Origin: Chalara sp. BL73
Taxonomy: Eukaryota; Ascomycota; Leotiomycetes; Helotiales
Assembly: GCA_918026815.1 (NCBI GenBank)
Contig: CAKJVC010000123.1
Location: 558,001 to 622,000, forward strand
DNA length: 64,000 nucleotides
Direction of reading: 5' to 3'
The notes beneath the pieces were generated by a model. It ran no database searches, was not told the origin of the DNA, and saw only the letters and a program-made list of their open reading frames with translations. Both the position numbers and the translations under genes were made by a program. Shown one piece after another: positions 1-64,000 of the stretch; positions within the stretch are counted from its first letter, which is position 1; the number at the start of each line of letters is the position of its first letter.

Positions 1-1630
1 TTAGGCGGGGGTGTGGCGCGATGTATCGGGATTCTTGATTCTCCAAAAATAGGCGATCGTGGACCTCAGTGTCTGCTACAACATCCAAAGGGTTAGTGTC
101 AACCACCTTTGGACTCAACGGTCCGGCCCCATCGGTAACGACTAATCCCGACTGATTCCATGTCAAAATAATATGTCATAAGATGTGTAGTAATAGTAAG
201 ACGGTCAGCGAATGTAAAAAGTTGCGGGGTGAAAATCCCGAGATTATGTTGTAAGCAAGTAGAGGGATCTAGAGGGATCTAGATATGCATAGCTAGGCAC
301 AATCAAGCGTCCTGCTTGAAAACTCAACAAACATCCGATTACCGAAGCTAAGATTACTGAACTAAAGCTTGATGTATAGACCCATGAGAGTTTAGTAATA
401 AGGTGCTTATAGAGATCCACATAAGACGGCCAGTTAAGGGACCGAAGAAGGGAAAGTTGTAATCACTATTATCATCTCTATAGTTCAGTGGTCACCTCTC
501 AATTTTATGCTCTAACCATACATGCCACTGCTCTGTTCTGCTCCAAGAACAAGTCACATACTATATCGTAAATTGAAAAGGTGGATATTTCAGTAGACAT
601 TTATGTTATCAAAAAGTATAGAATGCCTAGAATCTCAATGATACTTCTCAAACATTGACAAGGGTCACGTCACGGCTTAATATTTTCGGAGGAGAATGGA
701 AGTACGATGGCCCTGCAGTTTGCGATGAGCTAGTAGGGCGGTAAACATTTTCGATGCACATATACCTCTCGGAGTCAATCAGGATGGTAAGGGGGTGGGG
801 GCTAGGCGAACAATCAAGTGCTAATTTCTTACATTGAAGGATGCATCTAAAAGATCTAATACTTCAGATTTAGTCTCTCATTCATTATAATGTGTATCTT
901 GGAGAAAGTGTTTGTCTATCTAGTAAGTTTGAAGTATTAAAGAATGATTGGTGTCTGACATCGGGATCTCAGCCGCTGCCAACCTTCCTTCAACGGGAGG
1001 CATGGAGATCTTAAACTAGCCCATCAAGTAAGAGCCGCAGGGATTAACAGTATGGCGTAGCCCCTCCACACCGCGTGCGTCCAGCCGCACTTTATACATC
1101 TGCAGACTGTGGGAGAGTAATACAACTTAAAGTAAAGAAGTTCCATTTTTTATCACCTGGACTAAAGTTACGCCGGAAATTATTAAGCATTACGCTCGTT
1201 AAACTAAAATATGCATTCTGAATTCGTGAAGAAGCGACATGCTTCCTAAAGTTACCGTGGGTGCATATGTCTTTGAAGTGAAAGAAGGACCAAGTCAGAA
1301 GAGACGAGAGGCTGGTGCAACCCTGAAAGATGCTGCACTCTGCAAGCCACTAACTATCACGAACCAGGATACTACACAATCAGGCACCTCCGATCTTATT
1401 TATCTGGCATAAGCTTGGGCTCTGACGCTCAAAATATTGATGGTTTATGTAGGTATGGTGTGGGAGGGGTAGAAGGGGCATCGTTGTGGCACGGCTCGGG
1501 GAACACCATCATGACACTAGTCGGTCTTACGTTCCGGTATGAGTTTAAGTACTTTAATTAGCCCGTTCCCTCAGATGGTAAAGAGATACCCATCAATGAG
1601 GCTTCGCCTTCTATTTTGTGGTTAGAACAG
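1..1630. other. Intergenic, no gene recognised
   Basis: I see no credible coding region on either strand. The stretch is moderately AT-rich with scattered stops. A direct duplication of an 11-bp motif (agagggatcta) sits near 260-282. The last few hundred bases are presumably the promoter of the following regulator gene; no TCG-N5-CGA site was seen in it. Confidence 0.5.
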
Positions 1631-3498
1631 ATGCGTACTTTGGAGATTGGAAGTATGGCAGAAGTGCATGGCTCTCAGTTTGAAACAAACGCCTGTGACC
1701 AATGGTATGATTAGTTGTTATTAGAACAAGTCCTCTTTTGTCTTACAGGCTGTGGTCTCTTCAGGAATTTTTCAAATAATATTTCTATATACACTTCGCT
1801 GAGAGATCAGGCTACCTCAGTTTGCAGGACAGCTGCTATGCATAAAGGCTTCATATAGTTTTGACTCCATGCGCTGATATATTGAGTAGCTTCAGAACAA
1901 AGGTTACATGCTCAAGGCATACTCCGCAGTGCCAACGGTGCCAGAAGTCATCAACTCCATGCACATATAGTTTTGGAAAGTTCATGGGCAAGCCAAAGAG
2001 AAAACTAAAAAATCGGCAGCTACAGCAAGGAGAATGGAAAACCGACAAAGAAACCACAACTAAAAAGAGCGCAGAATCCTGTTCAGACATTGGGGGTGAG
2101 TGACAAGTCAAGGCTCTGTGGAAATACAATCTGACTGGTCCTTCAGGTTGTCAATACTCTGGTAACACCCAACAGCACCAACGTTCTGAAGTTATTACAG
2201 AGACTAGACTAGGGCTTGATGCTGCTACTAACAACACTCTTTCCACAAGTGACACATCGGTACGACCTGCGCTGATAAGTTCCAATAGCGAAGGGAGCAG
2301 GAAACGGTCCTTGAATCTGTTCGCGTGCGATCAATGCTACCGATTCAAAGTAAAGTGCGTGCGGGACGGCGACTTTTGTCAACGGTGTACGGGGAACAAA
2401 AATATCTGCACATATAGTATAGATAATGTGCGGGAGAAGGAGGACGATATTGATCTTCAGATATCTACAAGTCCTACAAAACGGCGTCGACATTCTCTTG
2501 GCAAAGAACAGACATCCGATAAAAAGATTGCAGAAGAGCAACAGCCAGGCGGTAATGTGTATGAAACAGAATGGATCGGCACTAAAGAGCTTTCCAACAT
2601 TCCTTTTGATGTGAATCGCATAAATGGTAAGTGTTTTAATAAAATCGAGAATAGATATCTTACCGAAAAACTAACAGGCGGTGGCTCAGGTCATATGCTG
2701 TCAAAAGAAATGCCAATGTATTTACATACTAATGGGGATTACGGCCAAGAGGATCAAAATTTTCCAATCCCTTTAGATTCAGATGACAAATCCTATGAAT
2801 TTCTAAATCAACTTGCGATGCTTGGCCAGGAAACCCCCCTCTGGACACCGATCACAGATCACAATCCAAACCTCGAGACTTTACAAGTCAGCCATGAGAC
2901 TTCTGCTCAGGAACCAGAAATTCCGGAAAGCAGCAGTCAAAGACTCAACTTGTCCAACTCCAATAGCGATTCGATGGGGAGTTTATTTGACAAGGAATGT
3001 TACATTTCTTCCGCCCTGTCTACACTTTCGAAGTTGCACGAACTGGGGCGTCCCTCGATAGGAACAAACAAGCCAATGGGGTTGGACTCTCTCCTTTCGC
3101 TAGCCCATTACAGCCTCTTCATTTGTGAACAGGTCGGCGACTCTAAATCGTGTCCTCCATACGCAATAGTCATGCTCTGTATATCAATCTTGCATCAGCT
3201 TTTAAACTGCTTTAACATGCTATCTTCTGGCATCCGCGAAAGCCACAGCTCTATATCTATGAGTATCAAAATTGGGGATGTAGCATTTTATGACATGTCA
3301 TATGCTCCAAGCATTATGCAAGCAATATTGAGTGGTGAGAACAAGAGAGCTAAGCGGGCTTGCGAGAGGCTTATAAATGTCTGCACACGGGATGGTGACT
3401 TTTGTGAGAAGGGGACAGAAGGTGACCCAGGGCTAGCTAGTGAATACAACTGCTTGATAAAGTTGTTAGACATTGTAAAACACAAGTTCACCACCTGA
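1631..3498 (+). CDS. AflR-like transcription factor with two tandem Zn2Cys6 clusters
   Basis: Predicted pathway-specific transcription factor of 526 aa. Proposed exons are 1631-1704, 1890-2095, 2147-2626 and 2678-3498. Introns 2 and 3 have canonical GTGAGT and GTAAGT donors; intron 2 has CTGAC before its CAG. The sequence directly shows two complete clusters with the same spacing C-X2-C-X6-C-X6-C-X2-C-X6-C, at about residues 22-49 (the second cysteine is created by splicing exon 1 to exon 2) and 154-181. The C-terminal half (about 300-520) resembles the AflR regulatory region, with no fungal-TF middle homology domain visible. ATG 1631 is the first in frame after a stop at 1559; ATG 1655 has the better context (A at -3, G at +4) and would remove 8 residues. 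The gene lies directly upstream of a repeat-peptide precursor and is its likely regulator (inference). Intron 3 (51 nt, multiple of three) could be retained. Intron 1 (185 nt) is the least certain junction, but it restores a perfect cluster. Confidence 0.75.
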
Positions 3499-4277
3499 AG
3501 TACTGTATCTAGACACTCTAGAAAAAGATTACAGAAACTCAAGACTGCAATCACGGCCCAAATACTCTCATCTATCTAACAGAACTATACGGCTATCCAA
3601 AGTTAAGGATCCAGCTTCTATTAATGCCACATTAGTTCTTCCACACTACTCAAGGTCGAATTGCGCAGGTTCATGTTACTCTCCCCACCTACAACGGAGC
3701 TATAGGTAAACTTGCACATGATAATCTCGACCAAACCCTCCTATCATCAGGTTATACTCATCGCTAAAAGTGGGATTCTAAATATCATGACCAGGCCTTT
3801 ACTTGAAAAGAGTCATCACAACATAAGTCTCTAGACAACAAGTTTTTTTTTTTGCGAGTGTTTAATTCTGCCAAGTCTCCGGCTAAGCAATGACATTCGG
3901 TGGATGACAGGGAGCTGGTCCGGGGTTAGTAAAAGTCGAACTTAGATGACCAAAATCCAAGATCTGCTGTTGGAGTCACATGTTCTAATGAATCAATATC
4001 GGAGGCCAAGCTAAGTCAATTTTTCCTGTAGCTTACAGTCTAGGACCTCTCACTCTTGAAATTCTCACGACAATGGTAGAAAGCAAAAGGATAGAAGCTA
4101 GCATCCGAGTTTGAGTTACTGTTTTGTACCACCGAAGCTACAATTCACCCTCCGGAGGAACTTTAAGCCATGGTTCCTTTGCTCCCCTCATTACTACTCT
4201 TTAGCTTTCGGTCCCAAGTTGACCCCGAAAACAACTGCCGACAACAAGCCATTTCACCGTACAATATTCTTACAACT
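3499..4277. other. Intergenic, promoter side of the precursor gene
   Basis: No coding region recognised. It contains a T-run at about 3842 and degenerate AT-rich sequence. The right end leads into the TATA and TCG-N5-CGA elements of the downstream precursor gene. Confidence 0.45.
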
Positions 4278-4284
4278 TATATAT
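4278..4284 (+). promoter_or_regulatory. TATA-like box of the repeat-peptide precursor
   Basis: TATATAT lies 114 bp upstream of the precursor ATG and 16 bp upstream of a TCG-N5-CGA site. Position fits a core promoter, but AT-rich surroundings make a chance match possible. Confidence 0.4.
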
Positions 4285-4299
4285 CTAAGACCTTTGACA

Positions 4300-4310
4300 T
4301 CGAGAATCGA
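4300..4310. promoter_or_regulatory. TCG-N5-CGA site (AflR-type) before precursor gene
   Basis: TCGAGAATCGA matches the AflR recognition pattern TCG-N5-CGA exactly and lies 88 bp before the precursor ATG. An AflR-like gene lies less than 1 kb upstream. The same pattern occurs before the PKS and P450 genes in this window. Binding is inferred, not shown. Confidence 0.55.
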
Positions 4311-4397
4311 AAATTGACAATAGAGCATCTACTCCATATCCACTATTGGCACAGAGACCTTCCCAGCTATCAGTCTCCCATCCTATAAGCCTCCAAT

Positions 4398-5075
4398 ATG
4401 AAGTTCGCTTCTGTAGCCACGGTTTTGGCCCTTGTCACCTCTGTCGCCGCTCTTCCGCTGAGTAAGTCCAGATTCGCAATTTGTTCTTCGGATCCTGGTG
4501 TAGAGGATTGTACTGATGATATAAATGCAGATAAGCCAGCGCTTGGTCTAGAGGCCAGAACCATTGACAAACGTGAGCCATACAAGAAGGCGGTTGTCAG
4601 CCCTGATACAATCGTCGACAAGCGTGAGCCATACAAGAAGGCGGTTGTTAGCCCTGATACAATCGTCGACAAGCGTGAGCCATACAAGAAGGCGGTTGTT
4701 AGTCCTGATACAACCGTCGACAAGCGTGAGCCATACAAGAAGGCGGTTGTTAGTCCTGATACAACCGTCGACAAGCGTGAGCCATACAAGAAGGCGGTTG
4801 TTAGTCCTGATACAACCGTCGACAAGCGTGAGCCATATAAGAAAGCGGTTGTCAGCCCTGATACAACCGTCGACAAGCGTGAGCCATATAAGAAAGCGGT
4901 TGTCAGCCCTGATACAACCGTCAACAAGCGTGAGCCATACAAGAAAGCGGTTGTCAGCCCTGATACAATCGTCGACAAGCGTGAGCCATACAAGAAAGCG
5001 GTTGTCAGCCCTGATACAACCGTCGACAAGCGTGAGCCATACAAGAAGGCGGTGGTCAGCCCTGACATCATTTAA
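4398..5075 (+). CDS. Secreted Kex2-processed repeat precursor (candidate dikaritin-type RiPP precursor)
   Basis: The N-terminus (residues 1-20) is a clear signal peptide ending near AAL-P. A likely intron at 4462-4530 (GTAAGT donor, ACTGAT branch, TGCAG acceptor, 69 nt) keeps the frame, giving 202 aa spliced or 225 aa if retained. The mature part is ten near-perfect repeats of 17 residues with consensus DKREPYKKAVVSPDTTV (51 bp each). Each carries a KR Kex2 site, so processing should release about ten peptides beginning EPYKKAVVSPD. Core variants are few: TIV or TTV, one NKR, and a final truncated PDII. This architecture (signal peptide, tandem cores, KR spacers, a Tyr in each core) is that of UstA/AprA/PhomA-type precursors cyclised by UstYa oxidases. 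A UstYa-family gene lies 1.4 kb downstream. A non-modified secreted repeat peptide (KEP-type, repellent-like) is the main alternative. The antisense 233-aa frame is a shadow of the repeats. Confidence 0.85.
   Translation: MKFASVATVLALVTSVAALPLSKSRFAICSSDPGVEDCTDDINADKPALGLEARTIDKREPYKKAVVSPDTIVDKREPYKKAVVSPDTIVDKREPYKKAVVSPDTTVDKREPYKKAVVSPDTTVDKREPYKKAVVSPDTTVDKREPYKKAVVSPDTTVDKREPYKKAVVSPDTTVNKREPYKKAVVSPDTIVDKREPYKKAVVSPDTTVDKREPYKKAVVSPDII
4566..5072 (+). repeat. Ten tandem 51-bp coding repeats
   Basis: Nine full 51-bp units and a final 48-bp unit encode the repeated core peptides. Differences are mostly third-position changes (AAG/AAA, GTT/GTC, ACC/ATC), so the protein repeat is conserved more strictly than the DNA. 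This suggests selection on, or homogenisation of, the core. Confidence 0.95.
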
Positions 5076-6431
5076 ACCGTTGTTTATGGGATGAGAACTT
5101 TATGAGAAGCTAGATTTGAAGGCAGTCACAGGGCCCCATCCCGCTGTCTGATTTGGTGTTCTCTTTTATCGGCTGAGCTTGGATCTGGATTTGGATTCAA
5201 TGTTAAGTTATAGGAATTGAGACTGTATGCGAGTTGAAGCAAATGAAATGAAAGTGCTGTTCTCAGGCAAAATTTCTCTTATTTCTCAACTTTCAAGTGC
5301 ATTCTTGTAGATGCCATGTTGTTCTAATCTCTAATAGCTGCTATTTAACGAACAGCAGATACACACATCTTTCGCCTTGCTTACATGTAAAGCTGTCGTG
5401 CTCTTTGAGCATCAATTGATGACGGCCATTGGTGTTAAGACTATACACTCCACTCAAAAGCGTTATGAAATGTTATGGCAGTTATCATAGTACAGGGAAC
5501 AAAACACTGGAAGGAAGCTAGCCATTATTCAAACAGTGGCAATAAAATCCTTGTAATCTAAATATCTACCTAGCTCTAAGTGCTTTCATATCGTGGCTTA
5601 CTTGTCATAAAATAATTTAAATATGGTTGAATTGAGCCATAGTAAGAGTCACCCATACTTGCGGTTGCGTAAACTCGAAGCTACATAGGCAATGGTATCT
5701 TCACGAGAAAAAGCTCAACAAGAAAAAGGTGTTGCTTCAATGTTCTCTTATAAACCTCTTTAGGTAGACGACTGTTACAGAGTAGCTCGGCTGCTGACTC
5801 AGTAGCTTGGGCTTTCTTATCATAAATGGCTTTCTCTCTCAATCATCTCTACACTTGTTTCATCAACGTGAGCTGCTCTAGCTCCTTGGCATACTCACGT
5901 AAGCCGATTCCTGACACCAAGTTTTGGTGGAAATATATCACGTGATTGGACTTCAGTTGAAATGTCTTCCCAGTATAGCCATTGATTTCGCACTATAAGT
6001 AGCACTTATGGTCATCACTACAACGTTTTGAGCATGTACAGGCATATTTATGAAGATCATAAGACGTGTAGTGGTTAGCATGATGGAACTCGTTTTCTCA
6101 GTACCATCCTTAACACAAATGCGGCAGAAAGTGTCGGAAATAGCCTAGAGTCTGACAGTTTTTGCAGGGGAAAACTCTTAGATTGTTCCGATAGTTGTCG
6201 GTAGGTTAGAAGTCACGGAGGTGAGATGCTGCTTACATCCCGGTTTTTGATGGCTAGCGGCTAGTGTTACACACCAAATTCGGGACTTGGCATATTGAAA
6301 AGCTGGAATCACTCCAATATATATCTGCTACAACCTCTATTGCGGCTTTCTATGTAAAAATTTTCCCTCCCTTTTGGCATTAAATCATTTCCATCCTAAC
6401 CTAAATTCCGAGTTCATTTGAATCATTGGAC
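5076..6431. other. Intergenic between precursor and UstYa gene
   Basis: No gene recognised. A CCG-N8-CGG element (possible Zn2Cys6 half-site pair) occurs at 6188-6201, about 230 bp before the UstYa ATG. No TCG-N5-CGA site was found here. Confidence 0.45.
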
Positions 6432-7442
6432 ATGGCTCCATCCCTCAAACAACACGTGACAAAACTGAAAAGCTGTAATCGATGAAGTCAAGCCCCCAAA
6501 TCTACAACTAACTCACCATCATTACAGGGTTCGGTTCGGATACAGGTCTTCCATACTCAAAATATCTCGACGAAGATACCGAGCCATGCATAGATCAATC
6601 GCTCAACAAGGAGGTGGACGTTGAAAAGCTAGGCGAATCACTCTCCCGTTCCCGTTCATCATTCTGGCGTATATTCACAAAAGTGGCGGCCACAGCATCC
6701 CTATTTCTCCTTGGAACCTTCATATTTTCAAAACTTTTATCCGATAGCGGAAGCGGTCAAATGTCACTCGTTGCAATAGAGAGAAAGGAAGCAAAGTATG
6801 CACACTGTGGGAACAATCCAGAAGAGGCCAAAGCTCAGGGTTGCGTTTGGGATTTAATGAGCTTTTCTTGGGAGCATCCAAGTTGCTTCGACCAGGAAGA
6901 ATCGGATAGGTGGATCAAAAGGTTTGGTCCATGGTAAGTTATTCTTCTAGGCAACCCAAAGCAGTCATCTTCTTTAAGATCTACATTCCGAAAAGACATC
7001 TCAAATAAGAGCAAATATCTTTGGCGGAAATTTTATCGATTCTGAAAATCTATGCAAGTCTTCAACTAATCCGGTGCTTCACGCCAGGGAGTGGTATGAC
7101 GAACTACCTGGCACAAACTCAACAGAACTCCGACCCCTGACTTCCGAAGAATTGCCCTACACCCCGATCGCCTTCACAACACAAGGCTATCATGTTCAGC
7201 ACTGCCTTTATATTATGAAAATGATACACCAAGCCGGAATGAAACGGATCCCCTTGGTTGATGAAGGAGTTGGTTTAGGACACACGGAGCATTGCATCGA
7301 ACTGATGACAAATGAAAACCTCGTTCCTATGAAACTTGTTAATACTAGGCTGGAGCTCCTGTTTCTCAGGTGTGTTGAATTACCTGGGTATGATATAAGG
7401 AGGAAGAAAGAGGAGGAGCTGAAAGCGTTAAGTCCAAATTAG
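6432..7442 (+). CDS. UstYa/DUF3328-family oxidase, candidate RiPP cyclase
   Basis: Proposed exons are 6432-6474, 6528-6933 and 7088-7442, giving 267 aa. Seen directly: one hydrophobic membrane segment after a basic stretch (FWRIFTKVAATASLFLLGTF region), then a Cys-containing block (CGNNPEEAKAQGCVWDLMSF) typical of one UstYa subgroup. The two diagnostic HxxHC motifs are HVQHC (about 185-189) and HTEHC (about 215-219). UstYa proteins are membrane-anchored oxidases that form oxidative macrocycles, often at Tyr, on Kex2-released peptides in the secretory pathway. Exon 2 to 3 splicing (GTAAGT; CTAAT branch; CAG) creates the WEWYDELPG junction expected for the family. The first intron has a weak donor (GTAATC), so the first 14 residues are less sure. 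Proximity to the precursor supports a biosynthetic pair; the substrate is inferred. Confidence 0.82.
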
Positions 7443-8540
7443 TTTAGAAATGTAATACCATTTTAACAATTACTCAATTCCGTGCTTTAGAGCTAAATTA
7501 ATTGGGCCGCTCCAGACGGACTGACAGGGATTTGGTGAATTGATGGTTGAAGGCATTGCCCCGGATTTAAAGCATGGAATCCTGCATCGCTACTGCAGGT
7601 CATGTCCATGAAATGTTACCCTAGCTTCGACTTAAGCTTTTATTATGAATGCTACTCCAATCAATATGAAAGTTCAATGATTAGCCGTTTATAATGCGAA
7701 GACAATAACATGCCTCACCTGGATGCAACGTACAAATCCGACTGAAACCCTAAGTCTGATTTTTCGTGAAGAGCCTCTCTATGATTGAGTTTATCTAGCC
7801 CGCGATACTTTCTGATCTAATGAAAGCATCTTTCGCAATCACCACATATATCTCTATCGCAGCAAAGCACTATCCCGAGATTTTTAAGCTGGGAAGAGAT
7901 CATAGCATTAAGCTCGAGGTTGCGGATAAGTTACAATTATCTCCACAGATACTGATGTCTCTTTAATATACATGGGACCAAAAGATGCATTTAATCTGCC
8001 TCAGAGATCAGTAACTCAGTCCACATCAGCTCTTTTGGCATGCCTGAATGAGGAAAAATATCGGAATAACTTCACCGCTGAAGGGACAACCTTGAAATGA
8101 CTAAGCTTGAATCACGGCGAAGCTGTAACGACTTCAAGGGTTTGCTATAAGAAAACTGAAACATAAGCGCATAGAAGGATAACGATCAGCAGGAGCTCAA
8201 TCTACAGATGACTCCACTTGACATCATATACAGAAGTGTATTCTTCTTGCAGGATTTTTCTCAATGGTCATCTGGATGAAGAGCAATGCGTCCGAAATAA
8301 TACATTATGCTGCCTGTCAAGTAGTTAAAAACTATGAAGGGATGTCAAGTTGTTGATCTAAGTCACCGTGATCCGACCTTCCATCTTGGGGAGTGACAGC
8401 ACAGAAAGTGGTTAAGTTACACGGCCTGGAATCCTGCAAGTCTCCGAAGAAACTGGCTTCGAATATCCACGAACCATGACTCCCATAAGCTTCCAATACA
8501 AATCATTTATCGAGCAGCAACAGTCCTTCTAGCATGTGGC
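7443..8540. other. Intergenic, no gene recognised
   Basis: Stops are frequent in all frames and I recognise no conserved protein. No tyrosinase, methyltransferase or peptidase of a larger RiPP cluster is visible here. Confidence 0.45.
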
Positions 8541-8548
8541 TATAAAGG
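8541..8548 (+). promoter_or_regulatory. TATA box of second repeat precursor
   Basis: CTATAAAG is followed, about 120 bp downstream, by an A-rich leader ending in CAAAATGG at 8661-8668. This looks like a normal core promoter and start context for the degenerate repeat precursor beginning near 9062, although the intervening 400 bp do not join cleanly. Confidence 0.4.
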
Positions 8549-9061
8549 CAGCAGCAATCCAGCGCTTGTAGTCGAATTCTGACATTGTACATCACAGTAC
8601 ATCACACCATTTCAGAAATATCCTATATTGAGTTCATTACAATAGATAATTCATCATCAAGCAAAATGGTTAGCGTTAAGAGCAGTGAACGAGTTAGTAT
8701 CGTAGTATTTAGTAATATCGAGTCTTAAGACATATGAGATCAACTTTCTGATACTACGCTAGTATTAGTATGAGATCCTCGTAAAGCGCTAGTACTAGTA
8801 TGGAAATTGAATCTTATATTATATTGGCAATAATACTAAATACTGTGCTATGGCCACTTTGTGGCTTTAGTACAAAGGTTAGAAATGAATTTTACGAATA
8901 ACCGAATTTAGAGAGCTACTATTGTATTGCTAATTTTGGAATAGCGTCATTTAGAGTTGGTGTTGCAGTATATCGAGGTATAGTATGATATAATATGAGA
9001 TTGCAAATTTTGCTGTAATACGTATACAACTTTCAAATCTCATATTGCGTGGTATGTAGCA

Positions 9062-9548
9062 TTGATTTTTAGGGGTCGATATATCACAAAAATACTGGCT
9101 CACTGGTTAGGAGCCTTCCTCCCTTTGGTTCCTTTCTTCCTCTCCACACTTGCTGCACCTGGTACGAGTCGAATTCACCTTCAGCGTTGGCTCACACTAA
9201 CCTCAAAGTATAACAGCAAAAAGAGACAAGGTCTCTCATTTAGAGATTTCCGCTGAGGATGCAGGCAATGGATTGTATGGATGGCGCCGAGACATAGCTT
9301 CGAAGTTGGAGATACCATAAGAAGATGAGGGCAACAGGCTTTATGGATGGCGAAGGGCCACAACCGAGGAAGTTTCGGAGGATGACGGAAATGGAATTTG
9401 TGGATGGCGCCGAGCTGCTCCTGATGAATCCGCTGAAGACGCGGGCAATGGGATTTACGGATGGAGTAGAGCGCCAGCGGGGAGCTTGTCAGAAGATGAA
9501 GGCAATGGGTTGTATGGATGGTGTCGTGCTGCTGAGAACAAGGAGTAA
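9062..9548 (+). pseudogene. Second Kex2-type repeat precursor, interrupted by a stop
   Basis: A hydrophobic signal-like segment (9095-9155, ...FFLSTLAAP) joins through a plausible intron (9162-9216; GTACGA donor, CTAAC branch, AACAG acceptor) to a second exon opening with a KR site. Five repeat units follow, starting at 9255, 9321, 9378, 9435 and 9492, with consensus ED-x-GNG[LI]YGW-RR. Units 2-5 are spaced exactly 57 bp. An in-frame TAA at 9318-9320 after unit 1 truncates the protein; the frame then stays open to the TAA at 9546. No ATG is in frame with the signal segment; ATG 8665 behind the TATA box could belong to an upstream exon or to sequence since disrupted. The core GNGLYGW is unrelated to the EPYKKAVV core of the first precursor. 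This is either a recently broken precursor or one that now releases a single core. Confidence 0.55.
9255..9548 (+). repeat. Five coding repeats of about 57 bp
   Basis: Repeat starts are 66, 57, 57 and 57 bp apart and encode ED-x-GNGLYGWRR-like units. Variants replace Tyr by Cys in unit 3 and the first Arg of the RR pair by Ser or Cys in units 4 and 5. Confidence 0.75.
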
Positions 9549-10938
9549 AAATGGAGAAACGAAACTAGTACTGAAGGAAAGTCTCGTAGTGTCTTTCGTT
9601 TTTATTTTGTTGTGGGCAGGAGAGGATGGCGCAGTGAACATCAGCAACTTTGCAGCTATGTTTACCTTGAACACGGCGATCTCAACGATTTTGATGAATT
9701 AAATTATAGTTACATTATTCATTCTTTACTTCTTACACATCATTCTGCCACCGAGTCCATTACCGGTAGGGATATTGATCTGTGGGACTCATGGATCGCA
9801 AGGAAATGGGAAGGTAAATGGAACTATAACCCAAAGGTAGGTATGAAATATTAGGCTCGACGTAGTGCGACTAAAAAGAAAATTCTGCTTATTTACTCAA
9901 ATATAAATCTATAACACAGTAGCCTAAGCAGCCAGGAAAGATGCAATAATCATGGCGTTTTAATCCCGGTATTCCATTAATTCTAGTTTTTTTTAAATGA
10001 ACAATATAAAAAGCAGCTGCGAACAAACATTTATCCTACAGATGATATGCATGCGCCTTACTTTTGCTCCCATTTAAGATTGTCTATATCTTCTCCGCAG
10101 GCAACGTGGATCTGGCATCCTTTTATGTCTTACCTCGACAGGATCACTTCATACATGTGGGAGAAGGCTAACGTCGTAATTGCGCGATGCTCTTCCGACA
10201 CGGTATCGTCTTTCACAAAATTGGCAAGATCGCCTCATTGAAACGAATATTTATCCTTGGTAAGGACTTGTAGGCAGCAGTGGTCATCGAGAACAATGCG
10301 GCTTGCGAAATTGCAGGCAATGCACGCACTCCTATATCTCCTTTCGCAACTGTACTGTACTGTCCTTCTGGTCCATTTCCACTTCGGATCTATTTGATCG
10401 AGCATATGTAGGATAGGAGCATGACAGGCGACTGTTTTCCGGAGTTAGCCGAGATTTCTGTCATTATTCAACAGAAGAACGCAAAGAAACGATTCCTTAC
10501 AAATGTTGGATTCGAAGTGGATCCTCATAGTTGGCGTAGCTCACCTATCAATGGTTACAGCATACCCTTCTCAATATCTCCTCCGCTGGCCGAAAATAGT
10601 GCGAGCCATCCATTTGTGTCAGCCCTAGGAGCCATTACAGCTAACTCGCCTACCCATACTTGCTAGTGATGTTGATACCGTGGACTCAACTTTAGCTGGA
10701 AGTATAACAGCGAGACTAGGTCATCGAGCTTCCACTTATACATTTCTTAAAATGACGGGTTTGGCTAATAAAATGACTCAAGCACTTCTAGTCCCAAAGC
10801 TGCGTGAAAGGTCCCCCATACTCCCGCGCCAAACCGGTTAGCCCACAGGATTTGGCTGTATGGAGTGGCATGTGGGGCAACTTCGACTACGACTACTGCA
10901 ATTTACAACATGTATAATTCCAATCAACTTTGTCGTCT
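9549..10938. other. Intergenic, no gene recognised
   Basis: Short open frames exist (for example 9612-9854 and 10421-10666), but none has an ATG-led, family-like sequence I can name. Possibly the remains of decayed genes. Confidence 0.4.
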
Positions 10939-11463
10939 CTCAGCGCCAGTGTAGTAAGAAAAAATCAAAAAAATCAATTATAATTAATTATAATTATTGA
11001 TTTTGATTTTGATTTTGATTTTGATTTAGTAATTTTCGATTTGATTTTCATTATACTTAATTGTAATCATTGATTATAATTTTGATTTTGATTATTTATA
11101 TATAGTGTCACGTTTTATCCTTGAATAACGCGTGACTTACTGTAGCCGAGCTCTCAGAGCTTTTCACGTATATAAATCCCGCTTTTTTCGAGTTTCACTT
11201 TTTTTTTTTAGCTTTAATTTTTTCGTATTATACTACTGTTGCTTATTGTATTTGTAAATGCACAGCGCATGCTGTAACAGATTCATAATAAAATAAAAAT
11301 TTAATAGTAAAATCACGTGTCAGGCCCACTTTTAAATCAATTATAATCAATTATAATCCTTGATTTTGATTTTGATTTTGATTGTGGTTTTTTATTTTGA
11401 TTATGATTGTGATTATAGGTCTAGTAAATTGATTATAATTGATTTTCCTACACTGCTCAGCGC
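10939..11463. mobile_element. Non-autonomous hAT-like MITE, 509 bp, with 8-bp target duplication
   Basis: The element spans 10947-11455. Both ends carry the terminal inverted repeat CAGTGTAG, followed by A-rich sequence and AAAATCAATTATAAT in inverted orientation. The flanks are perfect direct duplicates CTCAGCGC (10939-10946 and 11456-11463). An 8-bp duplication and a CAGTG-type terminus are hallmarks of hAT transposons. No transposase frame is present. Inside are GATTTT microsatellite-like runs near each end. The sharp ends and intact duplication suggest a fairly young insertion. Confidence 0.85.
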
Positions 11464-11477
11464 TCAACAAAAGTCGA

Positions 11478-12779
11478 TCGTAGCAATATCCAAATCCTCC
11501 AATACAAGAACGGAATTATCCCATGGCATAAACCTTGACGATTTAGGGAATGGCCGGGAAGAAATATTGGTCAGTTCGCAAATAGCTGCAAACCCGGATT
11601 TCAGCAACAGTCTTGAGTTTTCATTGCCGAGGGCGGACGGAGGCAAAGATGATTGGCTATTCCTTGCTTTGTGCTTTACTGTTGAAGCGTTGGTGCGGAC
11701 TGAGAAGTTACAATTTCAAAGTTTAAAAGTATAATTCCACGTACAAAGCAGGCTTTCCATTCTGGTTCCCTCGTGTACTGCCCAACTTTGGTCTTCTTGG
11801 ATGAGTGGTTCGTCCGTAAGAAAGGTCTTGACTTCGGTGTTGTGTGGATAAGATATTCCATATGACACTCATCTCAAGCATTGACCATTAGCAGACTGGT
11901 AGCGGCATCGCTGGGCTTATTGTTCCATTTATCTTAAATACGCTTCTCGAAAAGTATGGGTTCAGGACGACACTTCGGATCTAGGCTATAATCGTGTTTG
12001 TTTCTTTGCCGCTTGTCTATTTCCTGAGACCGAGGTTGCCTGTCTCTCCTGTGTCACAAAATCCGCCATATGGCCTCGAATTTCTTAGGACCTCGATGTT
12101 CGGGCTATTGCAGACTGGCCTGATTATAGAAAGCCTCAGGTATTCGTCACGGAGAGTTAGGGGTCTATATATCACTGTAGCATGTTGACCATCAGCGGAT
12201 TCACTTTTGGTCGCATGGTGCAGTGATACCGTTTTACCCGTCACAGTATTTTATTCCTAATATATACATACCTAGTTTTGCCCGATCATTGCGTCTGAGT
12301 TCAACAATCGGCACTCTTCTGCTAGTACTAGTCATAGATCCGCTGTTATTAGTAAAGTCTTCATAGGAATGTTGATCGATCGATTCCATGTTACAACAGT
12401 GATCTTGCTAAGCACCGTCGGAGCAACAATTTCTGTCTTCGTTTTCCTGAGTCTTTCAACAACACTTCCTATGCTGTGCGTTTTCAGTGTTTTGTATGGC
12501 TTGTTTGCTAGTGGCTTCGTAAGTACAAATGCTGGTATAATTAAGATTGTCAAAAATTCGACTCACAGCGCCGACGTGGGCATGCTGTTGGGGTTTTTGT
12601 CCGCAGGAAGGGACATTGGAGTCATAGTCTCGAGTCCAATGAGTAAGGCTATGCTGAGCACAATGCCCTGGAAAGGTAAAGTTGGTTTTGCATATGGATC
12701 AGGATATAGAGGGTTAATCATGTTCAAGGGGATCACAGCCGCAGTAGGTATAAGCCTAGTTGGAAGGAGACTCGGATGA
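11478..12779 (+). pseudogene. MFS transporter pseudogene, monocarboxylate (MCT) type
   Basis: Collinear fragments of a fungal MCT-like major facilitator are readable. They are an N-terminal PRADGGKDDWLFLALCF-like start of TM1 (about 11630-11690), a LVFLDEWFVRKKGLDFG segment (11780-11845), a GLIVPFILNTLLEKYGFRTT segment (11905-11975), and a longer C-terminal part from ATG 12369 to 12779 with IDRFHVTTVILLSTVGATIS and later helices. TM2-3 are missing (deletion near 11735-11755), a TAG sits in frame at about 11982, and there is at least one frameshift near 12350. The hAT element lies about 25 bp upstream. Function as a transporter is lost. Confidence 0.7.
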
Positions 12780-13315
12780 ATGTGAATTTGTTCTGTATAA
12801 TAGTCCTTGAATTGAGTTGCAGGGGTATGGATCTCTCAAACTCTTTCCTACTATTTATGTAATTGACGAGGTCACTTGGCTGTTTCATTAGTTCATGGTT
12901 AATCCAAGATTGATTAGTGCAGTCGTCTTGCCTCTTCAGTTTCTTCGTCCGCTATCTATTGTCAACCATTTTGTCTGACACTCTCTAACCGACGCCGGTT
13001 CCTAGCACACCACAATACGGAGAACTATATAATTAGTCTATAGTCAAAACTCTGCCTTCATGGCCATACCATCAACTGATATGTAATATATGTATCCCGG
13101 TTGCAACATCTCCTGGAACTCGCTCGGCGACGAGCTGAGAAACAGAGTGATTGTCGATTTGGCTTTCAAGGATGTATTACCCTTGAACACGAATAAGCTG
13201 CATGGTGCGTAAGCCCAAACGAAAGTGATTAGCTTTTAATTCGTAAGTTTTGGGAAGAGAGGTGCGGGCTGGGAAAAGCACCGCAGACCTATTCTATGCT
13301 TTAGATACCATGATT
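12780..13315. other. Intergenic, no gene recognised
   Basis: No coding signal or repeat family recognised. Confidence 0.4.
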
Positions 13316-13604
13316 TGTAACAATCGCTGGCATATGGACTCTTGATCACGTGACAATGGACGGACCCAAGATGGGGCAGAGACTATACGGACCTCATTCG
13401 GACATGGCACCCATATCCCTTACGGACATAGGACTCCGGAAGGATATGGAGAGGGATATAAAGAGTGCTTCTTTTGTTCACTGGGTTGTTTTCTCTTCAT
13501 GTTTTTTATATCCTTCTTATTAGACCTCTTAGAAGACTACTATTAGCCTCAGATACGTACTCCCATATACCTCTACTCAGCCTGTGGTATCTAGCGTCGT
13601 TACA
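13316..13604 (+). mobile_element. Possible solo LTR (Gypsy-like)
   Basis: A 289-bp segment begins TGTAAC and ends GTTACA, the usual short inverted ends of fungal Gypsy LTRs. An internal TATA box (GATATAAAGAG, about 13457) precedes a pyrimidine-rich stretch. No matching 5-bp duplication flanks it (TGATT versus ATGTT), so the boundaries are tentative. Confidence 0.35.
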
Positions 13605-16430
13605 ATGTTTTATTTTCTTCATTTGTTAGAAAGACACATCCGACGCCGGAGGCACGAATTTTGTAATATAAAATTGCAGATTTACATACATTTTCACCTT
13701 CCAAACAAGTACTTCCCCAAAGTCTTAGTGGAAAATAAGTAGAATACTAATACAAATGTCAACCTTGATCCTAATATCTTCAGTGGTCATCGCAATCGGT
13801 CAAGTATACTATGCCGTGTTTGCACAACCTAAAGAATCTGCGCTTAAGGCAGCTATTCTGCTAGGCAGTCTGGTGCCAAAGCTCCAGGTCGCTGGCTTCA
13901 GTTTCCCCTCAGATTTTTGTTATTTTCTTTTGGAAAAAAAACGGCCCTGTAATCGCAATACTAATGAAGCTGCAGTCCAATAGCCAATAAAATAACAGTA
14001 AGAAAGTTGTTAAATGATTCACAGAATTTAAAGAAAATGACTATAAAAAGGAGTAATAATGGCCGTATTGAAGATGGAAAGCAGGAAGCGCGGAACGCGA
14101 GCATAAATTAGCAAAAGAACTTGGAAGCTGATAGAGATTGCATAAAAAGAGCAAATAAGGTTCCTAGTGACGGATAATGCGAGTATCACTGTAATATATT
14201 TGCCGAACCACCCCCCATGTGCCGATGCCGAGTTACCCCTTTCCAACGTATATTCCATATCGCAATTAACATAAATACTTTTACGCAATAGATGTACTGC
14301 TAGTTGGTAAACATAAGTTATTATATCGGGGCTCATTTATTATTAGAGGGATGAATTTAAGCTAGTTACTGCCCAAGATCCGGTGCTTCACGTGGCTAGA
14401 GCGGACGACCTTGATGATAGAGTGACAAAGCGTTCAGCTTCCGAAAGTATAGATTGGGAAGCAAAGAAGCCTTTGCTGTTTATTGCCTTTCGCTGGATAG
14501 CAGTCACAAATTGATTCTTCTCATGCTGACGGCAACTTTATGATCATCTACTTGACCAGGAACGTAGGCGGGTAAAAAGTGAAAAAAAAAGGTGGTAGCA
14601 AGTTAAGGTAAGGGCAAATAGGCTCGAAGGTGCTGTTCTCAAGGTAGATATTAAAGGGCTGTTCTAGCGAACATTGCTAACAGTAGTGTACAAGACCTAA
14701 CTGGAATCAAGGACTGTGAGAAATTTACCAGATTGGTTGCTGCTGTATCGTAGAAGAACCAGAAAGGTGAGCGAGAAATAGGGGATAAAGATATCACACC
14801 AAAAATCTCCAACACCTAAAGGGAGCACCATTCTAGTGCTGGACTCTTGTGATCGAGCAAAAAGTTCGTGGTTATTTATTGGGCAATTAGATCTACTAAA
14901 GCATGCTCTAATGTGTGCGGCCATTGTACTTGATAAAATGGCCATTTCGGCCTAGTTTAGCGACATTGCTGCTGTGTACCACAACCTCCTATGTATCTCG
15001 TATTGTATATACGTATTATTGCACTGTAATGTGTAAAACTATGGACTACGCCCATTACAACACTGATCCAAGACCAACCGGCTATTGTTGAATATTATTC
15101 AATGAATATTTTCTACTCAAGTACATCCTACATCCTACATTCCCGCTTCTATACACGAGAACTATCCTCTTAACTATTTACACTCTTTGTAGCTTTTCCT
15201 CCTGTTCTATCTAACTCTTTCCAATAGGTCTCCCAATTTTCTAGATTCACACTCATAGAGTTCCTCTGGTGCTGTGTTTCTACTCCTATGATGATCTGTT
15301 CGCTTCTTTCGTCTCGCTGAAGGTAAAGTTGGAGGTTGGTAGGTCCTGAGGGAATTTTCGATCGATTTTCAATGGTGAGGCTATGAGAAGCTGGGAAATT
15401 TGATCTATTGCAGACTTTATCTTCAACGCAGGCATCTTTGTGACTTCTCGCATAACTTACTTATACTCTAGGAGGGTAGGCACCTGTCTCTTGATATCTT
15501 GATTCATTGTAGAGGGTTTCTGTTTTCTGTTAGGAGGCGATAGAGCATTGATGTAGATTGAACCATAATTTAATGACTCACTGATGCGGTTCAAGATTGA
15601 TTCAAGTCTAACATTCAAGTGGAGGAGGTAGTTTAAAAATATACACAAACACTACGGTGTTATTTAGTTCTTATAGCTAGATTAATATAGGCAATCAGAG
15701 TTTTCAGTCTGCCTTTTCAAAGTTCGTTTGATGTCAGTGAAGTGCAGAAAGTCAGAACTGCAGCTGTAATATTTAACACCACAAAATAGTACAATTGGAA
15801 ATAAAATTTAGTGTCTTTCAGGAGTATCTCCTTTAGGTACCTTTAACGTTCTATACTTCCATAAGCAGGCGATATCGGCAATAGTTTCAAACTATAAGGT
15901 CCAAAAAGGAGAATTGGAAGATCCTCCTGTACATACCATTCTTCCACTCGTAGAACCAGAATTATCAGGCAAGCAGAAGTGTTCTTGATACACAGGCTCC
16001 CTATTTGAAAGTTAAGGATAAGAAAAATCACAAACTCTTTTTTTATGATTTACGTTTTAGGCTAGGCAAATCTGTATACATCCATAAATATTTCGAAGAC
16101 AGGCCCTTAATAGTCGCGTTAAATCTAAATCCCCCCCCCATTGGCGCATGTAAAGTGGCTGAGTCTGGCAGGGCTATTGACCAGGGTACCCCTTCTAGTC
16201 AGGCCTCATCTTCGTCCCGTACAAGCATCCTTGACTTTCTGCACTTCCAGGGGAGACAATCGTTTTGACATCAGAATATCCTCAGCTGCCAGGCTGGGCA
16301 ACCACAGCGCGATGATTTGGACAGCCCACTCCATGGAAAAGGAGGCCTCCGATATTCATTGTAATTGTACAATCTTGATTCGACACGTCCTAAATACACA
16401 AAAAGGCATCGAGTCGAACCACCAGCAGCA
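13605..16430. other. Gene-poor stretch with possible retroelement debris
   Basis: A 75-codon ATG frame at 13756-13983 with a hydrophobic N-terminus (ILISSVVIAIGQVYYAVFA) is the only small candidate gene; it has no recognised relatives. The segment from about 15086 (TGTTGAATATTATTCAATG...) resembles the start of a Copia-type LTR, but I could not place its other end. The last 300 bp are likely the leader of the Clr5 gene. Confidence 0.35.
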
Positions 16431-19400
16431 ATGACTTCGACAATTGGGACCCGATCAATCCAGTATCCATCGATCTTCAGTAGCTCCGAGTCGTATCTGT
16501 CAAGAAACACTGAGTGGTTGTGCGAAGCTTCAGCTAAGCTTGTGGATGGCGGCGATAAATCTACATGCGATGGCCAAGAGAAGCCCATCAGGCTGATGGG
16601 CCGTCCTCCGAACAAATGGACATCTACAAGCCTACACAAATTGATTAGATTGTACCTACTGACGGACTTGGAGCTGGACAGCATAATAGATCGTCTTCGC
16701 ACAAAAGGCTTTCAACCTTGGTAAGCGCAATTGCCCCGCTCTGTCGCTCTCGGGAGATCGAGCCATAGCTAAATTGTACTACAGCAGGCGTAACGTACAG
16801 GAGAAACTTAATCTGCTCTTGCAGCCGAAACCAAACAAAATCCGGCCCAAAGGAGCCACCAGTATACTACGAAGATTGCTTCTTGAGTGTAGGCATCTCC
16901 AGAAGGCTCGGCGACTACGGAAGCAACGACGATGCTGTCAAGATGAGCAACAAAGGCACCTTCAAGGAGAAAATGGTGTTGATAATAAGCAACGCGGGTT
17001 TATTTGTGAACAAGGGACTTTTTCAACAGCAAATAGTCCCGTCTATGCGGACCTCTCCTATACTTCAAATATGCATCCTTTATCTCTCGAATCCTTGGAT
17101 CATGAACAGAATTTTCCTGGCGCCGTCTCTCCTGGAATGGAAGCTCTCGACTTGTCGCTCCGCGAAGACCACAAAGAAAACCACCACACTTCTAAAACCA
17201 CTGCTCTTAAGTCTCCAACCCACCTGTACCCCAACTCAGGATCGGTTCATTCAATCTCATTTCCTGAATGGGTCCTTCAAGATCCTACATCACATTCAGA
17301 GCGCCTCGATAATGAACCATTAGTGCAAAATACTAGCCATTTGAGATATGATTCGTGGAACCTAACGGATAGCCACGATAATTTTGACTTCGATGACCCT
17401 TTGCTTAATTTTGGGTTTGGTTCAGAGTTTGGATCAAGGATTGACCATCCATTTCCAGAACCCGGCTTCATCCCAACAACATCTGGCTTGGCTGAGTCTT
17501 CGACTGCTGCGTGTGAGCGTGCACTCTGTCACAATGTGCCTCAATCGAGTGAGACCATTGCATCATCCCTTTGCAACCCAGTAGCTGCAAGTAAATTCCC
17601 TATTGTCAATCCTACATACATACGAGATAATTGCGACCCCAATTGGTGGTCCGACTTCGATGCACCAAACCTAAAACAGTTTGAAGTGCCGCCGCCCCAG
17701 TTAGATATTGTTGACCCTTCAAGCCAAATTAAATGCTCTCGGCCCCGGGACTCGCGCTCGAATCAGGAATTGAAGTCAGTCATGGGGCAACCAGGTCAAT
17801 CTAAACATTCACCCTCAAGCTCCAGTATCAGTACTCTGTTGAGCAAGATATCTCTCAGCCCAGTATCAACCTTGCATGATGTCGGAGAGTCTCAAACATC
17901 TAGCTGTCATTCCACTGTGCATTCCATTGAGGTTGAGTCACCAGTCATATTGCCAGGTATATTTCCCGAATACTGCTGGCAGCATATCAATCAGAACCAA
18001 CTACGCCGCTGTAATCAATGGCATGAGCCACAGAAGTGTAGCCCGCAACAATATTTGAAGGGCGCACGGACGAGCCGAACTCCCGACGCGGATCTCCTTT
18101 CAAGAATTGCCCAACGCACTGTTCAAAAAGCAGATCTACATGAAATGGACACATTTGGGAACTCTACAATACATATTTCAGCGACCCTGTTTGCGCCACC
18201 AAGCTATTTGATTTCACTTATCAAATTGGGAGCAAATGTCAATATTATCAATAATGCTGGACAAACCTTCCTGCATCTAGTCAAACCAGAAACCCTTGTT
18301 CATTGTGACGATTTCTGCTATTTACTTGAGCTTCTCAGAGTTCAAGGATTCAACTTCCGCCAGCATGACCATCTTGGCCAGAGTCCTCTCCATTTATTAT
18401 TGCGACCTTGGATTGATCAAGATGTACTACGCAAAATTATTACGAAGATGGATTATCTCCCCATTCATAGACACATCTCGACAGCGCGAGATTGCTTTGG
18501 CTATACTGTTGTAGGACAGTTGAACCTACACGGAACCGACTCCGGAATTGGACTTGACCACGCGATCTTTTCTCTTTCCTGTGAAACTGAAAACGCCATA
18601 TTTATCTCAACGGGTCTGCAAACTCCAATTGCCCAGAGCAACACGAAGGAGAATCGTATCATCGATAGCCAGCCTACTCGCAACTACGAGAACCACCCAT
18701 GTATTGCGACTGTTAACGACCTTTTCCTGTACGAACAGCATATTGATTACTGGAGGACTATTGTTGCCTCCAAGGATTCACCGTGGCTCGAGGACTCCAA
18801 TGGAAGGAATGGTCTTCACTGTCTAGCAGAAGCATCCCTTGTTACGCCAGATATGTCTCTTCCTGCAACACTTCTTGGTCAGCTCGAGTCATTGAAGGAT
18901 ATGGGGGATGCCGATAACAATAGTGACCGATGTTGTTTTGTCAAATCTCTCTTAAACCTAGGCGTTGACCCGAATAACTACGATAATAACGGCAACACCC
19001 CATTCATGGCCTTCATCATCCATTGCCATGCAACCGAGACAGATGACTCTATTACTCGGATATTGAACTGTTTAGTTGAAGCTGGAAGTGATATAAATCG
19101 CCGAAACCGCCAAGGAGAGACAGCTTTGCATTTGGCTGTGAAGCTGGGTCGTCGAGCTGCTACTAAATTTTTACTGGCCTCTGGGGTTAATATTCATGCT
19201 CGCACGAGTAGTGGCCTTGGCGTTCTTGAGCTTGGGCATAATTATTCTATGGATTGTAAACAGGATGAAATTTTGTTTGCTCAGATCATGCTGTGCATGT
19301 CTCTTGCAGCTAGCTTTGGTGCTGTGTCTGAACCAACTATTCTTGATGAGTGGGGATCACCCGAATTGAGAGTTATTGCAAATAAAATCAGTGAGCCAAA

Positions 19401-19488
19401 AGGCTTCAAGCTGGTCAAGAAATTTATTGGCATCCAAGTCAAGGGGCGACATTGGGGAAAGATTTTAGGTGGCTCAAGCAAGCGATAG
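16431..19488 (+). CDS. Clr5-domain protein with C-terminal ankyrin repeats
   Basis: Exons 16431-16720 and 16788-19488 (intron 67 nt, GTAAGC...CAG) give 996 aa. Across the junction the protein shows a Clr5-type N-terminal region (residues about 62-115: WTSTSLHKLIRLY, then L-x-x-I-x-x-RLRTKGFQPW and NVQEKLN). A long low-complexity Ser/Pro-rich middle follows. Ankyrin-like units lie in the second half: NSTIHISATL...LIKLGANVNIINNAGQTFLHLV (about 580-625), GQSPLHLLL, a unit around VDPNNYDNNGNTPFMAF, and RQGETALHLAVKLGRRAATKFL. Clr5/ankyrin proteins are common, expanded and mostly uncharacterised in Pezizomycotina; a nuclear or regulatory role is only a guess. The frame is intact, in contrast to its neighbours. 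The Trp created by splicing (QPW-RNV) supports the intron. Confidence 0.82.
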
Positions 19489-19814
19489 TGGCGGATACCT
19501 TTATTATGTCTCGCATCTAATTTTCCAGGCTTGTGTTACATTTTAAGGCTAGGGAAGGCTTTTTTTCAACGGAGAGATACACCTGGGATTCCATACCCGA
19601 TATCCATAGGCTCAGATTAATTTTTTTCTTTTGCTAGCTCCGTTTCGGTCTCCGGCCGTGAGCAAGTAATGGGTGGGTCGGGTACTTTGTAACATTTGAA
19701 CCCTAAAATCGGCCAAAGGGCAATGCTGTTCGCCTGAACATTCTATTAGCAGATTCATAGATTCGGAATGGCCTCTATATCGCACTCAGCTCTGGTTAGA
19801 ATCCTGAACTAACA
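19489..19814. other. Intergenic
   Basis: 3' region of the Clr5 gene; T-rich runs at 19560 and 19620. Nothing else seen. Confidence 0.4.
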
Positions 19815-20840
19815 GGCATTCCGGATGTTCCACAAAAGATCTGGTTGGTTGCCGACATGCCTTCTTGACCTGAATGAATCAAAGAATGGGATAATCCGCC
19901 TAGCCAAGACCAAGTTTAATAAAGCGATTGAGAACTACATGACCTTGAGTCACTGTTGGGGAAAGACCGGTATACGAACTGACCCCCGAAACCGTCTTTC
20001 ACCTGCTTAGGGGCTTGGAAATTTATCTCTTGATGAAGACCTTTCAGACAATCGAGGTTTTCAGATTCTTAGAAAGATTGGGAGGGGGAATCAGCTCAGA
20101 TGAGCAAGGTTGACTCTAACAGTATCCTCAATGTTGCCCTACTAGCTCAAGGGAGGAAAAAAGAGGGCTCCTCAAGGGAAGACGTTGCAAATTGCCCCTT
20201 GAGTCAACGGCTTGTTATATCTCCTAGTCCTAGCCAGATCATAGTAATAGTAACTAGCTTGTTCACTACAAGCATCTTCCGGATAGAATGCCGCTAGACG
20301 AACCTTTACTTCTCGAGGTTGGCTTCTCCAGGAGCGAATAATGGTAAAGAGAATACTCCATTTTGGGAAGAAAGAGACAGTGGTATTGGGAGTGCAACGA
20401 GCATGATTGCTGTGAGATTTGCCACAGGTGTTCCTGACCTTTGAACGGACTAAAGAATGGTACGTTGTTCAAGAAGAATATACCAGGCCTAGTCATAGAG
20501 TATTGATCTAGATTGGGAGTCGGAACAACAGCGAATTCTGCCACGGAGACCCGAGGCTAATGATACTGTCGAGATAGAATAGTCGTGTGTAATTATATAG
20601 TAGGCACAGCGCAGGTAAGTTGGGACAAGTAGGGAGCGGCGCGTTAACAGTTCGAGGACCTTTGATGACGTGCGTTATGCAAAAGACTGAGGACTTTGAG
20701 TTCTTACCAGTTGAAGTCGCCGAAGGGTAGGATTCATAGGATCTGCCGGCATACTTGTTTAGGATAAATGGATTATGAGGTGATGGGGTATTACCTTTCA
20801 GATGTGGCGTCCCCCTGGGCACTCCCATTACTCATGGCCA
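19815..20840 (+). pseudogene. HET-domain gene, decayed
   Basis: Landmarks of a heterokaryon-incompatibility (HET) protein appear in order. A PT-x-LLDL-like block (about 19850) leads to YMTLSHCWGK (19935-19965), the family's YxTLSHCWG signature. Then come MSKVDSNSILNVA (20100-20140), corresponding to the conserved MSxVYxNSxxxIAA block, and LLEVGFSRSE...YSILGRKRQWYWECNEHDCCE (20308-20410), corresponding to GWVxQExxL..R...F...Q.xWEC. Stops and frame changes separate the blocks, for example at 20008, 20295 and around 20340. No functional product is expected. Confidence 0.65.
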
Positions 20841-21808
20841 CGGCCTCTATATTCTTCTTTTCTTTAATATGAACCTTGGCATTCCAAAACGGCCGGGTAG
20901 TAATCACATTTGAAAATCTTGACGTTCTCATGTAATATGGTAGGATCTATGCCAAGAACTTCCGAGACGAGATTCCGGAAGTTTATTTTCCACGCCAGGC
21001 TCGCCAGGCTCGGAAGCTTATTTTCACATATCATCATGCGTCCCTGACTCGACGCTGAGCCGATTGGCAAGCTGAGCACGGCTCGCCTCGACCGAATCTT
21101 TAGGATAATTTTTAATACCAAAAAGCTGTTGTACTTGGTAACTTCTTGGAATTTTTAAGCTTTCGGCTCTTTTAAATCTGCGCTTACGCCTTTACCAATA
21201 TCTCTATAAACCCGAGTTTAAATTTAATCGAAGGTTACATGCATTTAATTAAAATGCGTAGAATTTTAACCTGTTACAATGCTTTATATTATAAGAGTTT
21301 ATTTATTCTGTAGTTGGTTGATTTCATTATTTTTGCAAGGCAGGCAAAATCGCGTTTGTGAGGCTAGTTATGCATATCGCTGTACCTGAACCGGCCACCC
21401 CCGTGTTCGGAACCTTGATGATATATGCCTTTACACCTCTTAGATCAACATTATCGTAGAAGTATGGATGCGCTGTCCAATGACTGTATCATATTCAAAC
21501 TTTCTTGGATATGCCGTAGACTTTGCTGCCAAGAGATTAGCATTATGTTGGTTAAGATTTGAGACGAAGGGCAACAAGGAATGATGCTGCAGCGATAATA
21601 GTTAAGGCTGCATCATCTAATTGGGATAGAAAGAGAAGCCGTGGGCCTTGCCAGCGTTATTCCGAGCTCTTGTATCTGGGTATAAAGAGGTCTTTGGATA
21701 AGCCTTCATCGTGATTTGTAGCGACTCTCACTAGCCCGTCCTCCATCAGCTTGTTTGCATTATATTTTCAACCTCATTAGTCCTTAGCTGTAGTTAAGCC
21801 CACACACC
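20841..21808. other. Intergenic, AT-rich
   Basis: No recognised gene; minus-strand frames near 20864-21121 have no family resemblance. The last 150 bp are the promoter and leader of the oxalate decarboxylase gene. Confidence 0.4.
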
Positions 21809-23576
21809 ATGCACCTTCTAGGCGCCCTTCTGTTTGTCGGCATCCACCAAGTGATGCCACTTGTAGCTGCCCTACCTGCTCCCCAGTAGGTCATTACCCT
21901 CATGTTAAGGAGTGCTCCTAAGCTGGACTGCCTTAATAATGAGGAAAAATTCTGACCCTGTGCTAGGATGGGAGATTATGGAGAGAATTCAGGACCTGTT
22001 GGCGGAGTAGATCCTCCGACTCCCACGGTGACCGCTTCCAGAGGATCGCTATATGGCGACCCCAGTCTGCTTGGAGGGAGCGCGCTTCGTCCGGATCCTG
22101 ACAACTCCGACTCCGCGGTGGTCTTGAACCCGCAGTTGGTTATTGGACAGGAGGCCGACCCTAGGCTTGGTCTGTATCTAGACTTTAACAGCGCCAATCC
22201 ACCCCAGCCCATCCGGGGAGGGCTCGGAAACACTGATCCCGGCCCACGGACGTTTGACTACGAGAAGCTCAACTCAGATCTCTTCGCCCCCCCTGGGACA
22301 GATTCTGGTGATGTGGACAATATAATGTGGCCCATGGGTCTTTCCCACAACCGTCTCGGCAGCCAAAATGGTGCTGGTTGGGCTCGTCAGCAGAACGTGA
22401 ATGTCCTTCCAATTGCAACCGCCATGGCTGGCGTTGACATGCGGTTAGGCCCGAACGCATACCGCGAGCTCCACTGGCATACTGCTTCTGAATGGGCCTT
22501 GATGCTCAAAGGTTGTTGTCGAATTGCCGTTGTTACTGACGAAGGTAAGACGATGGTGGACGATCTCTGTGCTGGCGATGTGTGGTTTTTCCCTGCAGGC
22601 ATTCCACACAGTATTCAAGCATTCGAACAAGGCGCGGAGTTCTTGCTTGTATTTGACGATGGAAATTTCAGCGAAGAGGAGACCTTCCTTGTGTCCGAGT
22701 TATTCCTCAGGAATCCCATTGAGGTATTGTCCAAGGATATCAAGGCAGAGGCCTCTGTTTTTGACAACATCCCGAAAGATCAGCTCTACGTAAGCCCTTC
22801 TCGATCTGCCTCCTTCATGCACCGCCTGCGCTGACTGCCTCTAGATTTTCAACGGCACCCCGCCGCCGAAGGACATCCAAGAGCAAAACATTACCTCCTC
22901 AGCTGGTTCCCTCATTGGCAGCGAATCCTACACATTTCATTGGTCCCAACAAAAGCCTTTCGAGGTTCCTGGCGGCTCCGTCAAGATTCTCGATCCTACT
23001 ACCTTCCCCATCGCCTCCATGTTCTCCGCTGCCCTCGTTGTCGTTCACCCTGGGGCAATGCGAGAGGTCCACTGGCATACCACATCCGACGAGTGGTCGT
23101 TTTTCCTGCAAGGTTCTGCTCGTGCCACCGTCTTCCAAGCCCCTGCAAGTAGTCGAACCTTCGACTTCACCGCTGGCGGTGTCGGGTATATCCCTGCGGG
23201 AAACAGCCACTATATCGAGAATACCGGAACAGAGGACGTCATCTTCCTCGAGATGTTGCTAGCCCCCAAATTTACAGACATTTCTGTGGCACAATGGCTT
23301 GCTCTTACGCCAAAACAGATAGTTAAGGACCATCTAAACTTTCCAGATGCGGTTTTGGACAACTTGCCCAAGGAAAAGCAGTATATCGTGACGGGGAATC
23401 CGAACTTGACGGCGTTAGCAGGTGCTGGTAGTACTGGAAAATTGACGGAGTTGGCAGGTATTGGCAGTGTTAGCAAAGCCACAAGAGCCGCGAGCTCTGG
23501 GGTGAGCGTGGTTGGCGAAGCACGTTGGTTGACGGCTTTGTTGGTGTTTATGCTCGCTTTGCTGCTGGTTGTGTAG
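21809..23576 (+). CDS. Bicupin oxalate decarboxylase, GPI-anchored
   Basis: Exons 21809-21885, 21967-22789 and 22845-23576 give 543 aa. Oxalate decarboxylases convert oxalate to formate and CO2 using Mn bound in cupin folds. A signal peptide (MHLLGALLFVGIHQVMPLVAA) is followed by a Gly/Pro/Asp-rich linker and two cupin domains. Cupin 1 has ELHWHTASEW (about 192-201) and FFPAGIPHSIQA; cupin 2 has EVHWHTTSDEW (about 375-385) and YIPAGNSHYIENTG. Both supply the His-x-His, Glu and distal His metal ligands. The C-terminus (GEARWLTALLVFMLALLLVV) is hydrophobic after a Ser/Gly-rich stretch, as expected for a GPI-anchor signal, so the enzyme probably works at the cell surface. Exon junctions are phase-consistent (GTAGGT...CTAG; GTAAGC...CTAG). 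The gene is intact and GC-richer than its surroundings. Confidence 0.92.
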
Positions 23577-24229
23577 TTTGATGCTTTGGAAGTTTTGATT
23601 TGTGATTTCGCTGAGTCAAAGTAAATGAGTTCATGGTTACCGGTAACCTTAAAATGGGCCGATTACTTCTGTTTAATAGCTATTGCTGTAGTTCTGAGAG
23701 AGCGTCTTGTCATGCGAACTGCCGACTTTGGGTTGTAAGGTGGTTGTGTCTCGTGATATGGCTCAGGTATATATTTGTAGTTAACCAAATGCCAGATGGA
23801 AAGTTTCGGAAACCCAAGACAAAGGTATCAGCCAATACCTCAGATTCTAGTTAAGTGTTGAAGACCAACCTGTTGAACAGCCAGTGTCACGAAATTTACC
23901 GCACCACAATTCTTTTGCTAACTCAACACCTCAGATTTGGGCACCTGACGCGCTCGAACTTCCTGACTAGAGGAATGAAAAGCGCACAACTGCAAATATG
24001 GCGTTCTTGGGCCTTTGAACGTCATTGAAAGGGATTCGAGTGCACCTATGTCACTATCAGGCTGTAGGCAACAGTTGTTCTCCTTCAGTTTTGTCTTTAC
24101 TACTGAAAATAATTTCCTTCGAAAGTCTACATCCATCAATTTAGCGCTAGTTTGGTGCATTTTGCTGACCAGCTATGCTGGCCATGACTTGAGCTCCTAA
24201 CCAAAAGCTCAACACCGAAAGCCATTCTA
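23577..24229. other. Intergenic
   Basis: 3' flank of the decarboxylase gene. No gene or repeat recognised; the short frames at 23633-23854 and 24015-24200 look non-coding. Confidence 0.4.
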
Positions 24230-25979
24230 TTTTACGACAACGTCTGCTCAGTTGCTACTGACTTGTGTGATACTGTGTTTCTACTGTTGAATTTTGTGCA
24301 AAAATCACATAGTATATACTTCAAAGCATCGGTAGGTATCATTCGAAGTACGATTTCCACAATCGGCATGCGAAGGCAATATCGGGCCAAGGAAGAACCA
24401 CGCTCTGGAGGTATTTTTCGACCTAGGGCAAATCTCTGTCTTGAATTGACCGGTTCGGTAGCACACCCCAAAGAACTTGATAGCCAACCAAAGAGATGGC
24501 CCCGTAATCTACTTCTTTGCGGTAGTACATAGCTTCTCGCTGTTCTGGGCAAGATACACGATAGTGCCAGGGCTATCGTACAGCACTTTTTGGCTAGTAG
24601 TTGCACTGGTGAAATGTATAAGCTTTGCTAAGGAAGGTCATATAAAACCATGGTAAGATTCTGCGGCTTGATTCTTGGTGGATGATCTGCTTCTGGTGAA
24701 GAAACTCGATACCTTACATGATCTGACTGAATAGAGTTGTAGAGACATCCAGCGGATCTAGTGTTGCCTCAAGAAAAATGAGACACCGAAAAGTACTCAT
24801 TGCCAGTGGCATATACAATACGCACTTTTCTACGACCTCACCGGCATTAGTACGCCACGTGTGACCGAGAAATGCCGTTGTGCGGTCCTGGAATATGGTT
24901 CAATCGCTGTTTCCACGTCATCGGAAATCGTTATACCTGCTTTGTCAACCTTGCTAAAATTGCCTCTTTTTAACCTCGAATGGCAAGAGCAAAAAGTTGC
25001 AACCCATTTTTCTAGTCCATGCCATTGCTGTGGATGAGCAATTACATGTTTTATGTAGCGCAGTAGCCTTGCTATCTCAATCCCCTGATCAGCTTTGGAT
25101 GCGTTGTTAGACGTTTTCCAGATTTCCTTAACTGCAACGGCAACGGCAGTTTTGACATGTGTTACCATATAAATATGCCCAAATGCCTAAATGTCCCTTT
25201 CTAAGAGAGCTTCCAACTATCCAATCCCCGATTCTCCTTTCTTGCCCGATCAGGGTGGGTGCAGCGATTTGGGAAGTCATCATTAAATATTGTATTGTAA
25301 AATGCAGTTAGTTCTGTTTGAAAGTCTTCCTCCTGTTCTGGAATGTGCCCAGTAAATCTGAATCTGAAGTAACACTCACCAATACCAATAATATTCTGGA
25401 ATGGAATCAATCTCTGTTTATTGCAGAGAATTTCTCCGTTCAGTGGAACAGGCATAGGATGTTTGTTATCTGCAATCAAGAAGAATCCACCACCTCCTTT
25501 TTGCCACTGGAATCGGGCGTTTATACTGGCTACGGTCTCTTTGCCTTCTTGAGCTACACCCTACATTGAGTCCAAGAGGTCGACACCCCCGTTCGGCAAG
25601 CACTCCCTCCGTTTGCCAATTCCCCAACCTAAACGAGCATATTGAGGCAAATTGTCCAGTGTTAACAGGAAACCATCAGGTGAACCATCTGGACACGCAT
25701 GCGAGACAAACCTAAGATTGTACTTAACCAATTCGTCATGATCTCGGAAAACCAATTGCTTAAATGCCTCTTTAGCAACTTTCATAGGATCGAGGAGGCC
25801 GATAATATATCTTTTCATCAGGCCTGGGGCGCAGGGGTTGGCACCAATATGTGATTGGGATTTGAAGATCCCCTGATTGTAGTCCTGGCTGCGAGAGCGA
25901 ACTCATTTGGAACAATATCTTCCCATGTGTCCAACAGAGCAATAGAGTGCCGCGAGTAGTTGAGGCGCCGTTGAGACAT
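24230..25979 (-). pseudogene. FHA-domain serine/threonine kinase (Rad53/Chk2-like architecture), decayed
   Basis: Reading the minus strand from ATG 25979, an N-terminal segment leads to an FHA-like region at 25820-25320. It shows ARLGWGIGKRRECLP, ASINARFQWQKGGGGFFLIAD, VPLNGE and IGIGECYFRFRF, i.e. Gly-Arg, phosphopeptide-loop and NG landmarks. One TAG at 25561-25563 interrupts it. Kinase-like blocks follow with frame changes: VAVAVKEI (lysine subdomain) and EIARLLRYIKH near 25130-25050, VLYMPLAMSTF near 24800, GIEFLHQKQIIH near 24690, and YYRKEVDYGAISLVGYQVLWG near 24515-24460. The HRD and DFG catalytic motifs are not intact. Order FHA then kinase matches a known fungal kinase class; the exact family is uncertain. 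Confidence 0.5.
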
Positions 25980-26421
25980 TTTAAAATATGATACTGATCA
26001 GGACGAAACGAGTTATTACATGCAGTCAGATACAGGATAGTCTCACAAACGGAGCTTGGTATGACTATGCAGTTTTGAGGCATGAAATCCTTGAATAGCG
26101 ACAGCAATATGTTTTAAGCAATAACCAGAAAGTAATATAAATCAGGTATAGTGTCTTGGCACACAATATCATGAAGATCTGCCGCCTCCAGATTCGTCAC
26201 GCGGCCCACCGAAGTTAAGCTCTCATCCTCTTCCAACCTGACTTACCATTATAGAATAGCTCAAAACTTCTGCCACAGTCTAATAGATGGTCCCAAGAGA
26301 ATCTGCCTTCATTGTGTGCGGGTACAATGCAAGCGTGATTCCAGGTTGCCGAGATTCTGAAGATCGCGGGCGACCCTCTCCACCAAGTCAAACCTCAGAA
26401 CGGCTCTGAGCTCGAATCATC
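25980..26421. other. Intergenic
   Basis: No gene recognised between the two decayed minus-strand genes. Confidence 0.4.
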
Positions 26422-27396
26422 CTATAAGGGACAAATGGAAATCTGCGAGGATGCACCAATAGAAATGCTGCCTCGCACGCCGTATCGGTAACCCTCGCTC
26501 AGATATAGAACCATCCGGAGGTGTTCGCCGTCAACATTATCTTTGCCAACATTGTCTCCCGCTCCGTCACATTCGTTGTCTTCATTGACGCATAATCTCT
26601 CAGGTATAAAATTGCACAATGGTCCTGTAGGTTCAAAGGGGCGTCCAGCTATAAAATCCTCTAGCAAATTCAACAACGGGGTATCGGTAGCAAGTGGCGC
26701 TGTTATAAGGCCATGATCCACACCTTCAAAAGATTCTGGTAAGCAGCACCGCCTCGATCCCGACATATTGTTGCTCACGGCCTGCAGAGGTCGCGCAACT
26801 CGCTATTCCACACTTTCGACAGCATCAACTGCCATACGGAACTCGAACCCTCTGAATTCACAGATCGGGATAAAACTACGGTCGGGACGGGTCGTCAAGC
26901 CGGCCCCGTATTGTATTATTAGACGATCGATGCGGCCTAGGAAGCAAATTATGTCAGCGCCGGTCTTGGAGCACAAAAGCCCACGCTTTTTTGTTATAAA
27001 ACTACTCTGAATCCGACCATCGCGAATATATGGACTCATCGGAGAATGGAGGAAGAAAGCGGGTGGGAGAGGTTCCTTGTGATTGCTGAACCTTATCAGC
27101 TGCAGCAGGATTACGTTGTGGAGGATGTCACCAATACACCGACAACTAGAGATTCGAAAGTCGAGATCGCCTTCAAGGTACCAAGTGTGCAACAATCATG
27201 ATGTGAGGGTTGCAGGGGTCTTAAATCTGGATCGAAACACATACAAACTCTTGGAGATTAATACCATTAATTGCTCTCCATATTTGGTCTCAAAAGCTTG
27301 AGTAATCCATGGCAGGTGCATAAAACAGCTATCTAGCCTTAACTTAGGTGATAGAGCTGTGGCGCTCGATATATCTCCAGCGAGTGGACCTGTCAT
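26422..27396 (-). pseudogene. Unidentified gene broken by two in-frame stops
   Basis: From ATG 27396 the minus strand stays in one frame for 324 codons, interrupted only by TGA at 27196-27198 and TAG at 26803-26805. Both are stops that single C-to-T or G-to-A changes can create. The residues look like a globular, cysteine-containing protein (for example RISSCRCIGDIL, LLCSKTGADIICFLG, LLNLLEDFIAGRPFEP), but I recognise no family. Introns covering the stops are possible, but I saw no good splice pair. Confidence 0.4.
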
Positions 27397-28485
27397 CAGG
27401 AATTACGGGTTCTAGCTTCCAATAGTATGTCGATCAAGAATAGCTCAGTTACTTAGGATGGCAGCTAATTTACAATTTCTTAGTGGAAACCTGATGGGGC
27501 TCCTCGCGAGAAGGGGCTGATGTTGAGGATATTGTAAATAAGCCTAATACTAGTTTTGTAATTTACACAAGAGACAAGTTTGTTGTACAACAGAAATAGC
27601 TCTTGGTTCGTGCTTTGAAGACATATTATATAAATGGGCTTTATGTAAATAAGAAAGGCAAAAGCTACAACAGCTACTTTTCATGCCCTGGCTGCTTGTA
27701 TGGTTAATACGCAAAGCAGGGTTAGGCTGTTCGCTTTGTACCACTTTTGCAAGTTGTAATTGGATAAAGATTAGTTTTATTCTATTACAGCGTAAAGTAG
27801 TTTGGTCAACTAAGGTTCTTCTTTGTATTGCTTTAATAGTGTTTTTTATTTAACTTTCTACATAAAAAGCCTCTCTTATCTATTGTCTAAAATGATAGTG
27901 GTCTGTGGATGCTTTATGACAGATTCAACGCAAAGAGAATGAACTTTAATTCGAAGTTGAAGATATGGTATCATCGGTTGAGAAGCTTAATAAGTCATGG
28001 ATCTTCGGGTTAGGAGTCAAAATGTCTCATGAATCGAGATAGTAAATTTTACGTCCCTTTTTAGAGAACCTATTATTTGTGTATCTCCTTAACTCTTAAG
28101 AGGAGATACATCGACAGCATAGCGGTTTCCTATGCTATAGGAAGGGATATTTATATCCGCCGGTCTACAGTCTCATAATATCCTGTGTAGAAAGTGGGAG
28201 TTTATATAGCATGGCAATTTCTTCTAAAAAGCGTCTAGGATATATTATAGAATTCACAAACTACACTATGCTTTGTCCTATTCTCTAGTACTACAAAATG
28301 TTGCATATTTATCAATGCCGCATTACTAAAATGAAGCCTCACTCTAAGCTCGAGCAACTGAAGATAAACAACAGGAGGATCTGTGGCGCGTTCACGCTAA
28401 TTACTCAACATTTCGCTTTTGCGATCTTGGCAATATTCATTATATTTTAATCGAGTATCCATAGATTGTTTATGTCCCTGCTTTG
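27397..28485. other. Intergenic, AT-rich
   Basis: No recognised gene on either strand; stops are dense. An inverted-repeat-like pair (ggagatac / gtatctcc) occurs near 28082-28108. Confidence 0.4.
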
Positions 28486-29708
28486 CTAGCGGGTGCTGTC
28501 GATACCTAGAAGCCCACCAATAGTACCTATGAGTCCAGGCTTTTTCCCGCCACACGCCTGTGCACCTTTGTCCGCTGGATTACCGCTAGATATACCCATG
28601 TACTCCAGATGTGCAGCATTGATACCGATGCCGCCAGCACCGAGCCCAGTTCCTCTAACAGAGTTGTTACAATCCTAATGACATTCATAGTATTAGCTGG
28701 CATATGCACAAGATACTAAAAGTATTCAAAAAGTAGAAAAGCCATTTACGCTGACATAGATTACTTACCTGCGGTTCCTGTCCGGTACACTCAAATGTCC
28801 CTGCTGCGGTAGCCTCGCCCTCTTGCCAGAACTCTGTTGAGTGATGCTGATATCCGCTAGTGACCGGCACAACTTGCGGTACACCGTCGTTGGAGTGAGT
28901 AATTCTAAACATAACTCCAGGTGGAGCTTGCTGATCCACGAAGTCTGCATACGCCTGATTCCCTGTTCGGGGCTGGCCAAAAGTATACGTTGTGACATTG
29001 ATACCGGAACCTATCATAGACATCGTTGCAAGTGAAGCAAGCGAGCCTCCAAGAGAGTGGCCAGTTACAGTTACTTTCATGTTTGGATTGCTAGAAAGTT
29101 CGCTCTGGATCACTGCGATTGTCTCACTAGCGATGCTGTTCCAGGCTGATAGGAAACCCTGGTGTGCCTGCCTCATGTTAGAAGTAATAAGCATTTAAAT
29201 TATCGCAATGCAGGATATGAGACTTATGCTCAGGTTGTTCACTTACCATGCATCCATTGCAGTCGCTCACTCCCTGTGTCTCGAGCGGCACAAGATCCTC
29301 CTGTAGATCGACCTGGAAGTCCTGTATGTTTGAGGTCCCTCGAAATGACACAATGATTTCCCCAACAGAGTCGTCTCGAGCAATAAACCCCTGTGTGTTT
29401 GTTTGCGCATTATTAATCTGCTTTATGATGGTGATACCGTTTGGGGGATTAGGACAATTAGCGGCATATGCGGCAGCTGAGAATTCAGCATATCGTTTGA
29501 AAGTGTCAAAGAGGTCTTGAGATACTTGATTTGGGTTTAGCAAAGTTAAATGAACCTGCCGTATGCACACAACTTACCAGGTAGTTTTTGACTGACAACT
29601 AACAGAGCATATAGGTAAGCCCATAGTACGGTGATCTGGCTTTAGTTATTGCTTAATAGATCTAAGTGAGTATAAGAAGTAAATTACCATGGAAGTGTTC
29701 CAGCGCAT
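28486..29708 (-). CDS. Secreted class 3 (Rhizomucor/FaeA-type) lipase
   Basis: Exons on the minus strand are 29708-29688, 29635-29578, 29524-29247, 29167-28769 and 28674-28486, giving 314 aa. Class 3 lipases hydrolyse acylglycerol or feruloyl esters outside the cell. The first two exons encode a hydrophobic secretion signal (TVLWAYLYALLVV). The body begins VSQDLFDTFKRYAEFSAAAYAANC, typical of the family. The nucleophile elbow GHSLGG (Ser about 157), Asp in HSNDGVPQVVP (about 213) and His in SGYQHHSTEFW (about 227) form the triad. Paired cysteines include DCNGC. The last exon (DCNNSVRGTGLG) supplies a disulfide-type tail. Junctions 28768/28675 and 29246/29168 are canonical GTAAGT...AG and phase 0. 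The two short 5' exons are less certain, but they restore the expected VS-x-DL start. Confidence 0.85.
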
Positions 29709-31715
29709 TTTGAATTGAACACAGGATTACATCAATCAAAGGACAAATGTAAATGATTCAGAAACTGTTAGTGCCTTAAAAAGTAATATACGATGTAGAA
29801 GCCAGATCAGTACTATGCTAGCTCGGTAGATTATATAGGAGAAGGGATCGGCGTTTATGTATGCTTATAGATCCTTTCAACATCAACAGATCTCGTTTTA
29901 TAAATAGTTTATTCCTATTTAAATAAGTAAACCCGCATGAAATTCAAGGATACAACTTATATCACTCAGCTTGTTTGGGCACGTAATATTGATCAATTCC
30001 CCTGACCAGGGGAAAAAATTTGCTTTGGCCAAGAATGTATACCTGCAGGGAAGTATAGTCTCATTGAAAAGAGCTTTGATAGAGAACTTCAGATTTTATT
30101 CGGGCTTTCACCTGCAGGTCTAGTTTCAAATGTACCCAAGTGGGTTTGACTCATATAAGAGGTTATCTCTTGCTTCCATTACCTCGGTCTCTTAGAGCAT
30201 AAATTTTCATGTATCATCTTGACATACCGAGGCTTTATTAGGCACAACGTAGGAGAGCCAGCTGCGTATGACCAAGGAATATGCGCCGACAGGGAAGTAC
30301 CTGGTTTGCTCTGGGCGGCGAGGGTGTGGTGTATTTAACTGTCCTGAGGGGTGTGTAGTGCAGTGATGTCGGGAAATTGGGCAAGGGGAAAGAGGCAGCT
30401 TTATGTCGTTGTAGGGTTTACGAGAACTGCCGGTTGGTTTACGGTAGAGTAGTATTTAGGGTCGAACGTATTGGCGGCAGCTTGGAAGTGTGCTGGGTTT
30501 GGCATTCCGTGGTTTTTGAAGCAGATATTTCATGGCAAGCCCGCTCCTTAATTAGAAAAGCTCTTGAACTCTTGGTGATTAAGCAATAGTAGCAATCGCC
30601 ACGAAAGAGGACTAATGTATATTACCCGTACACCACTGTGTACTGGCAATTGTGCTTTGCGTTGTTGAACATTAATGAGTACCGAGGGCTTTTCTCAATT
30701 GTCCTTGTTGCTTGCAAGTTTCATCATTGCTTGGGGCACTTCGCTTACGCTGCTTTTCAGGGTGGATTTCAACTCAGCCAAGCCAATGTCACCCCCGCGT
30801 ATCTGGAGTATGCAACAGTCCCTCGACCCCTTGCTATAAATAGCAGGCATTCAATGTAGTCTCTTCTCCAAATTTGATACATTTCCACTTTCCGAGGTCG
30901 CGGTCAGCATCTTTTGGATGGAGACAATACCTGTTATCTTTTGAAAATTGTAACGGCACGTAGGATAAAAGCAACGGATCAAAGTATTACGGTAAAAACC
31001 GAAAATAATAGAACAACAGAACTACAGAAGTAGAAAAAGAAGCACATATACAGGACTCTGGATCACGTGGCATTCCGCATGATCCCCAATGTGGGTGCTT
31101 TACGGTTGCCTTACGGGTTGTCGGCCATATAGAAGCCATAGGTGTGCCAGCGCCGGAACAAAAATCATAAAGTAACCATATTTTTATTGTAAATTTTAAT
31201 GGAGAACCATTTTCGAATTTTGGCAAGCTAAGGTGTTACGACTCCTATTAAAAGGGTATCAATGGAAGCTTGTGCTGTCCGCCAGGTCTGCCCTATTGCT
31301 GTAGTTCAGGGAGGATGTATTGACTTAATTGTGAATTACTTAGAAGTTGCTTAGTAAAAAGAGTTTGACCTTTGGTAGATACATACAGTACATAAGCTGA
31401 GGGTTGCGATACCGCAACTGAACGTAGAAATATGTGTACGCCAGAAGAATTGAAAGAAGGCAAACAAGGCTGCTTAGAGCCACAATGGCGAGGTTACTTT
31501 CCCTAAATCTGCCCGTATAAATCGCTGTGAAATATTCGAACTTTTAATAATCTTTATTGTCGGATTTACCCTTTTGTTTATATTCGAAATTTTTATACGG
31601 AACTATCAATTGTGTAAATAAATCTCTTTATTTAGTTTAATTTTAAAGGCTTATAACTTGGGAAATAGAGAGATAGCATAAGATTTATACAGAAACATTA
31701 CTTTTCAGCTAGCGT
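29709..31715. other. Intergenic between lipase and PKS
   Basis: Apart from the LTR-like segment listed separately, no gene is recognised. A TATA box (GCTATAAATAGC, about 30832) has no convincing reading frame behind it. Frames at 30377-30589 and 30638-30859 lack family features. Confidence 0.4.
30949..31239 (-). mobile_element. Possible solo LTR, minus orientation
   Basis: On the minus strand the 291-bp segment starts (C)GTAACACC and ends CGTTACA, with an internal CACGTGATCC motif also seen in the segment at 13316-13604. The two segments have almost equal length and similar ends but limited obvious similarity between. The first base of the TG terminus is altered and no target duplication is visible, so this is tentative. 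Confidence 0.25.
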
Positions 31716-34700
31716 CTAGATCTGAACAAACCTCGATATCCTCGCCGCTTTTGCAGCCAATTGACCAATGCGTTGATCGCCGACCATTTCAAAAACGGAG
31801 ACATCAGAACCCACCTCCTTCGCCATCCATGCTCGAATCTCCACAGCTACGAGCGAGTCGATACCGTACGCATGCATGGGCCTTAGCGGGTCAAGTTCGG
31901 CTACGTCAACGCTGAGGACCTTTGTTAGTTTCTCTAGCAAGGCGTCGAGGACCACTTTCTCAGCCTTTTGTTGTGACTTGACTGCCGAGAGAAGCGCGGC
32001 GACCGATCCATTGCTATACCCTTGCTTCGCACTGGATGTGTCGCTGCCACTCTTCATGTCATGCAGAATCATGTGATTAAACCTCGGCTCATGCTGCCAG
32101 GTTGGCTGGACGGCCCCCCCGGCCGCAGAGTACCTGGGAAGCCAGAGCCTCGGCACGACCTGTGCCTGCTCAGCAGTCATGTCCTTGTTCTCGCCCGGAG
32201 AACGACAGTAGTAATCCAGTGCAGTGATGAGCTCATTGGCTGACATGTGCGACCAGCCAATAGAGTACAAATATTCCATCAGCTTCGGCTTCGTAGCAAC
32301 CATACCAGCATCGCTCATCATGGGAACGTTAAGTGCAACGACGTTATGGCCCTGCGAGGACAAGCACCTAGCTAATGCATCTTGGTACGAGTTGCCAGCA
32401 GCATAGTTTGACTGTCCGGGGTTGCCAATGATGGAAGCCATCGATGAGAGCATGACGAAGAAGTCGAGGCTAGAATCTGCATTTCTGGAAGTGAGGGCTT
32501 CCCACAGATTCCAAGTTCCAGAGGTCTTGACGCTAAGCGTGCCCTGCCATTGGCCGAGCGTCATATTATTGAACGTATTGTCCTAAGAGCCACCGTGATG
32601 TCAGTGATATGTTTCGTACATTTGGCTCATCAAATATTGGAGAAAGACTTACGCTGAGAATCGTGGATGCCTGGATACATCCCCGAACTGGTGGCATGTG
32701 AGAGAGACAAGAGGATATTACATTCTCTAGAGCGTTCTTGTCCGTAATATCACAAGCCGGGGTGACAATCTTTATACCCCTGTATTGTAAGTCTGCAACA
32801 AGCTTCACAGCAGATTCTTCTACTGGCCCTCGCCTGGAGGTCACAATCAGATTCCTCACGCCATTATTTACCATCCAGAGAATTATTTCCTGTCCTAGAC
32901 CCCCAAAACCACCAGAAATGACATACGTTGCGTCAGTCGCGAACTTGGCAGCAGGTTTTGGTGGCTTGGCCACTGGGACCACGTCCTTGTCGTGGACTTC
33001 GATAACTAGCTTTCCAATATGCTTGCCGGACTGCATATGACGCAAAGCATCTTGAATCCGGGATATCGGATAAGTCGTTATAGGTGTTGTCCGTTTGAGC
33101 CCCTTACCGAGGACGCTGTCGATGGTCCGCTCGAAAAGATCCTCTATACGTCTCATATCTGTTTGCTGCATGTAGTTCAGCTCAATGGCCTCGAACCTCG
33201 CGCATTTGGCAAAGGTTGCCATTGATATACGAGCCCTTGATTCGATATCAGTCAAACCAATCTCGGCGAAGCGTCCAAACGGTGCAACGCATTCCCAGGT
33301 AGCTCTAAGTAAATCGCCAGCAAGACTGTTGATGACTATGTCGATGCCACGCCCGTTTGTCATTCGCATAATACCGGCTTTGAAGGTTACGTCTCGACTC
33401 GAGAGGATATGATCGCGCGGCAATCCGTACGTCTTCTCAAGAAAGTCACGCTTCTCCAGGTTGCCAACCGTGGTGAAGATCTCAGCCCCCTCGCGCTGAG
33501 CCAGCTGGATAGCGGCCTGACCAACACCACCAGCGGCTGCATGGATCAACACTGTTGGTTTCCTACCTCTGCTTACATGCTTTCCCAGCTCTCCAATATC
33601 GTAGAGACAGGCGTATGCCGTCGTATACACAATCGGTATAACTGCCGCCTCTTTAAACGATAGGGTCTCGGGCATATGGGCAATAGTACCCTCTAAAGCC
33701 CTAACGTGGGTTGAGAAGGCACCCTTAAAGGCGAAGCCGAAGACGCGGTCGCCATTTTTGAAGCGCGTCACTCCTGGCCCTACTCTTGTGACAATGCCTG
33801 CAGCTTCGAGACCAACCGGTGTTTCTTTAATTTTGCCCAACATCACGGCTAAATCTTTGAAGTTGACAGCAGTCGCCATGGTCTTGAACTCGACTTCGGT
33901 ATCTGCAAGTGGGGCTGCGTGCAGCAGGTCATAATCGAAACACAGCGAGTCCAGAAGACCGATATCTTGAATCCGAAGATGCAGAGACCGACTGGAGTCC
34001 CCCCCAAAAACAGAGTCAGCCATTTCGATAGCTAAGGTCTGTTTCTTGATGTGCTTTGTCACATTGGTGGCCTCAACAAGTCTCGGAACGTTGACTAAGC
34101 CGTTAACAACCTTGTATGATGTTTCGATGGGTGCTTCACTCTCAGTCATCGTGGTGTCAACCTCCAAGATCTTGCCCACGATAGTGTCAACGCTAGCCCC
34201 AAGCTGGAAGGTAAGAATAACAAAGTCGAGCTCAGGTCTCTCGAGGCGAATGCAGGTGGCAAAGCCAGTAACAAGGTCCGTATCCGGGGATCTATCCTTG
34301 TTCACCCAGAGCAGTCGCCTGCTATTCATTATATTTTTTAAAGCCATCAGGACATCCTCCGTGACCGATGTGAGTAAGCTGGCTCCCAACTCTGGCAGAA
34401 GGATACACGTGCTACTGCAGTGGTCCCCCTGGCTAGCTGTCGCTGGAGATTGCGCATATTGTGCGATTGTACCACACGTAGCAACGTGACCTCTGGACGA
34501 TAAGGCAGAAGATAGTTTGTCAGCTACAAGCTGTTGTAGCTCCGAGGTTGGGTCTATGACGATATAGTACCCCCTGGATGTCGATAGCTCCAAACTCTTA
34601 TTATTTTCCTTTAATGGCGCACTTGATACTATTACTGACAGATCTTGATCGTGGAAGACAGCCTCAAGCCCGGTGAATCCACAGCTGACCAAGTGCGTGC

Positions 34701-37700
34701 CCCAGATTCCGGTTGCGCTAGTACCTTCTGCCACTGCCAAGATGAGCTTGCCTCCACGTTTGAGGAGACTAAAAATGTTGCACAGTACTCTGTCAATATT
34801 TTCTGTGATGCTTAGATTAGTAGTTGCAAGAACGACATCATAGGTTCCCGTCTCAAAACCCTGTGTGGCCGGATCTTCCCCCACATCAAGAACTTGAAAG
34901 TGTATGCGATCATCTGAGAAGCTTTCCCGTGCCTTGTCGAGGGATGAGGGGAGTATGTCTGTAAAGTAGTACTCCGCGTATCGCTGGCCTAATGTAGATA
35001 GTATGTCTCTAGTAGCACCGCCGGTGCCAGCGCCTACTTCGAGAATCTTTATTGCAGGATGTTTGTGCGCAAGCGCATCCAGGTATTTCTGCAGACCTCC
35101 CGTCATTCCAAAGGCCTTTGCTGCCTCCTCGAGGCTCAGTAGCTCAAGGTCAGGCTTCCAGTCAATGTTCCATGCTCGATGTTTAGGATCGTCCTCGGAC
35201 ATCGAAGATTCCTCATAGCCGTCAACCTCTGTCACAATTAACCCCGTCACTAGGACCATTGGCTCCCTGGTATTCGGGTCAACAGCCACGCAGTTCATTT
35301 CATACTCCTTCCTTCCATGGAGTTTAGTATCAGCACATACCATATATCCATCATCCGAGTGCTGAGAACCGGATACCCAGAGTTCGTCAAGAAAAGTGAG
35401 AACGATAGCGTTGGTTTGTTTCCGGACAGGATTGGAAATGAGAGGTGCTAGGCAGACTTGCAGCGCGCCGTCCAGCAAAGTAGGATGAACCAAATGTGGC
35501 TGGAGGTGCTCGTGAGGCATCAGCTTTTTCAGAATAGGAATGGTTGAGTTGACTTTAGCAACAGCTCTGCCTGAGTCGTGATCGACAAAGGGGTCTGACA
35601 CGGTCTGGAAGGCTGGGCCGAACACAAGACCAACGTCTTTCCATCCATCATAGATTTTCTTGGCTGCAACTTTAGTTGTACATTTTTGCTTGGCCTCGCC
35701 AATGCTGTCGTTACACCTTGTTTGGAGAAGTTGGTCTTCTAGACCGCCGTCCACAATCGTCTTTTCCTCGTCATACTCGACTAGGACCTGCCCTCGGCAA
35801 TGCTCTCTCCACTCGTCGTTCTCCTGTGCAGTGCAAATCTGGAACTCGCGCCATGGCGATGGTTTGGTCTCTAGCGCGGCCTGTTTGACCGGCCTCAGGT
35901 ACAAGTGTGACTCAACGCCCATGGCGTCATCAACAACTCGTAATGCTGCATGGAAAGACACCTCTCTGAACCGAAATCCCTTGATTGATTTGCCAGGGTT
36001 GGAACGTTCGGCGAGTTGCCGACAACCTTCAATAACCATAACCAGCATACCAGCAGCAGGATACAAGATCGCTCCCGAAATCGTGTGGTGCTCAACCCAA
36101 GGATTCTCCGAAAGTCGGATCCAGTTACGCCATATCGCATCATGTTTTCCATCCCAGTCGTTTACAGGCGCACCAAGAAGCTCATGGCGAGGATATGCAC
36201 GATTGCGGAAGTTTCTACTAAGTCGACTTTCGTACCAGTATTCCTTAGAGTGGTTGAATGGGTACCGAGGAAGATCAATCAGCATCTTCTGCTTCAATGC
36301 CTCAACGTAATTGACATTGACCAGGTTGATTTGGATGCCGCGAGTGTACAGTGATCCAGCTGCCTGTAGGGCGATTTGAAGATCCGCTTCGCCGCGCTTG
36401 AGCATGTTGTGATATCTCACGACACCATTTCCCCTGGCCTCATTGACGATGTTGCGCAATGGGCCCTTCAGAGCAGCGTGTGGTCCTAGTTCCAGTATGT
36501 CTGTGATCAGATGAGTTTGACTGCTTTCTCCGCTGGTCTTCGACATGGCTTGAAGCATGGCTGTTATGGACTCATCGAATCGTACTGGCGCGACCAGATT
36601 CTTGATCCAATATGCGGACTCTTGCAATTTTGATATGCCAATAATGGTACCGTACGTCGATGAGAAGAATTGCGGCTTAGGGGAATCGCTCATCCAGCAA
36701 CCTGGCTCAATGCCGCCGATACATTTAGTGTATTCTCCCGACATGGGTTCCATATATGTCGAGTGATACGCCATCTCAACGGCCAATTTCCGTGCAAATA
36801 CCTTATTATTATTCAGCATCTGGACCATCGCTTCGATTTGTGCAGCGTCTCCGCTGATGGTTTGGTTCTCTCGGCTGTTCATACAAGCGATGGTGAGCTT
36901 TCTGATATCCCGAAATCCAGACTTATTGACTTTGTCAATGACATCCGTGGCATTTCCGAAGTCGAGTCCAACGGCAGCCATTGCAGTACTAGGTTGCGTT
37001 CCAGAACGAGCCAATTTTGTAGACAGCTTTCCTGTAGTACAAAGAGGTTGGGTCAGCTAATTTGTAGTTTGAATTAAGGCAAGAACAATGTACTTACCCC
37101 GCCAGTATGCTATCTTCCAGGCTGATTCTCTAGAAAGAGCACCAACAGAATAGGCGGCCGCGATTTCACCAGAAGAATGACCCGCAACCGCACGAGGCGA
37201 CACTTTCCAAAAAGCAAGCAGATCAACAAGAGCAACCTGTAAAGCTGTGCACAGAGGTTGCGAGAATTCAGCCTCATTCACTCGAGATTGCTCTGCAACT
37301 TTCTCAAGCTCGCCTACCACCGAAACGGTCAGCGAAAAGGGCGGAAGAACTCGTGGTCGAATAGTATTGAAGATAAATTGAAAGGAGGAGGAATTACTCA
37401 CAAATCACCGACCATGAACATTCCAATGTCTTCAAGAATGCATCAGCTGATTGGAGACTTTGACGAAATACTGGATATTGCATCAATTCCATTCCCATTC
37501 CTGCCCACTGCGCTCCTTGGCCAGTGAACACGAACGCGATCCCAGCTTCAGCAACAACCCGTTCAATTTTTTGATTCTCGGAAAGTGAATTTTGTAACGA
37601 CTTTGCCGAATTGGCGACGATTGCCGTGCGCCAGTTGAAATTAGACCTCTTCGCCGCCAGCGTGAAGCTCAGGTTATACAGAGGGTCATTCATTGATGGC

Positions 37701-39443
37701 AAGTATTCCTTGTAGGCATTACATAGCCTTGAGATACCATCTTTATCGTGTGAACTCAACACGAACAATTGAGGTGATGTGGTATGTATCCTGTTTGTCA
37801 TTGCAGGATATTGGTTAGCTGTAGATCATATTATCATCAGCATGAGCGCCACTATGTTCCAGTCGAAGTGTCTACTTGAAACTTACAGACTACACCCGGC
37901 AACTGAGGCGTAACGATAGTCCGATGCGGAGCAACAAAGCCATGCTCCTTCATAAAATGAAACGCATCGTCCATCACCACATGAGCATTCGTACCAGAAA
38001 CTCCAAACGAATTGATAGAGATTCGACGAAGCCCCGTCTTAGTTGAAGGCCAAAGAAGTGCTTTCGTCGGGAATTTGAAATGCCATTCATCCGGAATTTT
38101 GGCGTTCTGCTTTTCGAACCATGCATTTGCAGGAATAATACCATTTTCAAGCGTAAGTACGCTCTTGATGACGGATGCAATCCCAGAAGCCCCCTCTGAG
38201 TGCCCGATGTTGCTCTTCACAGCCCCAATGTAAAGAGGTTCTTCTGGTGACCTGTACGAAGTGAACATTTCGCTGATTGCACTAGCTTCGATGGGGTCGC
38301 CCACTGGTGTACCGGTTCCATGGGCCTCGAAGAAGCGAGTTTGTGATGGGTCAAGTCCAGCTTGTGTATAAGTTTTTCGCATGAGCTCTGCCTGGGATTC
38401 CCTCGCGGGCGCCGTGAGCCCAGGGGAGTGACCATCATGGTTGCATCCAGTGTTGCGGATAACGGCACGGATAGCTATTCAGATGATAACAGGAGATATC
38501 AGGGTTTTATTTCCTTGCATAGATGTGCGGTTTGGGGAAGAGGGCGTAACTCACTGTCTCCATCACGCAATGCGTCGGACATCCGCTTGAGCACAACAGC
38601 CCCAATGCCCTCGCTTCTCCCGTATCCGTTTGCCCTCTCATCAAAGCTATATGAGACGCCATCTGGATTGAGAACACCCAGGGCATTTAGCTCCAAACCC
38701 ATCTCAGGAGAAAGTATTAAGTTTGTTCCAGCCGCGATCGCCTGTTTATAGAGCTTGTTAGTATGTGTAGTGTACTACTAGCTTGCTGATCGGCCCATAC
38801 CATGTCACAATCACCCGACTTCAAGCCAACAATAGCCTGGTGAAGGGCCACCATACTACTCGAACATGCAGTATCAATGCTCATAGATGGCCCCCGAAAG
38901 TCGTAGAACCAAGAGACACGTCCGGCCAGCGTGCTTGCGATTGTACCGGATCCTGTGTACATCATTGGAGCATCGACGTCCTTGATTAAAACGTCACGGT
39001 AGTCCCAGATGAATGCTCCAACGTACATCCCTGTCTGCGAACCTTGAACCGCGTCCATTGTAAGACCAGAATTCTCAAGAGCTGTGTAGACGCATTCGAG
39101 AAGCATTCGTTGTTGCGGGTCCATACTTGCGGCTTCGGCAGGCGTGATAGAGAAGAAGGGAGCATCAAAGGCTCTGATATTGTCTTGGATGAAATGACCT
39201 TTGTTGCCACCAATCTGGAGTTTTGCTCAGCTCACCATATTTAAGGAGACACGGGTTCAGGCAGCATACAATTCCATCTCTATGGCTGTCTGGGTGCCAG
39301 AAAGCGCCTGAATTATACCTTTCAAGTGGCACTTGGCCTCGCGCAGATCTCCCAGCGACGAGGAAGTCGTAGAACTTCGCAGGGGTATCTCCATCGCATG
39401 GGAGCTTGGCATCCAGGCCAATGACGGCAATAGGTTCAACCAT
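31716..39443 (-). CDS. Highly reducing type I polyketide synthase
   Basis: Eight exons on the minus strand (39443-39270, 39214-38801, 38741-38555, 38474-37887, 37818-37402, 37313-37098, 37031-32653, 32582-31716) give 2413 aa. Domain order with approximate residues: KS 1-420 (Cys175 in [26 protein letters not shown]), AT 510-850 ([10 protein letters not shown]; Ser640 in GHSSGE), DH 920-1240 ([14 protein letters not shown], His about 979; LDGALQ), C-methyltransferase 1300-1450 ([15 protein letters not shown]), ER 1690-2010 ([22 protein letters not shown]), KR 2030-2260 ([30 protein letters not shown]), ACP 2310-2413 (Ser about 2367 in [10 protein letters not shown]). All catalytic motifs look intact and there is no thioesterase, so release needs another factor. 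It should build a reduced, methylated polyketide chain. It diverges from a P450. A TATA box and a TCG-N5-CGA site precede the ATG. Confidence 0.95.
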
Positions 39444-39516
39444 ATTGCTGGATACTCTCCCTATTTCACGTTATCACGAGGCCAGAATTTATTCATCTTA
39501 GTAAGGCTTACAGTCT

Positions 39517-39527
39517 TCGGATCTCGA
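39517..39527. promoter_or_regulatory. TCG-N5-CGA site before PKS
   Basis: TCGGATCTCGA lies 74 bp before the PKS ATG and exactly matches the AflR-type palindrome found before the RiPP precursor. Position between TATA box and ATG; function inferred. Confidence 0.5.
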
Positions 39528-39640
39528 TAACTTGGAACAATGGTAGATCTTACTGCTGAAGGTATTGGAAATGTCTGAGGATAAGTTTATTTGTGTGTGT
39601 GTGTGGATGAGACAGAGAAAGGAGAAAAAATGTGGAATCC

Positions 39641-39648
39641 CTTATATA
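39641..39648 (-). promoter_or_regulatory. TATA box of the PKS gene
   Basis: TATATAAG on the minus strand, about 200 bp before the PKS ATG, in a short region free of coding potential. A (GT)n run lies at about 39590-39605. Confidence 0.5.
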
Positions 39649-41252
39649 TTATAGCTTCCTAGGTATGTACCTACCTTATGTTGACGACTATTGGTCAACC
39701 TGGCCTCATCTAAGATAATTCACTAGCTCTGGTAATTTTTATCTGCAATGCCTGAATATTGCTTAGGTTTTCAATATTTTTACTAAAGAGGGAAAAAATA
39801 TCATGTCTGATTTGACATTTTATGGCCGTTTAGGTGATTGAAAGTTTCACGAGTATTTTACTGTCTATGGTTTCACTCGCGGTTTTGTCCCGTTTAAGGT
39901 CTGTTTACTCAAATGTATTGTGCCATAATATCGACCCTAAAGTATAGGACTTTTAATTCTTTGCTTGAAAGGAAAAAATATTGTACTTAATATGAAAGCT
40001 TCACGAGTATTTCACACTTTAAGGCAAGGCTAACACACACTCTGTACAATACGTCTATACAATAGTGGCCAATTGTGTTAGCAGAGCTCTAATGGTTTTC
40101 CAAAATAAAAGGGGGCTGTTTTATTTTTCAGCCTATACAAATTCTGCCAGACAGACAGAAAGCCAGGGGCTGTTTTCATTTAGGCCCTGTTTATCTAAGC
40201 GCTGTGCCACTATATTCTACGCAATATTGTACTGATTAGGTTGTATTGCGGTTGCGGTTCAGTAAGCGGGCCGGATACTATTCCCCGCCAACCCTAACCC
40301 TGAATAAAGGTTAAACTGGGGCAAGGTGGATATCACCAAGTATTTTTTTTTTTCAGGCTTATGCCATTCAAATCATTTACGACTTGCCACTTGTCCATTT
40401 TTGCCGGCTCGTGCGAACGAGAAAAGTGGGTTTTGAAATAGCCCTGCAAAAAGTCTTTCAAGGATTTAAGCTCCCTTTTCCTTGTTGACTCCACAAAGAC
40501 CCAGAGTGTTGTTACAAGCGGAATACGAGGATAGTTATTTGGCTTACGCTCTAGCTCCAGCCAAGCCATGAAAAAAAGGTATTACTTTGGAAATACCTAA
40601 GTAGCAAGCCCGAAACAGGACAAAATCGCGAAGGTAACCATAGACGCTGCCCCTCCGCGGTAGTAGTCTTTGAGCCGCAGCGATGCGCCGCCAATGCCTC
40701 AGCGTTGCGCTCTTGCTCTGCGGTTCTCTGTTGCAACCTTCCTTGTTAGATCTTCGAATCCTTTATCGGTTATATGGCCGAGACAGAGTTGTAAAACTAT
40801 ACCATATGCCAATCAAACGGCAATATAAGCGTTTACGCGCTCAGGCAAGTTCGAGTTCCGATATTAACATTGGTGGTATATACACACGCCGTAACTGTTT
40901 TCAGCCGTGTCTGCATTACAACTAATCATTGCCAAATTAGGAAATCGGGGTTTCTAGTCTTTCTAATTTCGGATAACTGGAAAAGTTATTCTAGAGTGGC
41001 GTTCACATGTTGTAAACGCATTATTTAAAGCAAGCAATGTCTCTGATAAATCCTCAGGGCGAAAGAATTCTACCGGCTTATTCCATAGAATTCTAGAATT
41101 CTTATTTCACACCAGCTTTTAAGTCTTCGTCGTGTTTCACCTATTACGTTTAACCCTAACCCTAAGAAACTCACAGTCCAAACAATCGTTTACCACACAT
41201 TTCCATAACTAGGCCGCAAATCCATTCAAAAACAACATTGACGCCCTCAGCC
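39649..41252. other. PKS-P450 divergent intergenic region
   Basis: No firm gene. It holds two diverged copies of a block (about 39838-39862 and 39991-40016, sharing TTCACGAGTATTT). It also holds a minus-strand 78-codon frame (40333-40569, LELERKPNNYPRIPLVTT...) that may be a relic of an unknown gene. Two telomere-like C-strand fragments occur at 40289-40300 and 41151-41165. The right part is the P450 promoter. Confidence 0.4.
40851..40861. promoter_or_regulatory. TCG-N5-CGA site upstream of P450
   Basis: TCGAGTTCCGA, about 390 bp before the P450 ATG and 27 bp downstream of a TATAAG (40824). It is the third exact match to the AflR-type pattern in a biosynthetic-gene promoter of this window. 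The distance from the gene makes it weaker than the other two. Confidence 0.4.
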
Positions 41253-43211
41253 ATGCCACCTACGTGGTTAATTGGAGCACTATTTCCCATCTTGATAGCG
41301 ACATGGTGGCTACTTAAAATTGGTCGTCGGCCGGCTGGTTATCCGCCGGGACCGCCTACTGTCCCTATCCTTGGAAATTTACATCAGATTCCGCTTGAGA
41401 ACAAACATTTGCAATTCCAAAAATGGGCCCAAAAATATGGGTAAGCATTGGGTGATTAGTAAACTACCCACCTGAGGTACGACTAACATGAACTATAAAA
41501 ATATAGCCCTATCTATTCCGTCATAATGGGCTGTAGAACGGTGATTGTTCTCTCCTCGGATGAAATAGTCAAGGAGCTCTTAGATAAGAGAGGGAGCATT
41601 TACTCATCTCGGCCGGACTCCTACATTGCAACTCTCTCATCTGATGGAATGCATGTGGGTACTATGGTGGGTGATGCCTTGTAAAATCTTCTTTCTTTGC
41701 ATAACGCTCACCGGCCCAGCAATACAACGACACCTGGAGGACGTGTAGCAAACTCTATACCAATAGTCTCACTACTCGCGCGTCCAAATCATATCGACCC
41801 TACCAAGATCTCGAGAATATTCAAATGCTTAATGACCTCCTCGAGAGGCCCACCGAATTCTATGAACATTTTCGCCGTTACTCCTACTCAGTGACTGCTC
41901 AGATGGTCTTCGGATTCCGCATACCCGATAATGACGACCCAAATCTCCTGGAGATCTACGACGGCTGGATACGGTGGTCAACACTGATGGGTACTTCGAT
42001 TGCGGCCCTGGTCGATATGTACCCATGGATGAGGCACTTGCCAGACCTACTGCTACCCAAGCGGCGTTATGCCAAAGGGCTTCACGAGAAGCAATTGGCT
42101 CTCTTCTCCGGCTACTGGACCAATGTCAAGGAAAAGATCTCGAGTAATACCGCACTAGTAAGCATCACATATTATGAAGAATACTTTATAATTTATCTGA
42201 ACGCGCCTAATGATTGCCGCGTAGCCGTGCTTTGCACATGACATGTTTAAAGAACAGAAAGCTAAGGATGTTTCGGATGATTTCGCCAGCTATATCTGTG
42301 GAGTTCTGCTCCAAGGCGGATCTGATACTACAGCAGCAGAATTTGTAGGCTTCGTGCAAGCTATGGTCCTATATCCTGAGGTGCAAAAACGGGCCCAGGC
42401 TGAGGTCGATGAGGTCTGTGCGGACCGTCTCCCTACCCTGGAAGATATGCAGTTGCTTCCATATGTTCGGGCTTGCGTCAAGGAAGTTTGCCGTTGGATG
42501 TTCGTGTACCTAATCTTTCACATTCTCGTTCTCCCCAAACTCTTTACAATGGCCTCATTCTACAGTGCTGCTACTGACATCGATTTTCAAATAGGCCTAC
42601 TCCAATATTAGGTCTGCCTCATTCAGTGATTAGGGATGATGAGTATATGGGATATCGAATTCCTAAAGGCGCTACGGTTCTTTGCAACGTCTGGTAGGAT
42701 CCAATCAGTTAGAACGACGTATTTGCAACTAGTGGTTCTAATAAATTGTTATGGTTGTAGGTCGATTCACATGGATCCCGCACGTCACGCAAATCCGAAA
42801 ACTTTTGATCCATCCCGCTACCTGCACGACCATCGGTCAGCCAAGGAATCAGCACTCTGTCCTAACGCCAAGGAGCGGGACCATTTCATCTATGGTGCGG
42901 GCCGACGGGTTTGCAAGGGAATCGACGTCGCTGAGGCGTCGCTACACCTTGGTGTGGCTAGGATGCTGTGGGCTTTCAACATCTCAAAGGCTAAAGATAA
43001 GTGGGGCAACGATATCACACCCAACCCTAAGGAATTAGAAGGAGAACTGGGCGTAACCCCGAAGCCTTTCCCTGCCCAGATTATTCCCAGGAGTGAGAAG
43101 CATGCCCAGATAGTCAAGTCTGAGTGGGTGCTTGCCAAGTCCCATCTAAGCAACGAGGACCAGCAGTGGAATGAGGCTGACCTCCGGCAAAAACTAACCG
43201 ACTGTCCGTAA
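41253..43211 (+). CDS. Cytochrome P450 monooxygenase
   Basis: Six exons (41253-41440, 41507-41666, 41720-42157, 42225-42499, 42595-42693, 42761-43211) give 536 aa. An N-terminal membrane anchor ([16 protein letters not shown]) and the hinge [17 protein letters not shown] place it at the ER. Visible landmarks are the I-helix [10 protein letters not shown], the ExxR pair in KEVCR (about E349/R352), the [17 protein letters not shown] block, and the heme loop [12 protein letters not shown] with Cys about 438. The sequence type resembles O-methylsterigmatocystin-oxidoreductase-like (CYP64/CYP620-like) P450s of secondary metabolism. Apparent stops in the raw frame all fall in introns; the exon 4 donor GTTCGT is unusual but needed to rebuild [14 protein letters not shown]. 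It probably oxidises the product of the adjacent PKS (inference from divergent pairing). Confidence 0.9.
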
Positions 43212-43980
43212 CAGTCGCGTTAGGCACCATGACCATAAATAGTAAACCCATTGCTAGTAGCTTAACTACTACAGTCGACTGCGAGTTAGTTGATCAACTA
43301 GTCCTAATACAGATTAGTGACAATATACTGCATACATTTAACATTTTGCCCTTTACCTATATTCCCGTCAAGGTTTGTAAGTGTATGGAACCTGTTGGAA
43401 CGCATGTAAGTAGAATCACGTGAACACCGGATCATGTGAGTTATGGGTCCTTTCAGGACTCGGCTAATATAGGTCACGTGTGCTTGAGAGCACGCGTCGT
43501 GACAACTATTTAGTAAACAACAACGTTTATAATTAAAACATACACAATATTATTTTGCAATGTCCTAAAAGCCTTTATGCTGGCCTGGATTATGACACAA
43601 TACAGGGAAATCGTCCGAGCTTCTACTAAATTAGGCTAGTGTGTGCGTGTGCTCCCACTTAATTGGGCCAGGACGCGTTGTCGTGTTCTGCCAGAACCCC
43701 GAAAATTGTCTGTGCACCGACCCTACTTCTACTGCATCTACTCCCGATATCCCTTTCTGACTTTGAATACTCTTCCTTTTCCTGACTATAGAAAATAGGA
43801 CGTAACTATAAATCCTATTGTTAACTTGAAATACATTTGTTCTGACCCTCGATTGTCCTTTTCAATCGGTCGAATAGACAAGGGAAATATGCTGCAGGAG
43901 ACGTTTGTGGGAAAGGATGAGTCTTGTTAACCCGCCACGTAAATGTGGTACTTTGCATGATGCCATTTGCAGCCCTAAGC
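43212..43980. other. Intergenic
   Basis: No gene recognised. Contains several CACGTG/TCACGTG motifs (around 43418 and 43473), possible bHLH sites. Confidence 0.35.
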
Positions 43981-43984
43981 GGTT

Positions 43985-44210
43985 CTGAAACCTTGATTCC
44001 TTGTCGCCTTTATATACGTAGGATTTCATTCAAAGGATCGCTGGGCAGTGTTATTTTAACACTAGAGGATCTCCGAATCCTTGATTCCTTATCGCTTCTT
44101 ATATACGTGTAGGATTTAATTCAGAGGATCACGAGGCTGTCCAAAGAAATCTCGGAATCCTTAATTCCTTGTCACCTTTCTTATATACAGAGGCAATTAA
44201 TTCAGAAAAT
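43985..44210 (+). repeat. Three tandem repeats of about 83 bp, each with a TATA motif
   Basis: Units at about 43989-44040, 44075-44130 and 44155-44210 share CCTTGATTCCTT...TATATAC...GGATTTAATTCA. They sit immediately before a small secreted-protein gene, so they multiply its core promoter. Divergence among copies is moderate. A short run of CAAGCATCC-type repeats follows at 44213-44250. Confidence 0.7.
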
Positions 44211-44344
44211 CTCAAGCAATCTCAAGCATCCCAAGCATCCCAAGCGTATTGAGCACCCCAAACATCAAATTAAATTTGGCTAGAGTGTCATCATTTCGTC
44301 AATCTAAATTTCTACTTTACCACATTTAGGTGCAAAAAGTCAAC

Positions 44345-44698
44345 ATGAAAGCGTCCGACCTTATTTTTACTGCCTCCTTCCTTTTCGCAGCTGTTTCGAC
44401 AGCAGCACCCACTGAGCCTCTCGAAATATTACAACAACGCAACATAGAGAGTTTCGACGCTCTCGGCACTGCGGTCTCTGAAAAAAGCGCCCATGAGAAA
44501 CGAGGCAGGATCACCATCGAGGACTGTTTAAAAGGTGTCCCTAATAAATACGCCCTTGTGATGATCGCAGCAGCACGAGCAAGGAAACTGGTGGCTTCTG
44601 CGACCGAGCAGGCAAAGTTCGAGAAGGAGAAACGTATCCAGATAACGCAGCAGGATCTTCAAGACTTACGTTCGGAAATCAAGAAATGTCAGGCTTGA
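44345..44698 (+). CDS. Small secreted protein with Kex2 site
   Basis: Single-exon 117-aa protein. The signal peptide is MKASDLIFTASFLFAAVSTAAP. A pro-like region ends at EKR (Kex2 type, about residue 53), followed by a Lys/Arg/Glu-rich, predicted helical mature part of about 64 residues with two cysteines (EDCLKG and the C-terminal KKCQA) that could pair. I recognise no family. Location at the edge of the subtelomere and the pro-peptide layout are typical of candidate effectors or secreted peptides, but that is inference. The ORF could be extended 5 codons upstream only with a non-ATG start. Confidence 0.65.
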   Translation: MKASDLIFTASFLFAAVSTAAPTEPLEILQQRNIESFDALGTAVSEKSAHEKRGRITIEDCLKGVPNKYALVMIAAARARKLVASATEQAKFEKEKRIQITQQDLQDLRSEIKKCQA

Positions 44699-45262
44699 TC
44701 GGGGAGTAGTCAAAACATTTCAATTTCACTAGAAATAAGGCCAAGAGATAGGGTCAGGAAATTGAGGTTATAGGAATGGGTGTTAAAATTTGTGGCGATT
44801 TACCTCAGCAGAAAAGGTGTGGAAACCTGGAGTGTAAGAAATAAGATCTATTGTATTTTTGTTATCATCCTCTTTCGCGCAAAATTTTGACCTTTTTTTT
44901 TAATAATCATTGACACAGGATCCCTCCTTTGTATTGTGGTAGTCTCAAGATTGTCGAGGGGCGGGCGGGCCAGCTGTCCCCCCGGGCACTTCGCGACGGC
45001 GACGCCCGCCCTCCCGCGCGCCGGCCCCCCTAACATTATCTCCCGTAAAAAATGCTCGGTTGACAGTCAACCGGGAAATATTTTGGTGTAACGGTGACCG
45101 CTTGTGACCATGTATGCAAATATCCCGGTTGACTGTCAACCGATTTTACTTTAACAATCTCAACTTCATTAAAAACCCACTACGCCGGTCGATAATTATA
45201 TAACCAGCATAGCAGATTTACAACTTATCCAAGTAAAGCGCATTCTCGAAATATTGAGTTAT
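44699..45262. other. Boundary region with GC-rich patch and inverted palindromes
   Basis: A strongly GC-rich block (about 44954-45030) stands out from AT-rich flanks. Two 17-bp palindromes CGGTTGACaGTCAACCG-type lie in inverted arms 45057-45083 and 45118-45142. No coding sequence is supported. The sequence then drops to very low GC at the start of the subtelomeric unit. Confidence 0.5.
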
Positions 45263-48200
45263 TTAATAAAGTTGAACAAAAGTTATAGTTTACTGCTTTG
45301 TTTAAATATAAAGTGTCGTTGCGCAGTAAGTCCGGCGACTATAACCAACTATTTGCGCAAGCAACATTAAGTAAAGCTTAAGCTTTGTAAGCAAATAGAT
45401 CGATATATTAAAAAAATTTTATTTCGATATAATTATTCGACAGTTCAATTACTACCGAATAAATTTGCTTTACAGCTAATAATTAAAATTGTAAATAAAT
45501 ATTAGTACAAATATTGCTTATTTAAAAAAACACAAAACTGCGGCAACGCTAAAAAACATAAAAACAAAACTTACAACAAAAAAAAAGTTGCGAATAAAGA
45601 TTTATTTAATTGCGTTAAACTGTAGTTATAGTTCAAAAAAAAGAAAAAGCGCTATTAAATTGTAAATAAAAGTCAGCAGTTAAGTCAACTAGTATAGTTA
45701 CGTGCTAGCCCGGCTAACTAAGCAAATAACAGCTATAATAATAACCGAAAAAATAACAGCAATTATAATAGTAACAGTAAAAATAATAATCAAGAAATTA
45801 TCGATAACTAAATTGTACGAAATATTGAAGCATAAAAAAATCAAGCTAAAAAACGCCGGCTAACATTATTACAAAAAAAGCTACTTATAAAAGTTAATTC
45901 GTAGTTGCAATTTACTTAATAAAATAAAGTTTTAAGCCGATTTAAACATAATATAATTAAGATTTACTGTTTTGCCCGAAAAGCCGATTTCGACAAGCTT
46001 GAATTAGTTTGCATTACTAAAATATAAAACCGAATATTAAAGCAGTGTTTAAATACGTTAGCAGCGTCCGACTATAAAAATACGCTTAAATAGTAAAAAT
46101 CACTAAAAAATAAAGCAACTAGCTAGTATTCGTTCGAATTGCTGCAAAATGCAAAAACTATTACTAAGTATAGTAAATTATAGCAACAAAAACTATATTA
46201 CTAAATGCGAACAGCGCTAGCGAAATAAAAAAATAAAACAAAAACCGGCGTGTAATTTACTGAAAAGCAGTTTAAAAGCATACAAAAAATCCGAGTAATA
46301 TTATAAACCGATTTTTTAGAAAATAAATTTACTGAAAAAAAAAAGCGAAACTAAGTATTAACGACCGAAGTAATACAGTTGTTTATATTAATTGTAATAC
46401 AAAATATAAGCAAAATTTCCGTATACGATTTTTTATTAATGCATTTTTTAGCTGTAATAAGTGTAAATATATACACTAAAACGCTTTGTTTATCGTTTTA
46501 TTATACTAAGTTTTTAGCTGCAGTTTTGTATATTAACCGGTTAATTATGTTAAAAATAGCTGTTTTAGCAAAAGTATAGTTTATATTACTAAATCGAAAT
46601 AATATTTCCGATATTCCGAATTGCATTATGCAAATTCGAAGCAAACATTTATGTAAAAAGTCGTTTTTGTTTACATTATACATTTTAAGCTAGTTAGCTA
46701 TAAAAAAAGCATTTAATAAATTGCATAAGTTCGCACTTAACATTTATTAGTCGAACAACTAGCAAACTATTTTTTATAAAAGCCGACTCGTACGACTAAA
46801 AAATTTTTTTAATATGTGTTACGCTGTTAATACCGAGCTGCAAAAAATATTAACGTAATTAATGTTTAACGAAACTGTTTTCGACATTAATTTAAGCTAA
46901 ATTACTAACAGCATAATATAAAACTACGAATTCCGGCGTAATAAATATAGTTTTATTTAGCATTTTTAAAACTAGCATTTAAATGTTAAGTATTAATAGT
47001 TATTAACGCGTACGCGAACAGCTTGTAGCAAACAGCAAATTATCAAAAAAAAAGTAAGCGAGCAAAACGAATAAATTAAGCACCGCGTAAATACGTATTT
47101 AACAGTTAAAAAAAAGTTTTTGCAAAAAGCTATAAAAAAAATTCACATTTAATATAAGCAGCTTGCTCGTAAACCGGAAATTAAGTCGATCAAAGTTAGC
47201 AACAGTATATATTCCGCTCGAAATATATACGTAATCAATAGCCGAGTATGTATTTTAACAATATACAACAAAACTCGAAAACAACGCAACAACACCGAAT
47301 ATATTGTTCGGTTTTTGCTTAATAAACCGAGTTAAATAATTGTTTAGTATTTTACTTGCGTTTGTTTATTCGCGCGAGTATTAAATTAGCGCGAGTCCGA
47401 ATATTTGTTTAAAAATAACCGAAATTTATAAGCGAGCGAAAAGTTGTTTTGCGAATTAAAAGCAATTACCGGCAAGCATTTAAAAGTAAAGTTAGTCGTA
47501 TTGTTATAGCGTTAAACTGCAGTTAAAATCGCTAAATGTTATTTAATTCGAGCAAACAAGTTATAAAAGCAAAAAAAAAAAAATAATAAAAATAAAAACA
47601 ATTTTGCGGAAAAAAACAATAAAAAAAAATTGCAAGCTACAATGTTTTAGTATACTGTAGTTCGGCAATCCAGCTACAGCTAGCAAGTTGCACAGAATTA
47701 TTATGCTATTAACAAAAGATTTTTGCATCGGTTAAAGCCTGAATTGTTGCGCGTGTTTAAACAAGCATTAATTGCATAGCATAATTTATTTTATTTACAG
47801 TCGAACAAAGCTAGTCGACGCGCGAAAGCGTTCAGTTATCGGCGTGCCGTTAACTAGCAGTTAGTGTTTTTATTAAAAAAAAAAATCAAAACCGAAAAAA
47901 AAGTTTTACAAAAGCATAGTACTGCATTCCGTAAAGCTATAACCGGTTTGTACCGGATCGAGTTTATTTAGTCGCAATTCGAAAGTTAAGCAGCAGTATT
48001 AAAATTAGTTTATAACTTTTTAGCAATGTTTATTATTGTATTGCCGACAAGCAGTAACAAATTCGTATTGTTTTTTTTTGTAACAGCTATAGCCGAACAA
48101 CAAACTGTAATTGTTGTAGTTTTATTTGCTGTATTAGTAAATAATTTAGTTTAGCGTAGCTAACAAACCGAGTTAGCGTGTAAAAAGTAGTTCGAACTGC

Positions 48201-49440
48201 ATTTATATAGTGAAATATAGCAGCTAGTTATTGTTAGCGCCGATCGAGCTGTAACTGAAAAGTTTCGACATTATACTAAAAAATTAAAATTGTATAAACA
48301 ACTAGCATATATGTTTTTTAACAAAAGTTATGTAGCATTTATCGATATATCGTTTCGAAAGCAGTTGCGCGATTTATAAACGTTGCGGTATTTAAATTGC
48401 TTGTTTACGTATTTAACTGCTACGTTAATTGTGCAACTAAAAAACGTGTTGCGAAATAAATTATTAATTTTTAATACGCAGTTGTTTCGACAGTTTACTG
48501 TACGTTACACTATTCGATACTGTGTTTACGACAGTAAAAATAAAACTTTGTTCGTAGTTAAATTACGAATAATTTAACGTTTAGTATTGTTCGCTAAAAA
48601 ACGAAGTGTAATTTACGTTCGCAGTTACGCTATTAGCGAAATTATTCGCAACGCGATACAGTGTTTATTTTATAAAACACGAGCAAATAACAAAAAAAAG
48701 TTATTATAAAAGTAAATACAAAATTATAGTTAAATTGTAGCGACCGGTGCGTTAAAAACAAAAGTTGATATCGCCGACATTATTTTCGTAGTTTATATTA
48801 ATCGGCTATATAAGTTAACTAGTTTTGCGCAGTAGTCCGGTCGCAGTAAAAAAAGTAGCAAAATAAGCGATTTTATTGTTATTATTCGAGTTTAAACTAT
48901 TAGCAAGCAACGTCGAAAAGAAGTTTTAAGTAAGTATTGCGTTAAGCAAGTTAATAAAAACGCTATAACGAAGTTTTTGCAAATAAAAAAGTGTCGGCAG
49001 CAAGTAATAGCAAAGCATTTCGATAGTAAAATAAAAAAAACTAATTGCAAAAGCACCGATAGCATTTTGTGTAATTAGTATAGTATTAATTCTCGTTCGT
49101 TTACAGCACTAAAATGTTAAAATAAAAAAATTAAAAACGAATATGTAAACGCGGTAAGTAGTAAAACAGCACTAAAAACGAGCAGCGAAGTTCGCGGTAG
49201 TTAAATAATTGCCGGCAAGTTAAAAGCGTTAGCCGAAACAAACGAGTTCGTATTTTAAGCTATAAACGTATTAAAAAGCAAATACGTGTATTGCAAGTTT
49301 GTTTGTATTAATAACGAAGTTTACGAACAGCCGTATTCGTATGCAAAGTGTTTTGCCGCGAAAGCTAATCGCGTTAGTTATTGTAATTTTTAGCAGTAGC
49401 GAAAACAAATAAATTTTAAAAAAAAGTTTAAACATTGTTT
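45263..49440 (+). pseudogene. Decayed RecQ-type telomere-linked helicase, gene 1 of copy 1
   Basis: Despite many stops, helicase landmarks are readable in order. A P-loop-like LPTSSNKF (about 48037-48062, from a GxGKS-type motif) comes first. NKSYVAF (about 48318) follows in the place of a DEAH-type box, then YLTATL (about 48410) and a C-terminal GALKTKVDIADIIFVVYINRLYKLTSFAQ (48755-48830) leading to the arginine-finger SGR motif. A Cys-containing tail like the RecQ zinc segment lies near 48990-49080. The first 2.6 kb (N-terminus) is too mutated to assign. The substitutions are mostly of C-to-T and G-to-A type, consistent with RIP. No active protein is possible. Confidence 0.65.
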
Positions 49441-52400
49441 TAATTATAAGTTGCTTTAAAAAATATGTCTACCAGTAGCAATCGCCGGATTTGCGGCGTA
49501 AATCCCAAATTTCGTAAGCGAAATGCCCCTGAATCAGGGGGAAGCACGGGCCATTTGCACCATAAATCCTGCACTATAAATCCAAGCTGCTCCCCGCGGG
49601 GCCCCCGCGCTTTCGCTGCCAGGTTGCGTGCGCTGGGTAGGCGGGCGGACAGTAGTATTAATAGAAAACGCGTTTGTGTACTTGCCGGAGTGGCAAGTAC
49701 TGCTCTGTACAGCATGTAGCTATTGCTTCCGGCCAAAACAAAAAGTCTAAGTTCGACACTTGAAGCAGCTACTGCATTGCCTGAAAAAGCCGTTGTTAAA
49801 AGCACAAATTGAGCTGTTTCGCAGCTACAAGTTACAAGCGGCCGATGCTGCACCGGCAACGTGGCCGGTTGCTTTTATTTCCGGGCTGCCGCTGCTCGAC
49901 GTTTATCAGTGCTTTACTTGCACAGATTACTTGACCCGGAATAAAAAAGCGATTCAGCAGCACGTGTCTAAAGCTTATCAGCAAAAGCTCGCGTGGCACA
50001 AAACAAAATGCTCGTTGTAGCGAACATGCAACGTGCAGACTTTTTTTGCCGAAAAGCGGTATATCCAGTACTTTGTAGTAAATAGTGTTAACTACACTTT
50101 AAAAAATGCCGAAACTAAAACTAAACGGCTGAATTTAAAAAAAGCAACTTTTTTTAAGCTGCTCGACAAAAATGCAGCTGTCGCAAAAAAGGATGCTACA
50201 GCAGAAACTAATATTGTTCATAGCTTTGATAGCTATAAATCCGCCGTAATGCTATAGCTTAAACGGACCGGTATCGAAAAGCATACGCGAAGCTTAAAAA
50301 AAAACGAGATCTAAACATTTTTTAGCGTGCTAAAAAATGCCGACAACGAGCCCGAGTTATTCCTAATGCTAAAAGTAATAAATAAAATCTTTACCGAAAC
50401 GCACAGCTAGTACTTCGATAGTCCGGATTGTATGTTGACTTAGCTACAGCAGCTAGCGTTAAGCCGCTTTTACACTGCCGCTGCCTCAAAGCAAAAAATC
50501 TGCGCGTTCGACTTTAAAAAAAAGCCCGATACGCTTAAAACCAACTTTAAGTACTAAAAGCAGTTTTTGACTTATTGCTACTGCGTAGCGTACTGCAGCA
50601 GCCACTTCGACACAGCAAATAACGACTAGCGGACCCTTAAAAGCTGCATTCAGCTTACTAATGCTTAGGCGAAAAGCTAAAAAACGGCCGTCCAAAGTGC
50701 TGTCGATCAAAACCGGCTTGCATTGCGAAATGCTATGTCGGTCTTTTCGATAGCACTAATTTGCCACGAATCCAAAAGCTATCGGTACAGCTTTTCGCTG
50801 CTTAGCTTTTGCGCTATACTAAGTATCAAGCCGTACTCTAAAACTTGGAAAAAGCCAAGTAATTACAACAGTTGCTTATTTAGCGTGATTTAAACAGTAC
50901 AGCTAATTATTTTCCACGCGAGTATTTGTTTAAAAAAAATAAAGCTCGGCTATACGCTTTAGCGTATCGAGCAGTATTGCGCGCAGTTTTTAAAACAAAA
51001 CACCGAAACTTCAATAAGCGAGATTTTCGGCTGGCGGTTATTATTGTTCGCGGTCTCGAAAAAAGCTATAAAGCTTTACTAAGCGCAATAAGATCCCGAC
51101 AAGAAAGTTCTGACATACAAAAACGTCGATTTGCATATAAATTACGTACTACAGCTGTTGTTGTCGGAATTCCAGCAAGCTTAGCGCTTGCTGTACAACG
51201 AGCTAATGTTCGGAACTTAAAACTTGCCACGAATACGTGTTTAAACTTTAAAAAACAACTTGGATGCCGATGCTTTTAGCTGGTTTATTAGCTAGCACCG
51301 AAAAAATGTCGAACTTCTGAAACTGCTAACTCGGTTTTTGCTGACCGTTATTCAAGACTCGAAGCCGCTGCGGAAATCTTTCCTAGATACTACGGCGAAT
51401 AGCACTACTGTCTAGCGAGCGAAAACAATTAAACAGTACGAAGCCGTTGCCGACGAGTTCTTAAAACGGCTTCTTGTTTTGATTTATATAAATTCTAGCT
51501 AATCGTTGTGTAAAAGCGAGCTGTTTTTTGTTACTTAGCGTAATACTCAGCAGCGGCGGAACGTTTACTTTAAGCACGAGCTTGTAATGTTGCATACAAC
51601 GTACTACAAAAGTCAGCAGCAAACAAGCAAGTTCAAAAATAATATTCGGTTTTTGCTTTTATTTATTAAAAACTTTTTGCTCGACTATTTAATAGTTGTT
51701 ATTTCGCTCCGTTAAGTCTTTTTTCGCCAGTCCGCTTTACATACTATTATTTTTTTGTACTTGTAGTAAAAAAACAGTAAAGTCTAGACTGACAACCGGC
51801 TAACGCAGTACATAAAGCAAGCATGTGCCCGAACTGGCATTTTTCGGCTGCGTATTGCTAACTGGCGGCAAATAACAGTCAATATCGTCAAAACTAAGTT
51901 TGCAGCCGATATTAAATGCTTTAAAGTCGATAATATAGCCGAAAACGAAAACGCTAAAACAATTGAAACTGACATTCGAGTTATAACTAAGCAGCGGAAC
52001 TATAGTACGCGGACGGTTAACCGCGCTTATGCAAACCAGCAAAATGCCAATTTCGAGAACGTGTAAAATAGCTTTATCCGCCGGAATCTGCGTGTTTCAA
52101 CTTTGTAAAAAAACTAGTAAAAGCTTAATTAGCTGTTTGGACCTGCTGGAAAAAAGAAGCGAAACAGTAAAAACGTAAATAGTCCGCAAATGCTGAAAAA
52201 AATCGCTATAAAAATCTACCGGCCGCGAAAAAAGTAGTCAGCCGCGGCTCTACTAAAAAATGCAAAAAAGCTGTACTAAAATAACACGCTGCAATAAAAG
52301 TCAGCCGCTCAGAAGCGAGCTATAACAACTATAATGTTATGAACTAAACAAGTAGTAATTGTTATAGCTACTAGTAAAAAGAAAAGCCTGCTTTTTATGC

Positions 52401-53950
52401 TGTTTTGCATTCTTTTTAACGCTAAAGTAACGATTTTAGTTTTGCCGCTCGTGTTTTTACGTAAAAATCTGCTTCGCCGAATACGAAAGCTGGAAATAAA
52501 CTACTTAGTGTAAGCGCTTAGCGAGCTACGAAATGCATTTTTAGTGTTTGTAACAGCTAAAGCTGCAAGCACAAAACAGTTTCGGACTTACACTTACAAG
52601 CTCGCCGCTACGCAAAACTTCGGCCGGATTGTGTTTAATAAAGCCTACTTGACCGTAACCGCGTTTGCGTATCGCCAGGCTATAGTCGACTTAGCGCTAA
52701 TCCGCAACGTTCGTACACAGTTTGTTTACTTAACAGCTACATTGCTACCGACAATGCAAGCTACGTTTAAAAAGCAAAACAATTTAGTTAATCCCAAAAT
52801 AATCCGGACATCGACGAACCGGCGAAATCTGTTCTATATAGTTCAGCGGGCTACTAAGCGAAAAAGTCTGCTCGAAAAAAGCGCGCAAAAAGCAAAAAAC
52901 GCGTAAAAAAATAGCCAGCTTTTGGATCGAGCTCGAAATAAAATCATTTTATATGTTCGAACAAAAAAAAATGCTGCTACGCTAGCTAAGCTACTTTACT
53001 GTTTTTAGTACACTGCCGATATAAGCACGGCTGAACAGAAAAAAAAGCTGCTAAAAATGTAGCTTGCTTTTTCGGACTAGCCGTATATTGTAGCTACGTT
53101 TGCACTAAGCACTAGCTTCGACTATGCTTACGTTCGCTTAGTGATACACGTCGACGAGCCGTCGTTTTTAGTAAACTTCGTTCAAAAGTCTGGCCGAGCT
53201 GAGCAAAACGGAAAAAAAGCGTACTCGCTAGTTTTTTTTATACTTACGTGAAAGCTACAAGCCGCAAAAAGTACCGTAGTCGAAAAAAAAGCTTTACACT
53301 GCTACTTGCTCAGCCAGGACTGCCGCCGGGCATATTTAAGCAAAACACCTCGGCTTAAAAACTGTACTAGCGACAGTGCCAAACTAACGAAAACGTTGTA
53401 TGCGATATATACAGCGCCGGTCCAGCTTTTACTTTAGATTTTACTGCTTCGTTTTTCGAGCCGGCTTTTCAGCATACTAGCAATACAGCTATTTAGAAAG
53501 AAACGTTTAGCCGGCTTCGAGCTTAGCCGGTACTAAAAAACTTGCTCGCAGTTTAAAGCACGTGTCTACTCTGTAAAGTATTCGGCGATACTTAAAACTA
53601 CGCTTTTTACATGTTAGTGCCGGTTCGAGTTTTTGAAGCTCGTAATCGCGTTAAGAACCAAAACAAAAACCGTAGATTACTCCGTATTACGCGTGCTATT
53701 AGTGCTATAATCTTTAAGCCGTCTGTCCGCGAGCAGACTTAAAAGCAGCTGTCCGAGCTGCTTTTATATAGATATTGTTATGCCGCTTTGCTATAGTATT
53801 TTCTACGAAAGCAAAGCCGAGCAGTAGCTAAAAAAGCAATTTCAACGAACATTTACAAATGTAAACGAGTTTTTTAAGTAGTGTAGTCGAGCGACTAGTT
53901 TCGGCGGAAGCAAAGCGATTTTAGAAGTTAAAGTTGCCGCAGCAGCTTTA
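49441..53950 (+). pseudogene. Decayed OrsD-domain RecQ-type helicase, gene 2 of copy 1
   Basis: The 5' part (about 49660-50060) reads as an OrsD/DUF3505 zinc-finger-like region: LPEWQVLLCTACSYCF, a later GLPLLDVYQCFTCTDYLTRNKK, then VQTFFAEKRYIQYF. These fit the Cys-x2-Cys and His positions of OrsD-containing helicases. The helicase part shows FGRIVFNKAYLTVTA (52620-52660), QFVYLTATLLPTMQATF, RTSTNRRNLFY, and a C-terminal block FDYAYVRLVIHVDEPSFLVNFVQKSGRAEQNG (53110-53220). The DEAH-type box reads NKAY, which would abolish ATP hydrolysis. Numerous stops and frame changes separate the blocks. OrsD-RecQ genes adjacent to telomeres are known in many fungi (TLH genes). Confidence 0.72.
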
Positions 53951-54706
53951 ATTCAGTTTGAATTATATTAAAACTCTTGATATATAATTTTACGTATATA
54001 TCCTACTTTAAATAAAATAAAATAAAATGTAATATATAATAAAACTATTTATTGGCTTAGCTTTATAAAAAATGCTTATTTTATTACTTTTCTTTTTAAT
54101 TATACTTTACTTAAACTTTTGTTAAGCTTTTTCTTTTTTAACTTTGTTAGTATAATTTTTATTTATTTTCTTTTAACTTTATAACCTGTCCGTATTAAGC
54201 GTTTAACAGAAAAAAAATGCAAATAACGGTATAAAAATATATTTCCGGTGAATATATTATCCACGAATTTTTATTTAAAAAAAAATTAAAATATAACCCG
54301 AATTCGTTCGCATTAAGCGCGCTGCCCAGCAAAAAAAAAAAAAAAGAAAAAGTTTTTAATAATTATTTTATTTATTATAGTCGCCCGAATCAAAAGCATG
54401 TTCGAATTAGAAAAAAAAAAAAAAAAAAGTAAACCGAAAAAAGCAAAATAAGTCTAAACTATTACAAAGTATATTTACTACGCGTAACCCGAAACTAGCA
54501 GTACAATGCGCTAAAAGCAAACCCGGAAAAGTCTAAGTTATAATTATCAAGTTTAAAAATAGTTACACATAACAAACAAGTTCAAAAAAGTAAAGTTATA
54601 GCAAAAAGCAAGCGCAAGCGTTAATAAAATAGCTTTAATAAAATAAATTCATCGAAAAAAAAAAAATTAAAGTAGTAAAACAAATATTAAAACATTATTT
54701 TTAAAT

Positions 54707-54813
54707 TTAGGGTTAGGGTTAGGGTTAGGGTTAGGGTTAGGGTTAGGGTTAGGGTTAGGGTTAGGGTTAGGGTTAGGGTTAGGGGTTAGGTTAGGGTTAG
54801 GTTAGGGTTAGGG
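54707..54813 (+). repeat. Internal telomere tract, 18 TTAGGG-type units
   Basis: Twelve perfect TTAGGG units are followed by TTAGGGG, TTAGG, TTAGGG, TTAGG and two more TTAGGG. The 107-bp length and G-strand orientation are what a right-hand chromosome end would show. Here it is followed directly by a second copy of the subtelomeric unit (TTA|ATAAAG junction). Confidence 0.98.
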
Positions 54814-57800
54814 TTAATAAAGTTGAACAAAAGTTATAGTTTACTGCTTTGTTTAAATATAAAGTGTCGTTGCGCAGTAAGTCCGGCGACTATAACCAAC
54901 TATTTGCGCAAGCAACATTAAGTAAAGCTTAAGCTTTGTAAGCAAATAGATCGATATATTAAAAAATTTTATTTCGATATAATTATTCGACAGTTCAATT
55001 ACTACCGAATAAATTTGCTTTACAGCTAATAATTAAAATTGTAAATAAATATTAGTACAAATATTGCTTATTTAAAAAAACACAAAACTGCGGCAACGCT
55101 AAAAACATAAAAACAAAACTCTACAAACGGGAAAAAAAAGTTGCGAATAAAGATTTATTTAATTGCGTTAAACCGTAGTTATGGTTCAAAAAAAGAAAAA
55201 GCGCTATTAAATTGTAAATAAAAGTCAGCAGTTAAGTCAACTAGTATAGTTACGTGCTAGCCCGGCTAACTAAGCAAATAACAGCTATAATAATAACCGA
55301 AAAATAACAGCAATTATAATAGTAACAGTAAAAATAATAATCAAGAAATTATCGATAACTAAATTGTACGAAATATTGAAGCATAAAAAATCAAGCTAAA
55401 AACGCCGGCTAACATTATTACAAAAAAGCTACTTATAAAAGTTAATTCGTAGTTGCAATTTACTTAATAAAATAAAGTTTTAAGCCGATTTAAACATAAT
55501 ATAATTAAGATTTACTGTTTTGCCCGAAAAGCCGATTTCGACAAGCTTGAATTAGTTTGCATTACTAAAATATAAAACCGAATATTAAAGCAGTGTTTAA
55601 ATACGTTAGCAGCGTCCGACTATAAAAATACGCTTAAATAGTAAAAATCACTAAAAAATAAAGCAACTAGCTAGTATTCGTTCGAATTGCTGCAAAATGC
55701 AAAAACTATTACTAAGTATAGTAAATTATAGCAACAAAAACTATATTACTAAATGCGAACAGCGCTAGCGAAATAAAAAATAAAACAAAACCGGCGTGTA
55801 ATTTACTGAAAAGCAGTTTAAAAGCATACAAAAAATCCGAGTAATATTATAAACCGATTTTTTAGAAAATAAATTTACTGAAAAAGCGAAACTAAGTATT
55901 AACGACCGAAGTAATACAGTTGTTTATATTAATTGTAATACAAAATATAAGCAAAATTTCCGTATACGATTTTTTATTAATGCATTTTTTAGCTGTAATG
56001 GTAAATATATACACTAAAACGCTTTGTTTATCGTTTTATTATACTAAGTTTTTAGCTGCAGTTTTGTATATTAACCGGTTAATTATGTTAAAAATAGCTG
56101 TTTTAGCAAAAGTATAGTTTATATTACTAAATCGAAATAATATTTCCGACATTCCGGATTGCATTATGCAAATTCGAAGCAAACATTTATGTAAAAAGTC
56201 GTTTTTGTTTACATTATACATTTTAAGCTAGTTAGCTATAAAAAAGCATTTAATAAATTGCATAAGTTCGCACTTAACATTTATTAGTCGAACAACTAGC
56301 AAACTATTTTTATAAAAGCCGACTCGTACGACTAAAAAATTTTTTAATATGTGTTACGCTGTTAATACCGAGCTGCAAAAATATTAACGTAATTAATGTT
56401 TAACGAAACTGTTTTCGACATTAATTTAAGCTAAATTACTAACAGCATAATATAAAACTACGAATTCCGGCGTAATAAATATAGTTTTATTTAGCATTTT
56501 AAAACTAGCATTTAAATGTTAAGTATTAATAGTTATTAACGCGTACGCGAACAGCTTGTAGCAAACAGCAAATTATCAAAAAAAGTAAGCGAGCAAAACG
56601 AATAAATTAAGCACCGCGTAAATACGTATTTAACAGTTAAAAAAGTTTTTGCAAAAAGCTATAAAAAAATTCACATTTAATATAAGCAGCTTGCTCGTAA
56701 ACCGGAAATTAAGTCGATCAAAGTTAGCAACAGTATATATTCCGCTCGAAATATATACGTAATCAATAGCCGAGTATGTATTTTAACAATATACAACAAA
56801 ACTCGAAAACAACGCAACAACACCGAATATATTGTTCGGTTTTTGCTTAACAAACCGAGTTAAATAATTGTTTAGTATTTTACTTGCGTTTGTTTATTCG
56901 CGCGAGTATTAAATTAGCGCGAGTCCGAATATTTGTTTAAAAATAACCGAAATTTATAAGCGAGCGAAAAGTTGTTTTGCGAATTAAAAGCAATTACCGG
57001 CAAGCATTTAAAAGTAAAGTTAGTCGTATTGTTATAGCGTTAAACTGCAGTTAAAATCGCTAAATGTTATTTAATTCGAGCAAACAAGTTATAAAAGCAA
57101 AAAAAAAATAATAAAAATAAAAACAATTTTGCGGAAAAAACAATAAAAAAAATTGCAAGCTACAATGTTTTAGTATACTGTAGTTCGGCAATCCAGCTAC
57201 AGCTAGCAAGTTGCACAGAATTATTATGCTATTAACAAAAGATTTTTGCATCGGTTAAAGCCTGAATTGTTGCGCGTGTTTAAACAAGCATTAATTGCAT
57301 AGCATAATTTATTTTATTTACAGTCGAACAAAGCTAGTCGACGCGCGAAAGCGTTCAGTTATCGGCGTGCCGTTAACTAGCAGTTAGTGTTTTTATTAAA
57401 AAAAAATCAAAACCGAAAAAAGTTTTACAAAAGCATAGTACTGCATTCCGTAAAGCTATAACCGGTTTGTACCGGATCGAGTTTATTTAGTCGCAATTCG
57501 AAAGTTAAGCAGCAGTATTAAAATTAGTTTATAACTTTTTAGCAATGTTTATTATTGTATTGCCGACAAGCAGTAACAAATTCGTATTGTTTTTTTTGTA
57601 ACAGCTATAGCCGAACAACAAACTGTAATTGTTGTAGTTTTATTTGCTGTATTAGTAAATAATTTAGTTTAGCGTAGCTAACAAACCGAGTTAGCGTGTA
57701 AAAAGTAGTTCGAACTGCATTTATATAGTGAAATATAGCAGCTAGTTATTGTTAGCGCCGATCGAGCTGTAACTGAAAAGTTTCGACATTATACTAAAAA

Positions 57801-58915
57801 TTAAAATTGTATAAACAACTAGCATATATGTTTTTTAACAAAAGTTATGTAGCATTTATCGATATATCGTTTCGAAAGCAGTTGCGCGATTTATAAACGT
57901 TGCGGTATTTAAATTGCTTGTTTACGTATTTAACTGCTACGTTAATTGTGCAACTAAAAAACGTGTTGCGAAATAAATTATTAATTTTAATACGCAGTTG
58001 TTTCGACAGTTTACTGTACGTTACACTATTCGATACTGTGTTTACGACAGTAAAAATAAAACTTTGTTCGTAGTTAAATTACGAATAATTTAACGTTTAG
58101 TATTGTTCGCTAAAAAACGAAGTGTAATTTACGTTCGCAGTTACGCTATTAGCGAAATTATTCGCAACGCGATACAGTGTTTATTTTATAAAACACGAGC
58201 AAATAACAAAAAAGTTATTATAAAAGTAAATACAAGAAATTGTAGCGACCGGTGCGTTAAAAACAAAAGTTGATATCGCCGACATTATTTTCGTAGTTTA
58301 TATTAATCGGCTATATAAGTTAACTAGTTTTGCGCAGTAGTCCGGTCGCAGTAAAAAAGTAGCAAAATAAGCGATTTTATTGTTATTATTCGAGTTTAAA
58401 CTATTAGCAAGCAACGTCGAAAAGAAGTTTTAAGTAAGTATTGCGTTAAGCAAGTTAATAAAAACGCTATAACGAAGTTTTTGCAAATAAAAAGTGTCGG
58501 CAGCAAGTAATAGCAAAGCATTTCGATAGTAAAATAAAAAACTAATTGCAAAAGCACCGATAGCATTTTGTGTAATTAGTATAGTATTAATTCTCGTTCG
58601 TTTACAGCACTAAAATGTTAAAATAAAAAATTAAAAACGAATATGTAAACGCGGTAAGTAGTAAAACAGCACTAAAAACGAGCAGCGAAGTTCGCGGTAG
58701 TTAAATAATTGCCGGCAAGTTAAAAGCGTTAGCCGAAACAAACGAGTTCGTATTTTAAGCTATAAACGTATTAAAAAGCAAATACGTGTATTGCAAGTTT
58801 GTTTGTATTAATAACGAAGTTTACGAACAGCCGTATTCGTATGCAAAGTGTTTTGCCGCGAAAGCTAATCGCGTTAGTTATTGTAATTTTTAGCAGTAGC
58901 GAAAACAAATAAATT
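54814..58915 (+). pseudogene. Decayed RecQ-type helicase, gene 1 of copy 2
   Basis: Counterpart of the gene at 45263-49440 with the same inactivated landmarks (P-loop region near 57556, NKSY near 57838, SGR region near 58337). A small deletion distinguishes it near 58232 (copy 1 has about 15 extra bases at 48721). Confidence 0.6.
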
Positions 58916-61900
58916 TTAAAAAAGTTTAAACATTGTTTTAATTATAAGTTGCTTTAAAAATATGTCTACCAGTAGCAATCGCCGGATTTGCGGCGTAAAT
59001 CCCAAATTTCGTAAGCGAAATGCCCCTGAATCAGGGGAAGCACGGGCCATTTGCACCATAAATCCTGCACTATAAATCCAAGCTGCTCCTCGCGGCCCCC
59101 GCGCTTTCGCTGCCAGGTTGCGTGCGCTGGGTAGGCGGGCGGACAGTAGTATTAATAGAAAACGCGTTTGTGTACTTGCCGGAGTGGCAAGTACTGCTCT
59201 GTACAGCATGTAGCTATTGCTTCCGGCCAAAACAAAAGTTCGAAGTTCGACACTTGAAGCAGCTACTGCATTGCCTGAAAAAGCCGTTGTTAAAGCACAA
59301 ATTGAGCTGTTTCGCAGCTACAAGTTACAAGCGGCCGATGCTGCACCGGTAACGTGGTTGGTTGCTTTTATTTCGGGCTGCCGCTGCTCGACGTTTATCA
59401 GTGCTTTACTTGCACAGATTACTTGACCCGGAATAAAAAGCGATTCAGCAGCACGTGTCTAAAGCTTATCAGCAAAAGCTCGCGTGGCACAAAACAAAAT
59501 GCTCGTTGTAGCGAACATGCAACGTGCAGACTTTTTTGCCGAAAAGCGGTATATCCAGTACTTTGTAGTAAATAGTGTTAACTACACTTTAAAAATGCCG
59601 AAACTAAAACTAAACGGCTGAATTTAAAAAGCAACTTTTTTGCTGCTCGACAAAAATGCAGCTGTCGCAAAAAGGATGCTACAGCAGAAACTAATATTGT
59701 TCATAGCTTTGATAGCTATAAATCCGCCGTAATGCTATAGCTTAAACGGACCGGTATCGAAAAGCATACGCGAAGCTTAAAAAACGAGATCTAAACATTT
59801 TTAGCGTGCTAAAAATGCCGACAACGAGCCCGAGTTATTCCTAATGCTAAAAGTAATAAATAAAATCTTTACCGAAACGCACAGCTAGTACTTCGATAGT
59901 CCGGATTGTATGTTGACTTAGCTACAGCAGCTAGCGTTAAGCTTGCTTTTACACTGCCGCTGCCTCAAAGCAAAAAATCTGCGCGTTCGACTTTAAAAAA
60001 GCCCGATACGCTTAAAACCAACTTTAAGTACTAAAAGCAGTTTTTGACTTATTGCTACTGCGTAGCGTACTGCAGCAGCCACTTCGACACAGCAAATAAC
60101 GACTAGCGGACCCTTAAAAGCTGCATTCAGCTTACTAATGCTTAGGCGAAAAGCTAAAAATGAGCCGTCCAAAGTGCTGTCGATCAAAACCGGCTTGCAT
60201 TGCGAAATGCTATGTCGGTCTTTTCGATAGCACTAATTTGCCACGAATCCAAAAGCTATCGGTACAGCTTTTCGCTGCTTAGCTTTTGCGCTATACTAAG
60301 TATCAAGCCGTACTCTAAAACTTGAAAAAGCCAAGTAATTACAACAGTTGCTTATTTAGCGTGATTTAAACAGTACAGCTAATTATTTTCCACGCGAGTA
60401 TTTGTTTAAAAAAAATAAAGCTCGGCTATACGCTTTAGCGTATCGAGCAGTATTGCGCGCAGTTTTTAAAACAAAACACCGAAACTTCAATAAGCGAGAT
60501 TTTCGGCTGGCGGTTATTATTGTTCGCGGTCTCGAAAAAGCTATAAAGCTTTACTAAGCGCAATAAGATCCCGACAAGAAAGTTCTGACATACAAAACGT
60601 CGATTTGCATATAAATTACGTACTACAGCTGTTGTTGTACTGAATTCCAGCAAGCTTAGCGCTTGCTGTACAACGAGCTAATGTTCGGAACTTAAAACTT
60701 GCCACGAATACGTGTTTAAACTTTAAAAAACAACTTGGATGCCGATGCTTTTAGCTGGTTTATTAGCTAGCACCGAAAAAATGTCGAACTTCTGAAACTG
60801 CTAACTCGGTTTTTGCTGACCGTTATTCAAGACTCGAAGCCGCTGCGGAAATCTTTCCTAGATACTACGGCGAATAGCACTACTGTCTAGCGAGCGAAAA
60901 CAATTAAACAGTACGAAGCCGTTGCCGACGAGTTCTTAAAACGGCTTCTTGTTTTGATTTATATAAATTCTAGCTAATCGTTGTGTAAAAGCGAGCTGTT
61001 TTTTGTTACTTAGCGTAATACTCAGCAGCGGCGGAACGTTTACTTTAAGCACGAGCTTGTAATGTTGCATACAACGTACTACAAAAGTCAGCAGCAAACA
61101 AGCAAGTTCAAAAATAATATTCGGTTTTTGCTTTTATTTATTAAAAACTTTTTGCTCGACTATTTAATAGTTGTTATTTCGCTCCGTTAAGTCTTTTTTC
61201 GCCAGTCCGCTTTACATACTATTATTTTTTTGTACTTGTAGTAAAAAAACAGTAAAGTCTAGACTGACAACCGGCTAACGCAGTACATAAAGCAAGCATG
61301 TGCCCGAACTGGCATTTTTCGGCTGCGTATTGCTAACTGGCGGCAAATAACAGTCAATATCGTCAAAACTAAGTTTGCAGCCGATATTAAATGCTTTAAA
61401 GTCGATAATATAGCCGAAAACGAAAACGCTAAAAAAATTGAAACTGACATTCGAGTTATAACTAAGCAGCGGAACTATAGTACGCGGACGGTTAACCGCG
61501 CTTATGCAAACCAGCAAAATGCCAATTTCGAGAACGTGTAAAATAGCTTTATCCGCCGGAATCTGCGTGTTTCAACTTTGTAAAAAAACTAGTAAAAGCT
61601 TAATTAGCTGTTTGGACCTGCTGGAAAAAAGAAGCGAAACAGTAAAAACGTAAATAGTCCGCAAATGCTGAAAAAAATCGCTATAAAAATCTACCGGCCG
61701 CGAAAAAAGTAGTCAGCCGCGGCTCTACTAAAAAATGCAAAAAAGCTGTACTAAAATAACACGCTGCAATAAAAGTCAGCCGCTCAGAAGCGAGCTATAA
61801 CAACTATAATGTTATGAACTAAACAAGTAGTAATTGTTATAGCTACTAGTAAAAAGAAAAGCCTGCTTTTTATGCTGTTTTGCATTCTTTTTAACGCTAA

Positions 61901-63450
61901 AGTAACGATTTTAGTTTTGCCGCTCGTGTTTTTACGTAAAAATCTGCTTCGCCGAATACGAAAGCTGGAAATAAACTACTTAGTGTAAGCGCTTAGCGAG
62001 CTACGAAATGCATTTTAGTGTTTGTAACAGCTAAAGCTGCAAGCACAAAACAGTTTCGGACTTACAAGCTCGCCGCTACGCAAAACTTCGGCCGGATTGT
62101 GTTTAATAAAGCCTACTTGACCGTAACCGCGTTTGCGTATCGCCAGGCTATAGTCGACTTAGCGCTAATCCGCAACGTTCGTACACAGTTTGTTTACTTA
62201 ACAGCTACATTGCTACCGACAATGCAAGCTACGTTTAAAAAGCAAAACAATTTAGTTAATCCCAAAATAATCCGGACATCGACGAACCGGCGAAATCTGT
62301 TCTATATAGTTCAGCGGGCTACTAAGCGAAAAAGTCTGCTCGAAAAAAGCGCGCAAAAAGCAAAAAACGCGTAAAAAAATAGCCAGCTTTTGGATCGAGC
62401 TCGAAATAAAATCATTTTATATGTTCGAACAAAAAAAAATGCTGCTACGCTAGCTAAGCTACTTTACTGTTTTTAGTACACTGCCGATATAAGCACGGCT
62501 GAACAGAAAAAAAAGCTGCTAAAAATGTAGCTTGCTTTTTCGGACTAGCCGTATATTGTAGCTACGTTTGCACTAAGCACTAGCTTCGACTATGCTTACG
62601 TTCGCTTAGTTATACACGTCGACGAGCCGTCGTTTTTAGTAAACTTCGTTCAAAAGTCTGGCCGAGCTGAGCAAAACGGAAAAAAAGCGTACTCGCTAGT
62701 TTTTTTTTTACTTACGTGAAAGCTACAAGCCGCAAAAAGTACCGTAGTCGAAAAAAAAGCTTTACACTGCTACTTGCTCAGCCAGGACTGCCGCCGGGCA
62801 TATTTAAGCAAGCACCTCGACTTAAAGCTGTACTAGCGACAGTGCCAAACTAACGAAAACGTTGTATGCGATATATACAGCGCCGGTCCAGCTTTTACTT
62901 TAGATTTTACTGCTTCGTTTTTCGAGCCGGCTTTTCAGCATACTAGCAATACAGCTATTTAGAAAAAGAAACGTTTAGCCGGCTTCGAGCTTAGCCGGTA
63001 CTAAAAAAACTTGCTCGCAGTTTAAAGCACGTGTCTACTCTGTAAAGTATTCGGCGATACTTAAAACTACGCTTTTTTTACATGTTAGTGCCGGTTCGAG
63101 TTTTTTGAAGCTCGTAATCGCGTTAAGAACCAAAACTAAAAAAAACCGTAGATTACTCCGTATTACGCGTGCTATTAGTGCTATAATCTTTAAGCCGTCT
63201 GTCCGCGAGCAGACTTAAAAAGCAGCTGTCCGAGCTGCTTTTATATAGATATTGTTATGCCGCTTTGCTATAGTATTTTCTACGAAAGCAAAGCCGAGCA
63301 GTAGCTAAAAAAGCAATTTCAACGAACATTTACAAATGTAAACGAGTTTTTTAAGTAGTGTAGTCGAGCGACTAGTTTCGGCGGAAGCAAAGCGATTTTA
63401 GAAGTTAAAGTTGCCGCAGCAGCTTTAATTCAGTTTGAATTATATTAAAA
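58916..63450 (+). pseudogene. Decayed OrsD-RecQ helicase, gene 2 of copy 2
   Basis: Counterpart of 49441-53950. The OrsD-like region spans about 59150-59540 and carries extra frame changes from single-base run differences. The helicase block with NKAY lies at about 62100 and the C-terminal helicase block at 62590-62690. Missense changes at the DEAH-type box are the same as in copy 1. Confidence 0.65.
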
Positions 63451-64000
63451 CTCTTGATATATAATTTTACGTATATATCCTACTTTTAAATAAAATAAAA
63501 TAAAATGTAATATATAATAAAACTATTTATTGGCTTAGCTTTATAAAAAAATGCTTATTTTATTACTTTTCTTTTTAATTATACTTTACTTAAACTTTTG
63601 TTAAGCTTAATTTTTTGCTTTTTTTCTTTTTTTTAACTTTGTTAGTATAATTTTTTATTTATTTTTCTTTTAACTTTATAACCTGTCCGTATTAAGCGTT
63701 TAACAGAAAAAAAAATGCAAATAACGGTATAAAAAATATATTTCCGGTGAATATATTATCCACGAATTTTTTATTTAAAAAAAAAAATTAAAATATAACC
63801 CGAATTCGTTCGCATTAAGCGCGCTGCCCAGCAAAAAAAAAAAAAAAAAAGAAAAAAGTTTTTAATAATTATTTTATTTATTATAGTCGCCCGAATCAAA
63901 AGCATGTTCGAATTAAAGCTAATGAAAAAAAAAAAAAAAAAAAAGTAAACCGAAAAAAAAGCAAAATAAGTCTAAACTATTACAAAGTATATTTACTACG

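Follow-up and report, generated by a model that had tools for sequence, protein, structure and literature searches.

The closest described relatives of the locus analysed here are the dikaritins and epichloecyclins (ustiloxin, phomopsin, asperipin-2a, victorin and epichloecyclin), which pair a Kex2 repeat precursor with a UstYa/DUF3328 oxidase; the dikaritin type of product is a peptide cyclised by a UstYa homologue and carries a Tyr ether crosslink. The available text on one DUF3328 copper enzyme, CctR, describes a double HxxHC motif that binds two coppers (PMC12435403). Among 7878 surveyed Kex2 repeat proteins (KEPs), for which a nearby DUF3328 was scored as a cyclising enzyme, 22% are reported to have one; conversely, 31.8% of 9399 DUF3328 counts were located close to such precursors (PMC7329392).

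The window, by which we mean the whole 64,000-nucleotide stretch analysed, comprises bases 558001-622000 of contig C112 (622,338 bases) in a genome of 58.7 Mb on 199 contigs. It contains an intact Kex2-type repeat precursor beside a gene for a double-HxxHC membrane protein (Table 1), and the evidence below makes it probable, in our judgement, that the two form a Kex2-processed RiPP locus with a UstYa-like oxidase that is invisible to Pfam.

Table 1. Features of the locus and repeat precursors elsewhere in the genome (window coordinates except where prefixed L)
Feature	Position	Strand	Remarks
Second Zn2Cys6 piece	1846-2100		upstream of precursor
Zn2Cys6 transcription-factor ORF	2104..3495	+	upstream of precursor
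Kex2-type repeat precursor gene	4398..5075	+	signal-like start, spacer ending DKR, ten EPYKKAVVSPD+tail units
Probable in-frame intron of precursor gene	4462..4530	+	69 nt; inferred from GTAAGT...TACTGAT...GCAG
Ten 17-aa units	4575..5072	+	last cut to 13 aa by stop; KR end in 9/10
Double-HxxHC single-pass membrane protein gene	6432..7442	+	three exons, 267 aa spliced
Introns of that gene	6475-6527, 6934-7087		inferred from sequence
First HxxHC motif	7191..7205	+	HVQHC, residue 185
Second HxxHC motif	7281..7295	+	HTEHC, residue 215
Signal-peptide-like stretch, decayed second precursor	9107..9163	+	no in-frame ATG back to previous stop
Five decayed units	9216..9548	+	ED-x-GN-x-x-(Y/C)GW-xR; other frame than signal-like stretch
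C97 repeat precursor	L054:1301-1984		unit TNIYPSVSFLGDPEAEKVKR (TNIYPSV repeat), eight copies, last variant
C129 precursor, 1.00 Mb	L056:3546-4133		units end in VGYKR/VGYRR; dibasic sites: four
C3 repeat precursor	L057:1423-1881		unit AALNAVKPDSEKR, six copies, last without KR

Results

The repeat precursor

The preliminary description of this DNA had reported a signal peptide followed by ten near-identical KR-bounded cores, and both features are present. The start of the precursor, which reads MKFASVATVLALVTSVAALPL, is signal-peptide-like as judged by eye. Because the intron-like stretch at 4462-4530 very probably is an intron, 23 N-terminal residues of the earlier translation are intron-encoded; without it the start reads MKFASVATVLALVTSVAALPLNKPALGLEARTIDKR, and the units follow. 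The 51-nt unit recurs in 9.9 tandem copies with 96% matches (score 867), EPYKKAVVSPD opens 10/10 units, and the tail is TTV in six units, TIV in three and II-stop in the last. With KR at the end of nine of the ten, the array shows the KEP hallmark of near-identical units that have KR, RR or KK between them. Within the 11-codon core six codons vary and every change is synonymous (probability by chance 9e-5 to 6e-4 across four transition weights), while the tails of the nine full units have two variable codons, both replacements. The core is therefore conserved beyond its synonymous positions, as had been claimed, and this pattern supports selection on the core, short of proof since repeats may homogenise through gene conversion.

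Searches of its own genome with the precursor found no homologue, the matches being itself and a shifted-frame self match, and a literature search with the core and with the YGW-unit strings described below found nothing related. Pfam matches to Hexapep_GlmU, Surfac_D-trimer and LbH_EIF2B were rejected as artefacts of repeat composition, as were the NCBIfam matches.

A double-HxxHC family outside DUF3328

The neighbouring protein carries the two HxxHC motifs attributed to it, and hydropathy places one hydrophobic peak, at residue 67, ahead of them. A double HxxHC near the C-terminus and a single membrane helix before the domain are UstYa-type traits. The assignment to DUF3328 failed, however: Pfam, searched at E<=10, returns nothing for the spliced protein, and the 91 rows of a genome-wide PF11807 search (94 candidates scored) all lie on contigs other than C112. 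As judged from its sequence, the enzyme falls outside Pfam's DUF3328/UstYa family and belongs to a separate double-HxxHC family. Compared with solved structures, the spliced protein had two weak matches (E 0.018 and 0.11) that we judged to be chance, the family profile had none, and AlphaFold2 applied to just the exon with both motifs returned no usable model (mean pLDDT 41.4).

The window exon and two relatives, used as queries, gave 5, 17 and 17 matches at E<=0.01, which when pooled define 18 places in 12 groups in the genome; those reached through weak matches only include C139, C121:178 and C112:557. An alignment was built from 12 members, the other six places being unfetched or broken. 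Both HxxHC motifs and a C-G...A...C...C signature are invariant in all 12, and one D, one E and two W columns are nearly so. The motifs are spaced 29-32 apart, and 11 of the 12 members have one hydrophobic peak ahead of them. Identity between the window protein and its relatives is 17-30%. Pfam, searched with seven of the aligned members, matched none at E<=10. The label PTHR35896, which we take to be the one given to such double-HxxHC proteins, did not occur in the literature searched, nor did a description of this family (a library short of subscription journals and excluding supplements).

Profile comparison points to a distant relation with UstYa. Seven family members against nine canonical UstYa sequences gave a weak match (Prob 16.6, E 0.0015); 12 against 10 gave Prob 79.2, E 1.6e-5 and a score of 44.8 with both motifs in register, for which the reversed control reached 18.8 and none of 60 column shuffles exceeded 15.5. 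Masking the motifs in the UstYa profile lowered the score to 22.4, so the link is carried mostly by the motif, and the 9-10 canonical sequences, taken from the retrieved loci, had been chosen chiefly because their two motifs shared a frame. The family thus appears to be a remote relative of UstYa, alike in layout and motif. By analogy with CctR, in which alone it is demonstrated, the motif suggests a binuclear copper centre in the window protein.

Recurrence beside unrelated repeat precursors

The survey for repeat precursors covered nine of the 12 groups (C112, C132, C84, C165, C121:123, C97, C129:1865, C129:1004 and C3:975-980), leaving out C3:338, C139:413 and C121:178 kb. At C3:975-980, chosen for two family genes with no UstYa nearby, the 3.0 kb between those genes was read. 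KR-bounded repeat precursors adjoin family genes in 4/9 groups, or 3/8 without the window locus, and at all four loci the precursor lies 0.7-1.5 kb from the nearest family gene or match. None was found at C84, C165, C121:123 or C129:1865. The precursors at C97, C129:1004 and C3 have signal-like starts and are unrelated to the one in the window. The repeats at C129:1004 form a VG-rich, low-complexity stretch, and the C3 repeat (AALNAVKPDSE) has no aromatic residue. Genome searches with the C129 and C97 precursors returned themselves and one match of 13% identity at C86.

The 3/8 pairing has a binomial p of 5e-7, 2e-6 or 3e-4 for 6, 10 or 50 assumed precursors in the genome, calculated with a 10-kb reach and places taken as independent, where the stretches actually read were 3 to ~84 kb per group. 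The average for Ascomycota is given as 5.25 such precursors per strain in the accessible text of the KEP survey (PMC7329392). A lenient precursor scan over all fetched loci and the window flagged just C112, C97, C129:1004 and C3, a limited control because most UstYa-match stretches reach just 1.5 kb each side. Five of the 12 family groups have a PF11807 row no more than 10 kb away, compared with 1.55% of the genome (p 6e-7). Three of the pairings (C112, C3 and C129:1004) have no UstYa match within 500 kb on the contig, the nearest PF11807 match being at a distance of 579 kb for C3 and of 848 kb for C129:1004, with none on C112.

Other repeats and clusters were seen at these places. On C132 a secreted-looking ORF (L040:2264-2563, minus strand) with the 8-aa repeat RDVDAKLQ, lacking a dibasic site in the repeats, lies ~1.75 kb from one of the contig's four double-HxxHC genes and is possibly a precursor cut by another protease. 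On C174 (L020:2-238, plus strand) three ADADE(V/A)IR(S/N)SW repeats without dibasic sites adjoin a PF11807 match. At ~10-34 kb of C97 (partly L054) many PF11807 rows, two double-HxxHC genes and the TNIYPSV precursor stand densely together.

Surroundings of the locus

The Zn2Cys6 gene at 2104-3495 is a possible regulator of the locus through a putative link. Farther upstream, one ORF is of MFS type, one has a HET domain, and a GH79 C-terminal domain is also present. Among the subset of surrounding ORFs scanned, no tyrosinase, methyltransferase, peptidase or other peptide-tailoring gene was identified, and Rfam and tRNA scans of the window gave no matches. Elsewhere in the window, polyketide synthase-like ORFs extend across several frames, which may reflect introns or breaks, at 31719-39470 (minus strand), and a cytochrome P450-like ORF lies at 41705-43208 (plus strand), both named by eye. 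The small secreted-looking protein at 44345-44695 (plus strand) has an odd and unexplained Pfam Rpb6 match above the cut-off (31.6 bits).

The preliminary description called the layout minimal, which the remnants at the locus contradict. A decayed second precursor (~9.1-9.55 kb) lies ~1.7 kb downstream of the oxidase gene; its YGW units contain one in-frame stop, two lack the dibasic end and one lacks the Tyr, and a genome search with this piece matched just its own locus. A broken second family member lies at window -700 to -233 (L037:9300-9767), ~4.6 kb upstream of the intact precursor. It was recovered through weak matches (E 0.002 and 0.007) and has three stops, and by eye its frames still show pieces of the CG...GC block together with HxxHC-like stretches that have changed.

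The right part of the window, ~45-64 kb, consists of a 9.5-kb tandem duplication that is AT-rich and near-identical: two copies of a block, ~9.5 kb apart and together spanning 45263-63550, adjoin the contig end. A (TTAGGG)n array occupies 54707-54816 between the copies, and 46-54 kb looks RIP-like by base-pair indices (TpA/ApT 1.53; 0.78). Given this duplication, the array and the 338 bases between the window's right edge and the end of C112, the contig end is probably near a chromosome end.

Discussion

The reading we favour is that precursor and oxidase act together along the secretory pathway. The precursor would enter this pathway, Kex2 would cut after KR and Kex1 would then trim the KR, releasing some ten peptides of the form EPYKKAVVSPD(T)(T/I)V(D/N), from which a Ste13-type dipeptidase may remove the leading EP. 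The large domain of the membrane protein would be lumenal, with EPYKKAVVSPDTTVD as its candidate substrate, and the double HxxHC, acting as a two-copper centre as in DUF3328 enzymes, would oxidise the peptide. Splicing, proteolysis, topology, copper, the action of the enzyme on the peptide and the reaction are steps that we infer. The strongest argument that the family modifies such peptides is its recurrence, within the single genome analysed, beside unrelated precursors. The reaction may be Tyr ether formation, hydroxylation or desaturation, none of which we favour. Since the C3 repeat lacks aromatic residues, the family, if it modifies that peptide, would have to use a chemistry different from the Tyr ether of dikaritins. 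A wider proposal, which we put forward tentatively as a real possibility, is that a second double-HxxHC copper oxidase family, unseen by Pfam, is the sole modifier of some Kex2 repeat peptides that have been counted as unmodified, aromatic-free ones included.

The main rival explanation, which we regard as unlikely, is that what the precursor releases is a linear signal, secreted and pheromone- or effector-like (such as YKKAVVSPDTTVD once Kex2, Kex1 and Ste13 have acted), and that the double-HxxHC gene has a different substrate. It is the main rival because the KR-EP junction fits Ste13 trimming: the accessible text describes removal of an XP dipeptide by Ste13 as generally dedicated to Ascomycota alpha pheromones (PMC6339444). 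A repeat precursor with no DUF3328 neighbour would also be in large company, as such a neighbour is absent from 78% of those surveyed and present for 22%, according to the accessible portion of that work (PMC7329392). Against a linear signal, relatives of the enzyme adjoin unrelated KR-bounded precursors at three other places.

More improbable still is that the locus is the decaying remnant of a once larger peptide cluster, in which the precursor and one oxidase remain open and the modified product is no longer made. The broken second precursor, the weakly matched upstream oxidase relative with its stops and the position near a repeat-rich contig end speak for this. Against it, the ten core units differ synonymously only, and both genes, described from the outset as intact, have open frames with clean splice sites and no internal stop. 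A non-coding tandem repeat, open by chance, is hardly credible: the 51-nt period does keep frames open, three others being open across the array, but the signal-like start, the KR between units and the synonymous-only core variation contradict it.

If a sister family missed by Pfam pairs with part of the remaining repeat proteins, modified fungal peptides are undercounted; if so, they would be found by a motif search for CG...GC...W...C followed by two HxxHC spaced ~30 residues. Concrete candidate substrates are the precursors at C112, C97, C129 and C3. The precursor-oxidase pairings point to an overlooked branch of fungal machinery that may modify gene-encoded peptides.

Comparison with known systems

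The combination of a repeat precursor with a double-HxxHC oxidase is of a known kind; its pairing with a family missed by Pfam was not found described in the literature searched. The dikaritin-type layout proposed in the preliminary description stands in that a Kex2-type precursor lies beside a double-HxxHC membrane protein, and gives way in that Pfam's DUF3328/UstYa family does not include the enzyme. Common to the window locus and the dikaritins and epichloecyclins are the signal-like start, the near-identical KR-bounded units and the adjacent double-HxxHC membrane protein; the enzyme differs from theirs in lying outside PF11807. In the core, KKAVV comes directly after the Tyr, and the EDYXI core given for ustiloxins and phomopsins is absent (PMC6339444). 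Unlike in dikaritins, tyrosinase, methyltransferase and peptidase genes were not identified among the ORFs scanned at the locus. Like CctR, the window protein has one membrane helix at the N-terminus and, towards the C-terminus, HxxHC(x)nHxxHC, whereas its family departs from DUF3328 enzymes of this type in having no PF11807 match and in carrying, ahead of the motifs, an additional conserved block, CG...A...GC...W...C (PMC12435403).

Genome mining for domainless enzymes with rules for a 'UstY-like protein' and a RiPP precursor likewise seeks a precursor beside a Pfam-free UstY-like protein, and the accessible part of that paper leaves unstated whether its UstY-like model covers the present family (PMC11109268). 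Because C112 carries no PF11807 match, a Pfam-based survey of the kind described in the accessible text would class the window locus with the KEPs lacking a DUF3328 neighbour (PMC7329392). In contrast to such KEPs, the window locus has a candidate modifying enzyme, one that a survey of this kind would not see.
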